Shown here piece after piece: positions 1-64,000 of a DNA stretch of 64,000 nucleotides (its first letter is position 1; the number at the start of each line of letters is the position of its first letter). Position numbers and translations under genes: made by a program. This DNA is from Selaginella tamariscina (lineage: Eukaryota > Streptophyta > Lycopodiopsida > Selaginellales > Selaginellaceae). The stretch covers positions 35,001 to 99,000 of the forward strand of contig PUQB01000094.1 of NCBI GenBank assembly GCA_003024785.1, written 5' to 3'. Below the pieces are notes generated by a model. It ran no database searches and had not been told where the DNA came from. It saw only the letters and a program-made list of their open reading frames with translations.

Positions 1-1025
1 ATGAAAGTCTATAATTTAGTAAATTATTTAATTATCAAATAATTATTTATAAAAGGAATTTTCAATTGTTAATTATTTTTATTTTGATGATCTTGTTGTA
101 ATTGTTTATTAAAAAGAATTGATGTAAAATATTTTAGATTTTATTTTTTAATTTATTCTTCAAATCATCACATGACATGATTATATCTTTGTTATTCTTT
201 AATATCATTACAATCACATTATTTTCATAACACTGAGTGAAGAAATAAATATTAGAATCATTAATGAATGAATATTCTCACTCATTTAAAATTTCTTTAT
301 ATAAGATAATTAATATAACTATTAATTTGAAATTGTTGTGTTATATTCATATAATATAAGAATATTTATCTTATCTTTTATAAAAGAAAAAAAAACCTCC
401 TTAAAGGTTTAAGAAAAAAAAATTAATCATAACAAAACTTTACTTATAATGAAAAACAGTAAATCACAACAAATTATTTAATGTTCTTATTAAGTTATTA
501 TATGTAAATATTTAAAATATATATTAGTGTCATATATAAATAGATTAAAATATATATAATCAAAGGTTAAGGTCTGAATTGGCAATGTAGTAGTAAATAT
601 AACATATTTTAGGACTTGAATTTGAATTATATATACATAATATATATTTATGTAATATGTGTGTTATTTGAAGATTTGTTTATCTCTATATAATTTATAT
701 TAATTTTTTATTGTTACAATTTTTCAAAATAAACTTTATAATTTAAATAATATCTACAAATATACAATCCACTTAAATTTATTTTTTTTAAATTTAAAAT
801 ATCCTCCAACATGTACCACTACAGCTCTAATGGTACTAATATATAGTAGCAATTTTAAAAAAATTTCTCAACATGTAGCATTGGAGCTTCCCGTGGTACC
901 AATTGAAGGATATTAAATATTATAATAACATTTATCACTAGAGCTGTAGTGGTACCAGTTAAAAATACTATAATAAAGTTTAAAATATGTTATAACTGCT
1001 ATTAATGATACTAAATGGAAGATAT
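1..1025. other. AT-rich intergenic DNA
   Basis: No coding region is supported here. The stretch is very AT-rich with long A and T runs. Its only clear structure is an inverted pair of 15-bp arms, TACCACTACAGCTCT at 814-828 and its exact reverse complement at 940-954, enclosing about 110 bp. This could be the edge of a small fold-back element that I cannot place in a family. The right end abuts the 5' LTR of the family A element. Confidence 0.5.
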
Positions 1026-1186
1026 TGTAAGATCCACATGTACGACTGCATGTGCACATACTATTATTAGCGTAATGGATTTTGATAATTATCGAATTGG
1101 ATTCAATCTGAATCACTCGCTCTTATATATAAGTTAGGGTTTCTGAACTAATGGATATACACATTTTTATATTCCGAGCTCTCACA
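1026..1186 (+). repeat. 5' LTR of family A element
   Basis: It matches 5631-5791 and the truncated copy at 8576-8731. It contains a TATA-like CTTATATATAAG segment around 1121-1132. The sequence just inside it holds a short inverted repeat, GAGGTG-AGGGG-CACCTC (about 1193-1210), also present in the copy downstream of 8731. This may be structural RNA near the primer site. No standard tRNA primer match was recognised. Confidence 0.85.
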
Positions 1187-1392
1187 TTGGTAGAGGTGAG
1201 GGGCACCTCTAATTGTCCCTACGGAGTGCTCAGATTTATGTCTTTTTATCAATTTTCTTTGTCTTCTTAGGTTAGCTTTTCCATTGTCTAGATCTATTCT
1301 TTCTTGTAGATTTTGTCTTTTCTTCGTCATGATCCACAACAGGCAAATCCCTTGTCTGTGGAGCAGTTACTCATGCAGTTGTTGGATGCCAT

Positions 1393-2267
1393 GTGTATGC
1401 AATTGAACAATCATCTCAATTGATGGTAGCATTCACAGTCCAGGGTACTCCTCCTACTCATGTTGCAAACCCCCGTGTCCGACCAGATTTCTTTCGTGGA
1501 AATCCTGGAGATGATGTGTACCATTGGTTTGACCACTTCACTGTGGTTGCCACATATCATTCGTGGGACGGTGCTCAGTGTTTGCGCGAGTTTCCTACTT
1601 GTCTTCAAGGGACGGCGTTGCAGTGGTACAATGGTCTGGACGTTGCAACTCGTGAGATTGGAATATTCTTCCAGAGATCTTCAAACGTGCATTTGGGCAT
1701 GCGGACGACTGTGATGATGCTTTTCAGCAGTTGCATCGTATTCGTCAGGAGCCATCTGAGTCGGTGATGCAGTTTGGTGTTCGCTTTCGAAGCCTTTTGC
1801 TGCGTGCAGAACCTAACATGTCGGAACGCATCAAGTTAGGTATGTTGTGGCCAGCACTTCGTCAAGACCTTGTGGGGCTTGTGCATGCACTAGCTCCAGT
1901 GACTCTTGACGATGCTTTGAGGCTGGCACAACGATATGAGTCGTCACCTCTCCCACTTGCGCCTTCACGTGCTCTTTCCACTCATGTTGGGGATGGACCT
2001 GCTCCGATGGAGGTTGAGGCTGTTGCCGCTCGTGTACCAGCACAAGGTGGGCCCGTGGACGTGCAGTTCGTTGTTGGGCATGTGATGAGGTTGGACACAC
2101 GTATCGGCGCTGTCAACGGTTTCCCGATTGGCGTCCCCCATTTCCAGGATGGAGGCCATGGCGTCAACAACGTCCGGTTGGTGCTGCTGCAGTGGAAGGT
2201 TGTGATGCGGTGGATCTTCCGGGAAACGACGAATCGCACGAGTAGAGGAGGGTCCTCGTGCGAATAA
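1393..2267 (+). pseudogene. family A gag (frameshifted)
   Basis: Two overlapping frames carry a retrotransposon Gag: 1393-1700 contains RVRPDFFRGNPGDDVYHWFD and LQWYNGL, and 1731-2267 continues with a capsid-like segment (ESVMQFGVRFRSLLLRAEP). In this family Gag forms the particle that packages element RNA. One frame change around 1655-1730 separates the halves. The truncated copy at 8576-9428 covers the same region, which confirms that it is element sequence. No intact CCHC zinc knuckle is visible. Confidence 0.7.
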
Positions 2268-2271
2268 ATTA

Positions 2272-5200
2272 GTGACCCCTCCGTCTTTCTTTCGGGAGTA
2301 TCATCAAGGGGTTCACTCGGCACCAAATCATCCGGTTTTCACTTTTCAAGCTCGTTTAATCACACCACGTCCTGTTTTCCTTTCAGTGTTGGTGGATACA
2401 GGTTCAAGTTTTCCAATGTTTCTAATCAGCCTTCATCCATTTTCCCTTATTATACGGAACACACTCATGCTTGTTCGCGATGAAGTGGACATTGTTGTTC
2501 GTGTGGATGATCGTGAGCTCGAGCTTCAATCTTTGCGGGTGGTGCCGAGTCAAGCTTTTCACCTTATTCTTGGTATGGATTGGTTAACTCGCAATCATGC
2601 CAAGTGTGACTTTGAAAAGTCTCCCCCTTGTTTGACTCTCCCTCGTCTTTCTTCCATTCCTCTTACTTCTATTCCACTTCGTCCATCTGCTTCCACCTCT
2701 GCTTCCATCACTTTTGTCTCACCCTATTTCCAACCATTTTCCCTTCATGCTCTTCCTTTCCTTCTCTGGATCCATCAGATGATCGTCGTGCTGTAGTTGT
2801 TGATCAACTCAAGAAGGAGTATGCTGATCTTTTCAACTTCGACTTGTCATCTGGGGCCAAGATTGCGACACGCCACCCTATTCCAACTGGAGATGCTAGG
2901 CCAATCAAGGTACCTGTTCGGCGTCGTCACCAAAGGAGCTCAAGATCTTACGAGCGAATGTCAAAGAGATGTTGGAGAAGGGTGTTATCCGGAAGTCTCG
3001 AAGTCCTTGGGCGTGCGAACCTCACCTTGTGACGAAGCCTGATGGGAGCGTTCGATTCTGCATTGACTATCGCCCGTTAAATGAGGTAACCGTCTCAGAT
3101 GTGTACCCACTTCCTCATACTGCAGACCTTTTGGATCGACTGGGGCGGAGCCGTTGGTTCACCAAGTTAGATCTCGCATCTGGATATTGGCAAGTTCCGA
3201 TGGCTGACATGGACATTCCCAAGACTGCTTTTCGAACACCATTTGGCCTGTACGAGTTCTTGGTGATGCCTTTCGGTTTGAGCAATGCTCCAGCAACTTT
3301 CCAGCGTATGATGGACGAGGTTCTTTGCGACATGCCGGAGGTGACTGCCATTTCATCGATGATGTTTTGATCCATTCGGATGGAACGTGGGAGGAGCATG
3401 TCGGTGATGTACGTAAGGTTTTGGATCGGTGCGAAGTTGGTTTGAAGTTGAAGCCATCTAAGTGTGTGTTTGGATCAAAGGACACCACTTATCTGGGTTA
3501 TCGCATTTCACGTGAAGGTTTGCAAGTCGATCCTGACAAACTAGTTGCAGTTTTGAAGTTCCCTACGCCAAAGTGTGTGAATGATGTGCAACGCTTTCTT
3601 GGCAAGGTACAATATCTGGGTCGTTTTGTGGATCATCTTTCAGATCGTACTGCACCGTTGCGCGGTTGTTGAAATCGTCAATGACTTCTTTTGTTTGGTC
3701 TAAGGATTGCAAGCAGGCATTTGCAGATCTCAAAGAGTTGTTGACGACTCCTCCAGTTTTGGCGTACCCGGATTACACTCGTCCTTTCATCTTGCGTGTA
3801 GATGCTTCTGACATCGGTCGGGGGCGTATTGATGCAGGAGAGTACGAGTGTTCCTGGCCAACGACATCCCATTGCGTACATCAGCCGTACATTGCAGCCA
3901 GCAGAAATTACTCCACGACAGAAAAGGAGTGTCTAGCAGCAGTTTGGGGTTTTGAGAAGCTCCATGCCTACTTGCATGGTTCGCGGACGTTGTTGGAAGG
4001 CGATCATGCAGCAGTCACTTCGTTGTTGAAGCGAAAGAATTTGATTGGGCGTACTGCTCGGTGGGCCTTGAAACTTCAAATTTACGACTTTGAAGTTGTT
4101 CATCGCCAGGAGTTCCATGGCTGATGCTGATGCTCTTTCTCGGGCTCCTCTTCCACCTTCTCTCTCTTCTGTTGCCCCAGAGGAACCAGTTGTTCCAGCT
4201 TCAGTGGACTTTTTGGATGAAGATTCCGTACCATCAGCAGTTGCTGTGCTTGACGTTCAGTGTCCGCAGAATGCAGAGTTAGATTTGCCGTCTTTGGATG
4301 AGGTTCGGGAAGCTCAAAAGGTTGAGCCGTGGATTCGAAGGCTTCGTGATGGGTTTGAGAATCCTGCATCACTTGCTGATGACTTGCCTTTCAGGCATTT
4401 ACATTCGCAGTATCGCCTTCAGGATGACCTTCTTTATTTTGTGGGGACTGATCCAGATGATCCTTTGCGGTTGGTGGTGCCTTCAATCTTCATTCCACGC
4501 TTCCTCCATGCTTACCATGACTCTCCTATTCTTGGCGGGCACATGGGACATCGTCGGGTGATGGAGAAGCTGCGCAGATCTTTCTATTGGCCGGAGTTGC
4601 GAGAGATGTGATTCGGTATGTGCGTAGCTTGTGTGGTGCCAAGCTCGCAATACTCCCCATGTGCTTCGGAAGGACGGTTGGAGTCAATTGCAGTTTCTCG
4701 TCCATTTGAATTGGTGGCATTTGATTTGATGGGACCTTTTCCGCGGTCAACTGCTAGTTATTATTGCTTTGATTACCTAACTCGTTGGGTAGAAGTTGGT
4801 GCTCTTGCTAGTGCGACTGCTTCTGCTGTTGGTCAGTTTCTCCTTAATCGGGTCGTGTTTCAGCATTCTTGTCCGGAGCGAATTCTCTCGGATAATGGTC
4901 CTGCATTTATGGCTGAGGCATTTCATGTTTTGACATCTCGATAGGGATACGCCACACTTTCACAAGTGCTTATCATCCTCAGACAGATGGTTTAGTGGAA
5001 CGGCTCGTCAGAACCTTCAAGGGGATGATCGCGAAGTATGTGAACTTTCAACATTCGATTGGGATGGTTATCTGCCGTCTCTCCGATATGCTTATGTCAC
5101 TGGAGTTCAAAGTTCCATTGGTACTTCCCCATATAAGCTCTTGTATGTCATGACCGCCAAGGAGTTGGGTTTGCCTTCTCGGTTACGTGAGCTGTTGATG

Positions 5201-5560
5201 CTAGTCGTGGGATCGGTATCTGACGAGCATTCTTCCATTGGTTCATGTGGAGTCGGCAAAACATTTGGGCTGCGTATAAGTAGGACAACAATAACGCTAC
5301 AACTCGCACCATCATCCTCCTAGGAGTACAAGGTTGATAAACTAGTGTTAGTTCGTTTTCCCAAGTTTACGGTATGTGGTTTAACTAAGAGTCTCCTTCC
5401 TCAATGGAAATGACCGTATTGAGTGCTACGGCAAGTAGGGTTGCAGGTTTATGAGGTTCGGCACGACATTCAACCCGATCCTCCAGAGATTGTACATGTG
5501 CAACAGTTGAAACATTTGTACAACAGGAACAAGTTGTGCCGCCTACAGATCCACCAGTGC
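2272..5560 (+). pseudogene. family A pol: protease, RT, RNase H, integrase (multiply broken)
   Basis: The domains are in order but spread over several frames. An aspartic protease has LVDTGSSF and later LILGMDWL (2380-2590). RT follows with FCIDYRPLNEV, FTKLDLASGYWQV, and a catalytic box reading FIDD in place of the usual YxDD (about 2970-3660). RNase H carries LRVDASD and STTEKECLAAVW (about 3690-4120). An integrase N-terminus has GHMGHRRVMEKLRRSFYWPEL, and its core has FDLMGPFP and ILSDNGPAF (about 4500-4945). Frame changes or stops lie near 2800, 2960, 3350, 3670, 4610 and 4940. The coding signal fades by about 5560. Confidence 0.8.
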
Positions 5561-5630
5561 CTCCTTCTATGTTCCTCCAAATCCGAGCCCAACCCTAACC
5601 AACTTACATCCTTCCGAAAGGAGGGGATGA

Positions 5631-5791
5631 TGTAAGATCCACATGTACAGCTACATGTGCACATACTATTATTAGTGTAATAAATTTTGATAGCCGTAAG
5701 ATTGGATTCAATCTGAACCACTCACTCTTATATAAGCTGAGGGTTTCTGAACTAATGATATATACACATTTCTATATTCCGAACTCTCACA
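5631..5791 (+). repeat. 3' LTR of family A element
   Basis: Begins TGTAAGATCCACATGTACAG and ends CTCTCACA, with scattered substitutions relative to 1026-1186. A purine run, GAAAGGAGGGGATGA (5616-5630), sits immediately upstream and is a good polypurine-tract candidate for plus-strand priming. Confidence 0.85.
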
Positions 5792-6116
5792 ATATTAAAT
5801 ATTAAAAGTGGTATGTTTTAAAATTTAGTTAACATGTATTAAAATTTCTCTTAACACGTATAAACAAGTATATGTGCAATAATTAAAACATAAGTAACAA
5901 GTATTGTGTTATGTTTTAAACCTTAAGCGATGCCCAACCAACTCACTATCAAGCAACAATGGATAAGCGCGACAGCAATCACACGAGAGACTACTACCAT
6001 ATTTATATTTTTATTTCTACCTAGCATTAACACATCTAATTATGCTTAAAGGGCTGCAACCATTTTAAAAAAAAGTTTATGGCGACAACTGAAGTTTTCT
6101 TGCCTCGGAGACCACC
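5792..6116. other. intergenic DNA downstream of the PHD-containing gene
   Basis: AT-rich sequence with no coding signal. It would contain the 3' untranslated region of the minus-strand gene that ends at 6117. I see no other feature. Confidence 0.4.
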
Positions 6117-8489
6117 TTAGGTACTGCCAGTAGACAACCGCTTCCGCTTGCCCACAGCACTTTTTCCACCCTTGGCATAGCAGAAAAGGCATTCGAAGTT
6201 GTGGTTGGGTTTGTACCTGTCCCCAGCACAAGCCGTGTGTACCCAACACTTGCACCTATCGCACTGGACCCAGTCGTCCAGTTCTCCTTCCCCAAGGTAG
6301 CGTTGATATTCTGAACATTCCACGCATGAATCCTGAAACGTAAAAACGTCAGTCTGCTATGACAAAACGAAACGAAACAAGAGCAACCTCCTCTGCGGCC
6401 GGCTTGTCCTTCTTCACCAAGCTGCATTGTTCGTCAATGACCTTGAGCGCAGTGCAAAACTCAGCGAATGAACAAACAACCTCCTCATACATCTTTCCAC
6501 CTGTCGTATGCCCCAGGTTCTCGCCATGAACAATCCAGGCCAGAAGCGTTCGCAACTTGCCAACCTCTGGGATTCCTTTCTGCAGCTCAGTGTATAATCG
6601 GAGAGCCACTTCAGGCGTCTTGCTGTGAATCTTGACCGCGTTTGTTGCAACCGAAACCTGGATAACCACCACAAATTCCCCATCCACGTAGTACAAGTCC
6701 ACACCCCTGTGGTTGAACTCCTTCGGAACGACCAGAATTCTCTTGCTCGGATACTTCTCTAGTATCTCCCACGAGAACTTGCCAGTAACCACCACTTCAG
6801 GATCTATAACCAGCTGCCTTGTTCCCAAATTCAAGTGCGGCCGGTGTAGCGCTGCCGCCAAAATGGTAGCCATTTCTGCATTCCAACCGATTCGGGCCGT
6901 GTTGGTGTCTGACAGTACCCGGGATGTCCATTTCTTTTATCTCACTCAGAGCATCTGCGGTTTCTTCCTGCTTCAATCTCTTGGCCAGGAGAGCCATGGT
7001 ATAGGGCCTTAGAACTGGTACCAGGCACCTCCCGCGACCACCTGGACTTCGGTAAAAACACCTCGTGTCTAAAACTTGCGACAGCTTCCAGATCTCCTCG
7101 CCAAAGAGAGCCTTCAGTAGCTGCTTCCTTCCAGCTTGATTGGGCTGACGAATGTACTTCCGTGTCCAGCGTGTGTACCGTTTCAGGTCCCTGTTACTTC
7201 TTCGATCGCGTTCGTGATGAGATACTTGTGTACCAGCCTAGGCACGAAGCCAGTGTACCAGTACAAGTCGATAAGCTCCTCATCAGAGAGCTTTATCTCC
7301 AAGTGGTCCAGGTACTGGAAAAGTTCAAGGGCCTAACACAAAAGTACTCTTATAAGTTCAGTAACAAAGAAACAACTGCTTTACCTCATATCCGCCGCAT
7401 ATGAACAGATCGACCGGCCGTTTGTCGTGTCTGAGGTCGCTCCTGATTGCCCTCCCCACCGAAGCACAGACAAAAAGAGTGCAGCATTGTTGCAGAGCCC
7501 ACAGTTTATCCCTGGCACAGCTACGAAGTGCTAGCGAAGGCTTCCGGATTCCTGCAGTGTCGTCGTCATCGTCCAGATCAACATCGTCAACAACCACATA
7601 GATGCGATCACGTATGGACCTGCTTCCCATAAACAACTCCAAGTCGGCAAATGTCTCGGCAGCCATGATATCTTGCACGTCCTGCTTGTCGTCAATATAA
7701 GCCAGGAGTAGACTATTTCTCATATGCAAAAAAGGATCGCGGACGAACTGCACATAATCGGCGAAGACAATTCGGCAGAAACTGTCCTGAACCTCAGCAT
7801 CTTCCTGCTCTTTTCCACCGAATTTCTTGAGAGAAGGTACTGGGTGCTTCTGCCGAGCCTTTGCAAACTTCTGGTGCAGGTCGACAACGGCAGCCATGAC
7901 AAAAGTCGTTTTTCCCGAGCCTGCAGTGCCAGTAATCACTCCAAAAGAGGGACCATCCGTTCCCATGGGTTGACCATGCTTAGGAAGGAGACTCTCCAAA
8001 ATGAAGCTTTCCACGGAAGGAGCGACAGCACGACCCATGAACTCAAATGTACGCTAACGAAGAACAGAGCAGAAAATTGAGCGAGCTTGATGTAAGAACT
8101 TTGGTGCATACCTGATCTAGAGACAGCACAGGACGAGGAACAGCGCTGTAGAAACTTTTCATGTTCTCAAGCCATGAGCCATTATCTTGTCGTGAACGGA
8201 TTCCGCCAGACTCACAAAGTCGTATTTTTGTCGCTTAGCTGCAGCGAAATGGAGTATTAGATGCTTGGAAATCTACAATCTTGGTACCTGACAAGTAGCC
8301 CTCATCACTAAGCCTCCTGGCGAAGAGAAGGGGCACTCCCAATTCTCGCACCTGCTCGTAGCTCAGACCTTTGAGATCTTCCAGAGACGAGATTCCTCCG
8401 TCTCTTAGCATCGCCAAACACCGCCTGATCAGCTGCTCCTTGCCGGGAAATCGCGACGACAACAAGGATTCGAGCTCCTCCTCCGCCAT
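6117..8489 (-). CDS. Crinkler-RHS-like P-loop NTPase/nuclease-like protein with C-terminal PHD finger
   Basis: I resolve the exons, in transcription order, as 8489-8288, 8233-8112, 8053-7385, 7332-6388 and 6332-6117, about 715 codons. Introns of 54, 58, 52 and 55 nt have GT-AG ends; intron 1 has a CTAAT branch-like site. The 67-residue head is a helical SAM-like module (SLEDLKGLSYEQVRELGVP). A P-loop NTPase follows, with Walker A GTAGSGKT near residue 150 and Walker B IYVVVDD near 260, then a helical arm with LYWYTGFVPRLV. Next comes a region resembling the restriction-endonuclease fold of CR proteins (RGVDLYYVDGEFVVVIQVS, about 6660-6710). The last exon is a C4HC3 PHD finger: CVEC, CDRC, WVHTAC, CLFC. 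Single-base frame changes near 7190 and 6917 break the long exon, either assembly errors or early decay. In CR proteins the NTPase and nuclease act together, often in nuclei; the PHD suggests chromatin targeting. Family call good; role inferred. Confidence 0.7.
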
Positions 8490-8575
8490 AGCCCTAGTTA
8501 GGGTAGAATATAATGTTTATATTTATGCTTAAGAAAATGCATATTCCTTTTAATATTTTAATAAATATTTAAGGA
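8490..8575. promoter_or_regulatory. short leader between a family A LTR and the CR-like gene
   Basis: Only 86 bp separate the start codon at 8489 from the LTR at 8576-8731, so the original upstream region has been displaced. Any promoter close to this gene must lie in this AT-rich leader or in the inserted retroelement, whose own transcription would run the other way. No TATA box can be assigned with confidence. Confidence 0.35.
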
Positions 8576-9428
8576 TGTAAGATCCACGGCTGCATTGCAA
8601 ATATTATTATTAGTAATGGATTTTGATAAGTTCGGATTGGATTTAATCTGGACCACTCGCTTTTGTATATAAGTTAGTGTTTTTCTGAACTAATGGATAT
8701 ACACATTTTTTTATATATTCCGACTCTCACATTGATGGAGGTGAGGGGCACCTCTAATTGTCCTTACGATTGCTCAGATTTGTGTTTTTTTTTTTCTTTG
8801 TCTTTTTAATCTAGCTTTTCCATTGTCTAAATCTATTTCTTTTTTTAAATTTTGTCTTTTCTTTGTTCATGGATCCACAATAGGCAAATCCCTTGTTTGG
8901 AGCATTACGCATGTAGTTGTTGGATGCCATGTGTATGTAACTGAACAATCATTCTCAGCTAATGGTAGCATTCACAGTCTAGGGTTTTACTCATGTTGCA
9001 AACCCCCGTGTCTGGTCGGATTTCTTTTGCAAAAATCTTAGAGATGATGTGTAACATTGGTTTGACCACTTCAATGTGGTTGTCACATATCATTCATGGG
9101 ACAGTGCTCAATGTTTGTGCGAGTTTCCTACTTGTCTTTAAAGGATAGCGTTGCAGTGGTACAATGGTTTAGTGTGAAGATTGAAATATTCTTTTAGAAA
9201 TCTTCAAACGTGCATTTGGGCATGTGGACGAATGATGCTTTTCAGCAGTTGTATCGTATTTGTCAGGAGCTATCTAAGTCGGTGATGCAGTTTAGTGTTC
9301 GCTTTGCTGCGTGCAGAACCTAACATGTTGAAACACATCAAGTTAGGTATGTTGTGGCCAGCACTTCGTCAAGACCTTGTGGGGCTTGTGCATGCACTAG
9401 CTCCAATGACTCTTAACGATGCTTTGAG
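8576..9428 (+). mobile_element. family A retrotransposon fragment: 5' LTR plus 5' half of gag
   Basis: 8576-8731 matches the 161-bp family A LTR. The following sequence matches 1187 to about 1925 of the full element with many small deletions, then stops abruptly after GATGCTTTGAG at 9428. Everything 3' of mid-gag is missing, so this is a truncated copy, not a solo LTR. Its frames are destroyed. It lies head to head with the CR-like gene. Confidence 0.8.
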
Positions 9429-11811
9429 TAGCGATGTCAAGTTGTAAAACTATATGCATAACAAAATCCCCACAAGTGCGAGTTTTTGAAAAAGACGGTC
9501 CAACCCTGGACAAAAAATGATACCATGTCAAAATTTACTATAATAATGAATGAAAATTCCCTGTTTGATTTCTCTTTCCGTATCCTTAAGTCTTTGTTGA
9601 TGAAGCAGAATGCCGTTGACATCAATAATACAATATGGCCATGGATAACAAGGTGCAACGTTGCCTCTTAAATGGTTTGTAACTCACTTGTTTAGTCCCT
9701 TTCAAATTTATCTTTTGACGTTATATTGTTGCCGATCTCTTTATCATTTATTTATATATCATCCTTACAAGATTCAGCTATTACAAGCACTAAAGAAAAT
9801 GGTTCAAGAATTGAAGGCGATAAAAATAATAATGTAAAAATTGAAGGAGTTAAAGATGGTGGTTCAAAAAAACTCAGCAATAAACTCATTTTGTAACTTG
9901 CCAAGACAAGTGGTCCCAATAGTGATGATTTTTGAGCGCTACATTGTTATACATTTCCTGTATGAACTCTATTATTCTGACATGTGGCACAAGTAATTTT
10001 TATCATACCCCTCTCTTACCTCATGCCACTGTTGAAAATCCTTGTTCTCAATTATTTTATTATATTTATAAAATGATTATTAATTAGCCTTATAATTACC
10101 AAGGTATATTATTTACCTTGTTAATGTGTGACTATGTTTGAACTAAAAGCTTCTTTAGTCATTGAGAATTTATTTTTCTATACAAATATACACGAAATAT
10201 ACAAAAATGCCTTATGTTACACTCATTTATAACTATCTATCACTCTAATAATTCATTAATAATTCATCTTCACTATTACTTTTTAAGCCGAGCAAAGGAG
10301 GTTTTAACCACTTGGAAAATTGTTTGACATCTTTCATTTCCATAGTCAATAGAGTAATTGAATGTTTTGTGTTTTTTGATATAATTTTAGTATGATATCT
10401 AATTCAGGATTGTTCTCAAACTTTGACATTAAACCGGATTCCTTCTCAAAGCTATCGCACTTCTCGGAAGAGAATTTTCTTAAATACTCCTATATGGGTT
10501 TGTTAAGGTAATCGGTTGAGAACCTCTTTATCCACTTGTTTAAGTCATTGACCTTGATTTTATCTTTTTTAACGGCAAACACACATGTATCCCAAATGTA
10601 ACACTTCTTCAAAACGGAATCCTTAGTACAGTAATAAAAAATCCATGCATCATTATGAGGACCCATGATTAAGTTGACGATGCTACATGTAGCTTGACTT
10701 GTAATGTTTGGATAACGTACATTGCCGAATATGTCCCTCTTAGTTATCAATGTATTGGATGGAGATTCATGCCCATTGGAGCGAAGGCAAATGCCTAACC
10801 AGTTGCTTGAAAGTTTGAAATTGTTTGCACATTCCTAATAACCAAGTGAACAACAGTATCAATACACCTAGGATTAGCATCGTTCATGTAAAATCCAGTT
10901 CATAAATGTTTGTTCGTCTTGGTGAAGACGAAAACAAAGGTATTGGTGACATGAGCAAAAATCAAAAAATAAATACCTGAAGACGTATGTATCAGGTAAG
11001 TGTGCAAAAATTAAATAATAAATTCTTTCTTTGTGCTTCTCCATCAAATCTTCTAGTGCCCTATTTGAAGAAATTTTTTTTAATACCTGCCTATCATAAA
11101 TATTTAAAAAGGTTTTCTGCATGCAGTGATGTTAACCAATAAAGTCTTTGAATTTGATAACAAACATCTATAGAGCTTATTACGATTCTTAATGTCTTCC
11201 TTTATCAGGTTCAACTCTATTCTCCATTGTTAAAAGACCACAATGTTTTTCTTTTTAACATTGGCATACAATAAATTCTTGTCCTGATCTTAAGTATTAT
11301 CATTATGCTTTTGGTGACTTTATCTTAGTGCATTTTCTAAAACTTAGACAAAAAAGATTCATTCTAAGTTTTTTTTGTCTTTATAAAATTATTAAGCAAG
11401 TTGGTTCTCATGTGCAAAATATCAAAACTTGTGAAGCCTACATCAGTTATTCATGTGTGTGATTAAAACTGTAATATGTCAAAGATTACAAAGCCTCATT
11501 GGTTGTTAGTGTGATGCAATCACAAAAGTCTGTTTTACAACAGGTAATAAGATAGATACAAAGGTTAAATAACTATAGTTTATTTTGGAAGTTAGTAGAC
11601 TCCTAATCTACAACTTATGTCTGGCAACTTAATATAGTGTCTATCCTTGTAACAGTCTAGAGTTTCTGTTGTGTAGTATTTTGGAGTTTTATAATATTAT
11701 CTTCCAAATTCAAATTACATTAATATTTAATTAAATGAGTTATTTCATTTTGTTTTAAGCTACTAATTCTTAATTATACAATATAACTAAGAATGTTATC
11801 TCTAACCTTGA
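9429..11811. other. AT-rich intergenic DNA with unassigned minus-strand ORF remnants
   Basis: The only coding-like material is on the minus strand. At 10750-10490 a reading frame contains SIVNLIMGPHNDAWIFYYCT and continues weakly to about 10290 through one stop. At 11122-10874 another runs to a stop after MNWILHERC. Composition is protein-like but I do not recognise a family; a decayed transposon protein is the likeliest explanation. The rest shows no structure. Confidence 0.35.
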
Positions 11812-13906
11812 CTACGATCCTGCAACCTGGATGCCTGTTGATGTCATGATCCCATCAACAGGGTGATACGTTGTGTACTGCACAGCTCGTTTGTTTCGGA
11901 CAAATTGGTAGCTTTTTATAGCAGAATAAAGCTTTGTAAGAACAAGAAATGTGTTAACATCAGAAGGTTCGTCTCTTCCCAGAAAGCAACGACGACAGTA
12001 AGAAGGTGGGGGGCAGCGGTGCAGCAAACTTGCAACTCTCCAGTAGAGCGGACAACAGCAACGGTGAAGTGAACCGAACTTCCAAAGTGCCACTCTTCTC
12101 CAAGACACCGTCGTCAATGGCTTCCAAAACCGTGTCAAGATCGTCCACGCCGGTGGACCCGTCGAGGCTATCGATGCAACGCAGCATAACACTCTTGATG
12201 CGGTCGGATAATTAGCAACTACACAAACCATTTTCGCATAAACCGTATCGTTGAATACATAGGATTTCACACGTCCGCTTCTCACCAACTGGAGCCAATG
12301 CTCAAAGGATCGCACTTCCATACGTTGCAAGAAGTCGCAGCAGCTACCAACAAGGCCAGTGTGTCCGGACGTAAGCTCGATTATGTTTTCGGAAATTGCT
12401 GAGATGGCTTGTCGATGTTGTTCTTCATCTTCTTCACCTTCCAAGGTCATCTTAAATAACAAGCTCCGGTCCCGGAAATAGTCATCCAGCATCTTTGCAA
12501 CCTGCTGCTCATCCGCATTCATCACCACACTGGTTACGCAGTAGGCAATCTCCTCTCCGGCTTAAGGGAAGCGAAACGAGAGGCTGTCTCTAGGAACAAA
12601 CTTGGGAAGTACCGGCTCCATAGTTTCTGTCTTTGTGGTCTGCCTAAACTCGCAGCTCTCATTGGAGATGTCAGAACACGGCGTATTACAAAGAGTGAGG
12701 GCTCTTATGTACCCTCGAGTCTTCAACACAGTCACGATCCACTTCGCCTGCATCTTTCAGGCTGGTCACCCCATCTATCCAAGCAAGCTGCGAGAGAGAA
12801 CTGGAAGCTCGGTTGAGAAGTTGCGCTTCATCAACTAACCATATCACATTCCTGAAATCTTCCTCACCGTCTGGAACTCTAAACACATCAGTCACCGCCG
12901 TCACTTTTGGTGGTCTCTTGAGTTCACTGTTTTGTACGCAGATCTTGTCCACCAAGAGGCTGTAAAAATCGTTAGCAGCTTCCATTTCGTCTTTCCGTTT
13001 GTTGTTGCCCAAGTCCACCATTCTATGGTCGAGTGTAGTCATCACCACCAAGTAACCTCTCTCCTGGAGTGCGATTCCCAGTGTTGTGAGCAGGGTGGTC
13101 TTCCCGGACTGCCATGGCGCTGTGAGAAGCAGCCTTCTTCCGCCCTCAATGTCACTGAGAAGGCTATCAAAATCTGGCCACCGACAGTAGTAATTGAAGT
13201 CCAAATTGACAATTGCACCGCCAAAAGCAAACGTGCGAGGATGCAAAGATTGCCGGCGACGACGAAGCAGAAGATTGGTACCTGAAAAGTAGCCCAAAAT
13301 ATATCATGGTTTAGTGAACGCAGGAGAAGACAAAATCAGTGCTACATGTAGGCATGGCTAAAGCCACGTAAAAGCGAACAGAACAACAACACAACATCTA
13401 ACACATCCAGAGCACACAACACCTGTGACACAATCCCTATGACATCAGCCAAACACTCAAGGCAAAAGATCCAATAGCCATGGAACTGTGTACATCTCTG
13501 GAGCTGCTCAAAGACGGCGTCTGGTCTGCACTACAAACAGCCGCAAACAAGGGCAAAAGCACATCTTGGGCAAACGTACAGACACAGCCCTTTGAAACAA
13601 CGGCACACTAAGAGATGCAACATGGAGCACAACAAGAAACAGAAGAGATCATGACCAAAACAAGCAGCACAACAAAATAGGACCTGGGAGATTTGTTGCA
13701 GTCGCTCTGTATACGTACTGACCGGTCCCCAGATTTTCGCCAAGAACTGCATCCCCATCGGCGTACTCAAGAATCCCAACTCCATAAGCCTTCTCAATAG
13801 GTTCTATCACCTGTTCCTTTGGCAGTGGAGGCTGTTTGAACTTCACCTCTTTCAGAAGAGCGCCGTCAGCTGAGCGCACCGCAACGCAGATTTCTTGCTC
13901 CGCCAT
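11812..13906 (-). pseudogene. second Crinkler-like P-loop NTPase gene, with ubiquitin-like header, broken
   Basis: Exon 1 (13906-13723) encodes about 61 residues starting MAEQEICVAVRSADGALLKE, like the ubiquitin-like header of Crinkler proteins. I chose this ATG over the one at 13912 because the other CR-like gene also begins MAE. A 441-nt phase-1 intron (13722-13282, GTCAGT to CAG) leads to exon 2 from 13281. Exon 2 carries Walker A APWQSGKTT near residue 115 and Walker B VIWLVDEAQLL, followed by an arm with GHTGLVGSCCDFL. Breaks: a frame change near 12750, an in-frame TAA at 12562-12564, another frame change near 12200, and possibly one near 11980. The helix resuming in a second frame at 12187-11960 (DDGVLEKSGTLEVRFTSPLL) is the expected end of the NTPase module. 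No nuclease domain or PHD finger follows. Family call is good; the copy is probably non-functional unless the breaks are sequencing errors. Confidence 0.65.
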
Positions 13907-15299
13907 GTACAAAGTTAGGGCATGCCAGTATATTCCTGAAAGATCCCTCCTTAAAAGAATTTCGAATATTCATTTTTAAGCAAAATTATGCTCAAGGAAG
14001 CAGTCAGGGTTAAAAAAGGTGCTAGTCATATGTGTAACCATTTTTTTTATTCAACATTTTTGCATGTGTACGATACGCATACATCCATATAGAAATGTGT
14101 GTTCCTAGATGTTAGTTTTTATCTGTACAGTATTAAATAGTATGAATATATAGCTACTAATGTGTTGTACCTCCATATGTGTATACGCATTCATGTCTCT
14201 GTTCTGTACACATATATAAATATATGTCTGCATACATATACAATACATACACATTATTAGCTTTAGCAGAATGTTATCTATTAGTTGTCATGAAAATGTT
14301 ATACGAATATAACGTTTTAATTACCGATGTTCGTATGTTCATGCGTCTGTCTGTGGTGTGAATTATAAATGCATATATCAGAGTTTATTACAAAAGGAAA
14401 TGTCTGTGTTGTGTTGTTGCACACAATGAAACATATATAATTAGTTACACACGCGTGTGTACGTGTGCGCGTGTTAACTTCTTCATCATGGACAAGTTCT
14501 CGACGACGATGATGAGAATAGCAACTTTCATATATCTTTCACATATATATAACCTTATATACAACAGTCCATGTCCCTGTATATATTACATTTTAATTAG
14601 TTTATATTTGCTTTTCATATATATTTCAAATACATATAGCCATGTATACAACAATATAGCAGTCCATGTATATATATAGACCATATATATATCACTAATC
14701 TCATGCCCGTGTGATTTTTAAATTTCTAATTCTTTATATAAATTTGAATATTCTCTATTCAAATTTAAAATATAGAGTGCGTTATAACAATAATTATTTA
14801 TATGCAGTGCGGTGCAACAATTTGTTAAAGTACAACAACTAACTTAACTATTGGGCCAAATGCACAAGTGGTTAACTTTGTTAAAAGTTAACATCAATGG
14901 TTAAGTTAGTTATTGTACTTAAACAAATGTTCAACCACAATGGCATGAATTAATTGCATAAAAATAACTATTATTATAATGCACCATACAAATTAATTAA
15001 GTTTAACAACAAGAGTTAATCATCGGTGACCCACAATTATTAACCACTAAATATAATATGAATGCAAATATAAAGCCTGGATTCAAATTATTGATATACA
15101 TGCTATATTATATAACAATATATAACTACTGTAAATAGATTAGATTGATATAGGGGTATATACATGCTATATACATACATGGACTAAGTATTTGAATCAG
15201 TATGGGCTCTATATATGGACTATTAAATTGACTATATATAGAGACTTATACATGGACTGCTATACATGGAGTGTTGTATGGATATACATATAAATGCAA
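13907..15299. other. AT-rich, microsatellite-like intergenic DNA
   Basis: Alternating ATATAC/TGTGTG-type sequence with no supported gene. The CATATATAC-rich stretch at 14160-14700 resembles 50040-50300 in style and may share origin with the CACTA interior. An imperfect inverted pair built on TTAACTTTGTTAAAAGTTAA lies near 14873-14892. Confidence 0.4.
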
Positions 15300-16085
15300 A
15301 ATTACAAGATAAAAATACTATGCTAAATAAAATTTTTGATTAAATACTAAGGGAATATTAGTGGTCTAAGAACAAGGTTGATTTTATGGTATTCTTTAAA
15401 TATAATAATAAGATATTTATTATTTTTCTCTTTAGATTATATTTTATTTTACCATAGTATACGTATTTTCATAGTAAATCATACATTGTAACTAAATTAA
15501 AAAAAGTTTTATACTTTGGTAAATAAACGATTCTTATTTTATGGGTAGTAAAAAGAAAAGAATATTTTAGTTCATTAGAATAAAATATATTTTATTTTTA
15601 AATCATATAATCTTGAATAGAATATACCAATTGAGAGGTTTGAATCCACAACCCCAAAGTTAAAAACTACCAACTAAGTTACATAAACTTCTAAACGTTA
15701 AATGTAACTTAGTTGGTAGTTTTTAACTTTGGGGTTGTGGATTTAGCATATTCTAGATTAACATGAATTAAGTTACTTATAACCATGTATTAATTGTTAA
15801 TATAAATTTATTTTCAATTTTACAACTTATTAACATCAAAGGACTGCAGTAGATTTTAATTCAATATGTGTATGTTTGGTGCCCATGTTCTCTAAGTTTT
15901 ATAATGTGGTTTAATCTGTTTTTTTTTTGGTCAATTATTTGTAGGCATGGACATACACTATTAAGATAAACATGTATTTATATGTATAAAAGCATGTGTG
16001 TGTAAATCTCTCTCTACATACTATAATATATATATATCTTATTACATACACTATATAGTCATGGATTAGTTGAAGTTAACTACAT
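15300..16085 (+). mobile_element. remnant related to the interior of the CACTA element
   Basis: The sequence aligns by eye, in the same orientation, with 48090-48790 inside the CACTA-type element. Shared landmarks are ACTAAGGGAA, GGTCTAAGAACAAGG / GGTCCAAGAACAAGG, the TTTAGATTATRTTTTATTTYACCAT segment, AAAATATATTTTA, and a late GCCCATGTTSTYT to AGCATGTGTG stretch. No terminal repeats were found here, so this is a partial, older copy. The tRNA-like hairpin at 15643-15743 interrupts the alignment. Confidence 0.55.
15643..15743. repeat. perfect 42-bp inverted repeat with tRNA-like arms
   Basis: Arms 15643-15684 and 15702-15743 are exact reverse complements around a 17-nt loop. Read outward, each arm contains TAACTTAGTTGGTAG, close to a tRNA box A (TRGCNNAGTNGG). 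The minus-strand reading of the left arm continues into GGATTCAAACC, close to a box B. Spacing is like a tRNA or tRNA-derived SINE. An intact tRNA gene is not supported because the acceptor stem is not recognisable. Confidence 0.6.
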
Positions 16086-16089
16086 AATT

Positions 16090-18688
16090 AAGGAATGGAT
16101 ATACTAGCATCAACATCAATTTAGTATATTTTGATCGTTCATGACACTATCCCCTTCTTCAGCGACGAGTTCCACGAGTCGAACTAGAGTTGGGTCTAGG
16201 CTTGTTTGGGTATCAAGCATGCAATGCGATAACGACTTGTTGAGCATTACTCTTCACAGGCTCCCAAGTGTGGTCATTAAGAGAGTAGCTGACCCAATCA
16301 ACAAGATAATAAAGCTGACCTCAAAGAAGTTTGTAGTCCAAAATAGCGTGAACTTTATATTTAGGTTCACCATCAAGCTTAACAAGTGGTGGTGATGGTA
16401 CAATACGATTAGGAATAGTATTAAGTGTGTATGGCTCAAGGAAAGACACATGAAAGATGGTGTCATGGACTCTGCAGGCCAAATGTGGATGAATTTAGGT
16501 GGGCCTATGTCTAGGCCCGAGGTCTTGAACTGAAAGTCCAACTGTCCTTCGGGGTGTGTGGGATGTACGATGATGGCCTTTACCCAGACGTCAGGAAGGT
16601 TCATGTCTAGGTAGCCTGGAGTGGTGCCGTGAGGAGCAAGCCTGTTTTGGAGTAAAAGGGAGAGAGAGAGAGATGGCCTCTAGGAGGTTGATTATAACAA
16701 ACATAAAAAGGAATATATATGTATTGCAACTTGAAATTACAATGTGGCCCTTTACAATGGCCAATGGTCAAAGACCTCTATTTAGGCACTGGAACAAGAC
16801 ACAAGAAAAAGACGAACTAGAAGGACCTTAACCCACTAATCGCCTACCTACTTATATAGATGGCCAGGTGGTACTTGGGTGTAGGCCGAGGTAACACTCT
16901 CCCAATGGATGTCCTCAATAGGATTGGGTACTAGTCAAATGTCTTAACACGCCTCTCCCACATGTCGTCCTTAGTACCTAGGTGGTTAATCAGGACAATT
17001 GGATCTAGCTTTGTTATCAGTATCGCTTGACGCATGTTCTAATCTATTAGTGCAGCCTGACACCCGTCATTGTTAGCCATGCCTGTTGTCAAGTTGCCAA
17101 TGTAGGTCGCCCACTCCACTTCTTGGCCACCCTTTGGGTTTGCCACTTGTCTGCATCAGCTATACCAAAAGACGAGGTGGATCTTCATGGTGAGGGAAGT
17201 TAAAGACAAAATGTAACCTTATTGACTTACTAATAATTAGAAATGGATAATCAAGCTTTTGACATGGTCGGGTAGTCTGTAAACTACACTAAAGGAGCCA
17301 AACTTGGTCACCAACTTGGAAAATAGGGGCAGTTTAACAATTTTAATTGACATCTACTTTTTGGGAGGCTTAGGCTCGATGGGGGTAATGAGCCAATAGC
17401 TTGAAGGTGGTTGAGGAGGTCTTTTGTTGATGGGTTGATCAGAATATCAACACGAGCGTGTAATGACCAACGAGGATGCTGATTATGGATTGTAAAGAAT
17501 GGTAATTAACTTGTAAAAGCATGCACCAAGTTGTTGCACGTAAATTCTGCAAGGGGCAAAAGCTTAACCCAATTGTTCTATTGGTAATTACTAAAGCACT
17601 AAAGGTACTGCTCCAAGGTTTAAATGGTCCATTCAGATTGACTGTCGATTTGTGGATGATACTCTGAGGACAATTTGTACTCAATGTTTAAAAGCTAAAG
17701 TAGTCGCTTCGAAAACTTGACAGCAAATTAAGATCTATGGTCGGTGAGAATATCATTTGATAGATCATGCAACTAAAAAACCTTCTTAAGCACTAATTTT
17801 GTTGTCTCCTCACTTATGATGGACAGAAGAAAATGAGTCATCTTGGAGAATCAGTCCACCACAATCAAAGCCGCATCAAACCCCTTAGATCAAGGAAGGT
17901 CAATGGTCCATGAAAATTGACTAGCTGGAATCAACAATGGTTGAAGCAACCCATACGAACGATGGCGAGGGGCCTTAGACTGACAACAAACATTAGAAGT
18001 ACACATAAAGTTTGCTACATAGTTTTGAAGTTTGGGCCACTAGTAATCTCGAGTAACCAACTTGCATATCTAGTGTGTATCAAAATGTCCAGCAACAAGA
18101 CTATCATGACAATCCTGCAACACTCAAAGACGACATGGGCTATCTAGAATGTAAACAAGATTGTTGTAAAGCAATAATTCATCCTAGAGTTTGAACTTAT
18201 TGTAGTCATCACGATTATATTGAAATTAAAACTTGAGCCTCAATCTAGAACAATATAGTTCAACAACTGGATCTGTTGGTAATGTCGTATGAAACCATGT
18301 CAAAACGTTAGAATCCATTGTAGCTTGCAACACCTCAATAACCATCAACTTTAGCTAGTCTGATCTCAGAAGAACATGCCATTATTGGTCAAATGCTGGG
18401 CCATTGGGACAAAGGGCCAAGTAGGACATTTGGGATAAAACATATGCTTTACCCTATTGCAAACATGGTCGATACATGATGACAAAACTGAATTATGCTA
18501 GAAACTAGGCTCAACTAAATTGATGACTTAAAACTCATGCCAACTAAAAGTACATGAGATTTTTATAAATGTGGCGAACCCTCCAAAAAGTGTCTCATTC
18601 TTCAAACAAATCCACAATAGCAAAAAACTCCTTGTCATGTACCTCATAATTGATCTCTAGTATAAGAAACTTATAGGAGTGAAATGCT
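16090..18688 (-). pseudogene. element C1, 3' part of pol: integrase and chromodomain, decayed
   Basis: Minus-strand reading gives a chromodomain tail (YLVDWVSYSLNDHTWEP, about 16250-16340) and upstream integrase segments near 17440-17700 that correspond to the [12 protein letters not shown]...AEFAYNN region of family B. This is a chromodomain Ty3/gypsy lineage related to B but much older. Frames are interrupted every few dozen codons. A solo LTR (16458-17167) splits the chromodomain side. The left end near 16090-16125 keeps only a scrap of LTR. Confidence 0.75.
16458..17167. mobile_element. 710-bp solo LTR, separate family (E)
   Basis: Begins TGGTGTCATGG, ends GCTATACCA, and is flanked by an exact 5-bp duplication AAAGA (16453-16457 and 17168-17172). 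Removing it restores the alignment of C1 with the matching part of C2 near 32760, which confirms a clean insertion. There is no coding sequence. The family and its autonomous partner are not visible in the window. Confidence 0.75.
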
Positions 18689-20454
18689 TGTCAGAGTTTT
18701 AACCCAAAGGGCCAACACGTGGCAACACGTGGCAACACGTGGCTGCCATGTGGCCATTTGGCGTCATCACCCTATGTGAGCAACGCTAAGTATCCCAGAA
18801 CAACCCCAAGACCCCTAGGGTTAGACTCTAATGCCCAAGTGGACAAGAGACTTAGGGTTTAGCCTAAGTCTCCCTAGAATGTCTGTCCCCAGAACCCTTG
18901 AGGGATAACCCTAGTTGACTTAGGGTTTAGCCTAAGTCTCCCTAGAGTGTCTACCCCCAAAACCCTTGAGGGATAACCCTAGTTGACTTAGGGTCTTGCC
19001 CTAGAAGACTCTAGACAGGCTCATGCCTAACCCCCATCAAGGAGACATGTGTTCCACACATACCCCCATGACAGAGCTAAGGCATTGTCACTTACCCCTT
19101 GAGGAATCACCTCATCCGGGGAGTACAACCCCTTTAGGGCGACAAGGGGTACCCTGAACCACGACTAACCCCTAAGGGTTTGAGTGGCCAAGTTATACCC
19201 TAACCTAGGGCTAGTACTTAGTGAGGAATGAGTGTGTGCCGTAGGCGGACACGAGTGTTCTGTTAAGCAAACTCCTAAGGCTAGGTTTTGGAAAACCCTA
19301 AGCACATGACCTTGCGAGTGCCTCATGAAAGGGATCCTGCTAATATGTTTAGGTTGTTCAACCCTTGAATTCCAAGAACACTCCCCTAGCCAAGTGTGCC
19401 AAAGCAACCTAGTTATAGACCTAGCCTCCCTTGAGCGGATGCCCAAGGCTTAGCACCCTAGTGCAAGCACAAGCATGTCTGTTTGCTAAAGTATCCAACC
19501 CTTGGCGACAAGCCATGACATAACCCAAAGGGCGTGCCTCAGGCGTTGTACCATGTGACGTTTTAGCCCAGTGTCACATCTCCATGTGGCCTTCCCTGAT
19601 GTGGGCTATCATGCCATAGCCTTAAATTCAAGAGTTGCCATACCACAAACTGGCTCTTAAATGCCAACTCTAGAACCCCTCTATGAACCCTCAGGAACCA
19701 AGTAATGTGAACATGTCAAACAAGGTCCCACGCCCACAGTTGGACAAGGACACGGATGTGCCTTGCTTGGCCGTGAGTGCTACACCTAGCTTGACGTGGA
19801 AGAGGAGGCTGGAGACAAGCTCAACTTCTGCCTCTTGGAACGTGCATTCCGACAAGACCTCCCAGGCATGGATTCGCCAACATTAAGGGTAAGCTACCCC
19901 AAAGGTGGGACGTACCCCTGGCATCTGGAAGTTAGGGCGGCACAACAGAGGGTTGTGCCTTGACGACACAAGCTAGAGCTTGCACCGAGAGAAGAGTAAC
20001 GAGCTCAGTCATGAACCCAAGAACCCTCACTCCTATGTACTACCTTATTTATGTGACAGAGGCCCCCCCCTTGTTTTCCTGTTTACATAAGTGGGCTAGC
20101 ACTGAAATCTCATTCCCAGAGGGAACATACTTGGTGAGTTATCCATCGACCCTAAACCCTAACCTATCAAACCTGGGGGTATTTCTAAGTATATCCGACA
20201 TGCCGAACTCACCGGAACTAGCCATTAATCCAACCGGGACATGGAAAACGAGGGTAAGAGTTTTCTAGAAGGTAAGTCCTACCTTCACTTAGAGTTTTTT
20301 CGAGATATCTAAGGACAACCGGCCGGACTACCCTAAACACCTAAGTGCACTAAGTGGGGCTGTTTCTCACTACATCTAGGGCTTGTCAACATAGTACAGT
20401 AGGTAACAACAGTCAACGTCCAAAGTAAAGAGGAGTCATAGTAAAACTATGACA
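18689..20454 (-). repeat. LTR of D1 (3' LTR on the minus strand)
   Basis: It aligns over its full length with 22235-23921 and contains an internal tandem duplication of about 68 bp (GACTTAGGGTTTAGCCTAAG units, about 18845-18990). It also has three adjacent CAACACGTGG units (about 18721-18742), where the right LTR has two. Differences from its partner include many single-base indels. Confidence 0.85.
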
Positions 20455-22234
20455 CACTCCCTCGGTGCTTCTCATTACCCCTTTCCATAAGGGTCTGCTA
20501 CTATACCTATCTCTCATTAGTATATAGCTACGCCAGACTAAGTATGAACTTTTATTGGAATCAAGCTCTTTTCCGATATAAAAGTACAAGTCATAAAACC
20601 CTGTTCTTTGTAAACATGTCAATCTGGCCAGAGGCAATCACAGAGGCGCATGGCTGTACACATGTATACAACAAGGTCTTACCAATCTACCAATTGCCAT
20701 TCACTTGGTGTGTTATTAACATAAATTTATTCCTGATAGGAATCAAATTCAGTCAAATCCGCGACCAAGTGTGATAGCCTTACCATTCGACCATGATGCA
20801 GAGTCAAGAAACCGTCTTTTAAATAATCGTATTCGACTCTAAAATGAAATTGATATTGAAAATCAATATCAACTTTCAATTCTCATCGAACACCGACTCT
20901 CTAGGAGGTACATGCACTTAAACCTCCAAAATGTATACCCACTAACTTCCGACTCATTTGACACCACCACATAATTATTAAACTTAGCAAGTTTCCTTAC
21001 TTAGTCAATAAGCAGAGTGGAGAATCCCAAATCATGCTCTTCTTAACCAAGGAATCACCCTTGTTCAAGAGCTTATCCCCACATTGCAAACAACATTACA
21101 GATTTCAAGATTAAAGAGTTAACAATGAAAATGCACAAGTGTGCGCCGAACGCCTTCACTATGCAAGTCCTTATTACTCAGTAAACTGAAAATGTAAACG
21201 TATGTTTCCAACATTACTCTTTCTGATAGATCATGCCATCTATCCCAAAAGTTGCATTGATAGGGATGCAACATTAAATCCGTCTACTGCCAAAATATAT
21301 TCTATCCCATTCTTAAGATCCACATGAGATAACTTCATAATCAAGTTAGTTGAGTTAGCTAACTTGAATACAAAGTGCGCGCCTACAACCAACTAAGGTT
21401 TCAAGTTGTACTTTGTTCAAATCAAACGACTTGAACTTAGTAAACTATTTCACCTAATGTTACTTGCAGCTAGCGTCATCAAAGTATTACGTCCATCGGA
21501 CAATACTTTGATTACATTGGATCTTCGAACCAACTGCTTAACATATTCATCATATGTTAATATTCGACATTCCGTTGTATTATAAGTTCATCACCATAGT
21601 CTGCTTCTAGAGTTACACTCTCGGAAACATGCACTATAATAAGAGCTTATTTTACACTTTATGTCAAAATGTAGTGTTCATTCTTATGTTTGAATATGCC
21701 CCTTCTCCCGAAGTCAAAGATGCACTTCTGAACATAAGTCTTTCCCCGTTTGAACACTATTGGAATATTGAATCTTGACCTAAGCCAAAACTCAATGGAC
21801 ATAGTCACGTTCTCAAATCATGTGTTATCCCAAATTCAAACACCTTAAAGAAAAAGAAAAATTTTCAATAATGTGTAGAATAGGATATCACAAGGCCCAT
21901 CTCACAAGACTTAGTTTGTAAGCCAAAAAACTAACATGCCTTGTCTTGTGGAAGTAAATGGTAAAGTAACCTGGACAACCATAAGGTAAAATAACCTGGC
22001 ATACAACTTGGAAGCTGACTTCCAAGTGCTACCTTCTAAGTCCATAACCCACACCCACTTATGAAGTAGGTGTACTCTGAAGAGTTATAGATCTCAGGAC
22101 CAACTCTCCACGCAGAATTCAGACATTAGCCGAAAGTGATAGAGTACTTCAAGAATTTAGAACTAACTAAACCCTAAAATACACTACACTTTAGGTAGTC
22201 CTACTGACCGTAGAGAATAGGCTCCGATACCAAT
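20455..22234 (-). other. non-coding interior of D1
   Basis: No ORF resembling gag or pol is present on either strand. The right edge holds the primer-binding site. The interior is of lower GC than the LTRs and shows no tandem structure. Confidence 0.6.
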
Positions 22235-23921
22235 TGTCAGAGTTTTAACCCAAAGGGCCAACACGTGGCAACACGTGGCTGCCAGTGGCCATTTGGCGTC
22301 ATCACCCTGTGTGAGCAACGCTAAGTTTCCCAGAACAACCCCAACGACCCCTAGGGTTAGACTCTAATGCCCAAGTGGACAAGACTTAGGGTTTAGCCTA
22401 AGTCTCCCTAGAATGTCTGCCCCCAGAACCCTTGAGGGATAACCCTAGTTGACTTAGGGTTTAGCCTAAGTCTCCCTAGAGTGTCTACCCCAAAAACCCT
22501 TGAGGGATAACCCTAGTTGACTTAGGGTCTTGCCCTAGAAGACCTAGACAGGCTCATGCCCTAACCCCCATCAAGGAGACGTGTGTTCCACACATACCCC
22601 CGTGACAGAGTAAGGCATTGTCACTTACCCCTTGAGGAATCACCCTCATCTGGGAGTACAACCCCTTTAGGGCGACAAGGGGTACCCTGAACCACTAACC
22701 CCTAAGGGTTTGAGTGGCCAAGTTATATCCCTAGACCTAGGGCTAGTACTTAGTGAGGACACGAGTGTGCGCCGTAGGCGGACACGAGTGTTCTGTTAAG
22801 CAAACTCCCTAAGGCTAGGTTTTGGAAACCCTAAGCACATGACCTTGCGAGTGCCTCACGAAAGGGATCCTGCTAATATGTTTAGGTTGTTCAACCCTTG
22901 AATTCCAAGGAGAACACTCCCCTAGCCAAGTGTGCCAAAGCACACCTAGTTATGAGACCTAGCCTCCCTTGAGCGGATGCCCAAGGCTTAGCACCCTAGT
23001 GCAAGCACAAGCATGTCTGTTTGCTAAAGTATCCAACCCCTTGGCGACAAGCCCATGACATAACCCAAAGGGCGTGCCTCAGGCGTTGTACCATGTGATG
23101 TTTAGCCCAGTGTCACATCTCCATGTGGCCTTCCCCGATGTGGGCTATCATGCCATAGCCCTTAGATTCAAGAGTTGCACCAAGTACCACAAACGTGGCT
23201 CTTAAATGCCAACTCTAGAACCCCTCCATGAACCCTCAGGAACCAAGTAATGTGAACATGTCAAACAAGGTCCCACGCCCACAGTTGGACAAGGACACGG
23301 ATGTGCCTTGCTTGGCCGTGAGTGCTACACCTAGCTTGACGTGGAAGAGGAGGCTGGAGACAAGCCTCAACTTCTGCCTCTTGGAACGTGCATTCCGACA
23401 AGACCTAGGGCGGCAAACAGAGGGTTGTGCCTTGACGACACAAGCTAGAGCTTGCACCGGGAGAAGAGTAACGAGCTCAGTCATGAACCAGGAACCCTCA
23501 CTCCTATATACTACCTTATTTATGTGACAGAGCCCCCCCCTGTTTTCCTGTTTACATAAGTGGGCTAGCACTGAAATCTCATTCCCAGAGGGAACATACT
23601 TGGTGAGTTATCCATCGACCCTAAACCCTAACCTATCAAACCTGGGGGTATTTTCTAAGTATATCCGACATGCCGAACTCACCGGAACTAGCCATTAATC
23701 CAACCGGGACATGGAAACGAAGGTAAGAGTTTTCTAGAAGGTAAGTCCTACCTTCACTTAGAGTTTTTCGAGATATCTAAGGACAGTCGGCCGGACTACC
23801 CCTAAACACCTAAGTGCACTAAGCGGGGCTGTTTCTCACTACATCTAGGGCTTGTCAACATAGTACAGTAGGTAACAACAGTCAACGTCCAAAGTAAAGA
23901 GGGTCATAGTAAAACATGACA
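22235..23921 (-). repeat. LTR of D1 (5' LTR on the minus strand)
   Basis: Reads TGTCAGAG on the plus strand at 22235 and ends CATGACA at 23921. On the minus strand a TATA-like GGTAGTATATAGGAG lies around 23505-23519, a plausible core promoter for an element transcribed in this direction. Confidence 0.85.
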
Positions 23922-23929
23922 GAAATGCT

Positions 23930-25610
23930 ACTGAAGTGAAGTTGATCGTCTGGAACAAAATGCTACCCAATGCAAGTTCAATGCATTAACCTCAATGACA
24001 AAAGGTCTATTAGATTTGAGTGAGTCAATATCGAAGTGGAGGTCAAGGCTTGCTTCAAGATGTTGAAGGCAAATTTCGCTTCTGGTGTTCACACGAATGG
24101 CTTGTCCTTTTGTGTGAGTTTGGTGAGTAGTTTTTGATGAACTTACGATAAAAGTTGGCAAAGCTAAGAAAACACTGAACATCCATACAAATCATGGGAT
24201 ACCAATCCAATAATACAATTTTCTACCTTGGCAAGATCCATTGAAACTCCTTCTAATGAGATGATGTACCTCAGGAACTCTATATGGTCTTGTTTAAAAC
24301 TGCACTTCTCAAGCTTTGTATAAAAGCCAGTCTCACAATTGTTCCAATACTTGCCCAATATGATCCTTACAATATCACAAACACGTCCAAGAATTCGTAG
24401 AAGATGTGATTGGTTATGTGTTGAAAGATAATCGATGCATTAGTGAGACCAAACGGCATCACTGTGTACTCGAAATGTCTATACCACATGTAGAATGCAG
24501 TCTTTCACTTGTCCCCAAGGCGGATCCTAATTAAGCTATACACACCTCGAAGGTTAATTTTGGTGAAGTACTTGGTCTCGACAAGAACTCCAATATGCTC
24601 GATATGAACGGTAGGGGTTTGCATGGATTAACTTTTTTGGATTAGACCATTGTTTTTTACTATTCATGAATAATAAACCCTAATTTTAATATAATATATA
24701 TATATTAATAATTTCTATAATGAATAAATTAAATAAGTATTTATAAAATTAAAAAATCTAAGTTTAAATGTATGTATTTTGATTTAATTTAAAATTTTAA
24801 AAATCATTATATAAATTGGTTTGAAATTTATTAATCTAAACCACCATTGTTTATTTAGTGATTTAAACCATAATGTAAGTCAAAATTGTTAATTCTTGGT
24901 AAGAGGTACCATTTATTTGTTACTTTGTTTAGTTCATGATATCCACTATTAAACACAATAAATCATCTTTCTTTTTAACAAAGAAAATAAGTGCATCGAC
25001 TGGAAACTTCAAATGTTGGATGAATTCGGTGGAAAGTTTTTCCTCAATGTATACCTGCAAAAGCTCAAGTTCTGTTGAAGAAAGCCCGTTAATTGGACCA
25101 AAGGGGTAAAAACCTTTCACACAGGGGTCAATAGGACAATCATATGTTTCAAAAGCTTACTTGGGTGCTAGGGTGATGGCTACATCAAAATTAATGAAGG
25201 ATCCCGTTTACTTTTTTAAATGAATTTGTTCAACGAGATCATGCAAATTCGTAGGGACTTTAAAGTTGGGTTTAAAGAGTTTGAAACATTTACTTCCTTT
25301 GATGGATTGAGACACCACTTGCACCAATTAATGGTTAGATTGTGCATCTAAATCAAGGTGTACCAAGGACAACTTGATACTCAGGACTAAGATTATGTTA
25401 AAGAGATCTTGTAACCAAGGTCACCTAAATAAGCTCAAACTTCTCAATAACAATACCTAATCCTACAGGCCAGGAATTCATAACATAGACATGAACTTGA
25501 TATAGGGCTTTTTCGGGGAAATAAAATGTTGCCTGCAAAAGTGCATTCCATAAAGGGCTAAATACAACCTTGCCCTTGCCACATGCACACTCCTTGAACT
25601 ACTATGTATG
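23930..25610 (-). pseudogene. element C1, 5' part of pol: RNase H, RT, protease remnants
   Basis: Minus-strand pieces match Ty3/gypsy pol in the right order. RNase H lies near 24180-23930 (FVIEVNALNLHWVA), the RT thumb near 24358-24170 (KLEKCSFKQDHIEFL), RT fingers near 25120-24930 (GPINGLSSTELELLQVYIEE, FFVKKKDD), and a faint protease-like stretch runs beyond 25250. A 290-bp MITE interrupts it. Homology ends near 25610, and no gag or 5' LTR of C1 is found in the window. Confidence 0.7.
24619..24900. mobile_element. MITE copy 1, about 290 bp
   Basis: AT-rich insertion beginning TGGATTAACTTTTTTGG and ending AAAATTGTTAATTC, with imperfect terminal inverted repeats. It is about 80% similar by eye to 29887-30170. 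It interrupts C1 where the C2 counterpart near 44530 is continuous. The flanks GGTAGGGGT and GGTAAGAGGT may be a 9-10 bp target duplication, which would suggest a Mutator-type parent. Confidence 0.55.
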
Positions 25611-26060
25611 TTGTCAATACCAATCTTTAAAAACAAAGTCCATTACTATGTCTAGTTTATTTAATTTATATACAAGCTTTATATACTTTCATTTATTTCA
25701 TTTATTTTTTTATTAATTTATTATTCTTATATTGATTGTCAGTTACAATGTAAAAAATGTATAATTTAAAATGGAAGAGGGGCCATGTCACTTAAAGTGA
25801 CTTGGCAGGGTGATGTGAAAGGTGGTGACGTGGCATAACAGAATCGTCCCTTTTAGCTGATGCTGGAATATACTATTACTGTAATCATCATAGAAATCAG
25901 CTACGTGTCGGGTGTCGACCGTGTCACGCCGACCGTACACGTCGTACACTAGTTTGTTGAAGGAATATTCTCCCTTTAGAAACAATTTCAAAAACCGAAT
26001 TCGCCACGTGTCTGACTTTACGACCGTGTCGTACGAGGATGTAACTCTGGTTTTGACATA
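25611..26060. other. intergenic DNA upstream of the LRR gene
   Basis: AT-rich to 25750, then more balanced sequence with several CACGTG or near-CACGTG motifs (about 25901 and 26004) and GTCGTACA repeats. This could be the promoter region of the gene beginning near 26061-26166. No ORF here is convincing. Confidence 0.35.
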
Positions 26061-26165
26061 GTGTTTATTAAATTAACAAACATGATTAAAAGAAATGCTC
26101 AAACATATACTCAAGAAGTCCTTAGGTTTCAGTGTTCGTGGTTGAAGAAGGCGGCTAGTGTCGGC

Positions 26166-27211
26166 ATGGGCGGTAAGTATCTTCTTCTTTTCCTCACTTT
26201 GGGTTTTCTGTTTTCTTCCACAGAGCCAACAATGCTGGTATGCACGTGTGTATCCGAGATGACGATCCGCCCTTCGGGGACAATGTGAAGTGGTGGGAAG
26301 GCAAGCGAATTCTTTCATTGAGGTACGAGAGAACCGATCCGTATTGCGATTGGGAAGATGACATGGAGCTCGTGGAAGAGATTATTCAAGCCAACTCTGA
26401 TACTCTTCAACGCTTCTCACTAGTGTCTAACATCGACGATTCGGAGGACGATTCCAAGGACCATGGGCCTCGAGTGTCCGTGGGACGAACTCACCGGCTG
26501 TCACAAGCTGCGTACTCTTCAGTTCACAGCTCGTACGTCTCTAGTGGACGCGGCCACGCTGGCGCAGCTTGTTGGTCGGTTGCGGATGGTGGATATAGCA
26601 GTCACGCTGAGCTCAAAGATGAATGCGTGGGAGCTGACTAGCAACGCGCTCGAGAAGCTCCGGTTCTCCAGAGTGTTGTCCGACGGAAACCCGGTGAAGC
26701 TCGTCTTGAACACACCCAACTTGCGTGAGCTTGAGGTGCTGGAGACAAAGATCAAGCTGAAGAACACACCGGCGCTTTGCAAGCTCAAGCTCACGGATGA
26801 CTTGGCTGAGTGCCGTGTGTCCGTTGAGTGTGAGCTTCCCGGTTTGAAGCTTTTGCACCTCGATATGAAGGTGGACTACAACCTGGGCAATTGGAATTCT
26901 AAGCGGCTGGACGCCTTGCTGGAGCGTACACCAGCAGTGGAGGAGCTTTTGCTTGCCTTCCGTGCTAGTCTGGGACCGAAGAGGCTCATGCAGCGTCTGC
27001 CAAAGCTGGGAAGGCTCTTTGTGCTGGAAGTGTTACGTTATAGTACGCTCTTCTAAAATTAGGTCAGCAGGCACTGTGTGTGTTACGCACGCTCACACAC
27101 ACGCATAGACGTTAAATGGTGTTTAGAGTTCGTTGATGATTAGCTTAAAATGAGGTGCCTCATGTTGCCTCCCCTACTTTGCCTTTTTTATTGATATAAC
27201 TATCTCCCTCT

Positions 27212-27256
<45 letters not shown>

Positions 27257-27516
27257 ACTCATTTAAGAAGAAGGTACTTCATTTTAGCATCGTAAACGTG
27301 GATATGTATAGACAGAGATACACCACACACACACATGCACCAACTGAATGATCTACTGTTTTACTTTTATATGAATGGAGGTATATATATATGTGCATGC
27401 GTAACTAAGTGATTTGTTGGTGTCAGGAACTGGGCAAGTTTGAGGGTATTCCAGGCGTGGTCGTTGATACGTATGATGAGGACAAATGGGAGATAGACAT
27501 CACCTCCGATGACTGA
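26166..27516 (+). CDS. leucine-rich-repeat protein of unknown function
   Basis: My model has three exons: 26166-26172 (start MG; an in-frame upstream ATG at 26061 is possible), 26226-27029 and 27427-27516, about 300 codons. Intron 1 is 53 nt (GTAAGT to CAGAG). Intron 2 is 397 nt (GTGTTA to GTCAG) and joins in phase to an acidic tail ending DKWEIDITSDD. The body has irregular leucine-rich repeats (LEKLRFSRVL, NLRELEVLETKIKL, ALCKLKLTD, GLKLLHLDMKV, VEELLLAF), like plant F-box/LRR proteins, but no F-box is visible. A one-base frame change lies near 26455-26475, between SKDHGP and WDELTGCHKL; total exon length modulo 3 agrees with one extra base. It is a sequencing error or early decay. Composition is GC-rich against its surroundings. 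The gene is real-looking; its function is unknown. Confidence 0.6.
27205..27256. repeat. (TG)n-(AG)n microsatellite
   Basis: A pure TGTGTG run passes directly into GAGAGA within intron 2 of the LRR gene model. Other short TG or CA runs follow to about 27900. Confidence 0.9.
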
Positions 27517-29575
27517 AGTGTTGCCAAGGGATTATCGTATGAATATGACTCATTTGCTAGCGCCTGTGTGTGCGTGTGTGTGTGTGTTTATACATATATG
27601 CACATGAAGCTGTCTGAGTAGCCAAGCATTTAAAACACACACACCACCGGTGAGAAACTTAGTAGTACATGTATAGAAAGTTTGGTCTCTGTAGGTTTTT
27701 TATATATAACGCAGTTCTGTTGGAAAAGCTGAAGAACATTATGAAGAAATATCATCAGAACTTGCTCGATGTCCAATCCAAGTGTCAAGAGTCGCCTGAA
27801 TAATTGCTTATGTTACCATGTCGCTAATCAACATCAACTAATCGATGTCAACTCAACTGTGTATACATCTTTATTTAAGTGAAGATATATATATGTGTGT
27901 GTGTGTGACTAAGAAATATACAGAATTACAGTTGCTTAATACCTTATTATCGTCTTTCCCCTCAATTGGAGTCACGCTTGAGCAAAGGTTGGGCACATCC
28001 CAAGTTGCTTCCTCAGCTTTATAACTCTAAGTTGTTTGTGTGAATATGAGCTACCATGCAATCATATGCGACATGTCTAAGTTGAATATTACCATCCTCT
28101 ACATGCTCTCGTATCATGTGATGATCAGTCAAATGGCAAAAGAATGGCAAAATCTTCAATATGTATGAGTACTAATGATCCACATATGCCTTCTTCTTGA
28201 GAAAATTCTGCACCTCATCATTAACTATTGTTTGAAATCTTTGTCGGCCATGAAAATTACTTGTTCTTGAAGTTGGTTGGCATCTCTATCCATGACTTTC
28301 AGCTTGAATGTGCGTCCCTCGTGATTATTCATCAAGGGGCAATCCGACCAATGAGGTCCACTTATCTAGTTTGAGACACTTGTTGGCGGCATCTATATAA
28401 TTGAATTTTGTCACTTTATTAATAAACTCAACATGATGGAGAAGTACTTGCTTATTGTTGTCATCTATTTGTTTTGGACATCTGTCTTTACCTTTTTAAT
28501 GTTTGTAGATGTCATTGTTCCTTGGACACTAATGAATTAATTCTATTCTTTTCATACTTAGGTTGTAATGAATAAAATTGTCAATTTAAGGCGATTCAAT
28601 GGCATCGATGTTCAATTGGCAAAAACAATAATAGTACTTACCCCAAATTGCTTTTGGAAGTGTTCCAAATGGCTTTCGTGATCTTTAGTGTTTTTATTAA
28701 TTATCTTTATATTTTCAAGAGAAATGGACTTGAGGTAGTACTCAAAGTTTCTGTACCTTTTGCATTGCTTCAGAACATAAGTCTTTGTGGCAACTCTTTT
28801 GAAACGTGACATGTTGCCAAGACCCTATGACATAAACTATTGTCATCCAAAAAGGTTTTCATTATTTATTTACTCATTAGTTCTTCTTAGGACTTGGATT
28901 AGAAGCATTGTGTATGATGCATCAATTATCTCTAGCAAGTGGTATTTCATAAACACATGGAACATTCTGTCGAAATAGCATGGTTTCTTCATCCTTGATT
29001 ATTTATAACCACATAGGTGATGATTTTCATCTCATACTTCAAACGTTTTGTTGGCAAGAACAACCAAGTTTGGTAACTATTGACATTGTTCCCAGAAGGA
29101 ATTGCATGTCTCCTTAATACTTGTGTTTCTATATCCTTTCTTTATCTTAGAGACAGTTTCTTTCCAATGGTAACTATGTGCTAATGTAGCCATTTTGCTT
29201 AAAGAAATTCATGAGATATTCCTTGCTAGTGCACGCACTTACTCATTTGACTTCAACAATATGAGCAGAATTTGGCAAGTTTTCTCCACCCTTTCTTTCC
29301 AAACCATCTAACAAGTTTGAAAGTGGAGTTCTTGTAAAATCCATAGATAATAAAGGTTGATTATGTGTTTGTATTTTGTCATCTTGTGGAACAGGAGGAT
29401 GTGGTGTGGCTCTTCACCATTTTTCCCTAAAAGAAATGGTTAGCCAAATAAATGTGCAAACCTTGGGCAACTCCAACGTACAAATAAAAAACTTTAGTGT
29501 CAATTTTTTGGTTAAACAAATTGATATGTTTGCATTTAAAGATGGGATTATGTGCAAATCTCAGTGTCCAAGATT
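27517..29575 (-). pseudogene. decayed repeat region with a probable Ty1/copia 3' end
   Basis: On the minus strand near 28160-28070, LTDHHMIREHVEDGNIQLRH resembles the end of copia RNase H, where the family typically has a HxIREHVE-type motif before the ADIFTK motif. The stretch continues with a leucine- and lysine-rich tail to about 27960. Further minus-strand fragments (28812-28612 and scattered to about 29250) look protein-derived but are unrecognised. There are many stops and no LTR pair was found. The copia call rests on one motif. Confidence 0.4.
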
Positions 29576-29579
29576 CTCA

Positions 29580-29775
29580 ATCACATCCTTGGTGCCAAGG
29601 AGCATAAATTATTAAAAACCTATGTGCTAAGGATTCTCATCCCCAACTTCGGCATCGACATTTTTAACATATTGAAAACCTTGGTGCCGAGGACTCTCGG
29701 CCCCATCCTTGTTGCCTAGGACCCTATGCTCATACTTCGGGCCAAGGACTCTCGACATCGAGGTGTCTTAGTAAT
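29580..29775. repeat. cluster of CCTTGGTGCCAAGGA-type palindromes
   Basis: The unit CCTTGGYRCCRAGGAYT, an imperfect palindrome, or its half appears at about 29588, 29621, 29682, 29711 and 29744. Related units occur at 62390-62580 and 63565-63730, so this is a dispersed family, possibly the LTR of the same decayed element type. Confidence 0.5.
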
Positions 29776-29886
29776 AATATGTATTATTATTAACATTGCA
29801 ATTTGAACTTCAACACTGAGGTTCAATGTGATATGCATTAAATAAGAGAGAGAAATAAACAAAAATAGATTCAACTGCAGATAGTG

Positions 29887-30170
29887 TGGATTAACTTTTT
29901 GGTTTAAACCATGATTTTTACTATTTATAAATAGTAAACCCTAATTTTTTTAGAAAAATATATATATATACACACTAATAATTTATATAATAAATAAATT
30001 GAAAAGGTATTTATAAAATTAAAGAATATAAGATTAAATTTATATATTTGATTTAATTAAAATAATTAAAATCATTATATAATTGATTTGAAGTTTGTTG
30101 ATTTAAACCATCATAATTTATTTAGTAATTTAAATCATGGTTTAAATTAAAATTGTCAATCCATGGCGTT
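29887..30170. mobile_element. MITE copy 2, about 285 bp
   Basis: Begins TGGATTAACTTTTTGG and ends AAAATTGTCAATCCA, giving an imperfect terminal inverted repeat. It aligns along its length with 24619-24900. There is no coding capacity. The superfamily is not certain because the target duplication at this copy is unclear. Confidence 0.6.
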
Positions 30171-32091
30171 GTCAATGAGAAGTAATTTTTGTATTTGGAT
30201 GTGTAAAAGATGTATAGACATAGATATAGGAAGATTGTGTGTGTTTGTTCGGCATGTGACACAAACATGTATGCGTTACATACACTAATTATTGTGGAAG
30301 AAAATACCTTTGAGACGAGTAGTTGTGCCTCCTAGTAAAAAGCTTGTATGTGTATGGATTATTAAATCATAAAATGAGCTATTATAGATCTCCAATGCGT
30401 AGAAATTGTGAATTGATTGTGTATTGATCTCAAAATTGAGAAATAAGAACACGAAACAAGAAATAAAAACCTTAACTAAGAAACATAGAATATCAAAGAA
30501 ATTAAAGAGAAGTTAAATGAAATAGAATAGAAAGCAAAGGACAAATGATGAGAGAATGAAAAAATTTAAGAAGAAAACTAGTGAAGAATTGTGTGCAAGA
30601 TTGTGGACAATCATTGTGCAACCCTAGCTACCATTAACCCTAGATTTGAAAACCTTAGATGTCAAATGTCTTTTTCTCAAAGTAAACGTGGTGGTTTGCA
30701 TGTCTGACAGATGGGAGGTGAAGTAATGGTGGTGTCATCATTTTTAAATAATGTGGATTAAGTGTGAATATAACAAATATATATGTTTATTGTATTTATT
30801 GATCAATTGTGTCTCTCGATATTAAATTTTGACAATTTTCTTAAAAATTAGCTGCATACACAAATTTTCTTAACAAGTAACTAATAATAATAATAGTTAT
30901 GACAATGCTTTTTTTGCCAATTAATTCATTGTTAGTTTTTAAAAAGTTGAACTTCTTAGTTCTCCTTATCATTTGTTCTCTATAATTTTCACTAAGCATT
31001 TTTCTCAAAAATATGATTTTGATGAGGGATCTCTTCTTCAGTTCCATAGCTTTATTTTGCAACCAAATTTCAACATTCCTAAACATTGCACATTGCATGT
31101 AAGCCAATGTGTAAATGATGATTTTGTGAGGGTGATTTCCTCTGAATCTGGTGTATACATTTTAGATGTTGTGTTTCTAGGTAACATTCCACATGAATTG
31201 ACGAGGCCATACAACAAACATTCATTATATGATCAATTACTAGAGAAAAATCAAAAAACAAGGTAGACACTAAGCATTTGTCAAAGATGTTCATGCGAAG
31301 AAGTCTTTTCTACATACAATGTGTAAAATTGTGTTTGAAATTTCACCCTTATTACATGCAAGAACACAAACCACTAATGGCATGAGGCAGAAAGATGATG
31401 GTCACATCTAGACAAGGAGCAATGAATCCAAGTGGAAGGATTTTAACAGTGCTATTCGTAGTTTTTGTGGAGGCTATCTTGTATGTGTGAACCCAGCATG
31501 TTCTTTCAATAGTTGCAAGCAAGAATAAAACCACAGTTTTGGAGGTACACTCTACAGTCAAGGCACATAGTGGGCCTGATAACTTTGAAAGAAGGGAAGC
31601 TTTGTTGCATATATTGTGGTTCACAACCTAAATGCAGGAGCACTTGTGATGTCACAGTATACCATTGTCTCTTAAGATATAATAATGTATCGTTTAATGA
31701 TCCATATTGATACCCGCAAACACCCTATTTCTCCATGTGTATTTGGCATCTCTAGGGAAGCATTGATGAAGAAGGTAGAAGAACATATTGCACTTACTCC
31801 CATAGCTTTTACAAGGTCTTGTACCATGGATGTTGCGTCTAACATTATCTTCACCTGCCTCATAAAAGATAGTGGTGTTTGCTTCAATGAGCATCTTACA
31901 CAACTTCATATGTTTATGACGTGAAGAAGGATATATATTCTTCTTTGTGACTTGCTACGACCGCATCTCCTATGAATCCTTTGATTTACGACTCCCAAAA
32001 ACTTGATTAAATTATAAGGTCGACTAGTTTTCTTCAACAAAGTTCGTGTGCTTTAGCATCTTCCATTTTCATTTCACATACAACTGTCATG
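30171..32091. other. AT-rich intergenic DNA, unassigned
   Basis: There are short ORFs on both strands (for example 30973-31266 and 31352-31624), overlapping each other antisense, with no recognisable motif. I see no promoter, RNA gene or terminal repeats. Some of it probably derives from old repeats. Confidence 0.35.
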
Positions 32092-32442
32092 GCCAAGGTC
32101 AATAACAAAGTATAAACAAAATCTTTTAATGAAAAAGAAAAAAAAAAAAGAAAATATACTAATTGAATTGTATTATAAGATATTGGTTAACAATTGGTGT
32201 TAAACGGGAATGCTAAAACCTTAACCTTAGGACCTAATATCCCTAAACCACCGATATAAATCTGAATCTAGATCTTTGATTTTGGATCTAAATCTGAACC
32301 TTTGGTTTTGGATATGAATCTGGATCTTTAATTTGGATTGAATTTGAATATCTAGTTTTAATCTGAATATGAATCATTAGTTCCTTATCTTAGAATATTT
32401 AAAGAAAATATTTAGTGTTGGCATGTACCAGCATTAGCATCA
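32092..32442 (-). repeat. 3' LTR of C2 (approximate ends)
   Basis: Pairs with 61648-61955. On the minus strand it follows a purine-rich GAAGAGGGGGAACC (about 32464-32477), a likely polypurine tract. It contains a degenerate repeat of TGAATCTGGATCTTTG-type units (32260-32385). Ends are uncertain by about 10 bp. Confidence 0.6.
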
Positions 32443-33256
32443 ACTTAAGATATTTTGGTTGGTTCCCCCTCTTCAGCGACGAGTTCCATAAGTTCTACTA
32501 GAGTGGGTATAGGCTTATTCGGTACTAGGCATGGAATGCAACAATGACTTGTTGAAAGTTTTCCACATGCTCTCAAGTGCGCTCACTAGGAGAGTATTGA
32601 CCCAATTACAAGGTAATAAAGCTTACCATAAAGAAGCTTAGAATCCAAAATAGTGTGAAATTTATATTTGGGTTTACCATCGAGTTCAACATGAGGTGGT
32701 GGTGGCATAGTATGAGCAAGAATGTATTAGGTGTATATGGCTCCATGATGAAAACATGGAAGACTGGGTGGATTTTCATAGTAGGAGGAAGTTGAAAATG
32801 GAACACAACCTTGTTGACCTTACCAATGATTGGAAATGGTCCAAGGCGATGATAATCGAGCTTCTAAATAGTCGAATGGTCCATAAACTATGTCAAAGGA
32901 GCAAAACCCAATCACCAACTTGGAAAACATGAGCAAATTGATGGTGTTAATCAGCAACTACCTTGTGGGAGGCTTAGGCTCGGTGGAGAAGATGAGCTAA
33001 ATCCTTGTGAATAACTTGAAAGTGGTTGAGACGGTCTTCTACTAATGGGTTCATTGGAACATCAACACAAGCATGCAACGACCAACATAGATGCTGACCA
33101 TGGATTATGAAGAATGGTGATTGACCTGTATAAGCATGCACCAAATTGTTATATGCAAACTTTTACAAGGGGCAAGAGTTCAACCCAATTATCATTGTTG
33201 ATAATTGCTAAAACACTAAAGGTATTGCTCCAAGGTTTAAATGGTATGTTTAGATT
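32443..33256 (-). pseudogene. C2 pol end: chromodomain and integrase C-terminus
   Basis: Minus-strand reading has FHFQLPPTMKIHPVFHVFIM near 32806, matching the [19 protein letters not shown] segment before the family B chromodomain. The chromodomain itself (about 32700-32520) is degenerate. Integrase pieces lie upstream to 33256, where a D LTR interrupts. Confidence 0.65.
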
Positions 33257-36200
33257 GACACCTAGAGGGCTACACGTGACAACATGTGGTTGCTAAGTGG
33301 CCATCCAACGTCAACACCATATTTGAGAAATACTAAGTCTTCCAAGACAACTTTGAAAGTCTAACCCAGATGTTTAAATAGATGGCCACCTTAAGTTCCC
33401 CTAAATTGACTAAACCTCCGAACCCCAGAGGATAACTTAGGTAAACTTTAAGATCCTACCTAGGAAACCTAGATATGCTCATGCCTTAACCTCACCAAAG
33501 AAATGTGTCCCACATATACCCCCATGATAGAGTTAAGGCATTATTACTTATCCCTTAAGGAATCACCCTCGTCCAAAAGTACAACCCCTTTAGGGCGACA
33601 AGGGATACCCTGACCCATGTCTAAGTTGTAACCCAAAGGGTTTGAGTGGTCAAGACATACCTTAGTCCTAGGGCTAGTACTTAGTGTGGACAAGAGTGTT
33701 GTATGCGAAAATGAGTGTTCTATTAAGCAAACTCCCCAAGGCTAGATTTAGATAACCCTAAGTACATGACCTTGCAAGTGTCTTATGAAAGGGCTCTTGC
33801 TAATGAGCTTATGTTGTTCAGCCTCTAAATCTCAAGGAGAATACCCCCCTAGCCTAGTGTGCCATTAGCACATTTAGTTACGAGACATAACCTCTCTTGA
33901 GCCGATACCTAAAGCTTAACACCTTAATGTGACCACAAACATGTCTGCTTGCTTAAGTATCCAACCCCTTGTTGTTGAGCCATGAAACAACCCTAAAGGG
34001 TGTGCCTCATGTGTTGTACCATGTGCCATCTTACTAGTGTCACATTTTTATGTAACACTGTTTTCCAAGATGTGAGCTATCATGTCATAGCCCCTTAAGT
34101 TGAAGAGTTACATTAGATGTTACAAATGTGGCTCTCAAATGCCAACTCTAAAAACCCCTATATGAACCCTCAGAAACTTGGAAAAGTAAACATGTCAGCC
34201 AAGATCCCATGCCCACAATTGGACAAAAACATGAATTTTTTATGCTTAGTAGTGAGTGCTACTCTTAACTTAACATGGATGAAGAGGCTAGAGACAAGCT
34301 TAAAACCCTTAGAACATGTAGACCAATAAGACCTCCTATGCTTAGATTCACCAACATTAAAGGTAGGCTACCCTGAATGTCATAGTTTTTTTATTATGAC
34401 TCTTCTTTACTTTAAATCTTAATTGTTATTATCTACTGTACTATGTTTATGAACCCTAAAAGGTATTAGGAAACATGCTTGCTTAATGCACTTAGGTATT
34501 TTGTGGTCTGACCAAGTGTCATTAAGTATTTGTAAAAAACTTTAGGCAAAGCTAAAGCTTACCTTCTAAAAAAACTCCCCCATTTTTTGACCCAATTAGG
34601 TTTTTTGATTAATGTAGATGAATTTGGCATGTTAAATAGGGCCTAAGGTTGACCTAATCCATGCCCTAAAAATCCTCGCCCCTTGGGTAGGGTTAGGGGT
34701 AGGAGTTAGATTAAGCTAAAAACTCACTAAGGGGTTGGCGTTCTGTGCCAGCCCACTTACACATATAGGAAAGGGGGGGGGGCTTCATCACATTAGAGTA
34801 TATATAATGAGGGTTTTGGGGTTCATGACTAAGCTTGTTACTCTTTTATTGATATAAGCTCTAGCTTGTGTCATCAAGGCACAACCCTTTATTGTGCCAC
34901 CTCAACTTCTAGACAATAGGAGTACATCCCACCTTTGAACCTACCTTAACATTGGCGAATCCATGCCTATGAGATCTTGTTGAATTACACGTTCCAAAGG
35001 TCAAAGGTTGAGGCATCATCCTCTTCCTCCACGTCAAGCTAAGGGTAGCACTCACAGCTAAGTAGTGCACATTCATGTCTTTATCCAATTGTGGGCATGA
35101 AATCTTGGTTGATAAGTTTTCTTTACCAAGTTCCTGAGGGATCACAAAGGGGTTTTAGAGTTGTCATTTGGGAGCCACGTTCGTGGCACCTGGTGTACTC
35201 TTGAATATAAAGGGCTATGGCATGATAACCCACACTTCGAGAGACTATGTTTAGATGGCACGTGGTATAACACGCAAGGCACGTCCTTTGGGGTTGTCTC
35301 ATAGGCATACTCTAGCAAGCATGCATGCCTATACTCATATTAGGTGTTAAGCCTTGGACATCGACTCAAGGGAGGTTGGGTCTTGTAATTGAGTGTGCTA
35401 ATGGCACATTTAGCTCGGGTGTTCTCCTTGGGATTTAGAGATTGAGCAACCTAAACTCATTAGCAGGAGCCCTTTTGTGAGATACTTGCAAGGTTGTGTG
35501 CTTAGAGTTGTTCTAAACCTAGCCTTAGAGAGTTTACTTATTAAAACACTTGTGTCCACCTACGGCGCACACTCATGTCCTCTTGAAAACCCTAGGTTTA
35601 AGGTATGTCTTAACCACTCAAACCCTTAGGGGTTAGTCATGGTTCAAGGCACCCCTCCTTGTTACCCTAAAGGGTTGTACTCTTCAATGAAGGTGATTCC
35701 TTAAGGGGTGAGTCACGATGCCTTAAACTCTGTCATGAGGATATGTGCAAGGTATGTCTCCTTAGCAGGTTTAGGGCATGAGCTTGTCTAGGTCTTTTGG
35801 GGTAGGATCCTAAAAGTCTACTCATTTTATTCTTTAAGGTTTAGGGGATAGTTATTCTAGGGCACTTAGGGTAGGACTCTAAGTGTTTGCCTATTTAGGC
35901 ATCTAAGTAAGGCTTTTGGGGTTGTTTTAGAAGACTTAACATTGCTTAGATAAGGTGTTGATGCCGAATAGCCACTTGGCAGCCACGTGTTGCTACATGT
36001 TAGCCCTTCAAGTTAAAACTCTAACATCAAAGGTGGGATGTATCCCTATTGTTTAAAAGTTGAGGCATTAACCTAGGAATTCTCACTATATGTACTAATT
36101 AATATATGTGACAACCCCTCCCCATTTTCTTGTTTTGTAAGTGGGTTAGTATGGAAAATGGGAATTATACTTGGTGAGTTTAACTTAACAACTTATTAAC

Positions 36201-36533
36201 CCCTAAACCCTAACCCAAAGGGTTTAGGGTGTGGGGTTAAGGCAACCCTAGGGTTGGGTTAACCCTATCTATTTGACATGTCAAACTCATTGAAACTAAC
36301 TAATAACCCAACTGGAACACAGAAAACAAAGATAAGAATTTTCTAAAATGAAAGTTCTAGCTTCACCGAGATTTTTTTATAAATATTTAATAACACCCAT
36401 GCAGACCATCACTAGATATCTAAGTACACTGAGTAGGCATGCTTCTTCTACACCTAGGGCTTGTCAACATAGTTCAGTAGGAACAAAAATTAATTCCAAA
36501 GTAAAAGTAAAGGTCATATTAAAAACTATGACA
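33257..36533 (-). mobile_element. D-family solo LTR inside C2, itself split by another D LTR
   Basis: 33257-34377 and 36027-36533 together align with the whole D1 LTR in the same orientation. The first few dozen bases are altered, and the end is CTATGACA. The C2 sequence resumes directly after 36533 (GTTTGTGGATGATACTCTG). It was reduced to a solo LTR by recombination or was inserted as a fragment. It is more diverged from the D1 LTRs than they are from each other. Confidence 0.75.
34378..36026 (+). mobile_element. second D-family solo LTR, opposite orientation, nested
   Basis: Begins TGTCATAG and ends ACTCTAACA. It is the reverse complement counterpart of the surrounding LTR and splits it between CTACCCTGAA and TCAAAGGTGG. 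A TATA box (GAGTATATATAATGAGGG, about 34796-34813) sits in sense orientation. The target duplication is no longer exact. Confidence 0.75.
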
Positions 36534-37277
36534 GTCAGTTTGTGGATGATACTCTGAAGACAACTTACATTTAATGTTCAAAAGTTGTAGCAGTTGCTTG
36601 CCAAAACTTGACAACAAATTGAGGTCCACGATTAATGACAATATTGTCTAATAGACCATGCAATTGGAAAACCTTCTTAAACACCTGTTTATTGTCTCCT
36701 CACTTGTGATGGACTTTGTGCACAAAAGAAAATGGAATTGATCCACCACAATTAAATCCGTATTAAACCCCTTAGATCAAGGAAGGTCAGTGATGAAATC
36801 CATGAAGATTGACTTCTAAGAACCAATTAGAATTAGTAATGATTGAAGCAACCTATATAGATGATGGTGAGGGGCCTTGGACCAACAACAAACATCATAA
36901 GTGCAAATAAAGTTTGCTGCATACCTTCAAAGTTGGGGCCACCAGTAATTCTAAGTAACCAACTCGAACATCTTGTGGGTGTTAAAATGTCTAATAATAA
37001 GACTATCATGACAATCCTATAACACTCAAAGAAAATATGGTTCATATAGAACGTAAACAAGATTGTTGTAGAGTAGCAACTCATCCTAGAGCTTGAATTA
37101 ACAAAAGGTTGTATTGGGAACCAAAACTCAAGGCTCTTTGACAGAGTCAATGACATAGTAAATACCAAATGTCACAACCTTTCCTTCTAACAAGGCAAAG
37201 GGCCAATGTGTGTTTATGAAAGGGCCCCTAGTCATGATGCTTGGGTCTTTCCCACATATTCTACAATCTTTACTTAG
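36534..37277 (-). pseudogene. C2 integrase segment
   Basis: Aligns with 17640-18280 of C1 (GTTTGTGGATGATACTCTG onward) and corresponds to the integrase core and the region before it. There are no open frames longer than about 110 codons and the catalytic residues cannot be confirmed. It ends at the CTTAG target site of B1. Confidence 0.65.
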
Positions 37278-37817
37278 TGTCACAACCCGATACAGGATAC
37301 AGGATTCCGGATACAGGATACAGGATGCAGGATTTCGGATACAGGATACGGGTTACAGGATATGCCTGCAGGATATTCCTATAGGATATTCCTATAGGAT
37401 ATGCCTATAGGATACTACAGGATATGCCTAGAGGATAAGGGACACTATTCTTAGCTCATGACTAGATTAGACTCATGACTAGATTAGACTCATGACCAGA
37501 TTAGCTTGGAGTTGTGAGCATAAAAGCTCCGACCTAATTGTTGTACAATCAGTTACTATCAACACCAGTCATTCTACGATTATTCTTTTCTTGTTCTTGT
37601 CTTGTTCTTGTCTTACTCTTTGCCTCCTGCTCCTGTCTTGCTCTGGATCCTATCTTGTTCTGGATCCTGTCCTGCCTTCCTGTCTTGCTCCCGGATCCTA
37701 TCCTTCCTGTCTGCTCCTGGATCCTGTCCTGCGCCTGTCTTGCTCTGTCCTGTTCCTGAGTCAAGCCTTCCTGTTCTGGAATCCTGCTTCTTCTGGTTCC
37801 TGGATCGTGGCTTGACA
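37278..37817 (+). repeat. 5' LTR of B1
   Basis: 540 bp, TGTCACAACCC to GCTTGACA. The U3 part (37278-37440) is an array of GGATACAGGAT, GGATATTCC and TATAGGATAT units. A conserved CATAAAAGCT box lies at 37519-37528. The R/U5 part (37590-37780) is a degenerate array of CTTGCTCCTGGATCCTGTCC units. Matching LTRs occur at 45807, 54311, 59766 and 60354. Confidence 0.9.
37519..37562 (+). promoter_or_regulatory. TATA-like box and inferred self-primer in B1 LTR
   Basis: CATAAAAG at 37519-37526 is followed 24 bp later by AGTTACTATCAA (37551-37562). That is the exact reverse complement of TTGATAGTAACT at 37820-37831, immediately after the LTR. If transcription starts about 30 bp below the box, the RNA 5' end can fold back onto the primer site, as in Tf1/sushi elements. 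The box and complement are seen; the start site is inferred. Confidence 0.65.
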
Positions 37818-37913
37818 GTTTGATAGTAACTCCTTCATAGCTTCTGTTTCCTAGTTACTTTTTTTTCCTTGTTTTCTTCCTTCGTTTTCCTCTTTTTTTT
37901 CTTTTCATAGATC

Positions 37914-38886
37914 ATGGCGATTTTGAGCACTTTCAACGCGAGCACCAAATGTTGCTTCATGAGCTGGCCACTTTGCGCCAAGTGGTCAGATCTGCAAGGT
38001 TCCACCAATGCGGCACATGCAGCTGCTGATGCATCCTCCAAGGCTGCTGCGCAGCTCTCTCTCAAGCATCGGTGGTTTCCTCTCCATCGAACTTTTCTTC
38101 GGAGCCGAAGATCAGCATGCCAGAAAAGTTCAGTGGCAATCGCACCGATTTCCAAGGTTTCCTGAATCAGATCCGGCTCTTGATCCGCATGCAACCACGC
38201 CGCTACTCGACGGATGCACAAAAGGTTGGCCTTTTGGCATCCTTACTAAGTGGATCTCCACGAGCTTGGGTTGCTCCCTTGCTGGAGCGTGACGACCCAT
38301 TGATGGAAGACTTTGAAGGTTTCGTGGCTGCCTTTGAAGCCTGCTTTGGAGATCCTGATAAGTACCGTTCTGCATGCACAAAGTTACGGAGGCTCACACA
38401 AGGATCCAGACCAGCTTCCGTTTATGCATCCGAATTCAGCAATTGTGCACGAACATTCCATGGGACGAGACTGCATTGATCGAACACTTCCGTTTTGGGC
38501 TGAGGGATGATGTGAAGGACCTTCTCCTTACATTACCGGATGCTCAAACGTTAGCGGAGATCATGCAACAGGCCGTTCGCTGCGACAACCGTTTGTTCGA
38601 GCGCCGTCAGGAAAAATTCCGTCAGCAGTTCCTGCCAACCAATCCTGTAGCCGTAGCACATGTTCCTACGACACCTTCTGGAGCAGTTCCTATGGAGGTT
38701 AACAAATCCAAGCGTGGCCCACTTTCAACTGCTGAGAAGCAACGTCGTCGGGGTGAGAACCTATGCTTGTATTGTGGTGCAGCAGGACACAAGGTGGCGG
38801 AATGTCCTAATAAAGCCAGAAAGTTCAAGACGCGTGAAGCCGAAGCTGAAGTTCAGTCGGAAAACTTCAATGTCCACTTCGTCTAG
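37914..38886 (+). pseudogene. B1 gag: capsid and CCHC zinc knuckle
   Basis: Gag coats and packages the element RNA. The start is assigned by comparison with B3 (ATGGCCGATTTTGAGCAC at 54901); here one base is missing just after the ATG, so the frame shifts at once. The capsid core includes KFSGNRTDFQGFLNQIR and LLSGSPRAWVAPLLE (38117-38290). A further frame change lies near 38370. The zinc knuckle CLYCGAAGHKVAECPNK (C-x2-C-x4-H-x4-C) is at 38763-38813, and the frame ends TAG at 38884-38886. Pol continues in the -1 frame, overlapping this end. Confidence 0.8.
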
Positions 38887-41800
38887 GAGCCGCGAAGTTG
38901 GACGTAGGTGCAGGCTCCATTGGTGCTGCTCATACCATTCCATCACTCAAGTTTCCTGTACACATTCGCCTCAATAATCGAGAGCTCAAGGAGTTTGCCC
39001 TGTTAGACACTGGTGCAAATGCATGTTTCATGGATGACACTTTTGCAGCTCAGCATGGCATTCCGGTGGTGAAGTTGAAGCGTGCAGTTCCTGTAGAGGT
39101 GGCCGATGGTCGTTTGATTGCTTCTGGCGCAGTTACCCACGCTACCACACCTCTCTCTTGCAGTCATGGTGCATTCAACTGTTCGATTTCCTTCAACTTG
39201 ATCAAGACTCGGTCGACTCCCATCATTTTTGGCATGCCATGGTTCGTTGTTGCAAATCCGCAGATCGACTGGAGGTCTAGGACGCTCACGTTTTCCTCTC
39301 CAGCAGCCAGGATCAATCCTGTACCTTCCTGCGTGCAGGATACATCCTTGGTGTCTGAGGCAGTACAAGCTACAGGATTGACCGTGCCTGTTCCTGTACC
39401 AGTGTTGAAGACTCCTCGACAGGATTCACCTCATGTCAGTTCCTCAGCACATCCGCAGGCTCTCTCCACTCCTGTAAGTTTGCGGATTCCTGTACAGGGT
39501 TCTTCCAATCCTGTATCAGTGTCGAAGGTTCCTCCTCAACAGGATCCACCTCCTGTTGGTTCGTCAGCACACTCACAGGCTCTCCTCACTCCTGTGCATC
39601 CACGGACTTCTGTACAGGATTCTTCCAATCCTGTACACTGTCAACATCCACACAGGTTTCTCCCAATCCTGCCTCCTTTTGTTACTCTTTCTGTTCCACC
39701 CCCCAAGATCCTTCCTCTTTTTCAGTCACAGCTCCCTCCTTCTCCTCTCCGAGTTCTTACCACTACCATGCATGAACTTGCCACTGATCCTGCTCCTTTC
39801 CACCTTTTTGCCTTTCAAGTAACTCCTACGTCCTCTTCTACCTTTCCTGTGTCTGACTCTCCTGTTTTTCAATCTCCTTCTACTCCTTTCCTTCTCCTCC
39901 TTCTTCCCTACCATCCAAGTATCACGACTTTAAGGACGTTTTTGACAAGCACAAGGCTACAGTTCTTCCTGTTCACAGGTCCTACGACTGTCCTATTGAT
40001 CTTGCAGAAGGAAAGACTCCACCGTTCGGACCGATTTACGCATTGTCACCCACAGAGTTGGAGGTTCTTCGTCAGTACATCGAGGACAACTTGGCATCCG
40101 GCTTCATTCGTCACTCAAAGTCCCCTGCAGGAGCGCCTATCTTCTTTGTCAAGAAGAAGGATGGGAGCTTACGTTTGGTTGTGGACTACAGGGGTTTGAA
40201 TCAAGTCACCATTCGGAATCGGTACCCGTTGCCATTGATCCCGGAACTTCTCGATCGGCTGCGAGGAGCAAAGGTGTTCACGAAGATCGACTTACGAGGG
40301 GCCTACAACCTTGTACGGATTCGTCCAGGCGATGAGTGGAAGACTGCCTTTCGTACAAGGTATGGACACTTCGAGTACACGGTGATGCCTTTCGGCCTTA
40401 CCAATGCCCCAGCCGTGTTCCAACACATGGTGAACGACATCTTTCGTGACTTCTTGGACCAGTTTGTGGTGATCTACCTCGACGACATTTTGATTTTCTC
40501 CAAGGACCAGGCGGCACATGACAAGCATGTACGATTGGTTCTACAGCGGCTTCGAGCATGGCTGTATGCGAAGTTGGAGAAGTGTTTTTTCGATAGGGAT
40601 TCTGTGGAGTTCTTGGGCTACATCGTCTCTCCTGCTGGCGTTTCCATGGACATGCACAAGGTGAAGACCATCGTGGAGTGGGAGAGGCCCAAGTCTGTAC
40701 GAGATGTACAATGTTTCCTTGGCTTTGCAAACTTCTACAGGCGGTTCATACAGGACTTCTCCAAGCGTGTACTTCCACTCACGGAACTCACCAAGCGCAC
40801 AGAGGTTTTTCTTGGTCCGACAAGGCGGAACATGCATTCACAACACTCAAGGACACCTTCACGACAGCTCCGATTTTAGCACATCCTGATCCTTCTCGTC
40901 CTTTCTTCGTTGAAGCAGATGCCTCGGATTTTGCAGTAGGATCCGTCCTATCACAAGTTGGAGAAGACAAGTTGCTTCATCCTGTAGCTTTTCACTCTCG
41001 TAAGTTCCTTTCGGCGGAGATCAATTACGAGATTCATGACAAGGAACTCAAGGCCATTGTGGATTCGTTCGAGGAGTGGCGGCATTTCCTGGAAGGTGCT
41101 GTGCATCCTGTACAAGTTCTTACGGATCACAAGAACCTGGAGTATTTTCAAACGGCTCGAGTTCTCAGTCGACGACAGGCTAGGTGGGCGGAGTTCCTAT
41201 CACGTTTTGATTTCGTCATTGTCTACAGGCCCGGTTTTCGGAATGGCAAGGCGGACGCATTGTCTAGGCGCTCTTACCTTGCAGGTCCCAGGCGATCCTG
41301 CATATGACTGTCAAAGACAAGTGCTGTTGGGTCCTGATCGATTCCGGCTTGCGGCACTACAGGTTCATCAGGCTCCAGCAGATTCAACACTTCTACAGGA
41401 CATCCGTTCGCAGTTGGCTACAGACGACTTGGCAAGGAATGTGTTCTCACACATTAGTCCTGACATTGCAAGCTCCTCTTCCTCCAGTTCCCGTTCAGAC
41501 TACACGCTGTTTGCCATACAGGACGGACTCCTGTACCGGGAAGGTCTCCTGTACGTTCCTGTTGGTGTTTGCAGGACTCGTGTGGTACAGGATTGTCATG
41601 ATACCCCGGCTACAGGACATTTTGTGTGGCCAAGATAGTTGAGTTGGTGACTCGCAACTATTGGTGGCCTGGGTTGCGAGGTTTTGTGGAAAGGTTTGTA
41701 CGGAGTTGTGACACCTGCAACAGGTCGAAGATGCCTCGTCATGCACCTCTGGTCTTCTTCGTCCTCTTCCTGTTCCTTCTGCTCCTTGGAGATCCATTTC

Positions 41801-42865
41801 TATGGATTTCCTCACAGATCTTCCTCCTTCTCGCGGATTTGATGCAGTTCTTGTGGTGGTTGACCGTTTCACCAAACAGGCTCATTTCCTACCATGTAAC
41901 AAGACTGCTACAGGCCAGACAACTGCTGAGTTGGTGATCCGCGAAGTGTTCCGACACCATGGTCTTCCTGAGAGCATTGTTTCTGATCGAGGTCCACAAT
42001 TCATGTCCAAGTTTTGGCGAGAGCTTCTCCGGAGTTACAGGTTAAAGCGGATCTTTCTTCAGGATATCACCCGAAACTGATGGGCAGTCAGAACGCACAA
42101 TTCAGACCTTGGAGCAATATCTTCGCTGCTTCATCAGTTACCAACAGGATAATTGGTTGGACCTTCTTCCTATGGCGGAGTTTGCCTACAACAACTCCAT
42201 TCACGCATCTACAGGCCAGACACCTTTCTTTGCTCTTACAGGCCACCATCCACGTTTTGACTTTGCTCCTCCTGCTTCTCCTTCTTCCGCTCCTGCAGTA
42301 CAGGATCGTCTCCAGCATCTTCGTCAGGTACAGGATGATCTCCGGGTTCATCTTCAGCAGGCACAGGAAGTACAAGCATCATGCTGATGCTCCGTCACCG
42401 GCACCTGCATACAAGATTGGTGATCTCGTGTGGCTTCTTCGTCGACACATTCGCACCAACAGGCCTTCTTCTAAGTTGGATTTTCAACGATTGGGCCCTT
42501 ACAGGATTGTGGCGGAGGTTAATCCTGTAGCTTTCCGACTCGAGTTACCATCTACGGTGAAACTTCATCCTGTGTTTCACACCTCTTTGTTGGAGCCGTA
42601 TCATCCTTCTTCTCTTCCTGGTCGTGCTTCTTCTCCTCCCCTCCTGTGGTCATTGCTGGTGAACCTGAGTACGAAGTTGCAGCCATCCTTGATTCTCGTC
42701 TTCATGCCGCCAACTTCAATACTTGGTGGATTGGAAAGGTTATTTGCCTACCGATCGCACTTGGGAACCTGCATCCAACTTACTCCATGCTTCTTCCAAA
42801 GTTGCTGCCTTCCATCGGCATTATCCTGCTAAACCAGGTCTAAGACTCGTGGAACTCGTCCTTAG
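38887..42865 (+). pseudogene. B1 pol: protease, RT, RNase H, integrase, chromodomain
   Basis: Protease active site LLDTGANACFM near 39000. A Pro/Ser/Val-rich linker follows (39380-39900). RT contains [30 protein letters not shown] and the catalytic YLDD (about 40120-40790). RNase H has [15 protein letters not shown] and [10 protein letters not shown]. Integrase starts with the HHCC segment ending CDTCNRSKMP (about 41640-41740); the core has MDFLTDLPPSRGFDAVLVVV and [15 protein letters not shown] (41800-42030). GPY/F-type and chromodomain segments end pol (42480-42850). Frame changes near 39940, 40800, 41290, 41640, 42050 and 42650 are single-base indels, most of them intact in B3. Pol makes and inserts the DNA copy; a chromodomain usually steers insertion to modified histones. 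Confidence 0.85.
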
Positions 42866-42876
42866 GGAGGAGGTGC

Positions 42877-43008
42877 TGTCACAACCCGATACAGGATACA
42901 GGATTCGGATACAGGATACAGGATGCAGGATTTCGGATACAGGATACGGTTACAGGATATGCCTGCAGGATATTCCTATAGGATATACCTATAGGATATG
43001 CTATATAG
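42877..43008 (+). repeat. proximal part of B1 3' LTR
   Basis: Starts TGTCACAACCCGATACAGG directly after GGAGGAGGTGC, a likely polypurine tract, and matches the first ~132 bp of 37278-37817. It then breaks off within the CTATAGGATATG units. Confidence 0.85.
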
Positions 43009-43723
43009 GATCAAATATACTTCCAATCAACATGAGTTTTGAGGTGTTGGTAGTTTTGTTGGGCCAAGTTTTTAGTACGGTTCAACTTTGTCATTACTTA
43101 TCAACTAGGTTCATAGGGTAAAGTAGGTGATCTATCTCAACGGTCCTATTTAGCTCTTTCCCTTGATGACTGGCATTTGACCAATAATGACAGGTTTTTC
43201 TGGGATCAAATTGACTAAAGTTGATGGTTACTAAAGTGTTACAAACTCCAATTGATTCTAACACTTTTGACATGGTTTTGCGACACTATCTGTCATAGTT
43301 CTAACATATGGGTTGACCAACTAAGTGTCAAGCCACGATCCAGGAACTAGGAAGAGAGCAGGATTTCAAGAACAGGAAGGCTTGACTCAGGAACAGGACT
43401 AAGAGCAAGACCAGGCGCAGGACAGGATCTAGGAGCTAGACAGGAACAGGATAGGATCCAGGAGCAAGACAGGAAGGCGCAGGACCGGATTTAGGAACAA
43501 GATAGGATCCGGGAGCAAGACAGGAGCAGGGGCAAAGAGTAAAATAAGAACAAAATAAGAACAAGGAACAAGAATAATCGTAGAATGACTGATGTTGATA
43601 ATAACTGATTGTACAACAATTAGGTCGGAGCTTTTATGTTCACAACTCCAAGCTAATCTGGTCATGAGTCTAATCTAGTCATGAGCTAAGAATAGTGTCC
43701 CTTACCTCTAGCATATCCTGTAG
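43009..43723 (-). repeat. inverted segment: C2 flank plus distal part of B1 3' LTR
   Basis: 43009-43327, read on the minus strand, is C2 sequence that should lie just downstream of B1; it aligns with C1 at about 18300-18560 (ACCATCAACTTTAG, ATTATTGGTCAAATG). 43328-43723 is the remaining ~400 bp of the LTR, also reversed. Reverting the segment gives one complete LTR followed by CTTAG, the B1 target duplication. Confidence 0.85.
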
Positions 43724-45806
43724 CATTGGTCATTGTAGACCATTACCTAGTGTGGTGAACCCTCTAAGAAGTGCCTCCATTCTTCAAATGAATCCACAAT
43801 AGCTAAAAGTTCCTTTTCATGTATATCATAATTGATCTCCAATGCAAGAAACTTCCAAGAGTAAAATGTTATCGAGTGAAGTTAATCATCTTCACCAACT
43901 TGGGACAGGATGTTACCAAGTGCAAAGTCTAATGCATTAGCCTCGATGACAAAAGGTTTGTCAAAATTTGGGTGAGCCAATATCGAAGCAAAGGTAAAGT
44001 CTTAGTTCAAGGCATTGAAGGCAGCCTCCACCTTGGTGTCCACACAAACGGTTTATCCTTTTGTGTAAGTTTGGTGAGTGATAGCATGATTTTGGGTCGT
44101 CCTTGATGAAGTTGTGGTAGAAGTTGGCAAATCCGAGAAAATATTGAACATCCCTTATAGATTGTGGGACCTACCAATCCAACACAGTTTCGCCTTGGTA
44201 GAATCCATTGAAACTCCTTGCAAGATAGCGTACTTTAGGAACTCCATATGGTCTTGTTCAAAACTACACTTTTCATGCTTGGCTAAAGGCCATGGTCCCG
44301 TAATTTTTGCAGTACATGTTGAATATACTCCTTGTGCTTCTCTAGTGTCTTGGAATATATCAAAATGTTATTAATGCCATTTGTTGAAGACAATTGGTGC
44401 AATGACACTTGAAATGTATGTACGTGTGCGAAATGTAATCTCTTACTTGTCTCTTGAGTGGATCCTAACTAAGTTATATACACCTTGGAGGTCAACTTGA
44501 TGAAGTTGACAAGACGCTCCAACAAGCTTGATAGTAGTGGTATAGGGTATTGATTTTATATTGTTACTTGTTTGAGCCCACGATAATCCACTATCAAACG
44601 CAATGAGCTATCCTTCTTTTTAATAAAGAAAATGGGTACACTGGTTGGAGACATTGAGTGTCAAATGAATTCAATAGAAAAGTTCTCTTTAATGTATGTT
44701 GCAAAACCTTAAGCTTCGTTGGAGAAAGCCTGTAAATCGGTCCCCAAGGGGTGAGCACCTTCTGCCAAGTTAATAGGACAATCATATAGCCAGTGTACCA
44801 GAAGCTTACTAGCCTTGACTTTGTCAAAGACATTAACAAACTCATTATACTTAGTTAGTAACTGGACTAAAGACTTACTCGAGCTGGATTTGGGTGCTAG
44901 TGTGATGGGCATAGCAAAAATTGATAAAGGATCATTTACCCTCTTGAATGAATTCATCTAATGAGATCATGCACACTCACAATGATTCTAAAGCTGGGTC
45001 TAGAGAGTTGAAACCTCTACCTTCTTCATCAAGTTTAAAACAGCTTCCGCTAATTGATGATTAGTTGTGCATTTTAAACCATGATGTACCAAGGATAACT
45101 AGATACTTAGGACTGCTAATCATGTTGAAAAAGATCTTGCAAGAAGTATCTCTCAAGGTCACCTATATGGGCTCAGGACTCCTTAACGACAGCCCAAGTC
45201 AGGAATCCACGACCGAAACATGAACTTGGTACGAGAGCTTCTTCAGGGAAATGAAGTGCCAACGCACAATGAAACAAGAATTAGCTCCAGCATTTAACAA
45301 AGTCAATGCTACAACCTTGCGACCCCTTGCCATGCAAAGCTCAGCTTATGTTGCGAAGGACTTACCAACTTAAGATGATGGGATAAAGCCAATTGTTTGT
45401 AGGGACTTTTTATGCTTGGGATTGTCCAACCAAATAGCTCTTATTTTGGGTAGACTTACTCATTTAACTCTTCATCCAACTTATTAAGAACTTTAAACTA
45501 TTGCTTCGACTCAAGGGCTTGGAACTTTCAAAGTGAATGTGGTTGATCATGATGGGTTGAGAACTTGTAGGGCAAACATGGTTGACTGTGTGCCTCATCT
45601 TGTTTGGGCAGTTAATTGCAATATAATTAGGACCACCATAGTAAGACATAAACCGTTGACCCTACGACGTTGCTTTTTCATTTGAGGTCAAGGGATCTTA
45701 GTGTCAAGCTTGTGTGACCTTGCACTCCATGGGATTGATCCTGAGTTAGGATTGGAGCATGGCCATGGTTTATCATTGATGCTGCTAGGGGTTAAGCCAC
45801 TAATGC
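43724..45806 (-). pseudogene. C2 RNase H, RT, protease and gag CCHC remnants
   Basis: The minus-strand order is correct. RNase H lies near 43750-44060, the RT palm and thumb near 44120-44500, RT fingers with GPIYRLSPTKLKVLQ near 44760, and protease-linker sequence near 45000-45400. At 45649-45600 a gag knuckle remains as YYGGPNYIAINCPNK, with its first cysteines lost. All frames are broken. It ends at the AATGC target site of B2. Confidence 0.65.
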
Positions 45807-46403
45807 TGTCAAGCCACGATCCAAGAACCAGGAAGAGAGCAGGATCCCAAGAACAAGAAGGCTTGACTCAGGAACAGGACGAGAGTAGACAGGAACTCAG
45901 AAACTCAGGAGCAAGACAGGAACAAGATAGGATCCGGGAGCAAGACAGGAAGGCGCAGATAGGATCTAAGAACAAGACAGAAACAGGACAGGATCTGGGA
46001 ACAAGACAGGAGCAGGACAAGATCCAGGAGCAGGACAGGAACAGGAGCGAGACAAGAGTAGGACAGGAAACAAGAATAAGACAAGACGAGATTGATCGTA
46101 GTAAGACTAGTGTTGATAGTAATTGATTGTACAACAATTAGGTCAGAGCTTTATGCTCAAACTCCAAGAGCTAATCTAGGCATGAGTGCAAAGTGGTTGA
46201 ATGCATGCAAATGACTGTATGCATGCAGAGGCTAAGATGAGTCCACATGTCCCTTATCTTCTAGGCATATCCTGTGGCATATCCTGTAGGAATATCCTGC
46301 AATCGTATCCTGTATCCAGAATCCTAGTAGGAATATCCTATAGGAAAGTCCTGCAACCCGTATCCTATATCCGGAATCCTGTATCCTGTATCAGGTCGTG
46401 ATA
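45807..46403 (-). repeat. 3' LTR of B2
   Basis: Reads TGTCAAGCCACGATCC on the plus strand and ends GGTCGTGATA at 46403, next to GCACCTCCTCC (polypurine tract on the minus strand). The self-primer site has decayed to CAATTACTATCAA (minus strand, about 46100-46112). Confidence 0.85.
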
Positions 46404-48060
46404 GCACCTCCTCCTTAAAAACGAGTTCCACGAGTCTTGGGTCCTGGTTTAACAGGATAATGCCGATGGAAGGCAGCAATTTAGAAGAAGCATGGAGTAA
46501 GTTGATGCAGGTTCCCAAGTGCAATCAATAGGCAAATAACCTTTCCAATCCACCAAGTATTGGAATTAGCGGCGATGAAGACGAGAATCAAGGATGACTG
46601 CAATTTTGTATTCAGGTTCAGTGTCAATGACCACAGGAGGGGGAGGAGAAGAAGCACGACCGGGAAGAGAAGAAGGATGATATGGCTTCAACAAGGAGGT
46701 GTGAAACATAGGATGAAGTTTCACCGTAGATGGTAACTTGAGTCAGAAAGCTATAGGATTGACTCCGCCACAATCCTGTGGGCCCAATCGTTGAAAATCC
46801 AACTTAGAAGAAGGCCTATTGGTGCGAATATGTCGACGAAGAAGCCACACGAGATCACCAATCTTGTATGCAGGTGTCGGCTGACGGTGAGCATCAGCAT
46901 GATGCTTGTATCTCGTTCATGTGCTGCTGAAGTGAACCCAGAGATCTTCCTGTACCTGACGAAGATGCTAGAGACGATCCTGTACTGTAGGAGCGGAAGA
47001 AGGAGAAGCGGGAGGAGCAAAGTCAAAACGTGGATGTGGTGGCCTGTAAAGAGCAAAAAAAGGTGTCTGTTCTGTAGATGCATGAACGGAGTTGTTGTAG
47101 GCAAACTTCCGCCATTGGAAGAAGGTCCAACTAGTTGTCCTACTGGTAACTGATGAAGCAAAACATACTATTCCAAGGTCTGAATTGTGCATTTAGACTG
47201 CCCATCAGTTTGCGGATGATATCCTGAAGAAAGATCCGCTTTAACCTGTAGACTCTGAAGAAGCTCTCGCCAAATTGGATATGAATTGTGGACCTCGATC
47301 AGAAACAATGCTCTCAGGAAGACCATGATGTTGGAACACTTCAGGATCACCAACTCAGCAGTTGTCTGACCTGTAGCTGTCTTGTTTGCAGGGTAGGAAA
47401 TGAGCCTGCTTAATGAAACGGTCAACTACCATAAGAACTGCATCAAATCATGAGAAGGAGGAAGATCTGTGAGGAAATCCATAGAAATGAATCTCCAAGG
47501 AGCAGAAGGAACAGGAAGAGGACAAAGAAGACCAAAGGGTGCATGATGAGGCATCTTCAACCTGTTACAAGTGTCACAGCTCCGTACAAAACCTTTCCAC
47601 AAAAACCTCGCAACCCAGGCCACCAATAGTTGCGAGTCACCAATTTCCACTGTCTTGGCCACACCAAAATGTCTTGTAGCTGGGGTATCATGACAATCCT
47701 GTACCACACGAGTCCTAAAAATACCAACAGGAACGTACAGGAGACCTTCCCGGTACAGGAGTCCATCTTGTATGGCGAACAAACTTGTAGTCTGGACGGG
47801 AACTGGAGGAAAGGAACTTGCAATGTCAGGATGAATGTGTGAGAACACATTCTTTGCCAAGTCGTCTGTAGCCAACTACGAACGGATGTCTTTTAAGGAG
47901 TGTTGAATTTGCTAGAGCCTGATAACCTGTAGTGCCGCAAGTCGGAAATGATCAGGACCCAAAACACTTGTCTTTGACAATCATATGCAGGATCGCCTAG
48001 GATCGATGCAAGGTAAGAGCGCCTAGGACAATGCGTCCGCCTTGCCATTTCGAAAATCAG
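46404..48060 (-). pseudogene. B2 pol 3' part: integrase and chromodomain
   Basis: Minus-strand frames carry the integrase N-terminal zinc segment (RSCDTCNRLKMPHHAP, about 47550), core pieces (FISMDFLTDLPPS near 47480) and the leader to the chromodomain. The chromodomain (46500-46640) is frameshifted. Sequence follows 41230-42860 of B1 with many indels. The CACTA insertion begins at 48061. Confidence 0.75.
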
Positions 48061-48971
48061 CACCGGAAAATGTAAAATAAACAAAGCAAAAAAACTATGC
48101 CTATTTTATAAATACTAGGGTAAAATTTTTTTACTAACACTAAGGGAAGTACTAAGGGTCCAAGAACAAGGGTTGGTTTTTGGGTTTGTAACATGTATAA
48201 ATTATATTATAATTCGTTAAAATATAGTGAAAAAACATTTTATTTATTTTCTCATTTAGATTATGTTTTATTTCACCATGGTAGTTTGATAATAAGTTAA
48301 ATTAGGAATAATTTTCTACTTTGTAAATAAGGATAGAAAGAAAAATTATATTTAATTTAATATATCATAATAAAATATATTTTAGTTTTGAATTATATTA
48401 GAAATGCACACCTGTATTTATTTTATACACACACATACATCCTCTATGTAAACTCGACAATTATGGCTTAAGAAAAGATATTTCATTTTGAATTATATAA
48501 TGTTAACCTATGTGGTATGTGTGTGTGAGAGAGACAAAAGAGGAGAGATGCATTATACATTCCACGATCGATTGAAATGGTGTGCCTATGAATTTTATTC
48601 TATATATGTGCGTGTGTGTGCTCGTGGATGTGTATATGAGTGCCCATGTTGGTTTTTGTCTCTGAGTTTTATAATGTAGTTTAATGGTTTGACATGAGCA
48701 TGTGTTGAAAGTATATAAGCATGTGTGCATGCATAAATTCATCTCTCTTTGTCCCTCTCTACAACACATATATAAATAATGTCTGTAGATGTATAGACTC
48801 ACATATTTAAATTATAATAGATACATAGATATTGTGAAACTCTTAATATATACATACTTTATACTTATATAAAATATTACATGTAATACACGTAAGCTAA
48901 CTAAACAGGGGATCCTAGAATATGCTTTAGGGTTCTTCTGTGAAGCGGCGACGCTCCGTTGCTGCAGATTC

Positions 48972-49064
48972 ATGTCCGTGCACAGCGAATACGGCAGCGT
49001 CTCGGATGCGGATGAACTCGTTCGCCGCGAGGCCATGATTGAGACCGCCTCTGCCAGGATTTCA
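48972..49064 (+). pseudogene. exon-like GC-rich fragment inside the CACTA element
   Basis: An ATG at 48972 opens MSVHSEYGSVSDADELVRRE and continues 11 more residues to ARIS, then a plausible donor (TCAG|GTATCT). About 70 bp of GC-rich leader precedes it. The composition contrasts with the AT-rich interior, suggesting a captured first exon of a host gene. A second non-repetitive island (49200-49340) might be a further exon. The parent gene is not recognised. Confidence 0.4.
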
Positions 49065-49083
49065 GGTATCTGGCTGTGTCAAT

Positions 49084-49190
49084 CTGAGAGAGAGAGAGAA
49101 GGGAGGGAGAGAGAGAGAGAGAAGGGAGAGAAGGGAGAGAGAGGGGAGAGAGAAGGAAGAGAGAGAGAGAAGGGAGGGAGAGAGAGAACA
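49084..49190. repeat. (GAGAGGGA)n microsatellite
   Basis: GAGAGA and GGGAGA runs, with no coding meaning despite open frames on both strands. Confidence 0.9.
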
Positions 49191-49388
49191 CCATCCGTAT
49201 CTTCTTGGTTTATGCCAGAATCTTTTCTCGTCCAGATCCTGCAAGGCAGGGTTTGCTAATGCTCCCTCTCTTGCCATCTCTTGTGCCATTTCTGGAGGTA
49301 TACTGTCACCGAGTGCTTCCCCATATATGTCAGCTACAACAGTAACATTTAATTAATACTACACAATAGAAGCATACAAAATGCGTTT

Positions 49389-49411
49389 ACACACACACAC
49401 ACACACACACA

Positions 49412-49445
<34 letters not shown>

Positions 49446-49476
49446 TATATATATATATGGAGAGAGAGAGAGAGAG
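49389..49476. repeat. (CA)n-(TA)n-(GA)n compound microsatellite
   Basis: An uninterrupted series of CACACA, TATATA and GAGAGA. A third GA-rich tract lies at 49669-49720. These sit in the CACTA interior. Confidence 0.9.
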
Positions 49477-50975
49477 TCAATCGTACATCATTTCTTTATA
49501 AATTATGCACATCCACACATATGTATGTATTTCTATGTAATTCAGTACACATGTATGTGTGAATCTGTGCGTTAATTCTACATAAAAATGGTGAAAATGA
49601 TTTAAATCAATGCGATAGTAATCTAATTTTGTATATAATTTCACATACCTTTATTGAAAATCCGGAGGGGGGAGAGAGAGAAGGAGGGAGGGAGAGAGAG
49701 AGAGAGAGAGAGGGAGGGAGAGTGAATACTACAAGTGAAATATTATATATTGACACAATCTTCTGAAACGTAAATTGATAACAATTAACTCTTATCTAAT
49801 GCTACCAATAAATGTTAAAAATATTTCTAGAAAGTTTATAAAAATTAAATAGTAGTTTATTACTCATTTGAATATTATACATCTCTAGTTATATCTGTTA
49901 TTACATATTATCAACTGTTAATTACAAAGTTGGTTTTTACTTAACGCAAGAACTGTGTTATATATATACTTAATGATTAGTCGTGTACAGGGATAATTGT
50001 TGTATACTATAGTTGCATACCCACTTAAATCGTTAAGCATGTGTATGTTGTCTTACATCAGAGTCTATGTACGCGTTTAATATATATGCATACTATAGAA
50101 TACATGTCAACATATATACATCCATATATACATGGACTTACGCAGTATGGGTGCATATTAGAAAATGTGTGTGTGTGGGTGCTTGCGTGCTATGACCATT
50201 TAACTATGCATATGTTACATGTCATTCTGCTGTATAAAAATCTAAGCTTATTTAATAGCATATATGTCTTTTTGTTCTTATTTCATGTTCTGTGTCTTCA
50301 CAGATAATACAAAACTGTTTTATTCTGCTGTGTGAGATACATTGCTGCTTGCACGTTTTGTTGTCCATGGATACACCTTGAGAACACGATGGTTGTCATA
50401 TGCAAGATGTGTGCAAACTAATGCCGAAGACAAAAACCAGGTTTATTCATGTTTTCATGTGTACTCCTAGTCTCCTTAGTTAGTAATAGAATACATTCTC
50501 GTATAGTTATCGCAGGGATTATTGTTCCTTGCTATATATATATATGTAATATTATATAAATATTACATAATATATACATACTCATATAGTTATTGCAAGG
50601 ATTAGAAAAATAAGTGAAAAAGCTTAGAAGAAAGAGACAAGTAGAGATTTAATGTTTATTGTTTTTAATTTAATTAATGAAATTTAAAGAGTTTTTATTA
50701 AGTACAATTAAAATCAATAAACAAACTTAAATTTAAATAAAATAATTATATAGAAAATAAATAGAAATTATTACTGTATAAATAAGGGTAAAAACAAGGG
50801 TAAAAAACAAAACAATATTACAAGGTATATTAACTATAATAATTACAATGTTAAAAACAAAATTAATGTTCGACCCTTAGTATGTTAACTATTTTTTACA
50901 AAAACAAAGGCTTGTTTTTTAGAGATGTTTTTTACCTCTTAAAATGACAAAAACTAAGGGTTTACATTTTTCAGT

Positions 50976-53250
50976 GCAGGCATGTAGACGATGACGAAAT
51001 CAAAACGTGATAGGAACTCCGCCCACCTAGCCTGTCGCCGACTGAGAACTCGAGCCGTTTGGAAATACTCCAGGTTCTTGTGATCAGTAAGAACTTGTAC
51101 AAGATGCACAGCACCTTCCAGGAAATGCCGCCACTCCTCGAACGAATCCACAATGGCCTTAAGTTCCTTGTCATGAATCTCGTAATTGATCTTCGCCGAA
51201 AGGAACTTACGAGAGTGAAAAGCTACAGGATGAAGCAACTTGTCTTCTCCAACTTGTGATAGGACGGATCTTACTGCAAATTCGAGACATTTGCTTTAAC
51301 GAAAAAAGGATGAGAAGGGTCAGGATGTGCTAAAATCGGAGCTGTCGTGAAGGCGTCCTTAAGTGTTGTGAATGCATGTTCCACCTTGTCGGACCAAGAG
51401 AAAACCCCTGTGCGCTTGGTGAGTTCCGTGAGTGGAAGTACACGCTTGGAGAAATCCTATATGAATCGCATGTAGAAGTTTGCAAAGCCAAGGAAACATT
51501 GTACATCTCATACAGACTTGGGCCTCTCCCATTCCACGATGGTCTTCACCTTGTGCATGTCCATAGAAACACCAGCAAGAGAGACGATGTAGTCCAAGAA
51601 CTCCACCGAATCCCTGTCGAAAAAACACTTCTCCAACTTCGCGTACAGGCCATGCTCGCGAAGCTGCTCTAGAACTAGTCGTACATGCTTGTCATGTGTC
51701 GCCTGGTCCTTGGAGAAAATCAAAATGTTGTTGAGGTAGATCACCACAAACTGGTCCAAGAAGTCACGAAAGATGTCGTTCACCATGTGTTGGAACACGG
51801 CTGGGGCATTGGTAAGGTCGAAGGACATCACCGTGTACTCGAAGTGTCCATACCTTGTACGAAAGGCAGTCTTCCACTCATCACTTGGACGAATCCGTAC
51901 AAGGTTGTAGGCCCTCGTAAGTCGATCTTCGTGAACACCTTTGCTCCTCGCAGCCGATCGAGAAATTCCGGGATTAATGGCAACAGGTACCGATTCTGAA
52001 TGGTGACTTGATTCAAACCCGTATAGTCCACAACCAAACAAAACTCCCATCCTTCTTATTGACAAAGAAGATAGGCGCTCCTGCAGGGGACTTTGAGTGA
52101 CGAATGAAGCCGGATGCTAAGTTGTCCTCGATGTACTGACGAAGAACCTCCAACTCTATGGGTGACAATGCATAAATCGGTCAAAACGGTGGAGTCTTTC
52201 CTTCCGCAAGATTAATAGGACAGTCGTAGGACCTGTGAACAGGAAGAACTGCAGCCTTGTGCTTATCAAAAACGTCCTTAAAGGCGTGATACTTTAGAAG
52301 AGGACGTATGAGTTACTTGAAAAGCAAAAAGGTGGAAAGGAGCAGGATCAGTGGCGAGTTCATGCATGGTAGTGGTAAGAACTCGGAGAAGAGAAGAAGG
52401 GAGCTGTGACTGAAAGAGAGGAAGGATCTTGGGAGGTGGAACAAAAGCAGAGTAACAAAAAGAGGCGAGATTGGAAAAAACATGTGTGGATGTTGACGAG
52501 TGTACAGGATTGGAAGAATCTTGTATAGGAGTCCGTGGTTGCGCAGGAGTGGGGAAAGTCTATGAATGTGCTGACGAATCAACAGGAGGTGGATCTTGTT
52601 GAGGAGGAACCTTCGACACTGATACAGGATTGGAAGAACCCTGTACAGGAAAACACAAACTTACAGGAGTGAAGAGAGCCTGCGGACGTGCTGAGGAACT
52701 AACATGAGGTGAATCCTGTCAAGGAGGAGTCTTCAACATTGGTACAGGAACAGACACGGTCAAACCTGTAGCTTGTACTGCCTCAGATACTATGTATCCT
52801 GCACACAGGAAGGTACAGGATTGATCCTAGCTGTCAGAGAGAAAAACGTGAGCGTCCTAGACCTCCAGTCGATCTGCGGATTTGCAACAATGAACCATGG
52901 CATGCCCAAAATGATGGGAGTCAACCGAGTCTTGATCAAGTTAAAGAAAATTGAATAGTTGAATGTGCCATAACTGCAGGAGAGAGGTTCGGTAACATGG
53001 GTAACTACGCCAGAAGCAATCAAGACGCTCATTGGCCACCTCTACAGGAACTGCACGCTTCAACTTCACCATCGAAATGCCATGTTGAGTTGCAAAAGTG
53101 TTATCCATGAAGCATGCATTTGCACCAGTGTCTAACAAGGTAAACTCCATGAGTTTCTCGATTATTAAGATGAATGTGTACAGGAAACTTAAGTGATGGA
53201 ATGGTATGAGCAGCATCAATGGAGCCTGCACCTATGTCCAACTTTGCGGC
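50976..53250 (-). pseudogene. B2 pol 5' part: RNase H, RT, protease
   Basis: RNase H has [20 protein letters not shown] (51240-50985). RT runs about 52060-51400, with the catalytic motif as YLNN in place of YLDD near 51740-51730, a loss-of-function change. The protease segment near 53180-52800 keeps LLDTGANACFMDN. A shortened linker lies between. Frame changes occur near 51290, 52040 and 52130. Confidence 0.8.
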
Positions 53251-54240
53251 TCCTAGACGAAGTGGACATTGAAGTTTTTCCGACTGAACTTCAACTTCAC
53301 GCGTCTTAACTTTCCTAACTTTAATAGGACATTTTGCCACCTTGTGTCCTGTTGCACCACAATACAAGCATAGGTTCTCATTGCGGCGACGTTGTTTCTC
53401 ACAGCGGAAAGAGAGCCACGTTTGGATTTCTCAACCTCCATAGGAACTACTCCAGAAGGTGGTGCAGGAACATGTACTACAGCTGCAAGATTGGTTTGTA
53501 GAAAGTGCTGACGGGATCTTTCCTGACGACGCTCGAACAGACGGTTGTCGTAACAAACATCTTGCTGCATGATCTCTGCTAATGTTTGAGCATTCGGTAA
53601 CGTAAGGAGAAGATCCTTCACGTCATCCCTCAACCCAAAATAGAAGTGTTCAATCAATGCAGTCTCGTCTCATGGAATGTTCGTGCAAAGTTGCTGAAAT
53701 TCGGATGCATAGACAAGAAGCTGATCGGGATCCTTGAGTGAGCTTTCATAACTTCGTGCATGCGGAACGGTACTTATCAGGATCTCCAAAGCAGGCTTCA
53801 AAGGCAACCATAAAACCTTCAAAGTCTCCATCAATGGGTCGTCACGCTCCAGCAAGGGGGCAACCCAAGCCCGTGGAGATCCACTTAGTAAGAATGCCAA
53901 AAGGCCAACCTTTTTATGCATTAGTCGAGTAGCAGCGTGGTTGCATGCGGATCAAAAGTCGGATCTGATTCAGGAAACTTTGGAAATCCCGCACGATTGC
54001 CACCGAACTTTTCGGGCATTTGTTGATCTTCGGTTCTGAAGAAAAGTTCGATGAAGAAGGAACCACCGATGCCTAGAGAGAGCCTGCGCAGCAGCCTTGA
54101 AGGATGCATTAGCAGCTACATGTGCCGCATTGGTGGAACCTTGCAGATCGCTGACCACTTGGCGCAAAGTGGCCAGCTCATGAAGCAACATTTTGGTGCT
54201 CACGTTGGAAGTGCTCGAAATCAGCCATGATCTATGAAAG
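53100..54240 (-). pseudogene. B2 gag
   Basis: The minus-strand reading has LRDDVKDLLLTLPNAQTLAE near 53640-53570 and LLSGSPRAWVAPLLERDDPL near 53890. The zinc knuckle survives as YCGATGHKVAKCP near 53360. The start lies near 54225 by alignment with B3. Several frame breaks make it non-functional. Confidence 0.75.
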
Positions 54241-54310
54241 AAAAGGAGGAAAACGAAGGAAAAGAATAAAATAAAAAAAAATTAACTGGGAAACGAAAGC
54301 AGTTATTATC

Positions 54311-54805
54311 TGTCACGACCCGATACATGATACAAGATACAACATACAAGATTCAACCTACAGGATATGGGATACAGGATTCGGCCCACAGGATATTCCC
54401 ATAGGATATGTCACAGGATATTCCCACAGGATATGCTACAGGATATTCCTATAGGATAAGGATGACATTTTTGGCTAGTGACTAGATTAGGCTCATAACC
54501 AGATTAGCTTGGAGTTGTGAGCATAAAAGCTCCGACTAATTGTTGTACAATCAGTTACTATCAACACAGTCTTTTTACGATCATTTTGTTCGTGTCTTGC
54601 TCCTTGCCTCCTGCTCTTGTCTTGCTCTTGGATCCTGTCCTGTTCCTATCTTGTTCTTGGATCCTGTCTGCTCCCGGATCCTATCCTGATCCGTCCTGTT
54701 CCTATCTTATTCCTAGTTCCTGTCCTGCTCTCGGTCTGTTCCTGAGTCAAGCCTTCCTATTCCTGGAATCCTACTCTCTTCCTGGTTCTGGATCGTGGCT
54801 TGACA
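54311..54805 (+). repeat. 5' LTR of B3
   Basis: TGTCACGACCC to GCTTGACA. The CATAAAAGCT box and CAGTTACTATCAA (54552-54564) are intact. The latter pairs over 13 bp with TTGATAGTAACTG (54808-54820) just after the LTR, one base more than in B1. Confidence 0.9.
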
Positions 54806-54900
54806 ATTTGATAGTAACTGCTTCATAGTCTCCGTTCCTAGTTACTTTTTTTTCCTTGGTTTTTTCCTTCGTTTTTCTCTTTGTTTTTCTTTCATAGATC

Positions 54901-55856
54901 ATGGCCGATTTTGAGCACTTTCAACACGAGCACCAAATGTTGCTTCACGAGCTGGCCACTTTGCGCCAAGTGGTCACGATCTGCAAGGTTCCACCAACAC
55001 GGCGCATGCAGCTGTGATGCATCCTCCAAGGCTGCTGTGCAGGCTCTCTCTCAAGCATCGGTGGTTCCTCTCCATCGAACTTTTCTTCGGAGCCGAAGAT
55101 CAGCATGCAGAAAAGTTCAGTGGCAATCGCACCGATTTCCAAGGTTTCCTGAATCAGATCCGCTCTTGATCCGCATGCAACCACGCCGCTACTCAACTTA
55201 TGCACAAAAGGTTGGCCTTTTGGCATCCTTGCTAGTTGGATCTCCACGGGCCTTTTGCTGGAACGTGACGACCCATTGATAGAAGATTTGAAAGGATTCG
55301 TGGTGCCTTTGAAGCCTGCTTTGGAGATCCCATAAGTACCGTTCTGCATGCACAAAGTTACGGAGGCTCACACAAGGATCCAGACCAGCTTCCGTTTATG
55401 CATCCGAATTTAGCAATTGTGCACGAACATTCCATGGGACGAGACTGCATTGATCGAACACTTCCGTTTTGGGCTGAGGGATGACGTGAAGGACCTTCTC
55501 CTTACGTTACCAGATGCTCAAACGTTAGCGAGATCATGCAACAGGCCGTTCGTGCGACAACCGTTTGTTCGAGCGCCGTCAGGAAAAATTCCGTCAGCAG
55601 TTCTGCCAGCCAATCCTGTAGCCGTAGCACATGTTCCTACGACACCTTCTGGAGCAGTTCCTATGGAGGTTAACAAATCCAAGCGTGGCCCACTTTCAAC
55701 TGCTGAGAAGCAACGTCGTCGGGGTGAGAACCTATGCTTGTATTGTGGTGAAGCAGGACACAAGGTGGCGGAATGTCCTAATAAAGCCAAAAGTTCAAGA
55801 CGCGTGAAGCCGAAGCTGAAGTTTAGTCGAAAAACTTTAATGTCCACTTCCTCTAG
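54901..55856 (+). pseudogene. B3 gag
   Basis: Starts at an intact ATG (54901; ADFEHFQHEHQMLLHELATL), showing the true N-terminus of family B Gag. Frame changes follow near 54975, 55160, 55250, 55330 and 55530, each a missing or extra base relative to B1. The zinc knuckle CLYCGEAGHKVAECPNK is at 55736-55786. Confidence 0.8.
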
Positions 55857-58800
55857 GAGCCGCAAGTTGGACGTAGGTGCAGGCTCCATTGGTGTGCTCA
55901 TACCATTCCATCACTCAAGTTTCCTGTACACATTCCTCAATAACCGAGAGCTCAAGGAGTTTGCCCTGTTAAACACTGGTGCAAATGCATGTTTCATGGA
56001 TGACACTTTTGCAGCTCAGCATGGCATTCCGGTGGTGAAGTTGAAGCGTGCAATTCCTGTAGAGGTGGCCGATGGTCATTTGATTGCTTCTGGCGCAGTT
56101 ACCCACACTACCACACCTCTCTTTTGCAGTCATAATGCATTCAACTGTTCGATTTCCTTTAACTTGATTAAGACTTGGTCGACTCCCATCATTTTTGGCA
56201 TGCCATGGTTCGTTGTTGCAAATCGCAGATCGACTTGGAGGTCTAGGACGCTCACGTTTTCCTCTCCAGCAGCCAGGATCAATCCTGTACCTTCCTGCGT
56301 GCAGGATACATCCTTGGTGTCTGAGGCAGTACAAGCTATAGGATTGACCATGCCTGTTCCTGTACTAGTGTTGAAGGCTCCTCCTCGACAGGATTCACCT
56401 CATGTCAATTCCTCAGCACATTCGCAAGCTCTCTCCACTCTTGTAAGTCCACGGATTCTTATACAGGGTTCTTCCAATCCTGTACCAGTGTCAAAGGTTC
56501 CTCCTCAATAGGATCCACCTCCTGTTGGTTCGTCAGCACACTCACAGGCTTCTCTCACTCCTGTGCAACCATGGACTTCTGTACAGGATTCTTCCAATCC
56601 TGTACACTCTTCCTCTTTTTCAGTCACACTCCCTCCTTCTCCTCTCCGAGTTCTTACCATTACCATGCATGAACTTGCCATTGATCCTGCTCCTTTCCAC
56701 CTTTTTGCCTTTCAAGTAACTCCTACGTCCTCTTCTACCTTTCCTGTGTCTGACTCTCCTGTTTTTCAATCTCCTTCTCCTGCTCCTTTTCCTTCCTTCT
56801 CCTTCTTCCCTACCATCCAAGTATCACTCCTTTCAGGACGTTTTTGACAAGCACAAGGCTGCAATTTTTCATGTTCACAGGTCCTACGACTGTCCTATTG
56901 ATCTTGCGGAAGAAAAGACTCCACCGTTTGAACCGATTTATGCACTATCACCCACAGAGTTGGAGGTTCTTCGTCAGTACATCGAGGACAACTTGGCATC
57001 CGCTTCATTCATCACTCAAAATCCCCTGCAGGAGCACCTATTTTCTTTGTCAAGAAGAAGGATGGGAGTTTATGTTTGGTTGTGGATTACAAGGGTTTGA
57101 ATCAAGTCACCACTCGGAATCGGTACCCGTTGCCATTGATCTTGGAACTTCTCGATCGGTTGCGAGGAGCAAAGGTGTTCACGAAGATCAACTTACGAGG
57201 GGCCTACAACCTTGTACGGATTCGTCTAGGTGATGAGTGGAAGACTGCCTTTCGTACAAGGTATGGACATTTCGAGTACACGATGATGCCCTTGGTCTTA
57301 CCAATGCCCCAGCTGTGTTCCAACACATGGTGAACGACATCTTTCGTGACTTCTTGGACCAGTTTGTGATGATCTACCTCGATGACATTTTGATTTTCTC
57401 CAAGGACCAGGCGGCACATGACAAGCATGTACGATTAGTTCTACAGTGGCTTCGTGAGCATGGCCTGTATGCGAAATTGGAGAAGTGTTTTTTTGATAGG
57501 ATTCTGTGGAGTTCTTAGGCTACATCGTCTCTCTGCTGGCGTTTCCATGGACATGCACAAGGTGAAGACCATCGTGGAGTGGGAGAGGCCTAAGTCTGTA
57601 CGAGATGTACAATGTTTCCTTGGCTTTGCAAACTTCTACAGGCGGTTCATACAGGACTTCTCCAAGCGTGTACTTCCACTCACGGAACTCACCAAGTGCA
57701 CAAGGGTTTTCTCTTGGTCTGACAAGGCGGAACATGCATTCACAACACTCAAGAATGCCTTCACGACAGCTCCGATTTTAGCACATCCTGATCCTTCTCA
57801 TCCTTTTTTTATTGAAGCAGATGCCTCCAATTTTGCAGTAGAATCTGTCCTATCACAAGTTGGAGAAGACAAGTTGCTTCATCCTGTAGCTTTTCACTCT
57901 CGTAAGTTCCTTTCGGTGGAGATCAATTACGAGATTCATAACAAGGAACTTAAGGCCATTGTGGATTTGTTCGAGGAGTGGCGGCATTTCCTAGAAGGTG
58001 CTGCTCATCCTGTACAAGTCCTTACAGATCACAAGAACCTGAGTATTTTCAAACGTCTCGAGTTCTCAGTCGGCGACAGGCTAGGTGGGCGGAGTTCCTA
58101 TCACGTTTTATTTCGTCATCATCTACAGGCCTGGTTTTCGAAATGGCAAGGCGGATGCATTGTCTAGGCGTTCTTACCTTGCACCGACCTCGGGCAATCC
58201 TGCATATGACTGTCAAAAGCAAGTGTTGTTGGGTCCTGATCGACTTCGGCTTGCAGCACTACAAGTTCATCAGGCTCCAGTAGATTCAACACTTCTACAG
58301 GACATCCGTTCGCAGTTGGCTACAGACGATTTGGCAAGGAATGTGTTTTCACACATTAGTCCTGACATTGCAAGCTCCTCTTCCTCCAGTTCCCATTCAG
58401 ACTACACGTTGTTTGCCATACAGGATGGACTCTATACCGGGAAGGTCTCCTACGTTCCTGTTGGTGTTTGCAGGACTCGTGTGGTACAGGATTGTCATGA
58501 TACCCCGCTACAGGACATTTTGGTGTGGCCAAGACAGTTGAGTTGGTGACTCGCAACTATTGGTGGCCTGGGTTGCGAGGTTTTGTGGAAAGGTTTGTAC
58601 GGAGTTGTGACACCTGCAACAGGTCGAAGATGCCTCGTCATGCACCCTCTGGTCTTCTTCGTCCTCTTCCTGTTCCTTCTGCTCCATTTCTATGGATTTC
58701 CTCACAATCTTCCTCCTCGCGGATTTGATGCAGTTCTTGTGGTAGTTGACAGTTTCACCAAACAGCTCATTTCCTACCATGTAACAAGACTGCTACAGGC

Positions 58801-59755
58801 AACAACTGCTGAGTTGGTGATCCGAAGTGTTCCGACACCATGTCTTCCTGAGAGCATTGTTTCTGATCGAGGTCCACAATTCATGTCCAAGTTTTGGCGA
58901 GAGCTTCTCCGGAGTCTACAGGTTAAAGCGGATCTTTCTTCAGGATATCACCCGCAAACTGATGGGCAGTCAGAACGCACAATTCAGACCTTGGAGCAAT
59001 ATCTTCGCTGCTTCATCAGTTACCAACAGGATAATTGGTTGGACCTTCTTCCTATGGCGGAGTTTGCCTACAACAACTCTGTTCACGCATCTACATGCCA
59101 GACACCTTTCTTCGCTCTTACAGGCTACCATCCACGTTTTGACTTTGCTCCTTCTGCTTCTTCTTCTTCCGCTCCTGTAGTACAGGATCGTCTTCAGCAC
59201 CTTCGTCAGGTACAGGATGATCTCCGGGTTCATCTTCAGCAGGCACAGGAACGGTACAAGCATCATGCTGATGCCCATCGTCAGCCGGCACCTGCATACA
59301 AGATTGGTGATCTCGTGTGGCTTCTTCGTTAACATATTCACACCAACATGTCTTCTTCTAAGTTGGATTTTCAACGATTGGGCCTTATAGGATTGTGGCG
59401 GAAGTCAATCCTGTAGCTTTCCGACTCGAGTTACCATCTACGGTGAAACTTCATCATCTGTGTTTCACACTTCTTTGTTGGAGCCGTATCATCCTTCTTC
59501 TCTTCTGGTCGTGCTTCTTCTCCTTCCCTCCTGTGGTCATTGACGGTGAACCTGAGTACGAAGTTGCAGCCATCCTTGATTCTCGTCTTCATCGCCGTGA
59601 ACTTCAATACTTGGTGGATTGGAAAGGTTATTTGCCTACCGATCACACTTGGGAACCTGCATCCAACTTACTCCATGCTTCTTCCAAAGTTGTTGCTTTC
59701 CATCGGCGTTATCCTGTTAAACCAGGTCCCAAGACTCGTGGAACTTGTCCTTAGG
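55857..59755 (+). pseudogene. B3 pol: protease, RT, RNase H, integrase, chromodomain
   Basis: The protease motif reads LLNTGANACFM near 55965, with the catalytic Asp changed to Asn. RT keeps YLDD near 57370 but is frame-broken near 57000, 57290 and 57505. RNase H has IEADASNFAVESVLSQ. Integrase keeps TRNYWWPGLRGFVERFVRSC and [20 protein letters not shown], followed by a long open stretch through [20 protein letters not shown] (58860-59330), here intact while B1 is broken. The chromodomain ([40 protein letters not shown]) at 59550-59670 is complete and is the best view of this domain in the window. The copy is defective overall. Confidence 0.85.
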
Positions 59756-59765
59756 GAAGAGGTGC

Positions 59766-60344
59766 TATCACGACCCAATACAGGATACATGATACGACAT
59801 ACAGGATTCAGTCTACAGGATATGGGATACAGGATTTGGCCCGCAGGATATTCCCAAAGGATATGCCACAAGGATATTCCGCAGGATATTCCCACAGGAT
59901 ATTCCCGAGGATATTCCTACAGGATATTCCTATAGGATAAGGATGACCATTTTTGGCTAGTGACTAGATTAGGCTCATGACTAGATTAGCTTGGAGTTAT
60001 GAGCATAAAAGCTCTAACCTAATTGTTGTACAATCAGTTACTATCAACACCAGTCTTTCTACAATCATTCTTATTTTTGTCTTGTTCGTGTCTTGCTTCT
60101 TACCTCTTGCTCTTGTCTTGCTCCTGGATCCTGTCCTGTTCCTATCTTGTTTCTGGATCCTGTCCTGCACTTTCTTGTCTTGCTTCCGGATCCTATCCTG
60201 ATCCTGGATCAGTCCTGTTCCTGTATTATTCCTAGTTCCTATCTTATTCCTAGTTTCTATCCTGTTCTCGGTCCTGTTCCTGAGTCAAGCCTTCCTGTTC
60301 CTGAAATCCTACTCTCTTCCTGGTTCCTGGATCGTGGCTTGACA
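59766..60344 (+). repeat. 3' LTR of B3
   Basis: Begins TATCACGACCC (first G changed to A) after GGAAGAGGTGC and ends GCTTGACA. It is longer than the 5' LTR mainly through extra repeat units in the GGATATTCC and CCTGTTCCT arrays. Confidence 0.85.
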
Positions 60345-60353
60345 CTATCAAAC

Positions 60354-60904
60354 TGTCAAGCCACGATCCAAGAACCAAGAAGAAAACAGGATCCCAAGAA
60401 CAAGAAGGCTTGACTCAGGAACAGGACAGAGAGTAGGACAAGAACTCAAAAACTCAAGAGCAAGACAGGAACAGGATAGGATCCGGGAGCAAGACAGGAA
60501 GGCGCAAGACAGAATCTAGGAACAAGATAGAAACAGGACAGGATCTGGGAACAAGACAGGAGCAGGACATGATCCAGGAGCAGGACAGGAAACAGGAGTG
60601 AGACAAGAGCAGGACAGGAAACAAGAACAAGACAAGACGAGATTGATCGTAGTAAGACTGGTGTTGATAGTAACTGATTGTACAACAATTAGGTCAGAGC
60701 TTTTATGCTCACAACTCCAAGAGCTAATCTAGGCATGAGTGCTAAAAGTGGTTGCATGCATGCAAAGTGACTGCATGCATATAGAGGCTAAGATGAGTCT
60801 ACATGTCCCTTATCCTCTAGGCATATCCTGTGGCATATCCTGTAGGAATATCCTGCAACCGTATCCTGTATCTGGAATCCTGTATCCTGTATCGGGTCGT
60901 GACA
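60354..60904 (-). repeat. 5' LTR of B2
   Basis: TGTCAAGCC to GGGTCGTGACA on the plus strand. On the minus strand it is followed by GTTTGATAG, the start of the family B primer site, before B3 interrupts. It pairs with the 3' LTR at 45807-46403. Confidence 0.85.
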
Positions 60905-61647
60905 ATTGCTAGATAAGTGTATTCCCTTGAACAAGATTGTTGGAATCCTCATGGAATGTCAAAAGAATGTCCTTAACATCATTACAAAGTCCTTAGTAAA
61001 ATTGGTTAATTAGGACTTCCTCATCTCATGGCATGTTGCATGCCAAAAGCCAAAACTCCAACACACATATTGATGCTGGACAATTCCCCTATTGAAGTCA
61101 TCAAATCTTATTGATTATTGTTCGAACACTCTCAATGTTGTTAAAATAGTGTTTAAATTTTGTAATGAACAATTCGAGGTTGTTTAACAACGGTGAGTCT
61201 TTCTCCAACAAGGGTGCAAACCATGCTCGAGTGGTGCCGTTGAGTAGTAGTCCAACTAGACCCACCTTTGAACAATCATCCGCATAGCGATTGGGGTTCA
61301 TCTACCTGATTTATAAACCCACGAAACTAAGATCTTATGCCGTCGAACCTTTCTAGCAGACTAACCTTAGGTTCATCTGGTGTTGTAGAGAAACTTGAGC
61401 TTGAAGGCTTGCCTTGTAATAACTGAATCTGTCACATGATTTTGGACACTTGTTGCACCATCTTTTGACCCTCATAATCCTACTATTCCTTGATTCTTGC
61501 AAATTCATGTTTATCCACCATTTACTCAACCACTGGTTTTCTTGTTGCAAACTTTTCAACATGCGTGCATAATCTTGTTGAGTAATTTCTGCCATTATTC
61601 TAATGTGATTAAAACGCAACTAAGATGAAGGGATTCTAGTTGAGATC
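60905..61647 (-). pseudogene. C2 gag N-terminal part
   Basis: Minus-strand frames 61619-61353 (MAEITQQDYARMLKSLQQEN, start about 61595) and 61301-61101 (SKVGLVGLLLNGTTRAWFAP) align with the family B capsid (AQKVGLLASLLSGSPRAWVAP). The rest of gag continues at 45806 on the other side of B2. There are multiple stops. Confidence 0.7.
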
Positions 61648-61955
61648 AATAACAAAGTATGAATAGAACCTTTTAACGAAGAAGAAAAAAATTAAAAAAA
61701 ATATACTAATTGAATTGTATTATAAAAGATTGGCAACAACTGGTGTTGAATTGAAATGCTGAAACCGTAACCTAGCCTTCTTTATATACTAGGACTTAAG
61801 ATCCTTAGACCACTTGTATAAATCTAAATGTGAACCTCTGGTTTTGAATTTGAATATGGACTTATGGTTTTAGATTGGAATCTAGACCATTAGTTCTTTA
61901 TCTTAAAATATTTTTAAAAATATTCTAGTGTTGGTATATATCAACATCCACATCA
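61648..61955 (-). repeat. 5' LTR of C2 (approximate ends)
   Basis: Pairs with 32092-32442. A TATA-like TTTATATACTAG lies near 61780. High divergence from its partner shows that C2 is the oldest layer of the nest. Confidence 0.6.
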
Positions 61956-64000
61956 ACTTGATTCATGACAACGGCCACCATCAATATAGATTTTAAGTTA
62001 ACCAGCAAGCCTTAGGTCAAGAAACTTAAACAAATTTGCAAAACTTACTTGTGATCATAAACAAAGATGTTTATTGTACTCCAATCATAAACTCTATGAG
62101 TGTGATCAAAACATAGATAGGTATCTTGAAGATCTCCACCTAGTTGCAATCTATTTATGAGATGAACACCGGAGTTTTTGCCCACTGAAGACATCTTAAA
62201 CACATGTGGAACTTCAAGAGAACTTTGACTAGGAAAGATGAATGACTCTAGGAAAGGCATTGCAAACAATTTTTTAAATGCAATAAACCATTTAATCTTT
62301 CCGATACACTAGTTGCCTTTTTTTTGGCGTTATAGACAGCATTTCTTATCTTGCAAAGCAACTCTCATATATCGATTAAATAAATGCCTCAGTGCCAAGG
62401 ATTTTATTGCAGCCCTTAGTGCCAAGGATTTCACTTAACCCAACCTCAACGTTGAGGTTGTTGACGAGTATATTTAGTAATCATTATAGTAACACAATAG
62501 ATTTAATATAGGGATGAATGTGTAATGTCAACAAAAATAACCTCAGGGCCAAGGACTAGAGGCAAGAATCCGGAATCTCAATAGAGAAATATATTCGACT
62601 TAATTACCTACAAGTGTTCATTAGTGGGATAAGTTCCTCCAAAATATCTTTAAGTTGAGGACCAACTATTTCGGTGGCTTTAGATATACTGAGGACCAAT
62701 TGAAGATTTTCGACATGGTACATGTATTATGGGTAGCAGAAAAAGACCTTTTGAAGTTAAACTCATGGCTTGCTTGATGGATGGAACAAAAGAATCATTG
62801 AAATATTACATGTATGTAAATGAGGTTTCCCTGTTATCACTTCACTCTAAATCGATATTCACAAGGTTCAGATGAATATAAAGTTCTAGTCCCAATAATG
62901 AACTTTGTTGAATCAAGACATTCCAATTGGAGACATAATGCCGAAGTTGGGAACGTGAAGGTGGACATTGTTGAGGCCACTCGTCTAGACCTTGTTAATG
63001 CGTTCTTATAGTGTCTAAAAGGCCATGCATCATACGTAAAACATTATAGAATGGGAACATCACAGAATGATATGATTGCAAGGTACTCAATAAGAAACTA
63101 ACACCAAGTTAGTAGCGTCTAACATAGTCAACTTGATTGAGGACTTTTCTCTTGGAATAGATATCCCACTTAGCAACCAAGTAATTGAGAAGGAAATTAA
63201 ATACCATAAGAGAAGTTTGTCTAATTCAATAAAGTAAAATGACTCTCACATAGTACAAATAAACCACAATTCTAAAATGGACCAAGGATACTAAAAAGGA
63301 ACATTTTTCTACCAAGATTGGATGATACGACGTTACATAGGTAGAGCAAAATGCCATGGTATTAGTCCAACATCCAACTTTACATGTGGAACATCAATTT
63401 GTCCTATAAATTTGTAAGGTGTGCTACGGTGAAACAGGAATACTTAGCTTATGCAAACTTGTTTAAATATTTTTAATTGTGCATCTTTCATTTCAGTATT
63501 ATGATTTCTCGATTGAGGTTTATCCTAAAAGGACTGAAATCCAATTTTTTATGTTTGTTTTTAAATGAATCCTCGACACTGAGGATAGATTTACAAGACA
63601 AACATAAAAAATAAATTTCAATTGCTTTAAAGGTCATGTCCTTGGCACCAAGGATTTATATTCCAATGGCATTCATAATGTTTATTTTCGATTACTTGAT
63701 AACTTTTGTCCTTAGCACCAAGGATTAAATATGTGAGACATTTGCTATTTGTACTTTGAGCATCCACATAAAAGAAAATCCTCATCTGGTAAATTAGCAA
63801 CATGTTGTGTTGTGGTATTGCATCCTTTATATGTTCCTCTATTGTACCTTGTTGTGATATTTATTTTGCGAGTTTTGTTGGTTTAATAAATGCTAGATTC
63901 TTATTTAATAATATTATTCATGCTTACTTGACCTTAGGAAAGTTCTTAAGAATTTATTTGACCCTTGGCTGATTGTGGAAGGGACAAATTTGATAAAAGA
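61956..64000. other. decayed repeat DNA with CCTTGGCACCAAGGA units
   Basis: Palindromic CCTTRGYRCCAAGGATT units occur at about 62390, 62415, 62555, 63638 and 63711, with a CTCGACACTGAGGAT relative near 63570. A short protein-like frame (62820-63011) inside a weakly coding stretch 62680-63200 resembles no family I recognise. It may be a gag remnant. No host gene is supported. Confidence 0.4.

Follow-up and report, generated by a model that had tools for sequence, protein, structure and literature searches.

A gene family in the Selaginella tamariscina assembly with a P-loop ATPase, a nuclease-like region and a C-terminal cysteine finger, mostly of PHD type

The best-known role of CR-type proteins is that of secreted effectors. 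BPTF and BAZ2 are PHD-bromodomain chromatin proteins, which are remodelling or transcription factors and are not known to have a nuclease-like region. As far as the CR section of PMC5289972 describes them, CR proteins consist of a header, a P-loop NTPase and a REase in this order, and land plants are among their carriers; the same header/ATPase/nuclease order appears in the accessible text of PMC11342252, where related REase domains have an active-site E-x-K. The CR proteins of eudicots contain Myb-type HTH headers, and intracellular action on invasive DNA has been suggested for them (PMC5289972, CR section). The family described here resembles CR proteins in the order of header, P-loop NTPase and nuclease-like region and in its many copies (PMC5289972, same section). 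In contrast, it has a C-terminal PHD finger or cysteine knuckle, a bromodomain in one branch, and Q-x-S/T in the core of the nuclease-like region. It shares with the eudicot Myb-header proteins the combination of a plant CR-like protein and a DNA-directed module; however, this module is a DNA-binding header in eudicots, as outlined in PMC5289972, and a C-terminal part of the histone-reading kind in the present family. Similar to BPTF and BAZ2, it combines a PHD finger and a bromodomain in one chain, and the bromodomain resembles the BAZ2A, BAZ2B, TAF1 and BRD structures. The CR section of PMC5289972 names neither PHD nor bromodomain, and "PHD" occurs 0 times in the main text. A literature search on crinkler together with PHD finger, bromodomain or Selaginella (PMC6119762, in the text available) yielded no described fusion, and with thin coverage of subscription journals this absence is weak evidence.

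The window is the whole stretch of 64,000 nucleotides that was analysed, from contig PUQB01000094.1. Translation and comparison with copies divide its minus strand from 8489 to 6117 into five exons. Exon 1 (8288..8489), delimited by eye from its ATG and GT donor, contains a short N-terminal header segment, and exon 2 (8112..8238), obtained by alignment with paralogues, has a 10-base deletion. Exon 3 (7385..8053) is the P-loop NTPase exon, identified by its open frame and by Pfam matches to nSTAND_NTPase5 (5e-7) and AAA_16 (9.7e-5), both below cutoff. The Walker A motif GTAGSGKT (7907..7930) and the Walker B motif IYVVVDD (7583..7603) were read from the translation; both lie in the single open frame 8053-7385, ahead of the nuclease-like region. 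Exon 4 (6388..7332) comprises a helical-looking linker and the nuclease-like region, with two single-base shifts; the segment RGVDLYYVDGEFVVVIQVS is present in frame 6936-6388, and the core D..Q-x-S is at 6652..6708. The last intron (6333..6387, GT..TTTCAG, phase 0) is conserved in close copies, and exon 5 (6117..6332) contains the PHD finger and the stop codon. A strict pattern search placed the full set of C4HC3 zinc ligands at 6180..6326, the single occurrence in the six frames of the window. None of 60 windows generated with an order-1 Markov model contained this pattern, and a chance origin of the finger is rejected. The Walker motifs, the nuclease-like segment, the finger on a separate last exon and the intron before it are thus as the initial annotation had described them. 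Its single multi-exon model holds for the exon parts and fails for one continuous protein from the window copy, because of the deletion and the frame shifts.

The window copy is damaged. A second copy, 99% identical, is located on contig C1073 and shares the exon 2 deletion, which is absent in all 11 other copies displayed for this stretch (loci L003-L008 and L011-L015) and results in an in-frame stop unless another donor is used. The two single-base frame shifts of exon 4 are not present in the C1073 copy. When the window gene and 14 other copies were translated exon by exon from exon 2 to exon 5, at least one frame break was found in 14 of the 15, and in five (L008, L010, L011, L012, and L015) breaks lie inside the finger. 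L006 on contig C534 is the sole copy open throughout, with 761 residues including the first exon and the whole domain order. Single-base breaks at such frequency fit either decay or long-read assembly error, and part of them may be assembly error. Two further loci, L016 (C576:319653) and L017 (C959:21448), have close matches to the ATPase exon only, at 77-78% identity and with stops, and are left-over pieces of the family.

The possibility that the PHD exon is part of a separate gene, named beforehand as the result that would overturn the fusion, is rejected. When 300,702,823 bases in 1391 contigs were searched for the PHD exon, 20 matches were obtained, and every one of them falls within 15 loci that also match the close nuclease-like exon; conversely, all 15 loci that have this nuclease-like exon, complete or split up, also match the PHD exon. 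The match was absent at the ATPase-only loci C576:319653 and C959:21448 and at the nuclease fragment C1073:81226. In the 15 close copies, the intron ahead of the finger begins with GT, ends with AG and varies by a few bases, and its place and phase, judged by eye, are the same in L031, L033-L037, and L041, which are relatives 38-40% alike. Where the ends are intact, the junction reads GE|ECLYC in these relatives versus AEE|DSCVEC in the window. L032 contains the nuclease-like region and the PHD finger within one open frame of 380 residues, and the fusion is therefore independent of any splice guess. The loci of the family support the predicted joining of ATPase, nuclease-like region and PHD finger far beyond the window gene.

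The finger of the window copy has complete ligands, and C, C, C, C, W, H, and C are invariant across 10 aligned finger copies, taken from the window, from L051 and from eight of the 13 distant loci that bear a finger. The Pfam PHD profile (cutoff 24 bits) scores L032 at 27.3 and exceeds the cutoff in L043 and L045 over part of the profile, whereas the window (20.2), L051 (17.4), L031 (17.7), and L033 (19.6) are below it. The best matches among solved fingers are KDM5B (3.1e-4) and PHF2 (1.2e-3), and DWVQCD is common to the window finger and KDM5B. AlphaFold gave the window PHD exon a pLDDT of 45. A tryptophan precedes the third cysteine in the window, L051, L031, L033, L037, L045, and L048, but not in L032, L043, and L039. 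Because this residue is kept unevenly, binding of methylated H3K4 is a guess that would apply to some members only.

A comparison of two close copies shows purifying selection on both the nuclease-like and the PHD exon. For the window and L051, dN/dS is 0.24 (p 4.3e-5) in the nuclease-like exon and 0.21 (Fisher p 0.0098) in the PHD exon, and the ATPase exon of this pair gave no sign of constraint (1.17, p 0.85). Exon 4 of the C1073 copy against L006 gives 0.22, and the nuclease-like half of L036 against L031 gives 0.40 (p 0.017). Constraint on the PHD finger is shown for one close pair only, since the comparisons of L037 (0.61, p 0.35) and L033 (0.50, p 0.22) with L031 are non-significant. The bromodomain of L036 compared with that of L033 gave no sign of constraint either (1.41, p 0.77).

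The Crinkler-RHS label of the initial annotation is carried by the domain order of header, NTPase and nuclease-like region; on the other hand, the core residues differ, and neither a Crinkler nor an RHS model was listed in Pfam and NCBIfam scans of the proteins of the window and its relatives. Membership is likely. The NCBIfam scan of seven proteins gave just two chance-like matches below cutoff. The core reads E..D..Q-x-S/T..H in place of the expected E..D..E-x-K..Q, and the REase active site E..D..E-x-K is not found. In the family alignment, the D of the GVD motif is kept in 9 of 12 rows and replaced in 3, and conservation reaches at least 90% for the core E, Q and H and for the second D (YY-x-D). 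Cleavage may be lost because Q-x-S/T replaces E-x-K; some CR branches reportedly also have Q-x-T. A single-sequence AlphaFold model of the nuclease-like region, built without an alignment, has a pLDDT of 40. The PDB profile search gave one weak match for this region (arginine kinase, E 0.066), which is probably chance, and 0 matches for the ATPase. The earlier idea of a chromatin-guided nuclease is supported in its chromatin part by the fusion with PHD and, in one branch, a bromodomain, while "nuclease" would be a predicted activity.

Distant relatives with 28-42% identity repeat the same domain order. Twenty such loci (L031-L050) were read, and about 17 further matches, mostly fragments, are outside the count. 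After the nuclease-like part, 12 of the 20 have a PHD-type segment, seven a cysteine knuckle, and one (L039) a loose short finger. The PHD finger is complete in one frame in four loci (L031, L032, L033, and L037), interrupted by a frame shift in five (L035, L036, L041, L043, and L044), and without a visible last cysteine pair in L045 and L048. In L034, a lysine-rich insertion displaces the last cysteine pair. The knuckle C-x9/10-C-x3-C-x6-C-x2-H is present at the end of L038, L042, L046, L047, and L049; L040 and L050 have a weaker knuckle without the middle cysteine, spread over two frames in L040. Pfam gave no family name for the knuckle in the three proteins scanned (L046, L049, and L050). 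In a tree of the nuclease-like region alone, with 15 of 35 genes, the four knuckle rows stand apart from the other 11 (98/95), with several long branches for which the program warns of false joins.

The N-terminus varies as well. Another first exon is present in 7 of 11 displayed copies and another upstream sequence in the remaining four (4/11), BLASTP found no match between exon 1 of the window and the first exon of L051, and the Pfam matches of the header are weak and below cutoff (SAM_2 0.098, S_100 0.023). As both the first exons and the C-terminal fingers vary, the ends of the protein are exchanged and the middle is kept. Exchanged ends around a constant middle would be the pattern expected of conflict proteins. 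The genes form a large family whose host is probably the plant, with the window gene as one damaged member. Contamination is unlikely because members with short introns occur on many different contigs. Viral contigs gave nine pattern matches, and 0 of these were confirmed as relatives.

A bromodomain sequence, which is not among the observations of the initial annotation and is absent from the window copy, lies within the nuclease-like region of 6 of the 20 distant loci (L033-L037 and L041). In L033-L037 it follows the first helix (RIGWNAE) and precedes the DILEIKP stretch; L041 displays only its end. In L036, the sole copy scanned, Pfam identifies the bromodomain at E 4.4e-19 and 68.7 bits versus a cutoff of 21.7, and many solved structures are matched, including polybromo, TAF1, BRD4, and BAZ2 (BAZ2A and BAZ2B). 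On its upstream side, the L036 bromodomain is joined without a break in the open frame to the first helix of the nuclease-like region. The downstream junction, in L036 as in the other copies, is a phase-0 intron by eye. The Asn of the YNQ motif, which has a role in acetyl-lysine binding in bromodomains, is kept in L036. Since the close relative L031 is without it, the bromodomain was probably acquired inside the PHD-bearing branch. Its presence in one branch strengthens the chromatin part of the earlier reading.

The window gene is located between LTR-like repeats at 5626-5747 and 8632-8682, detected in a search of window positions 1-14000 for repeats of at least 40 bases. It has a reverse transcriptase (2900-3370) to one side, and gag-side sequence is repeated on the opposite side. 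The retrotransposon at 1021-5747 has gag and reverse transcriptase matches and LTR-like repeats, and is probably of Gypsy type; its 5' side occurs again in part at 8632-9428, on the far side of the window gene. Another P-loop ATPase-like gene, with weak Pfam matches, is present on the minus strand at 11812-13303 (LLLTAPWQSGKTTLL, VIWLVDEAQ), and tblastn found no similarity between it and the present family. Further retrotransposon genes lie at 38850-42832 (protease, reverse transcriptase, and a Tf2-like SH3 domain), 51508-52116 (reverse transcriptase), and 57439-59332 (RNase H and integrase). The 365-residue frame at 55414-56511 has no match to any protein family. On contig C534, five close copies are arranged in tandem with a spacing of about 6.5 kb.

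The best reading, to which we assign a probability of roughly 0.5, is that the genes encode chromatin-docked ATPase-nuclease-like conflict proteins. As many members have a PHD finger and one branch a bromodomain, the proteins would probably dock on chromatin. The proteins start with a replaceable header, continue with a P-loop ATPase and a nuclease-like region, and end in a cysteine finger, mostly PHD; the protein would act in the nucleus. The PHD finger would bind the histone H3 tail, the bromodomain of one branch would add acetyl-lysine binding, and together they would dock the protein on open chromatin, where the ATPase may switch the nuclease-like part between loading on DNA and release. 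The likely setting would be a genome-internal conflict, in which the proteins oppose mobile elements or serve them. We infer that the protein is nuclear, binds histones, cleaves DNA, is switched by its ATPase and takes part in conflict. The more specific picture of Crinkler-RHS-like weapons against mobile elements, with exchanged end modules of which the PHD finger and bromodomain find marked chromatin, is tentative and somewhat doubtful.

A loss of cleavage opens a different route, in which the proteins were co-opted as chromatin-bound ATPase regulators, for example to keep mobile elements silent. The Q-x-S/T core, the D of GVD replaced in a quarter of the rows, the PHD and bromodomain segments, and a nuclease-like exon constrained nonetheless all agree with such a role; however, the strong conservation of core E, Q, H, and the D of YY-x-D goes beyond the needs of a mere scaffold, and the ATPase exon of the pair tested shows no detected constraint, and we consider this route unlikely. 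Chromodomains steer the insertion of some retrotransposons, and the genes could likewise be cargo or parts of mobile elements whose chromatin readers direct insertion into open chromatin. The many copies, the five in a row on C534 and the place of the window gene between LTR-like repeats beside a reverse transcriptase point in this direction, as does the link of ATPase-nuclease pairs to mobile elements in PMC5289972, in the part available. Yet the repeats resemble those of the neighbouring retrotransposons and not an element built of the window gene, and tandem arrays do not need transposition, which leaves this explanation improbable. Least probable of all is a decaying family with no present function and a relic domain order: the breaks in all close copies except one and the ATPase and bromodomain exons without detected constraint would fit decay, but L006 is open throughout, the PHD and nuclease-like exons are under constraint between close copies, and the same order recurs in relatives at 28-42% identity.

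A family in which the ATPase and nuclease-like parts are retained and the end is formed by histone readers suggests a role in the organism's own nucleus. Through the PHD finger and the bromodomain, the family offers a direct handle on how such proteins choose their target sites.
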